Part shown: piece after piece, positions 1-64,000 of the stretch
How positions within the stretch are numbered: position 1 is the stretch's first letter
Layout: each line of letters starts with the position of its first letter
Origin: Chrysomallon squamiferum
Taxonomy: Eukaryota; Mollusca; Gastropoda; Neomphalida; Peltospiridae
Direction of reading: 5' to 3'
Assembly: GCA_012295275.1 (NCBI GenBank)
Contig: CM022671.1
Coordinates: forward strand, 13,557,178 to 13,621,177
DNA: 64,000 nucleotides
Program-made: the position numbers and the translations under genes
Notes under the pieces: generated by a model
Databases searched by the model: none
What the model was told of the DNA's origin: nothing
What the model saw: only the letters and a program-made list of their open reading frames with translations

Positions 1-842
1 CATCTCTTATTTATGGAGGAAAATTTCACTTACCCACACTGTACTTGTTTACTTCTTCTCCTTCGAGTTAGTTTATACATTGTTTTGTCATTTTTACCAT
101 TAGTCTTCACTCTGAATTCAGTCACTCTACACGAGTAGTTGCAATACTTATAAGAACATAGGATATCTTGAGTAAAATAATAATAATAATAATAATAACA
201 ACAACAACAACACTAACAACAATTACAATAATATAACAAGAACAGTAACAACAACGACAACAACAACTGTAACAATAATAATAATAACAACATTCAGAAA
301 AGGATAATGAAGGAAAAGAAGAAAAAGTTCTCTTAATACATTAAGTTTTCAGCATTTCACAGTAATGACGATAATGAACACTAAATCCGAATGTCTAAAT
401 TAACTGCAGTGCAGAACAACACCTCACAACGTTATCTGAAATTACTAAAAGGTTGTACTGATATCGCTGAAAAGTTTAAAGAATAACGACGTGATAATGA
501 TGCTAATTATTATAATAATGATAATGAAGGTAATAATGAATAATTTTAAATATAATTAATAAGAAATTTGTTTCTCGTTATTTTTTTTATTTTTTTATTT
601 TTTTTTTGGTTAGACATGTTATAGATACCGTTCATCTAAATGTTACTAAGTTATCAATTTTATTTTATCAAATTAAACAAACTTTTTCTTTTCTTTACAG
701 TATGTTTATTAAATTTATCTTTCAGCCTTTTTGTGTTTAATGTTAAGTAAGTCAAGCGAGTGTTTGTCAATGAAAAGCATAAAACACATACAAAATTTTG
801 AGATGTTAAATGAACCTGAAAGAGAGAGAGAGAGAGAGAGAG

Positions 843-889
<47 letters not shown>

Positions 890-2175
890 CTAATCATTAG
901 ATTTGTTGATAAATACATGTAGATACAAAAACAAAAAGACAAAAACGTAGACAAACACATAAACATACTAATGTATGGATCATACACATATGAGAATACG
1001 ACTAATTATTATTATTATAATAGTTATTGCTGTTGTTATTACCACTAATAATAATGCTATTGTTATTATAATTATTGTTGTTGTTGTTATTGTAGTACTA
1101 GTACTGGTAAATGTATATAATAATAATATTATAGATCCTCAGAATTATAAATTAAGGTTCGCTTAAAAAGGACTAATCTTTGCCATAAGTGAAATCTGGT
1201 TAAAGAACCAGTATAAAGAACTGAATAACAGTTCAATCTGTTAAACATTCCCTCTTAACCAAGATATTTTTTAAATTACATGTTCGTGCCAAAGCAGGTG
1301 TGTTTTGATCATTAGCAGGGTTTAAGAAACACAGGTCAGTATTAGAAATAAAAAATCAAGAAACATCTAGTTACGTAAGACGTACTTGTTCGCTTGTGGC
1401 ATATTTGGATCCCTGAATTAGATATGGACATATTAAACTCTATGGAATTTGAGTGTATTCTTTATAAAATAAACTTGCACATATATTTCCACAAATATGC
1501 AGGTTTGTTAAAACATAATGATTGACAATGCAGTGGTATAAACGTACACCTAGATTTCCAGAGACAGGCGAGATTGTCAGAGCGACAGAGGTTAAGGACT
1601 GAGTGGACGACAGATCTCACATCAGAACACAGGGTTGAGATATCAAGTTTGCATGTATCTTCTGGATCCATAAACAGGTTCTCGATACACAAGTAAAACC
1701 TGTTACAATAAATAAAACAATGAAGCCTGGAAATTAACACCAATACAAAAGATATTTAAGCACACCCTAGCAAAACATTAGAAATTATCTGTGAAATTGT
1801 TTTAAACATGGGTTTAAATAGAAAGACCGACTGAAATATGTTTGCATATAAATAGAATGACAGAAATAACAATCAGTTAGTTAAACGGATAGTTAGATAG
1901 CTAGCTAGCTAGATAGTTAGATTCACAGACAGACAGATAAATAAGACAGATAAAAAAACAACAAATTAAAACAAATTTAGTTCATGATCATCGATTATAT
2001 TTATCACTAAAATCATTATGTTTGAGTTTGATAATAGATAAAGATTTTTTATTAAAACATTTAAATATTTTTAGAAATGCAGTTTTATTTATTTTAATAT
2101 TCATTTCCTACAGTTTATTTTTGACATAATGATATTTCAATAAGATATACATTTTATATATTTTAACAACATAAT
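1..2175. other. Gene-free, microsatellite-rich left flank
   Basis: No supported coding exon was found here. It holds AAT/AAC trinucleotide runs (176-291), a GA run that switches to GT (820-887), short ATT/GTT-type runs (1003-1100) and AT-rich unique sequence. The stretch around 1485-1700 contains related short segments of about 35 nt (a shared ATTTCCA...TTGT core, then a shared ACAGG-TT-GATA core) and may be a decayed minisatellite. The open frames over these repeats encode only low-complexity sequence. Confidence 0.6.
820..887. repeat. Compound (GA)n-(GT)n microsatellite
   Basis: About 13 GA units (820-846) run directly into about 20 GT units (846-887) with no spacer. The repeat unit changes at a single point. 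Confidence 0.95.
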
Positions 2176-2368
2176 TCATGCATTAATATAATACATAGGA
2201 TGTGCGCTTTTTAACCTGAACATTTGTGATCGACTTGTATCAAGGGCATCTTGTAAACTCCAGTTTGAAACTTGTCGTTGTGTGTAGTCATTATCGTCGT
2301 CGTCATAATCCTCGTCCCACATGTGTGGAGGAATCTGCTGAGAAACGTGCTCATGAACTATCAACTCT
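2083..2368 (-). CDS. Terminal exon of an unrecognised minus-strand gene (partial)
   Basis: On the minus strand a strong acceptor (pyrimidine-rich tract ending TTTTTGTAG) is followed at 2368 by an open frame that runs to a TGA at 2178-2176. It encodes about 63 residues; the first base completes a split codon, so the preceding exon should end in phase 2. The peptide has an acidic run (WDEDYDDDDNDY) and a mixed-composition tail ending HPMYYINA, unlike the low-complexity frames around it. An AATAAATAAA polyadenylation motif lies about 90 nt downstream (plus 2083-2092, included in the span). Upstream exons must lie to the right; none could be identified with confidence. The product is not recognised. 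I infer a real last exon from the acceptor, stop and poly(A) signal together. Confidence 0.5.
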
Positions 2369-2656
2369 CTACAAAAAGAAATAATATATGCTAGGAAGTT
2401 AATTTGAATGCTACACTCTATTGTCAGGAAAACATTGGTGTCCAGTATTAAAATAAAACAAAAATGCTGCAGACGGACGTATGTGTAATATTTTAATTAT
2501 ACGTGATCAGAGTGTGCAACAACTAAGTAGATAACAGCCATTATCTCCTATCACTAATTACTCGGGCAGTATCATACTCCGCTACTTAATAGATTTCTTA
2601 GACTATTTTAAGTAGAAAATTTATGTTAATGAAACTGGTCAAGGACAGGAACGATT

Positions 2657-2832
2657 GTGTGTGTGTGTTTGTGTGTGTATTTGTGTGTGTATGTGTGTGT
2701 CTGTGTGTATGTGTGTGTGTGTTTGTGTGTGTATGTGTATGTCTGTATGTGTCTGTGTGTGTATTTGTGAGTGTATTTTTGTGTGTCTGTGTGTTTGTGT
2801 GTGTGTTTGAGTGTGTGTATGTGTGTTTGTGT
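2657..2832. repeat. Imperfect GT-rich microsatellite
   Basis: About 175 bp of GT units interrupted by TTTG, TATG and CTG variants. It produces long artefactual Cys/Val frames on the plus strand. Confidence 0.9.
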
Positions 2833-2892
2833 TGTTTTTATTGCTGTTATAGCTGTCTGTTTGTTGATATTTTCTTCATTATTATATCACCG

Positions 2893-2937
<45 letters not shown>
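2893..2937. repeat. (TAA)n microsatellite
   Basis: About 15 TAA units. They explain the poly-Ile frames seen here on both strands. Confidence 0.95.
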
Positions 2938-2939
<2 letters not shown>

Positions 2940-4389
2940 AGAAGTAGTAGTAGAAAAGTAGTAAATAATAATAATTGTGATAGTTCCATTTATAGCAGTT
3001 GTAGAAAAGGAGGATGCAGTAATAAAAGTAAACAATAATACCAACATTTGTAGTTGCTGTCCTAGTAGTCGCATGCTAATTTGGTATGCTGTACATTACT
3101 ATTTTTATCGTTATTATTACTACTACTACCTTTCTGTTATTATTATTATAATTATTTATTATTTTACATCTCATCTACTACCGTTTATTACAATGAAATT
3201 AAGATTTTGATGCTTTTCAAAGACCGTTTTAAATATTGATTTAAAAAGCATTAGTTACCATCATTAATGAAAAATTAAACTCAAAACATAAGTTCTTTTC
3301 GGTTTTTTAGACATTTATCTGTAAGCTACAATTAACATAAAATTACAGATATCGATAAAGGAAGCGTAAAATTACAATTTTGCTTAAAGCATAATTTTGG
3401 TCTTTGCTCTTTCCGAAAACATTTACATCATTTTTAGATGAAATGAACAGGAATAATAAAAACAGATTATAAATTCAACTTAATTAACGAAATGGTTATA
3501 AATTAAACGTAATGTTATATCTGTGTTATAAAGACTGATTTGAGTCTTTAATTCATTCTAAAGCAAAAATAAATGCATTTTATTAGAAAACAACAGAAAT
3601 GATACTTTTGTGATTACTACATATTCAGATACAACTGTTCCTTACAACAGCAGCTTGCTACGACTACCACTCTCACTACTTCAGTTATTGTTACTATTAC
3701 TGCTATTGCTATTAATAATACGTATTATTACTAGAAGTACTACTACTACAACTGCTTCTTCTGAAAGAATTATAAAGAATAATACTAAAGATGATGGTGA
3801 TAAGAAACAGAATATAAGCACAAACAAAATGAAATGTGAGTCATAAATATGGATGATTAAACGACGAAGACCGAATGGTAAAAACATGAACGAGAAAAGA
3901 AATGTTAAAGATTTTTTTTTTTAAATTGGAAATACCTCTGTAACATTTTACTACTGAACTGTTTGAAAGTATTGCAAAATATCAGAATAATGAAAAGGTA
4001 ACAAAAATAGAATAAAATAAAATACAACATCATTCCAACGCTAGAAAAGAAATAAATCAGAATGATTAAGGCCGATGAAGTAAAAGCAGACGTCTCTGGC
4101 TGAAGAAGATGGTGACATTTCATTGAGATCTTGTTCACCAGATGGAGCAAAGACGACTCGTGAGAATACATTAATGATTTAGAATTATTGTGTCCAGCTA
4201 AGTAAGGTGTTTTCTCGTAAATATCAAAGTGTATTAATGATTGAGAATTCTCGTGTCTAACTAAATAAGGTGTTTTTTGGCAAATAGAAATCTTACCTTC
4301 TGTAACACAACTTCGCTAAATTATCAATTGTTTGAATTGAAATCACTTCCAAACAGAATATTATGACAATACCTTAAATAAAATAGCAT

Positions 4390-4424
4390 AAATAAATAAA
4401 CAAACAAACAAACAAACAAACAAA

Positions 4425-4459
<35 letters not shown>
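4390..4459. repeat. (AAAC)n/(AAAT)n microsatellite
   Basis: AAAC units flanked by AAAT units form a 70 bp tetranucleotide run. Confidence 0.9.
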
Positions 4460-7193
4460 CCAACAGTAAAATGATTGATGAGCTTTTAAAATAAAGTATA
4501 CTAAACAATAAACAAAAATAATTAAAATAACATTATCATAATTATGGCTACTAGTTATTATACATATATATATATATAGATAAAACAACAACAGCAATAA
4601 TGATTATGATGATAATGATGATGATGATAAGGATAATAATAATAATAATAAAACAGTAATAATAATAATAAAAATGCTGCAGTAGTATCAAAAATAATAA
4701 ATGACACGTAATTACCAAAAGGAAAATTAAAAATATAGCAGATCTTCGATTAATGGATTTCATAGAGCAAGGTGTCCTTTGATGCCGAAATGATATTTTA
4801 GTATTATAAAATAATAATTTTAATATTCAACGGCTACAGACACAAAATGTCCACAAATAAAAGATATTTAAAAAAAAAAAATAAAGCTCATCGGATATTT
4901 TTTTTAGAATACTGAATACTGGGTGATTTGCAGACATACAAGACCAATGAATGGAAGTCCGTTATTTCACTGTTTTAATCTTTATTTGAATTCACGATAT
5001 CTGAATGATAAGGAAACTGAACTAGCATCTTAAGTAGCTAAAATGGACAAGATATTAGTACCAGTTCAGTGAATTTTAATTAATTCATTTGTATCTATAT
5101 TAATTTAACATATATATATATAAAACTTTATCTCGAAAATAGATTACTTCTGTTTTGTTAAATACAGTACTCTCATTAATAATAATTACTTACAAAAATA
5201 CATTTCTACTTACTACAAATCGAATGGAAATCCATATAAAAGTAATGAAAGGTCTGAATAGCTAGACACGACTTCTTTCTGATTCCTTTCTTTCGTGGAG
5301 ATTAAGGAAGATAGAATGACGTAGAGCACGTCAAGGTAAAGGTGAAATGAGTCAGTAGAGAAGACGTTTGAACATAAATATACCTGCAGGCGTGAGCTGT
5401 CAAATGTTTAAATTATTAGTCGCTTATTCAGTAACTCTGTTGCAGGTTTCATTATTATTTTTTACGAAATTAATCGAAGCAAAATATCTAGCTTAATATT
5501 GTTTTATTATTTATATTTTACTAATATATTTTAAACAATATTATTAATATCAACATCACGAACAAAATGTTTAGTATTCAGTATTAAGTATGTATGTATG
5601 TCTGTGTGTATGAATCTTTTTATATGTATTATATGTGTGTTTGAGAACAGTTTCGTGTCACGTATGTATATGTACTGTCTGTGTAAATGTATGTGTTTGT
5701 ATGCACATATGTATATATGTATGTAATTATCCGTAAATATATATATAGGTGTGGGTTTCTGTGTGTGTATATTTCTATCCACGTCTGTACAAGCATATGT
5801 TGTAGACAATTTTGTTTAATAAGAATCGATATATGTGCGTACGCATGCTTTTGTGAACTAAAACACGCAGAGAAATACAGCTACGCATAAGCAAATAAAT
5901 ATTCATATCATTTTTTACTTTTTACTAATGTAATGAACTGCATATCTGCTTTAATGTTTAATATGCAAAGTAAATTCAAAATATAAAATAATATACCTTA
6001 AAAGGAACAATTTAAAAGTCATACAAATTTATGGGCTAGGTTTGGTGTTTCTCTGTATAATTTGGGCAAGGATTGGGGCAATAGCCTGTTTCCTCATTTT
6101 ACTAATGATTTTATGATGATAGATCGATTAAACCATTAGGTTCAAATAAAAAACAACAAATTACTGTGATGATTTATTACTTAGTATTATAACAAAACAA
6201 CAACAAAACAACAATAATAATAATAACAGAACTTCTACTACTGTCGCTGCTGTTACTACTACTGGTACTGCTGCTACTACTATTACTAATAATACTAATA
6301 CTACATATTTATTTACATAAAAAAAAACATTTTCAGATTTTATGCAGATGCATTCGGGATCGTACACAAACACACTTTTGGAAAAATACAAACCATTTCT
6401 GAAAACATATTTAAAACTATCCTTTTTAAGTATCTATAAAACTGTCACATGTGAAAATAGTATGCTTACCCAGACATGAATGTACGTATGTATATATGAT
6501 ATATGTAGTTTAGGATTTTGAATATTCTCTGAATAGACTTTGCAGACAGACAATATTCGGGAACGCACTGGTGCAGGAGGACAGAGTCCAGTCACGAGCT
6601 TACAAACCCGACAGATGCCGCTGACGAGACTCGAACGTATGGCACCCTTACTCTAAATATTTTGAATATTTTAACATTTGCATATTACTATTTTTAAACC
6701 TCTAAATAAAAAGATTCTGATGAAAGTAATTTAAACAAATTCAGAAAGAGGTGATTCAAAATTACATTTATCGTTCAGTTCCTCCGGATATGAAAATACG
6801 TGTTGTTCTGTTTCTGAGTTGACGACTCAAATGTTTAACAAGTTCTACCTGATTTGTTTATTTATCTTTTTACACGGGATTTGTTATTACTAAATATTTA
6901 TAACTAATTTTAAAACAATATAACGATGCAAATTAACTTTCACTTTTATATGCATATTTTGAACAAATTTAGATTATTATTGTTATCATCATCATCATTA
7001 TCATCACCATCATCATCATCATCATAATCAAGTTAAAAATTAATATATAATTCAAAAAGGAAAAAAGGTATTTGGTTAGTAGTGGCATATAATCGTACGG
7101 TCAACTTCTGACCAGAAAAACTCGCATTTGTTAAAAGAAATAAAATACATTTTATATTAATTCTTTATTTCCTAATCCAGACATGAAAGTAAC

Positions 7194-7673
7194 ATGGCGC
7201 TGCAAAAGAAGCCACTATTGGGGTGCTTGGACAAATCTGACGTCACTGAGATGGCTAAACTGAAATCGGCTTTAACAGCAGAGATGAGAAAATATGAAGA
7301 TTATTTAAACACGAATAATCATTGTTTCTTGCTGTGTAAATCTCTAGGAGACTTGGATTGCTCAGTTCTGCCTAAATTACGACAAGTCCAAGTGGCTGAG
7401 AATCTCAGTATTCCCCGACAGTTGTTCGACACTACTCGTCTATATTCAGCGCAGAAAATACAGACATCTTTAAACAAAGGTGCCCAGAAGACGGTGAAAT
7501 CATTCACGGCTGGTGAAAACATGAACTTTTATTATATAAGCATAAAATTAAATTTAAAAAGTTAGTTTTGCGTAGAATTTATTTCTTAAAAATCATAATA
7601 GTTAATATCACCAGTAATACATATAGGGACTGATACAAACACAACCACTTTATTTATTTCTGGGTGAACCTGA

Positions 7674-7723
<50 letters not shown>

Positions 7724-9073
7724 ATTATGGCATGTTTGAAAATATTTGGATCAATATAAGAGTATTAAACCTTTATTAAATCCCATAATACAATTTGAAT
7801 GATATATAATGAATGAATGAATATATATTTATATTTATATATATAAACAGCGTTTTCTTTAATCTCTACTGTCTTACCCCTGCTACGTTCTATGCGGTTA
7901 GTTGTAACAATTCCAATGACGTCACACATATGGCAATATGTAGAAAGTAATATAATGCAGTACTTGAATCATTTCGAAATAATTACTGTAACAAGTATAC
8001 AGAACTGGGTTTTCTGAGTGATGTTACGACTGATGTCTCTTTGGCATCTTAGAAACAATATATTCGAAGCTCAGCGAAGAAAGCTAAGTGAGATAATAAA
8101 AAGCGACGAAATGCTGTTAGAGCGTATTGGATATAACCTCATAGAAAGCATAGACCAACGAGAGTTCACGCTACATAATGTTGTGCAGGATATTTTAGCA
8201 TTTGTCAACTACGCCCATTATAAGAACAAGAGCCAGTACCGTTTTTGCTGGCTGGCGTTGCACCTAGCTCTTGGAATCTGCTGCAAATTTAAATCCGAAG
8301 CTCCAAAAGGTTTAACGAGGCGTGTGTTGTATGTTCTGCTCTTACACAGTTGTGGAATGGACTACGGGATATTTCTCAGAGATCTTTTTGATATGCACAT
8401 CGGAGTTCACACGCTACCTGACAAGTCAGACTATCTTCTCAAAGTCTGTGCAGGTTTTGTCATCGACCTCAAGGACACTGGTGTCGTGAACGCAGTATTT
8501 AAAGGTCCAGAGAAAAGCATCTGGTCACATCTTATTAACAGAGGATCATGCTACTATATAGACTTGCCAATAGGCTGTCCTGTCACGTATATCAGTCAGT
8601 CTCACATGAAAGCTTCTCCACTGATCCTTGCCATGTTGAATCTCCGACCCACTGCTGTCCTTATTCTTCTACAGCACGGTGCATCACCGACCGGAAGACC
8701 TCTTGAATATCTACTGCGCACGCTCAGCACTTTAGAAGAATATCCAGCTATGGCGAATGCGCCTAATTATTCTATATCGTACAGCAAAGAAATCTTACTG
8801 GAATGTCTTCATTACTGCTATAGAGCCATGTCAAAGATATATGTTCGTTTCCATCAGCTAAACGAGTACGAAACTGAACAAAATGACATTTATTTTATAA
8901 AGAAACGTGACGAGAAATATTTACCACCATACTGGTTGTCTCCCGCCTCGCTGAAACACCAGACAAGATGCTGCATTAGAAAATTATTAACGGAAAGCGA
9001 CAATCTGCCAGAAGGAATAAATCAACTTGGTCTCATGCAATGCTTAATAGAGTATTTAAATTTACTCAGCTAG
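7194..9073 (+). CDS. SOCS-box/ankyrin-type (ASB-like) protein, probable ubiquitin-ligase adaptor
   Basis: Two plus-strand open frames join well as exon 1 (7194-7512, donor CTG|GTGAAA) and exon 2 (8019-9073, acceptor TTTTCTGAG). Phase 1 matches on both sides and gives about 457 residues. The last 44 residues form a SOCS box (SLKH-, RCCIRKLL, then LP-G-, ending in EYLNLL), the element that recruits Elongin B/C and Cullin 5. A stretch near the middle (ASPLILAMLN...AVLILLQHGA) resembles a single ankyrin-like repeat, as in the atypical family member ASB17; this family assignment is moderate. The N-terminal exon is not recognised. A (GT)n tract (7676-7721) lies in the proposed intron. The sequence just before the first ATG (TTTCCTAATCCAG at 7180) looks like an acceptor, so a 5' UTR exon may exist. 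Alternative: exon 2 alone, starting at ATG 8021 after an in-frame TGA (350 residues). Confidence 0.7.
7676..7721. repeat. (GT)n microsatellite
   Basis: About 22 perfect GT units inside the proposed intron of the SOCS-box gene. Confidence 0.95.
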
Positions 9074-10008
9074 CTGAACATGGGTTTAACCCACCTCTAC
9101 GTAACATCTGTATTTTATATATAACAACGGTTGTAAAACTGTTTTAAATAGTATCATTCGCTCTGTTTAAATATACAGTTTTTATTCTCGTATTTTTGTC
9201 TTTATATGATATCCATTCTGATTTCAGTCTGTTATTTTATTATTATTATTATTGTTATTGTTATTGCTATTATAGCGTAATGGAATAGATGTCACAATGT
9301 GATAGTTTGGTTTATAAAACAGGCCATCTTGGTGTTCTGTACTAGCAGGATTATTTTAATGACTGTCAGCTGTTTGCCTGTTAAACCAGATTATCTCAGT
9401 ATCGTCATGCACATTGTTTAAGCTATGTACACGTCACAGCTCAACCTTATTTTACTCTTTATCTGGGTTTTGTTTATTTTTGTTTATTTTACTTCATTTT
9501 ATTTTATGAACTTCGTTTAAGTATTAAGATTAAACCTTAGTTCTGAAAGCTCTTACTAATCTGAAAAAGTCACAGCTATGATACTGGCATGCCAAAATGT
9601 GATGAATAAGCATAATATTTAAATTTTCAAGGAAAATAATAAATAAATAAATAAATAAAATAATTAAAAAAAAATAATTAAAAATAAAATAAATTTAATA
9701 AATAACAAATAAATTTTTTACAAAAAATGAAAATGAAATGACATGAAATGAAAGAGACAGTGATAAACATTATGAAAATGATTTAGGGTGTCGTTTTCAG
9801 ACAATGACGGAAAATTTAGAATAATTATACTTGCTTAGTGACATTTTCATCAACATTGTTAACATCTATTATTGTTATTTATTGTTTAAGTAAAGAATTT
9901 TCACTCTAATTATATGTACATATTTTATATTATTAAATAACTAGAACTACAATGAGGTAGTCTTCATAAGATTCATACCAAAAACAAAAAGCAGCAAACA
10001 TGTAGCTA

Positions 10009-10067
10009 GATAGATAGATAGACAGATAGATAGACAGAGAGATAGACAGATAGACAGACAGACAGAC
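10009..10067. repeat. (GATA)n/(GACA)n microsatellite
   Basis: Mixed GATA and GACA tetranucleotides, about 59 bp. Confidence 0.9.
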
Positions 10068-11341
10068 TTAGAGATGCATGAATGAATAACTAACTAAATA
10101 AATAAACTGGTTTTTTGTGAGAGAAATATACCATCTTTGTTATATTTTTTCTAAATGTTTAAATTTAAATTAAACGTAATATATCTTATTAAGAAAATAT
10201 TGTTAGTTATAATTAAAATATTTTCTGTTTGAGATTATTAAAGTTATGTCGAATAACAAATAGGTAAAAAAATATCATTCTTAACTTTTTTTCTTCATTA
10301 TTGTAAAGTAATATGTAATACGTACGAATAACATGCGTACATAAATGTCTTTGAAGCAAACAATTATCACTTTTAAAAAACAATATCTCTAAAAAAAATA
10401 TCGTTAAAATTGCACACACATTCAAAAATAACAATTAAAAACAAAGGAAAAAAGACTTTCTTCTGACATTTCTCATTTAATGAAAAAAGTTAAGATTGTT
10501 TTACCTTCAACATATTTTATATTTATTTATTTATTTAAATGGCAAACTTTGCTGTCACTCTTCATTGATTATAAGTAGACATAAACTATAAATCCGTCAT
10601 TTAGCTAAAATATGCATTTGAACAATATGAACAAAGTATATCAATGCACTTCCAACGTTTGATAATGATAAAATAAAAGCCATATTGTTAAATAGAAACT
10701 TGCATTTCCTTGTTCTTGTGACGTCATTTTGGGATTAAAAATAAATTTTCAAAACAATAAGGAAGAAAGTTCTGATAGTTTTGGTACAACACACTTTTCA
10801 CAATGTATCCAGTCTATTAGGAATTTTAATGTCCCACAGACGTCATAAAAAGCGTTATGTATAGGATTCGGATTTAATAATTAATTATTATAATTTATTA
10901 TTAAAACAGGCTGTTGATAGGATTTAAATATAACAATCAAATGAAAATATAAACAGTCCGTTTAAACTATTTATATTATAATAACACTGAAGAGATTTTA
11001 TATATTCAAAAAACAGTTTTCATTATCTCCAGAAGTATATGATTTTAAAGATTACTGATTTGTCAGTGTATTTTAATACATTACTTTATTATCTAGTTAA
11101 AACGTTTGACACCATCTGCTTCCATGACAGGGCGGCGATGAGCTCAAATCACAGCAGTGTACAACATAACTAATCACTAAGGTAACCTTAACGTATTTGT
11201 CTTTCATATACCGGTAATAAGGATATTTTTTGAAATTTTCATGTTATAAGTAAAATGTATGGTACTGTCGTCGTTACGGTAAATAATAATAATATCAGTA
11301 ACACTGGACATTGCCTGCAGTGGAGAATGTGAATATATAAA

Positions 11342-11380
<39 letters not shown>

Positions 11381-11400
11381 GTTATTATTATTATTATTAT
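11342..11400. repeat. (ATT)n microsatellite
   Basis: About 19 ATT units with one GTT interruption. It yields a poly-Asn frame on the minus strand. Confidence 0.95.
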
Positions 11401-11462
11401 CTACTATTAGTTCTCTCATGTCCAAAAATTATAATCTTTACCTATTTTTTAATTTATTTTTT

Positions 11463-11465
<3 letters not shown>

Positions 11466-11531
<66 letters not shown>
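11466..11531. repeat. (CT)n microsatellite
   Basis: About 33 uninterrupted CT units, a long pure polypyrimidine strand. Confidence 0.95.
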
Positions 11532-11536
<5 letters not shown>

Positions 11537-14500
11537 TAGTAAAAAAAGTCTTCATGTACACACACTTTGCAGTGTTATAAAATTACTGTTTGCATGATAG
11601 TTTTGAATAATTATCGGTAAGAGTCTACTGTCAGTTCAGACTCCTTTAATCTGTAAGATTATAAACTGTTCTCTTCCTTTGATCTGCTTGATTAGATCAC
11701 AATAAATAAACCAGTGTTCATTAATCAGAAGTCATGACGTCACGCGGTTGAAACCAGCTGCAAATAGAAAGAGAACTAACTGATTCCATTAGTTTCCAAA
11801 ATACATCAAACAATCATTACGTCAGAAGTCATTATCATAAGTTCATTTTTTTCCAGACGAACAGGCTGAACCTTAATTACTCGTAATATTAATTGTGGTT
11901 TTTGGACGTACCGCAGACAAGAAATAATCTTCATGGTATCTCGTTTTTCAATGTATGATAGATGTGTAAATATGAATTTAAATACGTAAAAATAGTAATA
12001 TTATCAGGTAAAATTAGAAGCATGAATGAGACCAAAGTTATAATATTAACTTTTTAAATTTCAGGATTCAATTTTAAATTATTTATTTATGAAGATAGCA
12101 AAATGAAACCCGTTATCGCCAGTATGTTAACAACTTTTCATTTCTACTTCTTCTTTTTTTCTATTTGCACTTTCACATAAACATTAAACATGAACGCACA
12201 TATCACTGTCCTAAATATTTCGGTCGTGGAGAAATGGTTGGACATTTTCTAAATCGGGTTTGAATAAGGGTTCTTAGGCTTTGTACCACAGTGAATACAG
12301 ATAAACACAAAGATTTTTCAAATATAATCCTTTTATACCAAATATTTTCATATACTTAAATATTTTGTCAACATCTGAAAAATTCCTCTGGATAAACTTG
12401 TAGTTCAACTTCACACAGCTAACAAATCAATTAGAGACATCACAGAAATTGCATTTCACTGTAATTTATCTCTAATCAACCCCTGCAAATCATTTCCTAT
12501 AGCAATTTTTCCTTGACAATGAAACAAACAAATTGTACATTAGCAAAATTAATCTTTTTTTCTTTTTGCTTCATTATAAGTCTGAAGAAATGTCTAGGAG
12601 CGGAAATCGTTTTAAGAAGCCTATAATGACTTTGGATGTTTACCTAGCAATTACCAGTAATTATTTTGCTTTTGTGCAATAAAATTGCTCATTGTAGTGA
12701 ATTATAGCTTTTAAATGTATGTCAGATGAGATATTTTGTTGACTTTTTTTTTTTTTTTTTTTTCATTTATGTTCAGTATAGTTTGATATTTTTATTTAGT
12801 TTTCTTAAAATTATGAACATAGTGATTTTATTTATTTATTTATTTATTTATTTTTTTATAGAAAGTAAAAAGCATTCAACAAATAAATTAAATTATATTA
12901 AATTAATAAATAAATCTCAGAAACATTGTATTCTAAAAACTGATTATTTTTAACGGGGTAAGAAAATAATAATGAAGATAATAAAAATAAGTTTAAAAAA
13001 AAAAAAAAAAAAAAAAAATGAGAACAGAGCAATTTTGAAAGTAACTAAACTATTGAACGATGCACACGGTTTCTTAATAAAATGTTATAACATAGAAATA
13101 ATTCTATCAAATCACATCAACTGAACACCGAAGTTTTTAGAAAACAAAACAAATGAAAAAAGAAATCTCATCCTGATTCAAGTTCGGAATATATATTGAT
13201 TATCTTTCATTGCACAAAAAGGACATTTTTAAGGACATTACAGATGAGTTAAATGTTTTCTTGAATAAAAGAGAAACTTGTTGTCACTGCCTGACTTACG
13301 TTTATTAATTAACAGCAAGGAGCCTTAGATTAAAAAAAAAAAACCTGGATCTTTAATTAAAACAACGGTCGCATTTTTCAATCTGCAAGTATTTGACGTT
13401 GCTCATGGTAAAAAAAAAAAAAAAAAAAAAAAAATAAAAATTAAAAAAAAAAAAAAAAAGAAAGATACTCAACACGATGCTGCAGTTGCATGGTTATTCT
13501 TGACTTTTAGCTGCAAGGTTCTTTCATGTGCTTTTTCCCAAATAGAGATTTAAAATACTGGCTTGGACGAATACTCCATTTACTAGAATTGATCCTGTCA
13601 CCTATAAAGCACTGAATTATTGGAAAACAAAAAGAAAAGACAATTGTAATAGATTTTAATGAATGTGGAATTACTTAATAACATTTTAACAGATAAATGC
13701 AATAACAATCAGTAAAAAGAACAAAAAAAGCGCGTAAGAAATAAAAATGGGAGAGAGAGATAAATTGTAATAAAATTTATTAAAAATTGAAACAATAATA
13801 AATAAACAAATAAATATACATATATAAATAAAAGTTAAAAAAAAGGAAATAATAATAATAAAAAATAATTTTAAAAAGTTAGATAAAGATTACTGGAATG
13901 TAATTTAAATAAGGATACTGATTTCTGATAATCCTGTTCAATTCTATCCAAATACATATATTCATTTATACAAATTCAAGTACGCAAGCTCACACCGACT
14001 TAAAATTATACAGACCAACAGGTTTGTAAATAGAAAACTACAAATAAAACAGCACACGCTCATAATGTAACTACTTAAAGTATGTTATATGTATGTATGT
14101 ATGCTAGTAGGTATGTTTACGTGTGTGTGTTGTGTGTGTTTGTGTATGTTTATGCATGGATTGATTGATGGATTTGTGTTACATTAGTAAAATATTTATT
14201 CAATTTGTGGTTTCTTCTTGTTACCTCATTTTTCCCTTACATATCAGCAAACATCGGGTACTTTTTGTCCATAATTCTGACAGTAAAATTCTACCTTTAA
14301 CAGTTAAACCTATGTGGCATGTACCATCATGCAGACTGAAAAATTGCAGTTAACATCTGTTGTCATATCGGTCTATGTTATTAATTTTAATTCTGTCATA
14401 ATTTATCGACTTGAATATAATATTCCATTTATTTTCTGACAAATAATTCTCACGCCATTCAGGCGCAGTATAAATGTGTTCCGCTTGAAATATAATAATT

Positions 14501-14539
14501 CGATACTAACCTGGATTTTTTGGAGAATCATTAATAATA

Positions 14540-14544
14540 ATAGA

Positions 14545-14587
<43 letters not shown>
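14540..14587. repeat. (TAA)n microsatellite
   Basis: About 16 TAA/AAT units followed by GAT variants. Confidence 0.9.
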
Positions 14588-14589
<2 letters not shown>

Positions 14590-15561
14590 GGTAATAATAA
14601 TGATGATGATTATGATAATCATGATGATAACAGAAAAATTATAGAGAAATAAGGTGGGTAAGTTCTTGTAGTCGACCTGCTCTGAGATGAAAGAATAATA
14701 TTTTCATAAACTTTCCATAATATAATTGATGTGAGACGTATAATTATAGTCAATCGTGTTTTGACCATAACAGTGTAATCTCTACAAAATATGTCATTAT
14801 TATACTGATCCTCGATATAAGTATCTGCTAATAAGCAAAAAATAAGTAATTGACAATAATAGTCGTAATTCACAAACAGCATTAGATTACTTGCCATTTA
14901 TTTATTTTCCCGCCCCACAGGTTAAGATTAGTATTTTATAAGAAAAGGTAAAAAAAAAAAAAAAAGAAGAAATATGTGTTCTAAAAATTTATAATAGTAT
15001 TTGATTTCAAATCACATTTCTGTTATAAAAGAATTTACTTATCTTTGGTTATAGAATGTCGCGCATGTGTTCGCCTCTGTGACTTGATCAGTATATTTAT
15101 GTGTGTCTGTGTTGGCCTCTGTTCCACGGACCAACAAACGGTAGCACAGCTCCGCAAACGTCTGGGATATCGCGATTTAGGATTAACCTGTAATTTACCG
15201 AAACATTAAACTTTAATACACACAACCGCTGAATAATGCTGTAATAAAATAATGTAAAAACAATATACAGACATAAAAACAGTCTAAATAAATGTCGTAC
15301 ATTATACGTTAAGACAAATGTAGGCTAGGTTGGAGGTAGTTTGTTAGGTCAGGATGGTTATGTGTGAAACTGTAAAATTTACTTTTACCTTGTAGGAAAG
15401 TGGGTTGAGAGAGGGATGCTGTGATTGTGTAGTGGGAGTCAGATAATTTACTAGAGGTAAGGTTTCAAGTGGTAAATGACAGTAAGTTCAAATTTTGTGA
15501 TTTTCCAAAACAGAGATTCATGAAATCGAGGGTCAGCAGTGTATGTAGGTATACCTGTAAT

Positions 15562-15640
15562 TGTGTGTGTATGTGTGTGTGTTGTGTGTGTGTGTGTTGT
15601 GTGTGTTGTGTGTATGTGTGTGTGTTGTGTGTGTGTGTGT

Positions 15641-15678
<38 letters not shown>

Positions 15679-15696
15679 AGTGTGTGAGTGTGTGGA
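15562..15696. repeat. Interrupted (GT)n array with regular TGTTG breaks
   Basis: GT blocks of about 8-20 bp are separated repeatedly by GTTG or ATG interruptions, so a longer pattern is superimposed on the dinucleotide. Confidence 0.9.
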
Positions 15697-17315
15697 AGTG
15701 TGAGCGCGCAGACAATTCATTAACAACTGCCTAGATTTTACTTGTTCTTTTTATGACATTACTGTATAAAATGCATCTAACACATTTCACTCTGTTTTAT
15801 TCTTTTTGTATGGCACTGAAATATTAATTTGATTAATAGGTTAATACCAGTTAGTTTATCGAGTTGTCTGTTGCTGTCAGTTTGGCGAAAAATTTATCAA
15901 TAATCGAAAGCAATAGTATCTCTAGAATTAATGGTGTAATGATAAAAATAATGAGTGTTGTCACAAAATGCAAACTCTGTTTCAGTTCACAAATAAGGCT
16001 GGTTTGTACTAATTATAAACTGTTTCAGATTTTAATAACTGAGGACCGTATGTGTGACAGAAGAATTTAATAAATTGATCGTTTTGGTAACTTTTTTTTT
16101 TTTTTTTTATTATTATTTTCATTATCTCTCGTTACTGACATCATCATCATCGTCATGAATATAAGTATGATTATTTATTATTATTATTGTTGATGTTTTG
16201 TTGTTGTTTCTATTATTATTATAACTAAAACATTGACTCTTCTTGAAACCTTTCATGTCTTAAATATATACTCTTTTCCTAGAAGCCATTTCCAGTTACC
16301 GACAATATATAATTATTAATATCATATTTTACATTATCGTCGTCTCAAAAATATCGTAAGTCATGCAGCCTTGCAGTTATAATGCCTGTGATACATTAAT
16401 TATCAGATAACAGGTATTTTATATATATGAACGGTCTAATAAAAGATATTTTTTTCGTTAATTATCAGGTATTTTGCACATTAATTATCAGGTAATTTGT
16501 ACATTACTAATCACGTAAGAAGTATTTAATATACTGTTTATATTACATGAATTGTAATGATTTATCCAATGAATGAATCTTGTATGTCCTATCAGTACAT
16601 GTCTGAATTTATTATGCATACTTCAAAGTTCTATTGGATTCCGTTTTTGTCTTCCAATTTTGATTAATAACGAAATATAACGATAAAAAATACTTGCTCC
16701 ACCATTTTTCTGTGGTCATGACGTCACTTCTCACAGGGTGGACCTGTTTGTTTATGTTTATTCTGACGTTAGTTACGCGTTCGATTTATATGCTATGGCG
16801 TTACGATTCCACTTCTAAAATTGTAAAATGGCAGCGTTCAAATTCTTGTAATTTTTATTTTATTCTCTTCATTATTTATTATTAATTATTATAGGTTACT
16901 GAAATAAAATAATAACTTGTTACCAAACAGAGTTTTTCTTTGTCAGTTCATTCATATTAAAGGAACACTTTAATAAATATAAGTAAAGTTTAAATTAAAC
17001 CATAGTGTGCAAATAAATACCACAATTTAAAGATTAACGTAAACAGTTCATTACCTAATCGATTACTTCAGTTGGACTGAACTTATATTATTAAGCTAAA
17101 ATAGAATAAATAAAAGGTGCCAAATGCTGTTTTATCGTGATCTGTTTCTAAAACGTTTTATGAAAAAAAAAGCTCGTGTACGTAAATAAAGTTTCTGTCA
17201 TGGTGCAGTCAGCAGCTGCAGGTGGATTTAAATTTAAAAACGAACTCAAAAAATATTGCAAAAAAAGCCTCAACATAACAACAAACAGTGACAAAACACC
17301 CAGCAGACAAACTAA

Positions 17316-17417
17316 CATACATACACAGACACACATACACACACACACACATACGTACAATACGTACATACATACATACATACATACATACATACATACA
17401 TACATACATACATACAT
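17316..17417. repeat. ACAC/CATA tetranucleotide microsatellite
   Basis: An AC-rich block followed by about 17 CATA units. Its frames encode artefactual Thr-Tyr-Ile-His or Met-Tyr-Val-Cys repeats. Confidence 0.95.
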
Positions 17418-18700
17418 TAAAATCAGACAGAGAGAAAGAGATACAGATATTACAAAACAATATCACAATATTTATATTTACACATATGCGGCTTTATAAA
17501 CAAGTTATATCATACAATTATTGTTTGATCAGTCGTCCATATTACTAAATAAACTGTTTATTTCTTTTGTTTTCTAAACCCTCAATTTATCATGTTTTAC
17601 AGGCTTTTCTTTTCTATTTTGAGTCCAGGATTTGTGATATCAATCAGCCGTTTAAAACCCAAGGTTCTTAATGAAAATCATATTAATCTATTATGCAAAC
17701 AAAGGTGTAATAAAAACAATCTATAACTGTCATCAGATGACTGAGATATAAATCTATTCATCGCAGAAATTTACCATTAATATTGCCAATAGACCAGAAC
17801 ATGGCCATGTGTCTTACTGTTTACCCTGCCAGCACAATAGTTTCATTTTCAGACTTTTGATTTTTGTTTTTACTGTGAACTATTACAAGAATAAATACAT
17901 GGATGAATGGATGAACTAATGTTTGATGGTTAATGGATCTATAAAGTACAATCAATTTATTTTATTTTCTGTTAAACTCTGCGGATTACCCTTACGAATT
18001 AACAGAAAAGTTGTCATGTGTATTTTCACGGATATGAAGACGACAAATCATCGAGAAGGTTGATCTTTCTATCCATTATATATACTCAAACGTTCTGCTA
18101 CATTTAATTAAACATTATATAACTAGATCAGGGATCCTAAAAGGAAGGGAGATGTATGAGAACTGCCAGAAAAACATTAGTGAATAATTTCCTCTGAAGA
18201 TTAAATGTAGGAAATAATAATTGCTTGACAAACATTATACAATAAAATAAAAGTACTCGTCGTGGTGGTATTGTTAAATAAACTTTAACCATTTATTTAA
18301 AGAATGTAAAATGTTATGAATGTAAATGGTTCAGTTCATTTTAAATAAGAGTTGGTATTTAATTTTACGACATTCAGTATTAGATAAATTCTGTATAAAT
18401 AAGTAAGGACAAATTCGTTTTAAAAACATTACATATCGGAATTAATTATGACTACAAGCAGGTCAATAGCACGAGAAGAAAAAAAAAGTAACTCAGCTGG
18501 AGATTACAGTTAATAGTACGCATGGTTTTCATGTTGCTGTATATAATTTTGGATCGTTATCGCTTCAGATACGTATGTAATGTAATTAAGAAAGTTACTA
18601 TTAACACTTCGCTGCTAACTATTATTGGTATTTTCGGGGATCAGTGAACACGTTTTATGTAATTTAAGAATATGTTACAATGTTCTTATATTTAAAAAAT

Positions 18701-18703
<3 letters not shown>

Positions 18704-18747
<44 letters not shown>
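18704..18747. repeat. (AC)n microsatellite
   Basis: About 22 AC units, directly left of a decayed minisatellite. Confidence 0.95.
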
Positions 18748-18748
<1 letters not shown>

Positions 18749-18772
18749 TTATATACTAAGCATACTGGTAAC

Positions 18773-19010
18773 AACAAAGGATGCATTATCTAGTAACGAA
18801 CGTACTGACGATTCTCAGCAAGGAATGCTTTATACAGAATCGAGCGGATTGATAACAAACAGATGACATGCAGATAACGGACATCATGTTTTATATAGAA
18901 ACGAGCGTACTTTTGACAGAGAACAAGGACTACTTTAAGCAGACATATGCTTACTGGTGACGACAAGGAATGTTTTACAGTAATCATTCTGATGACAGCA
19001 CAATGAGCCA
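18773..19010. repeat. Decayed minisatellite, about five units of 37-46 bp
   Basis: Five imperfect units are readable, each beginning with CAAGGAATG or a variant, then TTTATA-CAG, then often ACGAGCGTACT, then TGACGACA. Starts fall near 18773, 18818, 18877, 18923 and 18963, with a short linker after the second. Identity between units is low, which suggests an old array. No coding role is apparent. Confidence 0.6.
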
Positions 19011-21154
19011 GAAATAAAATACTGATTATTATAATAACTTTGGTTCTGAACCTAATTCTAAATAAGGCGATCATAACGGCATCTGTAGGTTTTGTGTTAA
19101 ACCGATAACATTAACAAAGGTCAAAAAGTACCGAATTAGACGTCGAGGCAAAGTGACATTTACTGCAACATGTGCAGATTTTACAGTTACTTAATATATG
19201 TTAGTCTGTTTTTCAGTAGCATAGTGTACAAATTATATTTTACAGCTGAGTTTCAATAAGGCAATTGGAAACAAACGACTTTTCATTGCAACAAACATTT
19301 TCCGTTTATTACCACTGATTTATTGTATAATGTATAATGTATAAATTATATTATGCTGTATGAAAAAAAAAAGTTTAGAAAAATTTCAGTTGCAGAATAA
19401 TTATTTCCTAAAAAGATATAGAAAATGTCTATGAGAAACTTAATACGTTTTACTATACGCCAAATGGGATTACTAAAGTCCATGTCATTTTTAATACTAT
19501 GAATGGGAAGATTACGTAAAAGAGTTCTTGCTGCTAATGGAAAATAGAAAGTTTGAAATTCAGCAGAAAATACGTTAAAATGTTTTTAGAGATGCTATTA
19601 CAAATAATTAATAAAAATTTTGTTATCATGGTCATCTCCATTATCTTCCACATAATACTCAACATCATCATCATCATCATTATCACTGGTGTTATTATTC
19701 TTATTACTGTTATTATTATTACGAAATGAATCACGTGCACTCACTACTGTAAGTAGTAAATTTAAGATATTTAAAAATAAAACATAAAACATTTATTATT
19801 AATTTGTATTTTTTTAGAAAAGTTGGTATTGCTGATTTTCCTGCTTTTTTGTGTGTTTCTTATTTTCTTTCTTTCTTTTTCTTTTTCTGTTTTTCCTTTC
19901 TTTTTTTTTATCCTCTTTTCTTTCTTTTTTTTTTATTTGTGTTTTACAAAACAGCTTTTTTATACTTATTTTCTTCAAGAAAAGTCATGAACAAATATTT
20001 GTTTGATTAAAAGTAATAAAAGCATTCAGCGAATCTTGATTAAGTAGAAATCGTATGAGCAGAGTGTAATATCCTTTGACAAATAGTTTTCGTTTTTTTA
20101 ATATTTTCCCTCTTTTTTTTCCCCTTATTTTTCTTGAATGATAATTATCCATATAACCAGTCGACATACTTTTAACTAAGAATACTGTTAATGCTAAGTG
20201 AATGGTTCTTTAAATAGGAAATTTGCTAAATGTGTTTTTGTTTGGTTTCTATCGAATCAGTCAGGAATATAAATCTGTCAGTATACCGATTTGATAACAC
20301 TCTGTGTTTGGATAACGGTTTTGTTTAATGATAACGATGTTAATGATGATTAACTTTTAAAAACTAAATTAATTTAAAATTCTTAAAATTTTATCAAAAT
20401 TATGTTTTGGTAATGATTATGATGATCAAGAAAACAAGTAGAAAATTAAATTTTAGCAAAATACAGATGAATAAATTAAATTCAGAAAGTTTGAAAATAG
20501 ATATACCAGACAGTATTCAAGTTTACAAAGATGAAATTTATCTTTCCAAGTGCGTGTATATGTTAATAATAAATAAATAAATAAATAAATATATATATAT
20601 ATAATACAATAAATAATAATAAAATGAAACAAACATAAATGAGTATTAATATTTAATTTTTAAAAATTGTTTATAATCGTAAAAAAGATATATATATATA
20701 TATATATATAAAAATAGAAATAAAACAAAAATAAAAATAATGAAAAACAGAAAAGAAATGTATAAGTTTAAGTTTATGCTCTTAAAATTATGTCTGGTCC
20801 ACGTTTTTGACATTTTAAAAATGGTGACTAACCTTTGAATGGCAAAATCTGTGGTTTCTAAGTTAATACCTATCTTTTTCAATTATTATATATTAAATAT
20901 GATACTGATTCTTCAAGCAGATTATGTATTTTTATTCATATTCATTTTGAATTGTTCAAAGTTCCTACTGTAGACAAGTTAACAATGCACATTTTTAAAA
21001 CGGTTCACTGGCTACATATTTCATCACGCATTCCCTTAATAATGTGCATTTACACATTTTTATGTGCGCATTATATCTGAGTTCACTGTGTACATTCTAG
21101 AGTGCCAGTTACGTCTATATTATTGTTAACAATTATAAATGTTCGTTTGATGTG

Positions 21155-22693
21155 TTACTGTTTGCACATTTTGTATTGTTCATTGTTTTCGATTTCTACA
21201 CGTTCTCTAGGAGTTAATTCACCATTTGTAGATTTAATATATTCAGTGGTAGCTCGATCACCGTTCACATACTCACTCATTATCCTGACACTGTGCTCAC
21301 TTTTAATATGCTCACTACGTCTTCGTTCACTTTCTGTTTCAAAGTTTTCGTTAGTTAGCCGTTCAGTGCGCTTTGTTTTAACGTGTTCATTTGTCCGATC
21401 AGCATTGTAATTGTTGAAAGGGTCGCGACACGTTGGTTCGTTGATCATAATTTTTCCATGCTCAGAGTTATTAGCTGTTCTAGGAAGTGGGTTAGATGAA
21501 CAAGCATTGTAGCTTGTTCTTTCCAAGAACTGAATGAAATCTTCGCCATCGCGAGGGCCTTCACTTGGTCCAAGACGTGAATCGGCTCTGTAGAAACAGC
21601 AGAATGTCGAATGATAACATGACGTTAACTCCTGTCGTATTGCCCGATTCATCCAGCCGTATAATAATGGATTCACAGCGAAGGATGTATATCCAAGCCA
21701 TAAGACAAGAAGTTCGGTTGTCTCCCTTTGAGCAACATTCCTGTAGATTGCACCATGAGCGTTTAAGATAAAATAAGGTCCCCATAAAATTACAAAAGAT
21801 GAGAAAATTGTTATTAATGTTTTGATCGCTTTGAAATGACCTTTGTTGGGACGTGGTGTATGTTGAAACATGTGTGCCGACATGGAGCGTTCGGCGACAT
21901 GAACAACATGGTCATCAACCGAAAAACAGGCACTACATATTTTTATACATGTACCTGGCAGACGGTTGAACTTTTTGGTGTTTTCTCTCAGCCTTTCTGG
22001 TTGGGTTTCTGTCAGAACGATAGAAACAGCAGGAGTGGACGGATAAGGACGAATTTGTCTAGCAGCGTCCCGTGCGACTCGGAATATCCCACAATGCACC
22101 ATTAACAAGATGATGCTGGGAACCACAAAACACCAGACACTAATAAACAAAACATAAGCACGGTCTGTCCTTGAACCCTCCCATGTGAAAGAACAGTATT
22201 TCTTGTATATCTGGTAGGTGTAAGAATTCACTCCTAGAAGAGGCAAAGTGGCCAGGACGAAACTCTGTATCCATATAAATGAAATAGCTCCGACAGTCTT
22301 GTGTAACGTCATGTGTGCAGCGTGGTGCATCGGCAATTTTATGGAGTAATATCGCTCTATGCTAATTAAACAGAGGTTGCATATGGAAGCATACATCGAG
22401 AAAGAACTTATAAAGGCACTGACAACACACCACATCGAGTCGAATGACCATGATTTGTAAACGAAGGAGGAGATACTCACAGGCAGAGTGGTCACAGACG
22501 CTAGGAAATCCACAACACTCAGATTAAGTACAAAGAAGTTCGTCAGCGTATGCCGCAGCTGAAAACATCTCAGAACAACAATGATGATGCTGACATTGCC
22601 GACAATGGCAGTGCAGTTGACTAGACACATGAACAGTAATATCACATATTTGCTGACTTCGCTGTCTGGAACAGGTTCAGAAGTGTCGTTCAT
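21155..22693 (-). CDS. GPR161-like class A (rhodopsin-family) orphan GPCR, long form
   Basis: A single-exon frame of 512 residues. Visible landmarks: TM1 with GN (residues 32-33), TM2 NLSVVDF, Cys89 at the start of TM3 pairing with Cys167 in the second extracellular loop, ERY at 113-115 in place of DRY, LWGP (303-306) where most receptors have CWxP, and NPLLY at 341-345. LWGP, the IFRVARDAAR-type start of loop 3 and the TM7 context resemble GPR161, a ciliary receptor acting in Hedgehog/cAMP control in vertebrates; orthology is inferred only. Loop 3 is long (about 205-288). The tail has Cys residues 359, 365 and 366, likely palmitoylated, then a DGEDFIQFLE motif shared with the neighbouring receptor, then about 110 hydrophilic residues with loosely repeating EHxK/SE units. 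The start is ATG at 22693-22691. A poly(A) motif (plus TTTATT) lies at 20931-20936. Confidence 0.9.
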   Translation of the reverse strand: MNDTSEPVPDSEVSKYVILLFMCLVNCTAIVGNVSIIIVVLRCFQLRHTLTNFFVLNLSVVDFLASVTTLPVSISSFVYKSWSFDSMWCVVSAFISSFSMYASICNLCLISIERYYSIKLPMHHAAHMTLHKTVGAISFIWIQSFVLATLPLLGVNSYTYQIYKKYCSFTWEGSRTDRAYVLFISVWCFVVPSIILLMVHCGIFRVARDAARQIRPYPSTPAVSIVLTETQPERLRENTKKFNRLPGTCIKICSACFSVDDHVVHVAERSMSAHMFQHTPRPNKGHFKAIKTLITIFSSFVILWGPYFILNAHGAIYRNVAQRETTELLVLWLGYTSFAVNPLLYGWMNRAIRQELTSCYHSTFCCFYRADSRLGPSEGPRDGEDFIQFLERTSYNACSSNPLPRTANNSEHGKIMINEPTCRDPFNNYNADRTNEHVKTKRTERLTNENFETESERRRSEHIKSEHSVRIMSEYVNGDRATTEYIKSTNGELTPRERVEIENNEQYKMCKQ

Positions 22694-25600
22694 TCTAGAG
22701 CATTTTAACCAGTGCTGCGGTTTTGTTTGTTTTTTGAGATTTTTATTTGTTCGTTTATTTTTGTTTTTGTTTTTAATTCTTACTTTTTAACTTATTTTTT
22801 TTCCCTAAATAATAATAAAGAAGAATTTAATTTAACCCTTTTATCTCATTCCTAAAAACTTTTTTCTTCCTAAAAGTCAGTTCTGTAGTTTCCTTGACAC
22901 AACTAATTTAGAGTTATATATTTTTGAATATATGCTCCACATTTACTAAGTACGAAAAATAAACTCGTGTTCTTGTTAATAACTTGCTTTCTTCATTCTT
23001 CTTATAAATAGAAAAAGCACACCTCATTTATCCAGCTAAATAGTAACAGCAGATGTATTCGTCTGTGTGAATAACTACACGTATTGCGAAGACGTCTAAA
23101 TGTCTTGGTAATCAAACTCATTTCTGCAACCAATCGATACGAAAGAACTTTGCTATTCGGTGCTATTCAGCTTAGCAACAGATTTGTAAGAGAGACGTGG
23201 ATTTGCTCTTACACCTCACAGTACTATGGCTACTAGGTAACCAATAGAAACGTCGCTTTTTTATTATTGGTGTGTCTGACATCTGGTGACTCCGAATAAA
23301 CACTGGCGGAGGTTTGAACACCGACTGGAGGTAAAGCAAATATAAAGACAAATGTTGAAATGTTTATTATTCTTAGATAGAAATGTTTATTATTCTTTAT
23401 ATATATGTATACATACATACATTCATTCATATACACATACATAAACACAAGTGAAGGTATGTAAAAAAAAAAAAAAGTTCCCAAATTAAAATTATTTCTG
23501 TATCACTGGAAAAAGCATGACCCCCCAAAAAAAAAAAACACACAAGAAACAATTTATTTATGATAGTAACTTGCAAGATAAGGAGGAATGATACTTTTAT
23601 GTTCCAAAATTTCCTGTAATTTTAACCTAATATTTTTAGCTTTACTGAAACAAATACTGTAATTTAAGTTCATTAAATTCTCGTATCTTCTTTCACATGT
23701 ATCTTATTTTTGCATGAAATTGAAAGTCTGATTATGATGAAGTTATAGGTTATTAATTATGAATAGGTATAATTATAAACATTTAATATACTGAAATAGA
23801 ATAAAAATTCCGCCAAATCAGATGATTTTGGCCTCTGCTAGGATAATTGTTGGGCCGTGAACAAATTTAGTAATATTTTGCACAAATAAAGTTACGCTTA
23901 TGTACAGTTCAGAATAGTGTTGGATGAGAAAATATTCACCTTTCTTTAGATGTCTGGATGATTTTGTAAAGGTGTTTATCGTAGGAAAATTAAAAATTCT
24001 TCTGATACGGAAAAGGGAAAAATTCAAAAGCGAAACAACGGAGTAATGTGTGTACGATGTAGTGGCGGAAATATTTTGTGCTATATCTGGTGGGACGCCG
24101 CTTTTTCTCTGTTTTCTCAGATGATCAATGTACTAATAAAAAATGAACCGTCTTGGCAGGTTTTAAGGTCCAGTCCGATTTAGAAATGAGCTGTGACACC
24201 AATTCTGGAGGGGGTGCACAAACACCAGAACTCGAGTCATAGCGAAAAGTACGATTTTCTAAGTACCTATACTTTGTATGTGTTTGTATGTCTGTATACA
24301 GACATGTAAGCTTGTGTTTTGTGTATCATTCCTCAGCATGTGAATTTGTACACAAATATATTTTAATAAAGAAAATGATGAAAGAAATGATTAGTTCTGT
24401 TAACTGTTGATGCTGAAAGGGAGGAAAAAATATGAATTAAATATATTTATAAGTACTTTCAATCACGCCCGTAACCTCTCTTGGGCTAAACGATGCAGAG
24501 AATTTCGTTATTATCTAATTGAATCGTAGTAAAAATTGCCCAACAGAATATTCACACCATTTAAATTTGTATAATATTCTTTCAGCTCTTTATTCGTTTT
24601 TGTTTTGTTTGTTTGTTGTTGTTATTTTCTTTTTCTTTTTTGTTAATGTTGTTTGTTGTTTAAATAATTTTTATTAACTTTGTATCTTCATTTTTTTCTT
24701 TGAAATAAAAAAGAAAATTTGATGAATATACCTAGGAACATTTTTGTATTCCAATGACATGAATTATAAAATTGTTAGTTAATTGTCTGTCTATAATCAC
24801 GCATTTTACGTGGAAGTCCGCAGCGGGCGGGACGCACGAATATACATACCAATTCAGCAAATTTACAATGGATACTGTGATGACGTTGAAGAGATGGTTG
24901 GTCAAAATGACATCATCACACGTAAAACCGTGGAAGCAGTATACGTCAAAACTTCGTCTGGCTGTATCTGATTTAATTAGCCCTGTTATCGTTTGGCTTA
25001 AAACTAGATTTCATACTAATTGTTCGATTTCAGTCAATTAAGGTGATTAACATATCGGGCTGGTCTTTATAGTAACATCATTAGTACCTGAACCTATAAC
25101 CGGCTCCGCCATACGGATGTTTCTAACGAAGATGAGCGAAGGCTACGGACAGGTACATATTGGATAATGTCTATTTTGTATTTAAATCGGATTTAATCTG
25201 GTTTATACATGCTAATATATATCTGATATGGTTAGTTTTTACAGGTAAATCAGTTGTACACTTGAATTCCAAAAATGCGATATTTATTAACCATTTACAT
25301 GGTCTATATTTTTGTCATTCACTTTTTCTCCATGAGATGTTTGTTTTGAGGTATCTGATATCACGAAATCAATATGAGATGGCATGCTCTTTTGTTTGCT
25401 TTTTTTCATTCAGCGAATGAGCATTTGGCAATGTACAAGTACCAAAATCTGTAAAGAAGTAGATTATTAAATAGTATATTCAAAAAATAAAATCAGAGCA
25501 TCTATAAACATTATTTTGCAATAGATTGAAAATAGATTGAAAAGTACACTAACTTCACAGTGATCCATTAATTTTTATTTACAGTTATAGTTGTATGAAA

Positions 25601-25949
25601 ATATTATCTTAATGGACAGCAAATTGTAGTAGTCAGTATTTCCTTTATTCGCTCATGTCCAAATGCGAAATATATATGTGGTTATATATCTATATATATA
25701 TTACAAGTTTAATAATAATAATAATAATAATAATTAAAATTAAATAATTAAATAATAAATATATAATGAACACATAGAGTTTATTTAAATACCATTCGAA
25801 GTTTAACTTTTGACATTTTGGTTTTAGCGACCCTAACCTCTCTAACGCAGTCATCATTTAAAGCAAATCATATATTTCATGGTGTACTAATATAATATTA
25901 TTATAAAGAAGTTTTTAAAAATCTCTTTGTATTATGCTATAAAACTGTA
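22694..25949. other. Spacer between the two GPCR genes
   Basis: It probably holds the promoter of the left receptor and the 3' UTR of the right one (poly(A) motif, plus TTTATT, at 25780-25785). It contains poly-A and T-rich runs and a short TAA run (25713-25733). A 62-codon plus-strand frame at 24783-24971 looks less low-complexity than its surroundings but has no splice sites or ATG. No gene is supported. Confidence 0.5.
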
Positions 25950-26978
25950 TCATTCAGGACCATAAGTGTCTTGCAAAAACTGCATGAAATCCTCTGCTTC
26001 CTGGCCTTCGCCGTCTTCTTCTAATTTTTTAGAATAATGTAAACGAATATTTTTTAAATAAGAAATTAAATTGTTTCTTATTTGCCTGTTCATTAACCCG
26101 TAGTATAGTGGATTTAAGGTAAACGATGTAAATCCTATCCATGAGACAAATGTTTCGAGTGACTCCCGATTTTGAAGTTGCCCATGTACAGCGCCATAAG
26201 CATGTACAATGAAAAACGGACCCCATAAAGTGAAAAAGCTAATGCAGGGCACTGATATTGTTAAACATTTACGAATTACATCCAGCCACCTAATGGCTAA
26301 ACTTTGTCGCGGTATCAGATATGTGGTGAAATTGTTTTGTTCTTGTTTTCTTATTTTTAAGATAACCTGAACTATTCCCAAATTGGTCAATAATAATATC
26401 GTTCCAGGAATGGCAAAACACCATATAGTAACAAACAAAGCATAAATTCTATCCGCTTCCGAACCTTCCCATGTGTAAGAGCAATACATTTTATATTCTC
26501 GATATGCATATTTGTTAATTCCAAGAAAAGGCACGGCAGCCAGTATTACGCTTTGTACCCAAATAAACAAAATTACGACCATTACCTTTCCAAGAGTCAT
26601 ATGTGCAGCATGGTGCATGGGATGTCTTATAGAATAGAATCTTTCCAAGCTAATAAAACAAAGAGTGCATACAGAGGCATGAATACAAAAAGAACCTAAA
26701 AATCCACTTGCTATACACCAAACAATATTATAAGGCCATGTTTCCTTTACGAAGCACAAAATACTTATAGGCACTGTGCTCACTGAAGAAAGAAAATCGA
26801 CAATGCCCAAATTCAGAACAAATATATTTGACAATTTAAGCCTTAGTTGGAAAAATTTCAAAACTGCAAAAATTATGCTGACATTAAATATGATGGCTGT
26901 GAAATTAATAAAAAACATCAACAGAACTTCGAAGTTTTTGAGGTGTTCATTTCCTGTAGATGACGCGGAGTTCTTCAT
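25950..26978 (-). CDS. GPR161-like class A GPCR, short paralogue
   Basis: A single-exon frame of 342 residues, clearly paralogous to the receptor 3.3 kb away: shared PMHHAAHMTL after TM3, YCSYTWEGS in loop 2, LWGP in TM6 and DFMQFLQD in the tail. Landmarks: ERF (112-114), Cys88/Cys166 for the extracellular disulfide, D61 in TM2, NPLYY (289-293). The third intracellular loop is only about 30 residues and the protein ends six residues after the DFMQFL motif. It therefore lacks the long loop and the 110-residue tail of its neighbour. The start is ATG at 26978-26976. A tandem intronless pair in the same orientation points to local duplication. Ligand and signalling are unknown. Confidence 0.9.
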   Translation of the reverse strand: MKNSASSTGNEHLKNFEVLLMFFINFTAIIFNVSIIFAVLKFFQLRLKLSNIFVLNLGIVDFLSSVSTVPISILCFVKETWPYNIVWCIASGFLGSFCIHASVCTLCFISLERFYSIRHPMHHAAHMTLGKVMVVILFIWVQSVILAAVPFLGINKYAYREYKMYCSYTWEGSEADRIYALFVTIWCFAIPGTILLLTNLGIVQVILKIRKQEQNNFTTYLIPRQSLAIRWLDVIRKCLTISVPCISFFTLWGPFFIVHAYGAVHGQLQNRESLETFVSWIGFTSFTLNPLYYGLMNRQIRNNLISYLKNIRLHYSKKLEEDGEGQEAEDFMQFLQDTYGPE

Positions 26979-27707
26979 TGAATCGCATGCTCACAGAGTT
27001 TCGTGTATAATAAGTGTATCACCTTTCAATGTTGTTCACTGTTAGAGATTGCAAAAATATGTCAGATATGTCATAATTCTTCAGGTTTTTTAGTGTTCAT
27101 ATCCATCAACAACTGCAGAAGTGTCGAATTAGTATCAGTTTTGTTTTTCGGTCCAGTAATATATTGTATGTCATTCTATGAAGTCCACTCTTAAAATCAT
27201 TTGTTAAAAGTCATTAATTATATTCATGCGAAGGTGACTATTTTGTCCATATCAAATGTAATGGGTTTTTTTTTCTGCATACCATTTGTCGTCACCGGAT
27301 AAAAGAACATTTAATTACTGATTTCACATCAGTGCAAAACACATTATTTCAAGTAAGCGAAACAAAAAGTGAATCCAATATCTGTCGTTGTGGACCGAGC
27401 GTTCAACTAAATTTTAACTTTATACGTCATAATGACGTCATTATTCGTAGATTGTTAAAAGAAATATTTATTCATTTATTTGTTTGTTTGTTATTATTAT
27501 CCACGAAATATTCCACTATTACAGCTAGTTTTTTCTTTTTAATAAATTGGTTTCTTTGTTGTTGTTGTTTTGTTTTGTTGTTTTTTTTCGTTTTTTTCTT
27601 TTGACATGGAAAACCAAAATTAATTCGGTATACGGGGGGGGAGGGTGGTGGTGATGTAATACGTCATCGTGGAACTTATAAATAAAATCATACAGAGGTG
27701 GTTTATA
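26979..27707. other. 5' flank of the short GPCR
   Basis: AT-rich sequence with T-rich runs (27500-27600) and a short G-run. No coding exon seen. It presumably carries the receptor promoter, but no specific element can be named. Confidence 0.4.
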
Positions 27708-27715
27708 CTTTAGGT

Positions 27716-27994
27716 CAGGCATGGGCAACCTTTTTCGAGAAGCGGGTCAGTTGAGACATGGCTCATCGTCAGGCGGGCCGAGGTACTAATTTAGGCGATT
27801 TTGTGTTTTTACGTAGAATTTATTTTAATAAATTTTTCATTTTCATTTACTTCAGGTACTGTTATAATAAAAATTTACATGTGTTTTAGTATATTAGTAG
27901 ATACAAAATACACTCATATAAAATTTGAATTAACGTTATTTACCTTGTGATGGCCGCTCAGAAAGACGCGCAGGCCGCAGTTTGCCCATGACTG
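27716..27994 (+). mobile_element. Non-autonomous hAT-type DNA transposon (MITE)
   Basis: A 279 bp element bounded by terminal inverted repeats: the left end reads CAGGCATGGGCAACCT, and the right end reads CAGTCATGGGCAAACT on the other strand. It is flanked by a perfect 8-bp direct repeat CTTTAGGT (27708-27715 and 27995-28002). An 8-bp target duplication with CAG-type ends is the signature of the hAT superfamily. There is no transposase frame, so movement would have depended on an autonomous relative. The intact duplication suggests a fairly recent insertion. Confidence 0.9.
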
Positions 27995-28240
27995 CTTTAG
28001 GTAATTATAATTTGAAATTATAAACTTTACAGGATACCTGAGAGAGAGATATATATTGTTTATTATGAACTGTTTCAAACTGATACAATCATCAGTGTCA
28101 CGTAATACAGTTGCTTGCCTTCATTCTCACATTATTTATTTATTTAGCCAAGGGGTTATATTTCCGTGCATTTGGAAAACCCTCCATAAAGGACCCTGTT
28201 AAAGAACTAATACAGTGACTCCTTAAAAGAATAACTGAGG

Positions 28241-28827
28241 CAAATGTGAGCCTTATACGCTTACCTATGTATAAATAGGTTAATTAATAGTAATTTATAA
28301 GGCAAAGATTTAAAAAACATAAACAAAATTTCTGTATGGTATCTATTCATATATTAAAATACATTACGACTTGAAAATAATAATAGGAGTATTTCAGTGA
28401 TGGTGATGATGAACGTTGAGGACAATGATTACGATAGTGATGATGATGAAAAATAAATAATTTGTAACACTTTTACTAACAACGATAGAAATTATTTTAT
28501 TCGATGATTCCTCAATAAGATCGAATATCCAGATGAATTCTGTTTTGTAAGGCATAATTAAAACAAATTTTAAAAATAAATAAATAAATAATAATAAGTA
28601 CATTCTTTAAAAGTTAAAATTTAAAAAGTTTGTAGAACATCGATCATTTTAATTTGTTTCAAATTAGAAACTGCTGTCAATAAAATTACCTACACTGTAT
28701 TGAAAAGGAGGGGACATAACTCTTATATCTTAATAAATATTTTTCTCATTCCTCTAACTAAGGGGAATAACTCTGATCAACCAATCAAAATTATTCAGGG
28801 GGTAAAATGGCCGGGAAATGTTCAAAG
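28241..28827 (+). repeat. Dispersed repeat of about 0.6 kb, copy 1
   Basis: Aligns in order over its whole length with 62598-63200. Shared blocks include GAGCCTTATA, TATTAAAATACATTACGA, a GATGATGA-rich tract, CCAGATGAATTCTGTTTTG, AGAAACTGCT, AATAAAATTACCTACACTGT and AAGGGGAATAACTC. The right end (GGGAAATGTTCAAAGT) lies about 95 bp upstream of the SUV39H start codon, so the repeat probably forms part of that promoter. This copy carries a CCAATCA box (28781-28787) that is missing from copy 2. Confidence 0.8.
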
Positions 28828-28921
28828 TTGCGCCATCAGTTTCGGACTTAACTAAATGTATCATTTATATGAAAGCACTTATATATATTGCTGAAGTAAT
28901 TTGATTGAGTGCTGGTTGAAT
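28779..28921 (+). promoter_or_regulatory. Putative SUV39H proximal promoter
   Basis: A CCAATCA motif at 28781 is followed by the only GC-richer patch in the area (GGCCGGGAAATG near 28809, then TTGCGCCATCAG near 28828), 90-140 bp before the start codon. No TATA box is at a fitting distance. This placement would suit a TATA-less CCAAT promoter. Inference only. Confidence 0.35.
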
Positions 28922-31900
28922 ATGGAAAAGAAACAAGTAGTCCAGGTGCCTTGTATTTCCGGTATACTAGATTTACAGAAAATGTGCCAGCGGGAAAATC
29001 TGCACTTTTCTGAAGAAACTAACCAATATCTTTTGTACCAAACTTTGAAGAAGGTTGGCCCAGTCGAGGCTCAGAAATTGATAAGTAAATGTAAGTTGTA
29101 GAATGCAGAATTAATTTTTATATTGGTGGACAGCTATCCAAAGCCAATTAACATTCTATCTCTACTTTTCTTTTAACTGCAAAACTATTATTATTAACTT
29201 TATCGCAAGATACCTGTTACAGTGTTAGCTAAGTAAAGTATAATCGGGCTGCTTCATCTTTCGGTCTTTTAGTATTCTTCTTGACCGATGATGTAAAAAT
29301 TTGTCCAACACATTTAAGAAGAATATAAACACGTAAAAGATGGTAACAGTTATTACTTTATTATTATAAAGTAGTTAAGAATGCATTATCCTTTAACAAA
29401 AGCTTCTGTTGTAATAAAGTTAAGATAAAAGCCTACAGACACGAAACAAAGATTGCATTCAAAGATTTCAGTGAGTGAAATGCTTACACTGTAAGTTACA
29501 GATAATTTAATGTTGAAATTTGAAATTAATGCTACAATTAAATAATGAAAATTTATAAATAGTACCACTACCAAGGATATTCCAGTTCACTGGTCTGTTG
29601 TCAGTGCACAGGATGGAGGCTAGATCATGGCCATAACTACACTGAGGCAAGTGAGCCAATGACAATTATATATATATATATACACAAAGGTTTTTATAAA
29701 AAAAAAATATAAATGGCTAGAATTGAGGATTTTCCATCTTTCAAGTCGGAGCTTCTGGGGGTCTTAGGCAGCCCAAAGACACCTTACCCCAATTTTTTGG
29801 GCCTCGGTCCTATAATGGGATTAAGTGGTTTTACCTCAATTCAAAAAGAGTCTAGTTATGGCCATGTAAATTGGTGACATTATCCATCTACCTAAGCATA
29901 TTCCAAAGCACATGGTAACATACAGTTTGTAAAAAGACTTTGCTGTTTACTGAAAAAGAGTAACCTATCATGTAATGATAGCAATTTTATTCTCCTTGTT
30001 TGTATGGGTTTTAACTATGAAAATGGGCACAATGCCTTTGTGATGCACATTTTATAGCTACATTTATTTTTATTTTGTAATATGATTCACGTATTTAGTG
30101 AGTAAAGTGAAGGCTGGTTGGTAAATGCCTACAGTTTGATACCTTTGATATGTAATAGATATTTCAGATGCCCATATAATTGCTTAATGATAGATATTAA
30201 AATGTTTTGATGGCAGGCAGATGTTTTCAGTATTTCTACTTAACAATTTAGTGAAAAATATAAACTAAAAAATAATAAAATTTTTACTTAATTTATTATT
30301 TATTGTATGCAGAGAGCAAATACATCTCCAGAGATTTTGTACACAAAGTATAATTAAATCTTTCAGATTAAAAATGTATTTGGTCCATCTTTAATGAATG
30401 ATTCTTCCAGCATTAAATTCTGAATTTAAGATGTAAAATAAAAAAAAGATGTATAAGAATAAAGAATAATTTGTATAAAATATAATAGTTTAAAAACCCC
30501 ATACGTCATTATTTATTAAATATTTTCATTAAACATTTAAATATTTATCAATGTATCATATTACTTCTAACTAATAATATTAAAAGTAATTAGCTCTCAT
30601 TGTGTTTTTAAAAAATGCAGCCAAAAACATAATTCTGTATGGTATATATGTAGTTTCATCAATGTCAGATTTTTAAATATTTTTAGTGGTTGAGAGTGGT
30701 GACATTGAATGGCAGTCTGATGAAGATTTTGAAGTTGAGGACATTTTAGAACACACACAAGAAAATGTATGTACTTTTTTATTTAATTTTTATGTAGAAC
30801 ATTCTGATGCTGAAAAATAATGTAAAGTGTAAAAGATAGATTCCAAAATATTTTTTTTCTGTTGTGCCATCATATATTAAATATAACAGACAGACACACA
30901 CACACATAAGGAAGTTACTGATACGTGGCCTGTGAGGCATGTACTGGCACCCCTAATTGTTGGAAAAAAATGAAATTACATATACATAATTGTTTCTATC
31001 TTTATTCCAGTTTGTCAGTAAGAAAATATTAAAAAACATGTTTTGAGAAAATTCTGATTTTGCAAACTTACATCTTTCACAAATCTATATGCAGAAGCAT
31101 TTCAAGTATTTAACATATGGATACTGTTCATTTTTTCTAGATTTAATCCCTTGCTCAGATCTAAGCAAACAGCTCACCAAAATTGGCTCTTAAGTCCAAA
31201 ATATGATGGCATTTCAACAGTTTTCTCTCAAAATAAAATAAAATGGCTAATTATTATGCATTTTGTTCAGAATGAAGAGAGATGATACAAGAAACATTAA
31301 AACCAAAAACACAGTAGGGTCAGATGACCGAGTTCAGGTCACCTGCAGGGCAAAATAGTTCTCTTCACCAACCCATTCTGACAAAGCAATTTGCATGTAA
31401 AACTAAGTTTCACTTTCAGTCAGTATTTCATCAACTTCTTTGAACAAAAAGTTTGAGAATTTTTTAATATCTGGATCAAAAATTAAAAAAAATAATTAAT
31501 GCCCTTTGACATTCATGTTCATTCTGTTATTTTCAAGGTAAGTCTTCAGTCATAGTTTAAACCACGGCCCATTCCTAACAACTCGCTTAGTGAGAACACA
31601 GATCAGTGTCAGAGTTCCCTTCTGACCAACACATGGCTGTTGTTTAACATGTCCCATGGTTTTGCCTGATATTATCAGAATAATCTCTGTGTAAATTAGA
31701 AATGTTGCTCTTTATTGTGGTACACATTATATGCTTGTTTGAGCAAAAGAATATTTGTGCTGATCCAGGAAAAGATAGCAGTTTTGAAATGATTCAGGCT
31801 TTGCAGGCACTGTGTTGAGAAGATGTCAGGACCTGAATAAATTTCTTTTTAAATTAGGTATTACATATTTTTGGTTGTCAAACTAAAATGCTTAAAACAT

Positions 31901-34900
31901 GTTTTGGTGCTTGTCTGCTATATAATATTTTAGCTATAATTAGCTGTGTTTTCTCTTTATATTATCTGGAGGGAAAAAAACAAGAATTGGTGTATTGTTT
32001 TTATCAAACAAGGCAACTGACACTGGTCTTTTGATTTTATTTGAATATTTACAGTCCTGTTTTACTGTATAATAAGTGTTAGAACTACTTGAAATATTAC
32101 TGTATTCTTTTGTTGTGTATTTTTTTGTTTATTGACCAAGACAAAAGTTGCTTTGATTTTAGGAAACAAATTTTGCCACAAATAAAATATCTCAGAAGTC
32201 TCTGATTACATGTTACACAGAGTACTTAATGGCTGTCACAGCTGTTTATTAATTGTATTTCATCTAAACCACTATATATAAATAACAGCTGTTACATAAT
32301 GTCATTGGTAATGTTTTATCCTGTGGTTTGGATGTAGATTTTGAGTCTTCATAAACTGATAAAGTAAAGAATGCTGAATGACAGCTCAGTGCATTTCAAT
32401 ATTAAACATTAATCGGTATCTGATACACATATATAGTTCTGGCATAGTCTCTTCCACCATTCTCTAAGCAGATTTTATTATCAGCTAGGGTTTATTTTAA
32501 TGCATCACTTTGAAATAATTTTATTTTTATTTTATTTTTTTTACATCCAAATCATGAAGCTTTGAATCAAAACTAAAAGAAAACAGGAACTGAAACAAAA
32601 GTAAACAAAAAAAATCCATTAAATAAGCTTTTTTAAGTTTTCACATTTATTTAAAGTTTATTCAGTAATAATCTTTGTGTGTGTGTCTGTCACCTGATTA
32701 TTTCCATTTTTTCTTTAAATAGAATGTTTCATATTACCTTATCAAGTGGAAGGGTTGGAGTAGCAAATACAATAGTTGGGAACCAAAAGAAAATCTGAAC
32801 TGCAAGGATCTCATTGAGACTTTTCATTCAGCAAACCAGCAAAGGAAGAATTCAAAGTCCAAGAAGAGGCAAAAGCCTATCATGAATGATGCAGACAGAT
32901 TGAAATACACAAAGAAAAGAAGAGTGGATGAGCTTTTTGCACAGCTTGTTCGTTCCCCACTGGGGGAGCGCATATCTCCACTGAAGCTTCTTTCACTATC
33001 TAGTCCCACTAAATTTAAACCTCTTATGTACAAAGGTCTTATTACAAACAAAGACAGAAAAGTACCCAAATTCTGCCCAGCACCAAACTATTCGAGTAAA
33101 CGAAGTAAGAGCTACAGACTAAAGAAAGCTGAAATTCAGAAAGCTCTTGAGGAATGGGAACTCAAGTTAAACAGTATTTCAATCGATCCAGCTCCAATCA
33201 AGGTGGAAAATGAGGTGGATTTGGAAGGGCCACCTGAGAATTTTGAATACATTGTGGATTATAAAGCAGGGGAAGGAATTGAGATACCCCAAGACCCGCT
33301 TGTTGGCTGTGAGTGTACTGACTGCCTACACAACAAAAAGGGTTGTTGCCCTTCAGCCTGTGGTGCTGAATTTGCTTACTATAGGCACAAAAGGGTTAGA
33401 GTGCCAAAAGGCTCACCAATTTATGAGTGCAACAAGCGGTGTTTGTGTGATAGTAAATGTCCAAACCGTGTGGTACAGCAGGGCCGTAAACACAAGGTTA
33501 GCATCTTCCGCACATCCAATGGAAGAGGTTGGGGAGTGAAAGCTTTAGAGAATATAAAAAGAGGAACATTTGTCATGGAATATGTCGGAGAGGTATGCTT
33601 CATTACTTTGATTATATCTACAGTGTAAATATTAGTTATTCTGAGGTTTTTTTTAGTCTTCATTATGTTTACTAGTGGCATAAGTTTTTTTCATATTTTA
33701 TTGTTGTTAAAAATATATTTCACTACAATTTTCTACCATCTAATTTGCAATTTTAATACTATAAATACTTAAAAATGAGTGAGTGTGTCTGCACATGTAA
33801 AATTATAAAACTTGATCTATGATACATATTAAAATAGGCACATGATTATTAAAGAAGCTTGGAACATTTCAAACATTTTATCATATACTTTTATTAAATA
33901 TTATTTGTAGTATTTAAATATTTAAATTTTTGCTGTTCCTTTTGAATGAACAGGTAATCAGTAATGAAGAGGCAGAAAGACGGGGAAAAGTGTATGATGC
34001 TGAATGTAGGACTTACCTTTTTGATCTTGACTATAATGATGGTGACTGTCCTTTCACAGTAGATGCTGGTTACTATGGCAATGTATCTCATTTTGTCAAT
34101 CACTCAGTAAGTTTAGTATTTGGTTATTCTTTATAACCAAATGCACTAAACTTTCCACTCAGTATTTTGAGATGTCTTAAATTACATACAAAACAAATAT
34201 TTTTTTAATGCAAATATTAGTTACAAAGCAACATCTATTGGAAGAGTAGCCTGATATGATGTAAGTGAAAAATCCTTTTCTGCAAACCATTAATTTATTA
34301 ATTAATTCATCTTAGCATGGTACATCAGGTTTAATAGTTATTGTAAAAATTAAATAGTTACTTTGTTCATAAAAATGTAATTATGCTTTATTTTATAACT
34401 GTGAATTTCTCTAAATTTAATTTGGCAATTATATACCAAGCTAATTGTTTTACAGACTTCTAGTTCTATGGATAAAGAAAAATGTATCAAATAATTTTGT
34501 TTATTTTAAAAATAAAAAAATTAATGATAATGATTGTCAAATTAAACTCATTTACATTAATTTTATTTGTATATATATATTGGATCTAGGGTAGCAAAAT
34601 AAAAATAAGTTAATGGGATCTAGATCATTTGAACTCAGGACCCTTGTGCATTTTTAATTTTTAATCTATTCTTTCTTTTAGTGTGACCCTAACCTGGAAG
34701 TGTATGGTGTGTGGATAAACACCCTGGATCCACGTTTGCCACGAATTGCCCTATTTGCCCGACGAGATATTCAGAAAGGAGAAGAATTAACATTTGACTA
34801 CATGATGACTGGTATAATAAAGTACTTTTTGAGTAACAGTAAAATTTGATTATGTTGTTATATTTAATTCTTTTGGATAGATGTCAAGTTTTAATTTGAT

Positions 34901-35531
34901 ACATAATTGTATTTTATTGGTGGGGGGTCTTTCTTTTATTTATTATAATAATGTTAATTGGAATTTTACATTATGCTTAAAATAAAAGTAAAGAAATTAT
35001 TTTATGCTTATGTTTAAATCTAATTTTATATGAAAAAATAAAATAAAAACTATGTTATTTTATTTGTATTGTAATCTGTTTTTCATAATTAAAAAAGATT
35101 TTTGTTCCTAAATTTAAAATCCATTTTCAGGAGATACCACACTGAAAAATCCTCTTATGACACAGGAAAATTCCCTTGAAAATATGGTGTCAGATCCACC
35201 AGATATTTCAAACAGTATAGACAAAGACACCTCTGATCAGCCACCACAAAAATGTGTTTCTTCACAGGCCAAGATCCAGTCTTCTTTTTTAAGAAACAAG
35301 TCGCCAAAAAAATTTACATGCTCACCACACAAATATACCTCACCTAAAACATCAATTAAATCGCCACCAAAACAAATGTCATCTCAGATTATTTCTGATG
35401 TTGGTGCAGGAAAGGATGGTTCCACAAGTGAAGATATCAGTTCTGAAGCAGAAATTCCTATACCTATTAGACAGCAGTATCGAATTGTCTGTCAGTGCGG
35501 ATCATCTAACTGCAGGAAATATCTTTTTTAA
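28922..35531 (+). CDS. SUV39H1: SUV39H-type histone H3 lysine-9 methyltransferase
   Basis: Six exons keep one frame: 28922-29090, 30687-30766, 32723-33592, 33954-34106, 34682-34811 and 35131-35531, giving 600 residues. Nuclear enzyme that trimethylates H3K9 in heterochromatin. Residues 11-25 (VPC...LQKMC) match the SUV39H N-terminal motif. The chromodomain (about 68-120) keeps aromatic-cage positions F71, W92 and W95. A Cys-rich pre-SET domain (VGCECTDC ... CPNRVVQ) is followed by SET with GRGWGV (350-355), NHSCDPN (422-428) and FDY (462-464). Post-SET has C588, C590 and C595 and ends RKYLF. All catalytic signatures are intact. The protein is longer than the roughly 410 residues of the vertebrate enzymes, mainly from a Ser/Lys/Pro-rich segment of about 120 residues between SET and post-SET and a longer linker after the chromodomain. 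There is no eIF2-gamma fusion. The start is the first in-frame ATG. Confidence 0.95.
29091..30686 (+). other. SUV39H intron 1
   Basis: Perfect donor GTAAGT and acceptor ATATTTTTAG, phase 1. It contains a possible small inverted-repeat element (29626-29866) and AT-rich sequence. No other gene is seen. Confidence 0.8.
29626..29866. mobile_element. Possible MITE with 18-bp inverted ends
   Basis: CATGGCCATAACTACACT at 29626-29643 matches the reverse complement of 29849-29866 at 17 of 18 positions. The 241 bp between and including the arms has no coding frame. A target-site duplication is not clear (TAGAT versus TAAAT at the flanks), so superfamily and exact ends are uncertain. Confidence 0.45.
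30767..32722 (+). other. SUV39H intron 2
   Basis: Donor GTATGT, acceptor TTCTTTAAATAG, phase 0; it splits the chromodomain. AT-rich with a short AC run near 30893-30905. No internal gene was recognised. Confidence 0.8.
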
Positions 35532-35704
35532 TTCTTTATGTTGTATCATTGATCACATTTTTATTTTCAATAGAATTTTTATATAAAACAAGGAAAATTT
35601 GTTGTATTATTTGACCATGTTTGTGTTTTTAAACTTTTCCATATTACATTAAAAAAAACCCCAGATATTATTATTAGAAAAATTTTAACAATATGTCTTT
35701 CTTT

Positions 35705-35752
<48 letters not shown>

Positions 35753-36853
35753 TATACATATATAGTTCTTACAAATATATATTTTTAATGATAAACAGGG
35801 AAAGAGGATATATTTTATTTTATTTTTTAATGTTACTTACATAGTACACTCTCTCATTGCTATATATAGTAAATTGGGTATTTCTCAACTTCACAATGTA
35901 GACCAAGAGAGAGATGATGTGATATAGTTGCACATGATATGGGTCCAATATAACTAAATATTAATAAATCTTTTAATGAAATACATAACATGAATGATTT
36001 TCTTTATTATTTTAAGATAGGAATATATCTAATCTTGTATGTCATTGGCAAATGTGAAGAAAGATTTGTCTAATGTTGTAAGATGAATTCATTTTTATAG
36101 ATGTATCACAGAATGTATTAACTGGTTAATATTGTTTTAAATAGAAAAACAAATTAATTACTTGTTTGCTGTTTTAATTTTAATTTTATTTTTTATTTTT
36201 TTTAACTTTCTTTTTATATGTACAAAAATTAATGCTACATGATCAGCTGCTTTGTTGTATGTCAAAACCTAGATTTTGACTAATTTTCATTACATCTTTA
36301 AAACTGTTGAAAAGTGTTTCCTTTCATAGATGCACTGGATAAATATGTATCAACTGACAGAAATGTCCAACTTTTTTTTTTTTTTTTTTTTTTTTATGAA
36401 GTATGGCAAAACTTAAATTCTGAAAAATATAATGATTTCATAATGTATAAAATACTGAACTTAGAAAAGACCAGTTAAGACATACTGAATATCATATTTA
36501 CATTTATTAATACTTTATAACATATTTTATTTATTAATGTCTATTCCTGAAGTGCCTTTCATTTTCTATGTCACTAGCTGTTTACTGCATTTTATATGTT
36601 GTTTAAAATAAAACGGTTGGTGATAGAGATTCTGAAAAAAAATGAAATTTTAGCAAGAAATTTTCTTTTTTTTTTAACAAGTATTTTATTATATATTTTT
36701 AAAATTTACACATACACACACACACACACTAATATGGTATAGTCATGTTAGAATTTGTTTGGTGAAAAAAATAGAGCAAAATATATGTTTACACTTTTAA
36801 ATGATTTTAATAATGTTGCTTTTATTCTTTTGAATTTGTATTTGCACAAAACT
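35532..36853. other. SUV39H 3' flank
   Basis: Probable 3' UTR and spacer. Contains an (AC)n tract (35707-35750), a poly-T run (36369-36396), and an AATAAA motif at 36607-36612 that could end a long transcript. No coding exon was seen. Confidence 0.5.
35707..35750. repeat. (AC)n microsatellite
   Basis: About 22 AC units in the probable SUV39H 3' UTR or flank. Confidence 0.95.
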
Positions 36854-39800
36854 ACATTTAAAATATTTAATGTCTGTTAAACGTTCAAACATTTTTATGG
36901 ATGCAAGCATTAAAATATTTTTTCATCCATGGGTTTCATCAGTATTTATAGATGTACACTATTCTTAGTACAAAATGAAATTGATCCTATTTTGTTGTTT
37001 TTTTTTTTTATTATTCTTTAATAGATAATGTTAAATAAATATGTAAAATTATAATAAAATAATAACAATAAGAATATATTATACAATGAAATTTATTATA
37101 CAATAAAATTTATTATACTGTAATTATGTCTTAAAAGTAATCAGTTAATTATATCAAATGCTGTTTTATTTAACATTCAAATGTATTTAATATTCTTCAG
37201 ATTGTGAATACTTTACCATGAAAAAAATGACGAAGGTATAGAATGAAATTCAAATTAGACATGAGATATCCTTTTCTAATTCTCTGAAATGCCTTTTGAT
37301 ATTGGGGCAGTTGTTAACACAGAAATCAGTCAACATTTAAAATATTTAATGTCTGTTAAATGTTAAAACATTTTTATGGGTGCAAGCATTAAAATATTGT
37401 TTTCATCCATGGGTTTCATTAGTATTTATAGATGTACACTATATTTAGTAGAAAATGAAATTGATGCTATTGTTTTGTTTTATTTTTTATTATTGTTTAA
37501 TAGATAATGTAAAAATAAATATGTAAAATTTTAATAGAATAACAATAAGAATATATTATACAATGAAATTTATTATACTGTAATTATGTCTTAAAAGTAA
37601 TCAGTTAATTATATCAAATGCTGTTTTATTTAACATTCAAATGTATTTAATATTCTTCAGATTGTGAATACTTTACCATGAAAAAAATGACGAAGGTATA
37701 GAATGAAATTCAAATTAGACATGAGATATCCTTTTCTAATTCTCTGAAATGCCTTTTGATATTGGGGCAGTTGTTAACACAGAAATTGTTTTATTTTTTA
37801 TTATTCTTTAATAGATAATATAAAAATAAATATGTAAAATTTTAATAAAATAATAACACTAAGAATATATTATACAATGAAATTTATTATACTGTAATTG
37901 TCTTAAAAGTAATTGGTTAATTATATCAAATGCTGTTTTATTTAACATTCAAATGTATTTAATATTCTTCAGATTGTGAATACTTTACCATGAAAAAAAT
38001 GACGAAGATGATATAATGAAATTCAAATTAGAAATTAGATATCCTTTCTAATTCTCTGAAAAACCTTTTGATACTGGGGCAGTTGTTAACACAGAAATCA
38101 GTCAACATTTAAAATATTTAATGTTTGTTAAATGTTAAAACATTTTTATGGATGCAAGCATTAAAATATTGTTTTCATCCATGGATTTCATTAGTATTTA
38201 TAGATGTACACTATATTTAGTAGAAAATGAAATTGATGCTGTTGTTTTGTTGTTTTATTTTTTTATTATTCTTTAATAGATAATGTAAAAAAATAAATAT
38301 GTAAAATTTTAATAAAATAATAACACTAAGAATATATTATACAATGAAATTTATTATACTGTAATTGTCTTAAAAGTAATTGGTTAATTATATCAAATGC
38401 TGTTTTATTTAACATTTAAATGTATTTAATATTCTTCAGATTGTGAATACTTTACCATGAAAAAAATGATGAAATTCAAATTAGACATGAGATATTCTTT
38501 CTATTTCTCTGAAAAGCCTTTTGACATAGGGGCAGTTGTTAACATGAATCAGTCAACATTTAAAATATTTAATGTCTGTTAAATGTTAAAACATTTTTAT
38601 GGATACAAGCATTAAAATATTGTTTTCATCCATGGATTTCATTAGTATTTATAGATGTACACTATATTTAGTAGAAAATGAAATTGATGCTATTGTTTTG
38701 TTGTTTTATTTTTTATTATTGTTTAATAGATAATGTAAAAATAAATATGTAAAATTTTAATAGAATAACAATAAGAATATATTATACAATGAAATTTATT
38801 ATACTGTAATTATGTCTTAAAAGTAATCAGTTAATTATATCAAATGCTGTTTTATTTAACATTCAAATGTATTTAATATTCTTCAGATTGTGAATACTTT
38901 ACCATGAAAAAAATGACGAAGATGATATAATGAAATTCAAATTAGAAATTAGATATCCTTTCTAATTCTCTGAAAAACCTTTTGATATTGGGGCAGTTGT
39001 TAACACAGAAATCAGTCAACATTTAAAATATTTAATGTTTGTTAAATGTTAAAACATTTTTATGGATGCAAGCATTAAAATATTGTTTTCATCCATGGAT
39101 TTCATTAGTATTTATAGATGTACACTATATTTAGTAGAAAATGAAATTGATGCTGTTGTTTTGTTGTTTTATTTTTTTATTATTCTTTAATAGATAATGT
39201 AAAAATAAATATGTAAAATTTTAATAAAATAATAACACTAAGAATATATTATACAATGAAATTTATTATACTGTAATTGTCTTAAAAGTAATTGGTTAAT
39301 TATATCAAATGCTGTTTTATTTAACATTTAAATGTATTTAATATTCTTCAGATTGTGAATACTTTACCATGAAAAAATGATGAAATTCAAATTAGACATG
39401 AGATATTCTTTCTAATTCTCTGAAAAGCCTTTTGACATAGGGGCAGTTGTTAACATGAATCAGTCAACATTTAAAATATTTAATGTCTGTTAAATGTTAA
39501 AACATTTTTATGGATACAAGAATTAAAATATTGTTTTCATCCATGGATTTCATTAGTATTTATAGATGTACACTATATTTAGTAGAAAATGAAATTGATG
39601 CTATTGTTTTGTTGTTTTATTTTTTATTATTGTTTAATAGATAATGTAAAAATAAATATGTAAAATTTTAATAGAATAACAATAAGAATATATTATACAA
39701 TGAAATTTATTATACTGTAATTATGTCTTAAAAGTAATCAGTTAATTATATCAAATGCTGTTTTATTTAACATTCAAATGTATTTAATATTCTTCAGATT

Positions 39801-41885
39801 GTGAATACTTTACCATGAAAAAAATGACGAAGATGATATAATGAAATTCAAATTAGAAATTAGTAATCCTTTCTAATTCTCTGAAAAACCTTTTGATATT
39901 GGGGCAGTTGTTAACACAGAAATTGTTTTATTTTTTATTATTCTTTAATAGATAATATAAAAATAAATATGTAAAATTTTAATAAAATAATAACACTAAG
40001 AATATATTATACAATGAAATTTATTATACTGTAATTGTCTTAAAAGTAATTGGTTAATTATATCAAATGCTGTTTTATTTAACATTCAAATGTATTTAAT
40101 ATTCTTCAGATTGTGAATACTTTACCATGAAAAAAATGACGAAGATGATATAATGAAATTCAAATTAGAAATTAGATATCCTTTCTAATTCTCTGAAAAA
40201 CCTTTTGATACTGGGGCAGTTGTTAACACAGAAATCAGTCAACATTTAAAATATTTAATGTTTGTTAAATGTTAAAACATTTTTATGGATGCAAGCATTA
40301 AAATATTGTTTTCATCCATGGATTTCATTAGTATTTATAGATGTACACTATATTTAGTAGAAAAATGAAATTGATGCTGTTGTTTTGTTGTTTTATTTTT
40401 ATTATTCTTTAATAGATAATGTAAAAAAATAAATATGTAAAATTTTAATAAAATAATAACACTAAGAATATATTATACAATGAAATTTATTATACTGTAA
40501 TTGTCTTAAAAGTAATTGGTTAATTATATCAAATGCTGTTTTATTTAACATTTAAATGTATTTAATATTCATCAGATTGTGAATACTTTACCATGAAAAA
40601 ATGATGAAATTCAAATTAGACATGAGATATTCTTTCTAATTCTCTGAAAAGCCTTTTGACATAGGGGCAGTTGTTAACACGAATCAGTCAACATTTAAAA
40701 TATTTAATGTCTGTTAAATGTTAAAACATTTTTATGGATACAAGCATTAAAATATTGTTTTCATCCATGGATTTCATTAGTATTTATAGATGTACACTAT
40801 ATTTAGTAGAAAATGAAATTGATGCTATTGTTTTATTTTTTATTATTGTTTAATAGATAATGTAAAAAAAAATATGTAAAATTTTAATAGAATAACAATA
40901 AGAATATATTATACAATGAAATTTATTATACTGTAATTATGTCTTAAAAGTAATCAGTTAATTATATCAAATGCTGTTTTATTTAACATTCAAATGTATT
41001 TAATATTCTTCAGATTGTGAATACTTTACCATGAAAAAAATGACGAAGGTATAGAATGAAATTCAAATTAGACATGAGATATCCTTTTCTAATTCTCTGA
41101 AATGCCTTTTGATATTGGGGCAGTTGTTAACACAGAAATTGTTTTATTTTTTATTATTCTTTAATAGATAATATAAAAATAAATATGTAAAATTTTAATA
41201 AAATAATAACACTAAGAATATATTATACAATGAAATTTATTATACTGTAATTGTCTTAAAAGTAATTGGTTAATTATATCAAATGCTGTTTTATTTAACA
41301 TTCAAATGTATTTAATATTCTTCAGATTGTGAATACTTTACCATGAAAAAATGATGAAATTCAAATTAGACATGAGGTATCCTTTCTAATTCTCTGAAAA
41401 GCCTTTTGACATAGGGGCAGTTGTTAACGAATCAGTCAACATTTAAAATATTTAATGTCTTAAATGTTAAAACATTTTTATGGATGCAAGCATTAAAATA
41501 TTTTTTATTTCATGGGTTTCATTAGTATTTATAGATGTATACAGTATTTAGTAGAAAATGAAATTGATGCTATTGTTTTGTTGTTTTATTCTTTAATTGA
41601 TAATGTAAAAATAAATGTGTAAAATTATAATAAAATAATAACAATAAGAGTATATTATACAATGAAATTTATTATCCTTTAATTATGACTTAGAAGTAAT
41701 CGGTTAATTATATCAAATGCTTTTTTTTTTTATTTAACATTCAAATGTATTTAATATTCTTCAGATTGTGAATACTTTACCATGAAAAAAATGATAATGA
41801 TGATATATTACGAAAATCAAATTAGAAATCAGATATCCTTTCGAATTCTCAGAAACGCCTTTTGATATTGGTGCAGTTGTCAATG
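36854..41885 (+). repeat. Satellite-like tandem array, 12 units of about 440-470 or 312 bp
   Basis: The marker TTACCATGAAAAA recurs at 37213, 37673, 37985, 38452, 38899, 39364, 39810, 40122, 40588, 41026, 41338 and 41777. Spacings are 460, 312, 467, 447, 465, 446, 312, 466, 438, 312 and 439 bp. Three 312-bp units carry the same deletion of about 150 bp, joined at GAAATTGTTTTA. Units fall into classes by the sequence after the marker (GACGAAGGTATAG; GACGAAGATGATATAATG; or ATGATGAAATTC), and the last two classes alternate as dimers of about 912 bp. The outermost units are the most diverged, as expected for an array homogenised from its centre. The unit is strongly AT-rich with no coding frame. 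Confidence 0.95.
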
Positions 41886-42777
41886 TAGTAGAGAGAAGTT
41901 GCATGTCACAGAAGTGATTGGCTCTGTGATGTAATATGTATGTCAGTTGTAATAAAATATAAAACTAAATGTTTGTTTGATTTTGTTAATTATTTCAGTT
42001 CTATAATTGTTCATTACACTTAGAATAATGTAATTCAGATATTTTAGCCATAGTATATTAATTGTTCTTTATTCATTTTGACTGAAGAATCTACAACTTC
42101 ATAATTATCAGTAACAGTTGAATTAAAATAAGTTGAAACAACTGAGACCAAAGATCAAAATTAACAAAACAAAGACCAATACAGAGGTTGAAAGAAAAGA
42201 AGACAAAACATTTATCTATAAAGATGTTTTTCAACTTTTTAGATTTTGTTTCCTTCTTTCTAAAAATAAATTGTACTGTTCAAAATTTTAGCTAAAACAA
42301 GCTTTAGCATTGAATTTACTGATTTTTTGGCATCACAATTTTTTGATTATCTGATGGAAATGTATGTTTTAAGCTTGAAAGACTGTTCTCCAGATTACTC
42401 TAAATTAACCTTGACTTTCAATTAAGTTAAGGCACTAGGGAAACCATACTAATTGCTGCTGGCAGGAAATGAATAATCTGATACACATTAATAAGGACTG
42501 CATTTTGGTATGAAGAAAGTTTGGAAATGTAACTTCATTATAAGACATGAGCAAAGGCTGAGCATTTTCACTTGATGTGTGTTGATATTTATTCCATAGT
42601 GTATGTCATAGTTCTGTTATGTAGGAGTTGTGGAAACAATGTAAAGGGTCTCAGGATGTATGTGTTATATACAGGTCTGTGTAAATTTTACAGGCATAGA
42701 TTAGGTTTCCAGCAAAATTTCCTTTTTTTCTCTTTTTTTTTTATAAGAAATGGTTTTATCGTAAACACTGTAGCACA

Positions 42778-42778
<1 letters not shown>

Positions 42779-42829
<51 letters not shown>
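42779..42829. repeat. (ATT)n microsatellite
   Basis: About 17 ATT units, roughly 270 bp upstream of the LAS1 start codon. Confidence 0.95.
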
Positions 42830-43009
42830 AATCAGTTTTTGTATAATAATACAATCTTATTTTTTTATTATTATTTTATTTAATGTTTTTTCGTCATTTT
42901 CATTTCGTACTGGGAAAGGAAAGAAAAACAACAAAACGTTGCCGTAAATGTTTTCTTTACACAAAACAAAATAAAATTTGATAAATTGGAAATACTATTT
43001 TTCAAACGC

Positions 43010-43068
<59 letters not shown>
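43010..43068. repeat. (ATT)n microsatellite at the LAS1 5' end
   Basis: About 19 ATT units ending 27 bp before the LAS1 start codon, so probably in its 5' UTR or core promoter. Confidence 0.95.
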
Positions 43069-43070
<2 letters not shown>

Positions 43071-43095
43071 GCTTAGCATTCTACTTTTTATTAGT

Positions 43096-44691
43096 ATGGA
43101 TCTCCAAGGTACGAAGGAATTACAAAACGGAAGAGTGAATATCAATATGGCTGCGTTCAAGAGAACCTCGGAACAATCAACAAAAGTGGTTCCATGGTTT
43201 GATAAAAATGAATTTTTTGATGTTTACGATGGTTTATTCAGCGATAATCTGCATCTAAGGAGATCAGCTATTAAAAAAATAACTGTCTGGAAAAGCCGTG
43301 TTCATCAAGATTTGTCAATTGCCATCGAAAGCACTGCAGCTTTAATGTCAGTGCTGTGCAATCACGAAGAAGCGCAAACACAAGGCTCAGTTCATGACGA
43401 AGATGAAAAACTTCGTTATCTGTACAGTATGGCATTAATACGGTTTGTTAACCATGTGACCGAAAGAGGCCAGAACAAAATTTGTGCCGTGCCAATTCAT
43501 GAGCTAGCTGAACAATATGGCATTCCTCAATGGATGGTTCGACTTCGGCACGAAGCAACGCATGGAAACTTGCCATCGATAGATATGCTATATTCTGGAG
43601 CTTTAACGGCATTACAATGGTTACATTCTGACTTTTGGATTGGTCATGTTTCGAAGCCTCCGTCGAACGATCTAATCGAATTAGCAGATAAAAACGTGGA
43701 TTCAACTACTGATAAACAGTTTCTGGGAATTTTGAAGACATTTGCAGATGAAAGATGCAAGCAGCTGCTTACATCTCAGAATACTCATTTGTATGATCCA
43801 TATAGAGTGCTAACAGATGAAGTTAAAAATATGTTAATGGTGATGGGTAAAACTGAATTAATAACTAGCATTTTAAATAATCACATAGTGTTTTCTAACC
43901 AATATTTTCAAGGTTTGGAAATCAGTGAAAATAACATTTTACATTTAGATACACTGTTATTACCTGAAAAATTGTTTGATTTATGGTATCCACTGATAGT
44001 CACACTGAAGATTTTAAAATTATTGCCATTTTTCTGTGAGCAGATGATTCATGCACTGGACAATGAAAATAAAATTAAAAACCATTTGATTGCAGGCTGG
44101 TTGATAGTAATTTGCAATGGGAATCACAATGGTAAGAAACTGTTCAAAGGAAAATGTAACCTTCCTTGGTTGTCACTGTTCAAACTATGCCTTCAAAATC
44201 CGAACAAGTTTACAAGGAAGATTGCAGAGGTATTACTTAGTAAAATGGATAGTGATGATTTACAAAAGAAAACAAAAATATTTGAAGACCTGTTGCACAT
44301 TTATTTTTCTGATGGTAAACACACAAGACAGAACTGCAGTGATGAGACCATTTACAGTGTTGCAGACATTCTGGCAAAGGTGCAGTCATGTAAGAATGCC
44401 ACTTTGGATGTAGAATCTCCACAGATTACCAAAAGATGGCAATTGAGCAGCATTCATTTTAACTGGTCATCAGTTCCACTGGGGCTTCTTCCACATCAGA
44501 ATATTACTTACAAATGTTTTGAGGTTGGTGATATTTCTTCTGATCAGTATTATCACATGGACGTTGATGAAGAAAGCAGATGTGGTTATGATGACACTGC
44601 AGATACAGATACAGAAACAGAAAGCAGTACCAAAACCTCATGGCCTGTAGAATACACCAATGTATTGAAGAAAACAATTGTTTTGTTCTGA
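43096..44691 (+). CDS. LAS1L: LAS1-like pre-rRNA (ITS2) endonuclease
   Basis: A single-exon frame of 531 residues. LAS1 is the HEPN-family endonuclease that cuts ITS2 during 60S ribosomal subunit maturation, working with the NOL9/Grc3 polynucleotide kinase in the nucleolus. The N-terminal Las1 domain is clear: VPWFDKNEFFDVYDGLF (33-48), an IPQWMVRLRHEATHGNLPS block (143-161) carrying the HEPN RxxxxH nuclease motif (R151, H156), and TALQWLHSDFW. The C-terminal WSSVPLGLLP segment is also typical of the family. It is shorter than human LAS1L (about 734 residues), lacking much of the low-complexity acidic region. A second ATG lies at residue 18. AATAAA at 44703-44708, twelve bases after the stop, suggests a very short 3' UTR. 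The next gene begins 0.8 kb downstream on the same strand. Confidence 0.93.
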   Translation: MDLQGTKELQNGRVNINMAAFKRTSEQSTKVVPWFDKNEFFDVYDGLFSDNLHLRRSAIKKITVWKSRVHQDLSIAIESTAALMSVLCNHEEAQTQGSVHDEDEKLRYLYSMALIRFVNHVTERGQNKICAVPIHELAEQYGIPQWMVRLRHEATHGNLPSIDMLYSGALTALQWLHSDFWIGHVSKPPSNDLIELADKNVDSTTDKQFLGILKTFADERCKQLLTSQNTHLYDPYRVLTDEVKNMLMVMGKTELITSILNNHIVFSNQYFQGLEISENNILHLDTLLLPEKLFDLWYPLIVTLKILKLLPFFCEQMIHALDNENKIKNHLIAGWLIVICNGNHNGKKLFKGKCNLPWLSLFKLCLQNPNKFTRKIAEVLLSKMDSDDLQKKTKIFEDLLHIYFSDGKHTRQNCSDETIYSVADILAKVQSCKNATLDVESPQITKRWQLSSIHFNWSSVPLGLLPHQNITYKCFEVGDISSDQYYHMDVDEESRCGYDDTADTDTETESSTKTSWPVEYTNVLKKTIVLF

Positions 44692-44702
44692 TAAGTGAAA
44701 AG

Positions 44703-44708
44703 AATAAA
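44703..44708 (+). terminator. LAS1 polyadenylation signal
   Basis: AATAAA shortly after the LAS1 stop codon. Confidence 0.6.
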
Positions 44709-45483
44709 AAAATATAAAAATTTCAAATATTATGTATTTTGATTTATTTACCTTAGATTGCTGTTATTTTAGTAAATAGTCCCTTTCTCTCTTTCTTTCT
44801 GTGTGCATGTGTGTGTACATATGTGTGCTTTAGAAAGCAAGCAACTATTAACCATTACTAAAACTAAACAAGTAATACTGTAACTTGTATCTGGTACCAA
44901 ATGTTAAGAAAACTCTTTATATAGTACTGTCCAAATAATATATATGTCCAGTTTCAGTTTTGACAATTTGCACATGGCTGTTTTGGAATGTTGGACTGAC
45001 TGAAATAAATACCAGACGGCCTGATGCAATTTACTTCATTAGCTCCCATCAGTCGAGTATGCCTCCATTTAAAAAACTAAATAACAAAATAAAAATTTCC
45101 AAAAAAGAAAAATGTATAAATGACATTAATGTTCCATTTCACTGATGTATTGTCCAATTAACTTATGTATGAAGGTATATTTTTAAATTCGTAATTTAAT
45201 AATAATAATATTGTTATTATTATTGTAATTTTAAAATTTTAGTTCAAATTAACTGATTTAGGAAAAATATAAAAGAAAACATATTGATTTAGGAATAGCT
45301 TGGAAACATTACCAAAGGGAGACAAACTACGATCATTTGAATTAATTCTTCTGCGTACGGAAAGAAAAATGCATACAGCAACATCGGTAATAGTCAGTGG
45401 GACGCATTGTCATGTGATGTCGTATGTAATGTTATTGAAATAAATACACAATAGCTGTCTCGTTTAAACAAAACTAGGATCTT

Positions 45484-46237
45484 ATGGCATCAGCAGAGAA
45501 GAAAGTAATCTCGCTGAAAAATGTTACCTGTCAGACGTCCACAACAATTACAGGAAACGGGGATTTCATAATTGATGTCGGTAAGCAATGCTATTCACAC
45601 AATACCGTGAATACGTACAGTGATATACATAACACATGATAATTACAGTGAATGTGGTACACTGAAATCTGCACAGAGATAGTTGTTACATTAATGTCCT
45701 GAATGTATCTGACACCGAAAGTAGGTTAAAGGAAAAATAGCATTGTTTAATTAGAGAATTTTAAACAGAATGATAATCAAATACCCTCATTATTTTCTGT
45801 GAGTAATAAAATGACTGTCAGTAATAAAATAATACTGAAAAGTAATAAAAATAAAATAGTGTAGAATCGATATTTAAATCAATAATGAATAAAGGGGAAG
45901 CTGCTATAATTTTGTGCATAAATAAAATGGTTTATGATTATCTATCAATCAGTATCTATAAAGCAGTAAAAAATTATTACAAAACTAATAATAATTAATA
46001 GTATGTTTATTTTAATAATTTATTTTACTAACATAACTGTATGACTCATGAATTAGGTATTTTTTATTTTATAATGTCTTTTCTTTATATATTATTCTGT
46101 ATTTTCTATATTAACATTTTAATTATTCATATTCATAATTGTTTTATTTGATTTTTAAAATTATGCTATGTACATAAACCTTTTATTTATTTAATGATAG
46201 AAAGGAAATCACCAAGAAATGTAGACAAACATAATGA

Positions 46238-46269
<32 letters not shown>

Positions 46270-49200
46270 TGGGCGTGTGTGTGAATTCTATTCTTGGCCT
46301 TTGTCAGCACAAATTTAATGAAATTTTTTTGTGATTTTTCATATGAACAGGTCTAAATTCTGAAGATACTGTATGTATGATTCAGAAGGATTGTGATGAG
46401 GAAACCAAACTATGTGTTCCATTGTTTGCAATTACAATATGGCCAACAAATGGGATTACCATTACACCAACCAACAAGGACTTGAAATGCTTTGTCAATG
46501 ATAAAATAATTACCTCAGAAACCAACTTATTACCAGGTGATATTATAATATCTTATTTATATTTCTATTTGATTGTATATAAGAAAAATATAGTATTCAA
46601 AATTTCATTTATTTGGTGTTTAGATAACTTAATAGATTTTATGGAATAATATATACAAGTTAAATAATCTTTTTTACACTTAAAACAACTGTGGATATAT
46701 AACTTAAGGAATGTATCTAGCAGTCAGATTGTAAAACCAGTTTTGTCACACGATCACTAGTCCTTTAGTGTATTGCCAGAAAAAAATAAAATTTTCAGTG
46801 AAATATACTGAAATGTGATATTCATATTTAGGCATTATATTATATCTAACAACAACAATGTTATTTTTAGTTTTTTTCATGACTTCTGAACATTGCTGCT
46901 AATTGTATGAGTTAGCTGAATTAACATGTATTTTTAATATGTGATATACTTCTATAAGAAAACACTTCAAATGTGCCTATCATGGATACAACCTCTGATC
47001 TCATCAGTGATGATTTCTGTCCAAGACAAGGAAGGTGAAAGAGTACCTTTTTAATGTATTTGGTTATATCTAGGATCAACTATAGAAATTGGAGACAAGA
47101 TATTACAGTTCTTTGATGGTCCTGTTCCTCGCATGCGAAGACATCTTCCTCCTACACCTGGAGTTTGTGTTTTACCAGCAGCACCACCAAAACCCAACAG
47201 AAAAACTGAAATTGTAGCCCCAGCTAACAAGGCAGTCAAAGTAAGCAGAAACATTCTGAATATTGTTTTTCTCAATAATATCATGTGTATTTAATTCAGT
47301 AGTTAGAAAACAAACTGTTGTTTTTTATTAGAAAGGTTTATACAATGAAGAAAGTTAAAAACCTCAGTTTGTGTTAAATTTTATTTTTGCTTATGATATG
47401 TTGCAAACTTTAAATTCAGTAATGACTTTGAGAAAATACTTGATTTGGATTGACTAATCAAGTTGGTTTAGAGTAAATAAATGTGACATTGAATCATTTG
47501 TAATTTTCATTTAATTTACTGAGGCTGGTTTACTTGTGTAAGAATAACATTCATTGTTTGTAAAATAATTGAGACACTATCTATTAAATTTGCATTTTGT
47601 ATTTCACTTGTTAGGCAATAACAGCTGATTGTAATTTATTTCTAAATGTATTACTCATATTTTTTGTTTATTAGGAGCCTGAATACTGTAACGTGTACAG
47701 AGACTGGTGTGTTGTTCATCCCCCAACCTTAGAAGAAGAGCTCATATCTCAGCTGGAAACCAAAGAAGAGGTAAAAGTTACACAACTCCAAACTGAATTA
47801 ACACATGAAATTGTGAATTATTTTTCATACTTTGGAAAGACAGATTGTGTCTCTGGGATGAGACCGTAGGTTGAGAACATATTAAAGAGTGAGCAAAGAA
47901 AAGTGTATGTAAAAAAATAACTAGATAGTGATTAAAAAATAGCCTATATAATGACTTTAATAGTTTTCATTTATGTTATTATAACTGTACAAACCCAAAC
48001 TGTCAACTGATTAAAAAGCATTAAAAAAAACCCCAAAAGGATATGGTAAACCAATATTTACTCATTTAGTACTGATGTAAATATAATACATTATTCAGTA
48101 TATGTAGGCCTGTTCATCAGTTAAATTGATTTGTTTATGTTTCATAAACCAAATATTACAGTTTTGAAGCTGTTATCAACATGTTGTTGATTATTATACA
48201 TTTAGATTGCAAATTTGGCAGCAAGCTACTTAAATCGACAGATAAACATGCACACAGATACTCGGATGACATCTGCTACCATGGATGAAGTTTTCAAAGT
48301 ACTCCAGGTTAGTTCTAACATTTACATCTGAAGTTTTATTAGAGAGAAATATAAAACTTTTTGTTCCCCAAAATCTTCATGTGTTATATAGAAAATAATA
48401 TTTTAATTTCTAGATTAAACATTTCTTCTCTGACAAAAACTCTCAGCATGCGTAATGTCAGTTCATTTTTTTCAAAAACTACACTTAATTGCAATTGGCA
48501 GGTAATGTGCCATCCTGCTTTTAGCACTGATGTGTTTTTTATCTTTTTTCTTTTCCTTTTTTTTTTGTTTCTTTTCATAATGACATTATCTCCATTTCTG
48601 ATTTCCTGGCTATATCTCTAAAAGTAATATACTTAAAATAACAGTAAAATACGTTTAAATTATTTTTTATTTTAATTTTGTTTTCCTATTATGACTTTGT
48701 TTGTCACAAGATTTAAGTATGAACATATAATTGATAATAAATACTGATGATGTTTAATCCTAGGATATAGCTTATCACAGGAAGGATATACTTGTTGCTT
48801 TTCTGAAGGAAATTGCAAGAGAGTTGAATGAAGTACCCAGTGAAGACAGGCCGCATCATGAAGCAGTCATCTGTCTTCTTGTAGAAATGATCAAACAATT
48901 CCTGGTAATATTTCTTGATGTTCTTCCTCCGTTAGGACTTTTATATTTTCTTATGTTTCAATTGTTTTTCAAAATGAATATTTTGTTTTCAGTTTGTAAA
49001 ACAATAATAATATTGGATAGCAGCTATACATTTAATATTGTAATATTCATTTTGAGATGAAATTTTGAATACTATATTTATCTTATTAAGCTTTATCAAA
49101 TAAATATATTTACTAAATAAAGTATTTACTATATCTATTGTAATCTTTGATGCTTAAGATTTAGCAAAGAAAGTTCATTACAGAGTTAGTGAATTTTGGA

Positions 49201-52200
49201 CAAATGCACATTAAAGTAAAAAAGAAAAATGTTGCATCAGCTCTGAATTACAATTACGATTATTAATTTATGTTTTTAACAGGATCCCATATCTCAGGTT
49301 ATCTTGGTACTGCAGTTGTTACGATCACTGAGTCACATTCATTGCAATTTGCCCATTCTAATCAAGTGTCATGCACCAGCAGCCGTCTTAGGCACTATGT
49401 CAGCATACATTAATGAGGCAGAAGTCCAGCTAAATGCCATAGACATTTTGGCAAAAATTGCTACATACATACCTCTACCGAATGAAAAGGTAAGTCATAA
49501 CCACTACATCATAAATCTCTGTAAAGTAGAAGGTCACCTGTATTTCACATTGTAAATTTAAGAATTACGAATAATTAGCTTACATGCATTTTTGTTAACA
49601 GTACTAAATTATTTAAAATCATCAATAATCATCATCATCTAACTTCTACTGAAATAATTGCTGTCAGTATTTAAGTATCTGTTTACTCATGTGTTTTTAT
49701 GGTACAAGATATTGGCTTTTTCAAAATTGTGGTATTTGGGCATAAAAGTTCATTTGATTTGACTGAAATATGTGTGTGTGTATACACCCACACAGTGAAA
49801 GATGAACAAAGTGGCTCAAATATGAATGTACAAATATCTAAATATTGTCTTCAAATTTAACTTAATAAAAAATATGAACAGTTGTTCCAACCTAACACAT
49901 TGTTTTATTTGGTTTTGTGATTTAGATTCCAATGCGTGAACCTGGTGTTGAATTGTTACTCCGTGCTGTACAACGCCACTCTTCATATATCCTTATTGTG
50001 CAGTCTGGATGTCGTACATTGTGTAATCTAGCAACCATGCTGTATGAAAGAGCCAATCAAATTATAGACAGTGGTATTTTAACTAGTTAAATCATAGATT
50101 GTTGTTTTTTAACCAGTCAAATCATAGACAATGATATCTTAACCAATAAAATCATTTATTTTTTAGAATTTAAGGCATACAGCTCTGATGAGATATTAAC
50201 TAATGAAATTCTTTAATGTTGATGTTGTTAATTTGTTAAAAGAGAAATGGAATTCTGTATTAGTTACACTGGATAAGCATTTAGAAATGAACATTTATAA
50301 AATAACCAGAATCACTGAAAAGAAAAGCAAAGGAATTGAATTGTGTTTTAGTTTAATGTTGTAATCTTGCTCATTTTTATAAAAATATATCACGATGATG
50401 ATTAGTCAGGCTTTGCACAAATTGTCTGAAAATATTTTATACAGTTAAATTTGATGGCCAGCTAGTGTCTTTGGTTGTCTTGGACAGGTGGTTGTCATGT
50501 AGAAGTGGCTGCAATAGCTGGCTTAACTTCATACAGATTTTTCACCTATTGTAATTATTATATTTTGTTAAGAACACTTTCATTGTAAGTTCTAAAAGTA
50601 TTTATTACCCTCATCTAAATATACATTCCAACAACACTATCTTCATTTCTTAATTATTTTGTTCTGTTTGACCATTTTTTAATGTTTTTTTTGTTTTTTT
50701 GTATAGGAAACCTGATTAACTCTGAGCATGGAATATGTTTAAGCAATTTAATGACATTGTTGGAGTACATGTATGAAAACTGCATGGCTGTTGTTCAAAA
50801 TGGCATTAGAGACTTCAGTGATGATCTTACAGTCAAAACAGACGGTCGCAAATTTTTGTACATCATGGCCAAATTAACACAACTACAGTGAGCATTTTCA
50901 TTATTATTGTTGTTTTTGTTTTTTCAGTTACTGTTAATGTTATTACACACAGGGAAAATCACAGATTTTTGAATAGGTTTCTAACATAAACATAAAGCAT
51001 GCTGACATCAGAATATATATGCTGAACATATTTTTCATGTCATAATTAATTAAATATATATAGTAATGGAATTAACTTCTGCTATAATAATTGCAAATAT
51101 AATTGTTTTTTAAAGTTGATTATTTATAAAAAATATGTTTATTAATTACATTTTTAATTATTTTTTTAATCTTCATTAAATCACTTCATTTATTAATGAT
51201 TTATAACATTGCAGCATTATGACTCAAATAATTAGCAGGTGAATTAGGTTTTGACAGTCCACTACATATATATATATATATATATAGTGGACTGTCAAAA
51301 CCTAATTCACTAGGGACCAGTGAGATGTGCCAGTTTAGACAGAGCATCTGTATTTAAAGATTAAAATGACATGAAATTGGAATATGGTTTATTATGAATG
51401 TAACAGTTAAATATCTTTTGCATATTAGCTAAGAAATAGTTAGGTAGAGAAATGAGCTGCATTAAAATTTTACTTGAATGCAGGATTTTATTTAAAAAAA
51501 AAAAAAAAAATTTTTTTATAACTGCTGTGTACCATCTTTCCTTCGAAACAATGTTAATCAAGATGACACTGTGATTACCCTGCATGCTTAATTTACAATG
51601 ATGCAATCTTCCATCCATGAAATTAGGGATATCATCATATGTTGTCTGCCTGGCTTTGAATGCCTAAATTCCCCCCCGGTTTAATTGGCTCTACATTGTT
51701 TACCATAGGATCATGGCTGTGTTTTGGTGCATTGCTGATGAATAAAATAATATTTTAATGTTGTTGGCACCTCTGCTGGTTACACTGTTGTAAACAGTCA
51801 TTAAAGAGTTGTGAAGTCATCCATTCTCTCCAGTTGCCTGTCAAGCTCACAAGTACAGATTCATGTTTGAGGATTTTGGCCTTTTCCAATTATCATTGGT
51901 TTCATTTTTTTTTCCTATTGCACTGCAGCACAGTGAAACTTTTTCTTTTTGAGTTTTATAAGCAAGTATCCTGTCCAGTAAGGCTCAAACAAACTGACCC
52001 ATTTTGTAGCAGTTAAGGATGTCATTTTTTTCAAAATTTCCAATTATTGTTGGTAGACACGTTTTAAAGTTGTCAACAATATCATGACTGGCATCTGCAT
52101 TGATGGAATTATCTGATGTTAAACTGAGTTTCCATTGAAGTAAAAATCAGTCAGAAAGGGACATTGTTTTGGCTCTTTCCTGCTGAAACCATTAATACAA

Positions 52201-55200
52201 CAGTCCATTCAGACTTTTTAACATACCAGTCGTTACTCACTTTCGTGCAGTTGCTGCTGATGGTCACATCATTTTAAAATATCAGATACTGTCAGTCTTC
52301 CATCATAAGTATTTCTGTTAACATACTGGTTTTAAGGAAGACTTTTCTGTTAATTTCACTTGAGACTGGAGTGAAAGTTCTATATATTTCAGTTTTTTAG
52401 ATCAGTATGAAAACAATAAGACAATACAAATTGTTTGACATGTGTGTTTATATTATATAACTTGTTCTTTTGTTCTGGAATTTACACCTGGAATCCCAAT
52501 AAACTAATCTCTGGATTAGTCAAGTTTTGTCCATAATAGATTAATAATAGCTGCATAGGACTTTGAAATAGTACTGGTGTAAAAGAATATTTGTTTTTTC
52601 AAGGAAAGTTACTACCAAATTCTTAAGATTGTGAATATAGTGATAAGATTAATTTTTGATAAACACAGTCATCAAAATTTGTCCTGCAAAGCCATGCACA
52701 TTCAATATTAAAAATTGATATTTTTGTCTCCAATGTGCAACTGAATGTATCATATTTTTCAAAATTTCTGGTTTTAGCATCCCCCCGACATCACACTCCA
52801 GGACTTGGTGTCTGTGGTGCTCATCCTCTCAGGATTTGCCACAAATTGCTAATCTACTCTTCAGACGATCTTAGCATTCCCTTCTTATAAAAATATTCTC
52901 CTGATAATTCATTGGTTATGGCCGAGGAGGTAGATAAATTTCATAAATTGTCCTAAAACGAATTCTACATTGCAGGACTTCTTGATGTGTACTAATTATA
53001 ATCTACCTAAGTCCCAGTATTTGTTAATTGCCCTTTAACCTGGTTGACAGTGTATGCAGTCAGTAGATAACAACTAATTGATCCTTTACCATAGTGCAGT
53101 TGTTAGCACAAAGAGTTAATTTCAATGGTTATGTTTTTGGTATTACAAGTAAATAAAATAAAACAAAATTTTAAAATGATACAAATACCATAGTTTTAAC
53201 AGCTCTGGTATACATCTCTCTATCCATATATGTCTTCTGTCTGTGTCTATGTCTCTTTGTATCTGTGTTGGTCAGTTAAGTTTATATTTTAATACAATGA
53301 ACTATTAACCAACTAAGTAGCATAATTTTTTATTTAAACTTCAGTAATACATTGTTTCCATAATTCAGTTCCAGGATTCATTTTGAATGCAAAACATACA
53401 GTAATGAAAATATAACAATATCTGTGACTAAAACTATTACAAAATAGATATTGATGGTAATGATTATAAATAACAGGGGATTCGGGTTTTTTTTAATCAA
53501 AATTGAAAGACTGGGTAATTTGTAGTAAATATACAAAACAGTGCTCTGTGTATTGAGTAAGTAGTTTCAACCACTTTAACAAGGCTAATACATACTGTTA
53601 CTATATACTCTGAACAACTATACCATGATGTTTATCCTATTATTTGTCTGCTTAACTAGTTAAAATCCCATTATCATAATCAGTGGTGTATATCAAAATG
53701 AAGAGTCATCAGTGGACTTACTTTGACATTTCAGGTTCAAATAAGTCACTTGGTCCTAATATTTTGACAAAAATTTCAGAGGTTATGTTATTGTAGCACT
53801 TTAATTAAACCCCATACAACATTTTTCAAACAGAGGGTGGAACAGCCTTACAATAGGATTATAGATAATAAAAGAATTATCAATGATAAATGGATTTGGG
53901 GATGAATGTTTCAACCCTCATTTAAAAAAAAAGGAAAATGCCTATTTTCAAAATGGAAGTAATGATAAAGTATCCAGACAAATGCCTCCCACAGTTTTTT
54001 CTCCACCTACCTACAAATTTAAATATATTTTTCTGAATCTTTCTTTGTAGTGGCATTGAGTCAGATTCAGTAGACACACACTTTATACAGTAATTACCAC
54101 AGAATGACACCTGAAAATAATCACAGAGTGGGGGGAACAGTATTTGAATATTTGCTGACACCAGTTTACATGGAAATGCAGATTAGTCAAAGTCCAGTTT
54201 TGACTTGGTAACATTAAAATGTACAATTATTAAATAATTGTTTTTCAGGCAGAGAAAGAATAGATGGTTAAAAATGTTACAAGAAAAGGAAAGCTTGGTT
54301 CAGAATTTAGAGGAATTATCAGATGATAGTAATTCTCCTCTGGTTTATCATCAAAAATCAAATAACAGCAACTCTCATCCAACACCTTATAATGTAATTG
54401 ATGGTGACAACCCTCAAATAACAACTGGTGTTGCGAATGACCATCACAGAGATGAAAGCATTCCCATACAAGTTGAACAGAAAGATGTTAGCATTCTTGA
54501 GAAAGATTATAGGGTCGCTGGACCTGTAAAGATTAAAGAAACAAATTCAGAAGGAATTCTAAAGAGATCAAGATCTTATGAAAATCTACGAAATTCTGAA
54601 AGACGTGTAAACTTTGACGATGACATTGCTCCTGGAGTGTATGACTCATCATCGACATCATCTAGTGATGTTGAGGAAACTGGATTGGAGGATGGAGCTG
54701 GAGATATTGGTAACATTTCAGAAAGCACTGCAAAAGTAAACATAAATTCTACTGTTGAAGAAAATACTGCTAAATTTACAAAAACAGAGGATCAAACTTA
54801 TGGAATGATATCTGATACAGCAAAGCATAACTTAGCAAAAACAAAAACTAAGAAGATAACAGCATATGACAATCCTATTTACATGGAAAGAGGTTGTGAG
54901 ATTTTACAGAATCATACAAATGATTCTTCTCTGAATATTAACACTCCTGAAATAACACCTTCTGCAAAAAATGTACTGAATACAGATGATGGTTGGAGAG
55001 ATGAAAATGAAGCAAACAAGAATGTGTCTTCATATGACGAAATAGATATTGTTCATGCTCTTGTACATTGTCAACCATCTCAAACCCAAAATAGCAACAT
55101 TTCACAATCTGGATCACAAGTCTGTCAGCCTGGGTCACATATTTCTAAGTCACAAGTTTCACAACCAAACAGAAATGTGATTTTAGAAAAAAAATAGTAG

Positions 55201-57422
55201 TCATGATACTATAAAGCAAAACATAAAATCACAATCAATAAAACCTGAGCCAAAAGAAACGACAGATACATTGACTAATTCAATGGATGATATTCGACAT
55301 AACCATAATGAAGATAGCAGAGACGTCTTTCTTTCTTCTTCTTCTTCAGAAGTGTTAAATTCCAGAAGTGCCAAAGTGGAAACAGTTTCTGGTCAACTTG
55401 CATTTGTGAATTCTTTAGATTGCTTTGAAGATCTCACTGATTGTTCAGCAGAAGACATAAATTTTCTCAGCAGACTCACAAAAGCTCAGGTAAAGAAATT
55501 TTTGCATTTGAATATTTTTTTTTTATTTATTAAATGTAGAAAAGCTAGAATTCTTCTGTAAAGTGTTAAAAGCTTTTTATTTCTTTCTCAATTGAAAAAT
55601 TATATGAAACCCTGTCCATTGGTTATTTTTACAGTGAATTAAACAAAATTTCTCAATATTTATTTATTGACTTAAAACTTTTTGTAATTAGCTGAGTAAT
55701 TAGATGGTAGAATTAAATTAGATAAATTCCAGATTTACATGAACAAGTCATTTTTTTTTATATTTATTATTAATATTTAAGTAATAGAAAATAAATTCAG
55801 TTAAATGGTAAGACAAAACAACATCTAAATTAACATTAACATAAACATAATATAAAACAATAATGCATTTTTAAAAAAACAGAATAAATAAACTGTACAA
55901 TGAATTTTCATATATAATTACTCATTTAACTAATTATACCAGTTCCACTAACTGGACAAAATATTACATATATTAAACATAAACTAAACATATACATCCA
56001 AAGACAACAATAAAAAAAGTCACTTCATACTATTTTCACTGATATTTCAGATTGTTTGTCGAGTGTGCTCTCTGGCTTTGCAAGATGAAGACAGACGAGC
56101 TTACAGCATTCTTGACCAGCCATTGAGAGATGTCTTAGAACAAGAACACTTGTCAAAGGTTCTGCAGCAGTTTGTTGCCAAGCAGTACAAATCTGAACAC
56201 ACACTGATGGATCTTGATCCGAGCACCGCTATCAGTCTGATTGATGCAGTCCGATACAGGTAGATAATATTTGAAGATATATTAATGTATGTATTACCAT
56301 CAAATCTATTTTTTAACAATGATAATTTGACAGACATATAAGAAACAGTCCAACCTTGTGGTGTGTGTGTGTGTGTCTGTGTGTGTGCGTGTGTGTATTT
56401 TTATGCAATGGTTGTGGGATATACACCTTAATTTTTTTGTCATAGAATAGGATATTTAGACTGATTTTGAACAGTTTTTAAATATGTCTTTTACTTGTTT
56501 TCTGAAAACGTTGTAAATGTCGTTTATTACTTTTCCTTAATAAAGATATAACACAAAAAATTTAAAGTAGCACAATGTTTACTTCAGTTAAGACCAATAC
56601 AGATAAAAATTAAATTAATAGTTTTAGCTTAAATTTAATGTTTGAAAATTCTAAAGATTTATTAAGTAAAGAAATGATATATTTATGAAATTTAATGTTT
56701 GAAAATTCTGAAGATTTATAGAAGTAAAGAAATGAAATATTTATGTTACGCAGATCACAGGTGGCTCCTGATGTTGTTCAGAATACACTGGTGGGTGTTG
56801 TCAGAAATATTAATGATCATCTTCGGCCATGTTGCTTACACCTGGCACTGGCTTTCTTTAATAACATATTTAATGATTTCAGTCTCAAAACTATTGTATC
56901 TGGTAAGCTGATGTTTGTTAATATGTATTGTCAGTATATTATTTTAAGTAATTTTGGGCAGGATTCACACAACTGAATATGTTACAGTAAATGTTTTTAA
57001 CAGAACCTATATTTTGAGTGGAATATTTATTTTGTACATGTTTTAAAATTATTAAGAATAAAAATTTATTAAAATATCTCATTAATTAATAAATGGTTCT
57101 GGTAAAATACTATTTTATTTACAGATGTGTGTTTAGTTACCGAGGATCAAAATTATTCAGACCAGAGCTAGTAGCAGATTTTTACAGATTCAAAGTTATA
57201 GCTTTTATTTGTTATAAGTATTGTCAAAGATAATTTGTGGAAATGAAGATCTAAACACATTATTTTTCACTTCTGTAAAGTGCTACTGTTTTATTCACAG
57301 ATCCAAACTTCTGTGCCAAATGTTTACATTATTTGGAGAATGATGTGGGAACTCTGCAAGACAGGTCTGGAAGTGATTCTGTCATTGGAAAACTAAGAAA
57401 TATTATGGGATTTATCAAATGA
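45484..57422 (+). CDS. Unrecognised protein of about 1014 residues with FHA-like N-terminus (13 exons, one frameshift)
   Basis: Exons: 45484-45580, 46351-46536, 47074-47240, 47675-47770, 48206-48307, 48764-48904, 49283-49489, 49926-50073, 50707-50887, 54249-55489, 56051-56259, 56754-56902, 57301-57422. Every junction has GT-AG sites and matching phase. Residues about 8-105 resemble an FHA domain: the C-terminal strands (FVNDKIITSE-LLPGSTIEIGDKILQFF) fit, but the usual GR and SxxH phosphothreonine-binding motifs are not seen. Residues 180-440 are helical and repeat-like (ARM/HEAT-type, tentative). Exon 10 is a long Ser/Asn/Gln-rich disordered segment. The conserved-looking C-terminus (856-1014) is helical with two CxxC pairs (CRVC, CAKC). 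Exon 10 shifts frame by one base inside an A8 run (55187-55194). Function unknown; a nuclear or cell-cycle role would be a guess from the FHA-like fold. Confidence 0.8.
46238..46283. repeat. (GT)n microsatellite in intron 1 of the FHA-like gene
   Basis: About 20 GT units with GGGTGTGGGCG interruptions, about 70 bp before exon 2. Confidence 0.9.
50888..54248 (+). other. Largest intron of the FHA-like gene
   Basis: 3.36 kb, donor GTGAGC, acceptor TTTTTCAG, phase 2. It contains a perfect 26-bp inverted repeat (51239-51310). From about 51.5 to 53.0 kb the sequence is less AT-rich than its surroundings, with Ser/Pro-codon-like stretches broken by stops in all frames. This could be an old transposon remnant, but no transposase motif was identified. 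Confidence 0.6.
51239..51310. repeat. Perfect 26-bp inverted repeat around an AT loop
   Basis: The left arm (51239-51264, GTGAATTAGG...CCACTA) is exactly complementary to the right arm (51285-51310) and they are separated by 20 bp of alternating AT. RNA or single-stranded DNA would fold into a stable hairpin. It may be a minimal foldback element or an intronic hairpin. No clear target duplication flanks it. Confidence 0.9.
55187..55194 (+). other. A8 run at the frame change in the FHA-like gene
   Basis: Upstream coding runs in one frame into TAG at 55195-55197. Downstream coding runs in the next frame, which has its own TAG at 55184-55186. The two frames overlap only across this A8 run. Seven As would restore continuity. 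Confidence 0.85.
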
Positions 57423-57806
57423 ATAAATTATCTGAAAATCTGTCAGATATGACATTCCGCATGCTGAATGATCTTAATATGTATTATACTCTATACAATA
57501 CGATTCATGAAGTGTTTCTTTAACCTCACAGTAATAAAATTAATCCATAAAGACTTCATATGTTGGTCCATATTCAGGAAGCAGGATAAATAACCATGAT
57601 TGAATGACAACTTTACATTTACACTTGAATAGTAAAATATTGTTGTTTAAATGTTTGTGTTTTGAGGCTGATCAAACATGCCTGCGAATTTTTAATATAG
57701 AACTTCCAGTTTATGTAAAACATATGCAGATTTTACTGGATTTTAAATGATGAAAGTTTTTTTTGTGTGTTTTTTTTTTTTTTTAATATTTATTTATTTC
57801 TTCTTA

Positions 57807-57846
<40 letters not shown>

Positions 57847-58098
57847 TTCACAAAAATAGAGTGAATTACTGATTAAAAAGCAGATCATGTGTTATCTATT
57901 GTACTAACTTGCGTAATTAACTGTCATTCATTGCATTTGATTAGAAATCTTCATCAATTTTTTTAATTTACCCTTTGAATTATCTTTACTGTCAAAGCTG
58001 ATAATATATTTTTAAACTTCAGTACATGCTCGAAGAATACACTGTTATGAATGGATCACATGTACAATAGATAACTGAATGATTGTCATTCAGTATAA

Positions 58099-58100
<2 letters not shown>

Positions 58101-58141
<41 letters not shown>
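58101..58141. repeat. (AC)n microsatellite
   Basis: About 20 AC units. Confidence 0.95.
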
Positions 58142-58142
<1 letters not shown>

Positions 58143-59334
58143 TAGTTATTTACTACACTTAAATCAAAAATTGAATTTTTTTTATACACTAGGTGCAATA
58201 ATAATATAACAATGGACAATATGCTTTACTTTTTAATTTATCAGTGACCATCTCTTACTGTTTGCTTACATTTATGATTATTTTTATTTATTAGTGTTTA
58301 TAACCAATTATTTTAGCTCATCCATCTATATTTTGGGTTACAGAATTGTATATGTTAATCGTGTATGTTTGTTAGAGATATAAGTATTTCATATGTGAGG
58401 CAGTAGTAAACACACATAATAATTATTGATATAAAAAGGTAAAAAATATTTGTTTTGTGTTGCCGGGTTTGACTGTCACCAAGAATCTATAAAAATTTCA
58501 ACTTTTCAAATTTGAACAAATTTTCCTTGATTATAGAAATATTTTTAAAATTCATCAAGATTCTTCAAGTATTTTACTATTATTATTGTTGTTGTTATTT
58601 TTGTTACTGCTGTAATTAACAATAATGAAAAAAAATAACATTAAATATATTATTGTTACAATTTTTATTATTCTTGTTATTATTAGTTATAGTTCTAGTA
58701 GTAATAGTACTTCAGCCACTGTCACTACAACTGTTATCACTATTAATATTACTGTTATTATCACCATCAGATACACATACAGACAGAAACTAATACATTT
58801 AAACACACACACACATGGTGAGTAATTATGATATTTATAGTACAAAAGTGTTTTATTCTGTTGATTTATTATAACTGATATCATGCTGCTTTAATCAAAT
58901 ATATTATGAAATTGCCTGTACTTGTTTTAGGTGATATAAAACAGTTTTCAGTGTTTATATAGATTTTCATCATTTCTTTCTGTTGTTGTGTTAAGTTTAT
59001 TCACTGCATCATTTTAATGAATTTGTATTATTAAATTTATTTTTAAAATGTATTTACATTTTAGTTTTGATTTACTGCAACTGTTATTTCTACTACTAAT
59101 TTTTTTACTACAACCAACCACTGTTATTATTTACTCATGCTATCAGATTAAATTTGTGTTGTATGATTTATAATCAAAATAATATTTGATCTGCCTGTGA
59201 TATATATATAATAATCAGTTATTTTAGTTTTCATTTTAGTCTTGTAATACCTGTGATATATTTTATTACTTCATATCTTTATCTTTATCAAGTATTTGTA
59301 TCATATCTGGGACTTATTTATTACACATACATAT

Positions 59335-59335
<1 letters not shown>

Positions 59336-59379
<44 letters not shown>
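59336..59379. repeat. (AC)n microsatellite
   Basis: About 22 AC units. Confidence 0.95.
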
Positions 59380-59380
<1 letters not shown>

Positions 59381-59882
59381 TAACATACATTACATCATAT
59401 TACACGCATAGATATATTAGTATGTTAATTTTAATTTTATATTTGTATTATTTTTACAATATACATAATTTAATATATAGAAATGGCAGCCTTATTGGTT
59501 TTATGTATTTATTAGTACATTTAGTTGTAAATAAATATTTTGTTGTAGCACGTTAGATAATTATATAAGATTACTGAAATAGATTTATAATCTATAGAAA
59601 AATGATGAAATATTTTACAAAAATAATGTGCAACAGGTTGTGAAATAAACTGTCAAATCAGACACTCTAGATTATTTTATTTCATTTTATTTCATTTTTA
59701 ATTTAGCTATTACTGAAGGTACAACAACATATATTTTGGGAGGAATATTTTTTTTTAATACCTTGGTGAGAGATCACTATTATAATACTGAGAGATAAAT
59801 GGTGAAAACTACAAAAAAAAAGAAAAAGAAAAAAAAAGGGTAAAATGAAAATTTATTGTAAAATGTTTATAGTTAGAGCATA

Positions 59883-60661
59883 CCGTATATACTTGTGTAC
59901 ATGGCGACCTTATGTATAAGTCGATGTGTATTTTAAGACCAAAAATTGCGTCATTTTAGGTATTACTTGTGTATAAGTCGACTGTAGATTCCAGGCACCG
60001 TCACTATTTTTAGACCAGTGTGACAGTGCCATGAAGGCCTCCATTGTACGCCTACTGTAACATAACTTGCACGAACATACCATAATAACGTAAATGCATG
60101 TATTACACGAGCTATAGCCTAAATGTATCATAAATAGTATCTCTTTAATGTAATAGGTCTAACATGGAGACCTAACTTACCGTTATATTTAGCCGTTCTA
60201 TGATTTACAAAATTTGTCGGTAGTGGATATTAATGACGATTGCAATATTATTTCACCAAATTCTTTACAATTAAACAAGTGAGTTTTGTTTATGAAATTA
60301 GGACCGATATTTAGTGCAATTTGGCAGAGAAGTCTGTATTCCTAGATCATTGCAAGACGCCGTAAGGCATAACGCCGTACTGACGGTTCTCTTGCTTATG
60401 TCATTAAACAGAAGAATATCATGTTTTACATTCATACTTGGTTTTGTTATTTAATTTTTCAAAATTTTTTATACGATAAAAGTATATTTTTGAAAAGCTG
60501 AAAGACCGCGATTATTTTAGATGCATCCCGTAGCAAAAAATAGTCAAAATGGTGACTCTTCAGCAACAGCTACAAAAGCATTACCTATGTATAAGCCGAC
60601 CCCCAAAATATTACCTTAATATAGTCTCCCAAAAATTCGACTTATACACAAGTATATATGG
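59883..60661 (+). mobile_element. TA-flanked non-autonomous DNA transposon
   Basis: The left end reads CCGTATATACTTGTGTA; the right end read from the other strand is CCATATATACTTGTGTA, matching at 16 of 17 positions. TA dinucleotides flank both ends (59881-59882 and 60662-60663). A sub-terminal motif TGTATAAGTCGA recurs near both ends in both orientations (near 59913, 59968, 60583 and 60640). The 779 bp carry no transposase frame. A TA target duplication fits the Tc1/mariner/pogo group; the family name is not assigned. Confidence 0.85.
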
Positions 60662-61025
60662 TAATTTAAACAAATGTGAAATATTACATAAACATTTTAA
60701 AGTGTTTTGTAAAGTACACATTTTTTTCTCATGTTATTGAACATTGCATTATTGATAGTTTGTTTTATGTCAATTTCACTTTAATAACAATAATAAATAA
60801 AAAGGAAGATGACATTTAAAAAAGGAACAATTTTGATAGATGAAATATATATTTTAAAATTATCTACTGTACACAACTTGGTTATGTTAAATGTTCTGAC
60901 AGTTTACTAAATGAGACATTCATTCTATGTTATATGGCCCTTCCTATTATTAATACTACTGTAATAGTGGAAAAGGATATTTATAAATATAAATAAAATG
61001 GAAAGTTTTTATTATTTTAAATTAA

Positions 61026-63488
61026 CTAGTCCAGACAGAACTTTGGCTTATCTGTACACACACTCTGAAAAAAAAAATTTAAACAATTATAAAAACTGAA
61101 AACTGGTTTTCGAGTATTTCTTTAGACATGTTATTCCCTTTTATTATTTTAATACACTATAACAATTGTAACTCTTTATTTATGTAGATGCATTGTTACT
61201 GTCTTTATTATTTATTACTATTGCTATTAATATTATCATAGTCATCATTATTAATATCATCATGATCATCCTCATTACCTTTATTATTAGTGGTAGTAGT
61301 AATAATAATAATTATAATAATAATAATAATATCATCATCTGTATCAAAATACTTTACTGAAATGCATTTTGTTATCTTCACTAACAAATATGTAAATCAT
61401 AACAGAAGCTGTGTTTCAATTATTCATTAGACATTATTTTAAATGACTGATATGTTCATTCATATAAATACACTGAATATTCAAGACACCATGAAAATTA
61501 CCTGCATTAAAATTTGTTTCATGGTAAATGAATTTGTATGTTGGTTTATTATTCTGTTAGAAGCCTGGTTCACTTCTTCATCAGGGAAATGATTAATAGG
61601 CCAAACCTGAAAAAAGACATCTAAAAGTTTTATTATCTGGTTTTTCAGTTGTTGTTGTTGTTTTGTTTTTTTAATTTATAATGATATAAAGTTATAAAAA
61701 CAAAGGAAATTTTAACTATTTTTTCTTTCTTTTTTTCTGGATGAACTAACACGGACTTGTGTTTTAAAAATATCTGTTTATAACTGAGAGCAAATCTTTG
61801 ATAGACAAACTGTATGTATGGCATTTACCTTTATTTGCAGTTCTTCAAAAAACACTTGTGCAGATACAGTATGAATTAATTCCACTGGAAGAGCAGTACA
61901 TTCAACAATATATGGTCATCAGATTGATTGGTTCTATAATCACTGAATAACTATTACATTTCCTAAAATAATATTCATGCATGTTATAATTACTGTTTAA
62001 ATATAAAGCACAATGATATTCAGATACACACAAATATCTTCAATATGTTTATGCACTTATATGCACAAATAGGAGCAACAGAGAACTGTGAATGGCTAAA
62101 ATATTGTTAACAGAACTCTTTTAATACAAGTATTGGAAAGTCACTTTCTCAGTTAATACAAATGGATAGAAAGATTAAATTCTGTATACCATGTAACATT
62201 TCAAACTGACCTTCCCTTGCAAGTCTTACACTCAAACATTTATCACTGAAAATACTGCATTTCATACAAAAATCTATTATGAATTAACTAAAATTATCTA
62301 ATCTTTTTGTTTTGTCTTTGTTTTTTCCCCCAAGTTTATTTTTATGTTTTGCAATAATAATAATGATGTTTATTATAATAATAATTTCAAAGAAGGAATA
62401 AAATTAAACAGCTGGGAAATGTTCAAAGTGTGTGTTATTATGAATTAACTAAAATTATCTAGTCTTTTTGTTTTTTCTTTGTTTTTTTCCCAAATTTATT
62501 TTTATGTTTTGCAATAATAATAATGATGATTATTATAATAAAAATTCAAAAAAAAAAAAAAAAAAAGAAGGAAAAAACATTTTGCCTATACATAATTTGA
62601 GCCTTATATATTAAACTGTGCTTACGAATGTATAAATGCATTAATTAATACTAACTGTTAAGGCAAAAATTTTAAGAACATAACTTTTTTTCTGTATGAT
62701 ATCCATTCATATTAAAATACATTACGATTTGAAAATAATAATAACGATTATTTCAGTGATGATGATGATGATGATGAAGACGACAACGACGAGGACAATG
62801 ATGATGATAGCGATAACGAAGGTGATGATAATGATAAATAAATAATTTTTAACACTTGCTAACAACGATAGATCTTTACTCGATGATTCCACAATTATGT
62901 GACAATAAGATTGAGTATCCAGATGAATTCTGTTTTGTAAGGCATAATTAACACAAAAATTAAATAATAATAATAATAATAAGGACACTCTTTAAAAGTT
63001 AAAATTTTAAAATTATGTAGAACATCGATAATTTTAATTTGTTTTAAATTAGAAACTGCTTTCAATAAAATTACCTACACTGTACTGAAAAAAAAAGGGA
63101 CATAACTATTGTATCTTAAATATTTTTCTCGTTCCTGTAACGAAGGGGAATAACTCAATTAAAATTATTCAAGGAGGTAAAACAGCCGTTAAATGTTCAG
63201 TGTGTGTGTATACGGAAACCGATATTACTCATTATAGTCTATAGATACATAATCATGCCTAAACATCAACGTTCTTTTCTTAACTGCAGTAATTAAAAAT
63301 ACAATTTTCAACACAAATCCTTACCTTCTATTTCCTCCGTAGAGCACTAACCTCCTATGATAACTTGTTCCGTTATCCAAGCGATAATTCTTTGACGTAA
63401 CGGTTCTGAAAGTTGGCTGGATTCACTTTAGCGCTACTAAATTAGCGAACTCTTTGTCCGATGCGGAATGATGTATAACAAATTCCAT
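61026..63488 (-). CDS. Small unrecognised gene of five short exons, with in-frame TGA near its possible start
   Basis: Minus-strand exons in transcript order: 63488-63325, 62245-62211, 61884-61829, 61606-61502 and 61064-61026. All have GT-AG sites (donors GTAAGG, GTCAGT, GTAAAT, GTAATT) and phases 2, 1, 0, 0 agree at every join. The joined frame has 132 sense or recoded codons and ends KPKFCLD-TAG. Peptide landmarks are YHRRLVLYGGNR, ELIHTVSAQVFFEELQIK and VWPINHFPDEEVNQASNR. Starting at ATG 63488, codon 22 (63425-63423) is TGA. Alternatively exon 1 begins at an acceptor (ACTTTCAG) giving 63405-63325, with the true start upstream. Exons are too short to show up as long open frames. A poly(A)-like AATAAA follows the stop. 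The product is not recognised. The match of four phases argues for a real gene. Confidence 0.6.
62275..62560 (+). repeat. Direct duplication, period 161 bp
   Basis: The block starting GAATTAACTAAAATTATCTA at 62281 recurs at 62442 with few changes, through TTTATGTTTTGCAATAATAA. It lies inside intron 1 of the small minus-strand gene. The junction carries GGGAAATGTTCAAAGT, identical to the right end of the dispersed repeat at 28241-28827. Confidence 0.85.
62598..63200 (+). repeat. Dispersed repeat of about 0.6 kb, copy 2
   Basis: Same orientation and block order as 28241-28827, with a longer GATGATGA tract (62757-62837). It lies in the first intron of the small minus-strand gene, about 125 bp from the first exon boundary. 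The CCAAT-containing segment of copy 1 is absent. Family unknown; the ends are approximate. Confidence 0.8.
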
Positions 63489-64000
63489 ATTTCTAAAATA
63501 AATTGCATTATTATATATTTGAAATTTTATTTTTGCCATAGATCTGAACCACGTATGCTTTATTTTATTTAAAACTGAATATGTTTTATATCTTAGAAGC
63601 TTAAACTTATGAAACTGTGAACTATTTATTTAAAACAACTGACGTACGATAAACTGTTTGCTGGCTTTCACAGCGGCAGGAATTGTTCACTGCCTTTATT
63701 TCATTGTGGCGGGATTACAATTTTGTTTTTTTTTGTTTAAGAAGTTAGGTTTTGGAGCTAAATTTGACTTTAATCGCTACCCTGATGATGCAGAACGTTT
63801 AAAGTTATTAACTGTATAAATGCATAGTTTATAAAAATAATATAAATAAGTAAATAATTTTGTAATATTAGTAAAGTTATGGTTGTTTGTTGTTTTATTA
63901 TTATTAATGTAAACTAATGATGTAAAGCATATACATTAATATCTGTTTTTAAATGACTTTCTTACACTCTAATCATTCTGTATAATAATGTATATCATAA
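63489..64000. other. Right edge, upstream of the small minus-strand gene
   Basis: AT-rich sequence with an acceptor-like tract on the minus strand directly before the possible first ATG (AATTTATTTTAG), so an additional upstream exon is possible. An upstream in-frame ATG also exists near 63542. No complete exon is supported. Confidence 0.4.

Follow-up and report, generated by a model that had tools for sequence, protein, structure and literature searches.

A probable small spliced minus-strand gene in a 64 kb segment of the Chrysomallon squamiferum genome

Results and discussion

Four short minus-strand exons, found between 62245 and 61026 in a 64,000 nt stretch of Chrysomallon squamiferum DNA (GenBank assembly GCA_012295275.1, contig CM022671.1, positions 13,557,178–13,621,177; here called the window), are probably best read as a small spliced gene. 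The window consists of AT-rich, intron-containing animal DNA. We put the probability that these exons are coding, with a 5' end that is either near or distant, at about two in three. This reading is preferred because the exons are recovered by an exon-chain search, their score is rare in Markov sequences, they are richer in GC than the introns between them, and the DNA around them has lost CpG in the manner of a gene body.

Four exons join in one open reading frame

In the initial annotation, five minus-strand exons with good splice sites and matching phases were described as forming a single frame. Reading of the window confirmed AG/GT borders and consistent phases for the last four, which thus have the GT-AG introns, phase and open frame to a stop of a spliced coding gene. 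Joined, they form one open frame of 77 codons that ends in TAG and translates as DKCLSVRLAREVELIHTVSAQVFFEELQIKVWPINHFPDEEVNQASNRIINQHTNSFTMKQILMQSVCTDKPKFCLD-stop, and the peptide quoted originally is present in it. The other two frames of the same join contain nine and seven stops. The first exon as drawn, 63325–63488, does not extend this frame; its donor is in phase with the next exon, but the frame from its ATG meets an in-frame TGA at 63425–63423, so the five exons are not one reading frame.

In the order of transcription, the four exons are a 35 nt exon (62211–62245) that reads DKCLSVRLARE, a 56 nt internal coding exon (61829–61884) that starts with two bases of a split codon and continues ELIHTVSAQVFFEELQIK, a 105 nt internal coding exon of phase 0/0 (61502–61606) that reads VWPINHFPDEEVNQASNRIINQHTNSFTMKQILMQ, and a 39 nt terminal coding exon (61026–61064) that reads SVCTDKPKFCLD-stop. 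When all 3325 minus-strand GTs are scored with untrained splice-site weights, the first three of the four exons have donors within the top 0.7%, 1.8% and 1.0%; among 2866 AGs scored likewise, the last three exons have acceptors within the top 1.3%, 3.9% and 2.6%. The 35 nt exon has a strong donor (4.85) and a poor acceptor (−0.25; top 18%). An AATAAA at 61013 starts 12 nt 3' of the TAG and is weak evidence, because AATAAA/ATTAAA occurs at approximately 6.5 per kb on the minus strand.

The codon score of the four-exon core, 0.069 bits per codon, lies within the range of the training open reading frames (ORFs) (0.029–0.231, n = 6) and exceeds that of 88% of 1181 noncoding open runs, 11.7% of which score at least as high. 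The GC content of the core exons is 0.345 vs 0.247 in the introns between them, and part of this excess is expected as stop-free stretches were picked.

Recovery of the exons by chain search

The exon-chain search combined codon usage from six ORFs in the window (2400 codons) with the splice weights. An initial scan under tighter criteria, which looked upstream of 61884 for a partner exon and required an acceptor score above 1, did not list the 35 nt exon. The later search used an acceptor threshold of −1, chosen when the score of that exon (−0.25) was already known. In it, the best minus-strand chain terminates in the exons described here with or without an ATG requirement. When an ATG was required, at intron costs of 2 and 5, the 35 nt exon was read from ATG 62265 and not from its acceptor. 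A 10 nt micro-exon (63075–63084) that the search picked was set aside as it sits within a dispersed repeat (62620–63199), and the search was rerun after the repeat sequence in the intron had been masked (62405–63209). When the four exons were used in a tblastn search for further copies in the window, they matched themselves and two other places, with E values of 0.28 and 10, which were taken as chance.

The search behaves sensibly on the plus-strand genes, where it returned long chains that take in the SET-domain and FHA-like regions, with doubtful last exons. Among the matches listed, the best plus-strand chains within 60.5–64 kb span 62757–63819, which is outside the CpG-poor part.

Markov sequences of three orders and real sequence were used as comparisons. 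The best chain with upstream exons was reached by 0/500 Markov sequences at each order and at both intron costs, and the model starting at ATG 62265 by 0/1500 (cost 2) and 1/1500 (cost 5). The figures for the four-exon core are fairer, because the best chain holds the micro-exon inside the repeat; per 2000 sequences of orders 1, 2 and 3, the core was reached by 1, 7 and 10 at cost 2 and by 0, 7 and 6 at cost 5. For real sequence, the rest of the window was divided into 66 segment-strands of 3.5 kb. The best chain was reached by 14/66 (cost 2) and 15/66 (cost 5) and the ATG model by 24/66 and 29/66, respectively; many of these segment-strands hold genes. At cost 5 the core score is 23.9, and 27/66 reached it, counted among the best 40 of the 66. 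Within those best 40, 15 of the 27 represent the coding strand of an evident gene, and the others mostly overlap coding ORFs on one or other strand; two minus-strand segments, with exons within 4066–6620 and within 2176–4372, hold no recognised coding sequence.

CpG loss across the exons

The stretch that covers the four exons (60664–62500) has a CpG observed/expected ratio (o/e) of 0.07 and a TpG+CpA o/e of 1.39. From 61026 to 62265 only two CpGs are found where 21.8 are expected (Poisson P about 9e-8), and the TpG+CpA o/e is 1.42 vs 1.03 over 63325–64000, a flank in which CpG is normal (o/e 1.16). The plus-strand genes at 30–42 kb have a similar signature (CpG o/e 0.22, TpG+CpA 1.34), and in the first 29 kb, which holds two GPCR ORFs, the ratios are 0.87 and 1.21. 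The CpG depletion and TpG/CpA excess expected of a methylated body are therefore both present, may be common to the exons and the plus-strand neighbour, and support a putative transcribed, methylated body at 60.7–62.5 kb. Outside the intron repeat, CpG is normal from 63210 to 63800, and this is a candidate location for a promoter and first exon. In intron 1, normal CpG mostly reflects the dispersed repeat, not a promoter.

An octopus study (PMC9476566) reports gene-body methylation on highly expressed genes. The locus resembles such methylated multi-exon genes in its CpG-poor body, TpG/CpA excess, CpG-normal flank and GT-AG introns. It differs in that its protein would be very short (84 or 98 aa, or 104 residues in the model that lacks a start) and has no recognised domain, and in that methylation is deduced here from the CpG pattern.

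Neighbouring genes and repeats

The exons were originally placed in an apparent gene desert. This does not hold, as a multi-exon plus-strand gene extends to 57.4 kb and, less surely, to 58.96 kb. This gene (45494–58962) includes helical repeat-like exons and an FHA-like match that is weak and misses the cut-off (E 0.34); Pfam names nothing else in it, and its last exons are uncertain. It follows a LAS1-family ORF (43069–44688; Pfam Las1, E 1.9e-45) whose best named match is from another mollusc, Gigantopelta aegis, at 47% identity. The CpG o/e shifts from 0.87 over 1–29 kb, which contains a SOCS-box ORF as well as the GPCR ORFs, to approximately 0.2 over most of 29001–60000, which contains the chromo/SET, LAS1-like and next plus-strand genes. 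Stretches of normal CpG at 43–44 and 45–46 kb resemble gene starts. Downstream of the SET-domain exons there is a tandem array (37475–40235) of 312 and 467 nt units that match at 91–95% and have a GC content of approximately 0.21.

A transposon-like element of approximately 780 bp (59881–60663) has terminal inverted repeats (34 nt, 79%). It contains 26 CpGs vs 22.7 expected and is probably a fairly recent insertion, as its CpG is undepleted between two depleted stretches. The dispersed repeat at 62620–63199 has a second copy in like orientation at 28259–28824, with approximately 78% identity, and sequence resembling its end is also found at 62406–62435. Directly upstream of ATG 62265, intron 1 also contains a tandem duplication (62275–62403 and 62436–62562, 91% identical).

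Three models for the 5' end

The donor of the 164 nt first exon as earlier drawn (63325–63488) is very strong, ranking in the top 0.06% of the 3325 GTs, and fits the phase of the 35 nt exon. However, the frame from the ATG of this exon (ATG 63488) reaches the TGA at codon 22, after 21 codons, and the joined read lacks an ATG between this TGA and the 105 nt exon; the first exon is perhaps 5' untranslated. Reading of the TGA as selenocysteine is disfavoured. An Rfam search of the whole window, with a library that presumably includes SECIS models, found no family at gathering score, and a selenoprotein is unlikely on other grounds too.

Three models for the 5' end remain. In one, coding starts in 62211–62265. 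The frame of the 35 nt exon stays open upstream to an in-frame ATG at 62265–62263, which has a weak context (T at −3) and would give an 84 aa protein. If this ATG is not in the first exon an upstream acceptor is needed, and a candidate at 62411 (score 3.1) would make it the first ATG of its exon; exon 63325–63488 would then possibly be untranslated. In the next, an 81 nt exon (63325–63405) with an acceptor at 63405 (3.2) and the frame TVTSKNYRLDNGTSYHRRLVLYGGNR is phase-compatible with the 35 nt exon, giving 104 residues without a start, and further upstream exons are needed. With the repeat masked, its addition lifts the core score of 23.9 to 36.6, which is matched by 17/66 segment-strands, 15 of them coding strands and two antisense over coding ORFs, again among the best 40 of the 66. 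In the last, a 98 aa protein from ATG 63488 uses an internal donor at 63427 that fits in phase, but the donor is poor (−0.65) and the total, 22.2, falls short of the core score, and we disfavour it.

As CpG is normal at 63.2–64 kb, we lean towards a gene start there and hence towards the 84 aa model; judged by splice and codon scores, the better model is the one in which 63325–63405 is coding.

Relatives

Pfam gave no family for the peptide at E values of up to 10. No match up to E 10 was found in the protein database either, where one and two candidates shared words with the query and the residues of 63325–63405 were also tried. The protein-database result is a weak negative, because a control, the LAS1-like ORF, showed that this database holds molluscs but found no close cephalopod entry in it and only relatives at 47% identity or less, so that close relatives of the peptide may be missing from it. 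There was no meaningful match among PDB sequences, and the PDB matches returned (E 0.61, and 0.99 or more) were taken as chance. At the available sensitivity, the original statement that the peptide fits no known family is upheld. In its lack of a Pfam, protein-database or meaningful PDB match, the locus is like the lineage-restricted (orphan) genes of molluscs; unlike in that class, restriction here is putative, as the control peaked at 47% identity in the protein database.

Alternative readings

In a variant that overlaps the preferred reading, a longer gene has the four exons at its 3' end and continues upstream through 63325–63405 and beyond the window edge at 64000. The in-phase join, strong donor and higher score of the 81 nt exon point to it, and more upstream exons would be required, as the joined frame lacks an ATG upstream of the 105 nt exon. 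However, the normal CpG at 63325–64000 resembles a gene start, the exon stretch is 40% GC and could be an untranslated first exon whose frame is open by chance, and no homologue was found even when its residues were included. We regard the longer gene as possible but doubtful. Two further explanations would exclude a coding gene. In one, the open frame is a coincidence within a non-coding spliced transcript or a gene relic that is expressed. This would account for the missing clean start codon, the modest codon signal, equalled or exceeded by 11.7% of noncoding runs, and the failure to find a homologue in a database whose control reached only 47% identity. It would not readily account for a frame that stays open over four phase-matched exons while the other frames contain nine and seven stops, and we consider it unlikely.

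Ranked below that is the chance occurrence of splice-like sites in AT-rich DNA downstream of the plus-strand gene, with no transcript of their own. Scores as high as that of the core are common in the real segment-strands (27 of the 66, from the best 40), as are those of the ATG model (24 to 29 of 66). The CpG loss could also belong to transcription of the plus-strand neighbour, whose body is likewise depleted; the depletion could continue that of the plus-strand gene, because the normal-CpG gap between them is the transposon-like element. Against chance, the core score was reached in just 0–10 of 2000 Markov sequences, and the strands that match the 36.6 model (among the best 40) are evident coding strands apart from the two that overlap coding ORFs in antisense. 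We judge chance alignment improbable.

The proposed gene

Under the preferred reading, a protein-coding gene would span 60.7–63.7 kb on the minus strand, with its promoter and first exon most likely in the CpG-normal stretch at approximately 63.2–63.8 kb and with repeat insertions in intron 1. The 77 residues encoded by the last four exons would form the C-terminal part, or almost all, of a protein that is small, intracellular and probably helical. The CpGs of the gene body would most simply have been lost via germline methylation, in which case transcription is most likely constitutive. We would propose a housekeeping protein or a subunit of a complex, small and fast-evolving, and not a secreted peptide made in particular tissues, a step that we regard, taken by itself, as tentative and perhaps unlikely to hold. 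Far less probable is a lineage-restricted or de novo gene for a small protein, germline-expressed and methylated, with a 5' part derived from an inserted repeat; that part could comprise the candidate acceptor at 62411 and the bases that precede ATG 62265.

This is probably a real, ordinary small gene, and nothing suggests a new kind. No general view would change if it is real, and it would be another small gene of the type that open-frame scans miss. As the CpG-poor body and CpG-normal flank flag the same span as the exon chain, their combination may aid annotators of mollusc genomes.
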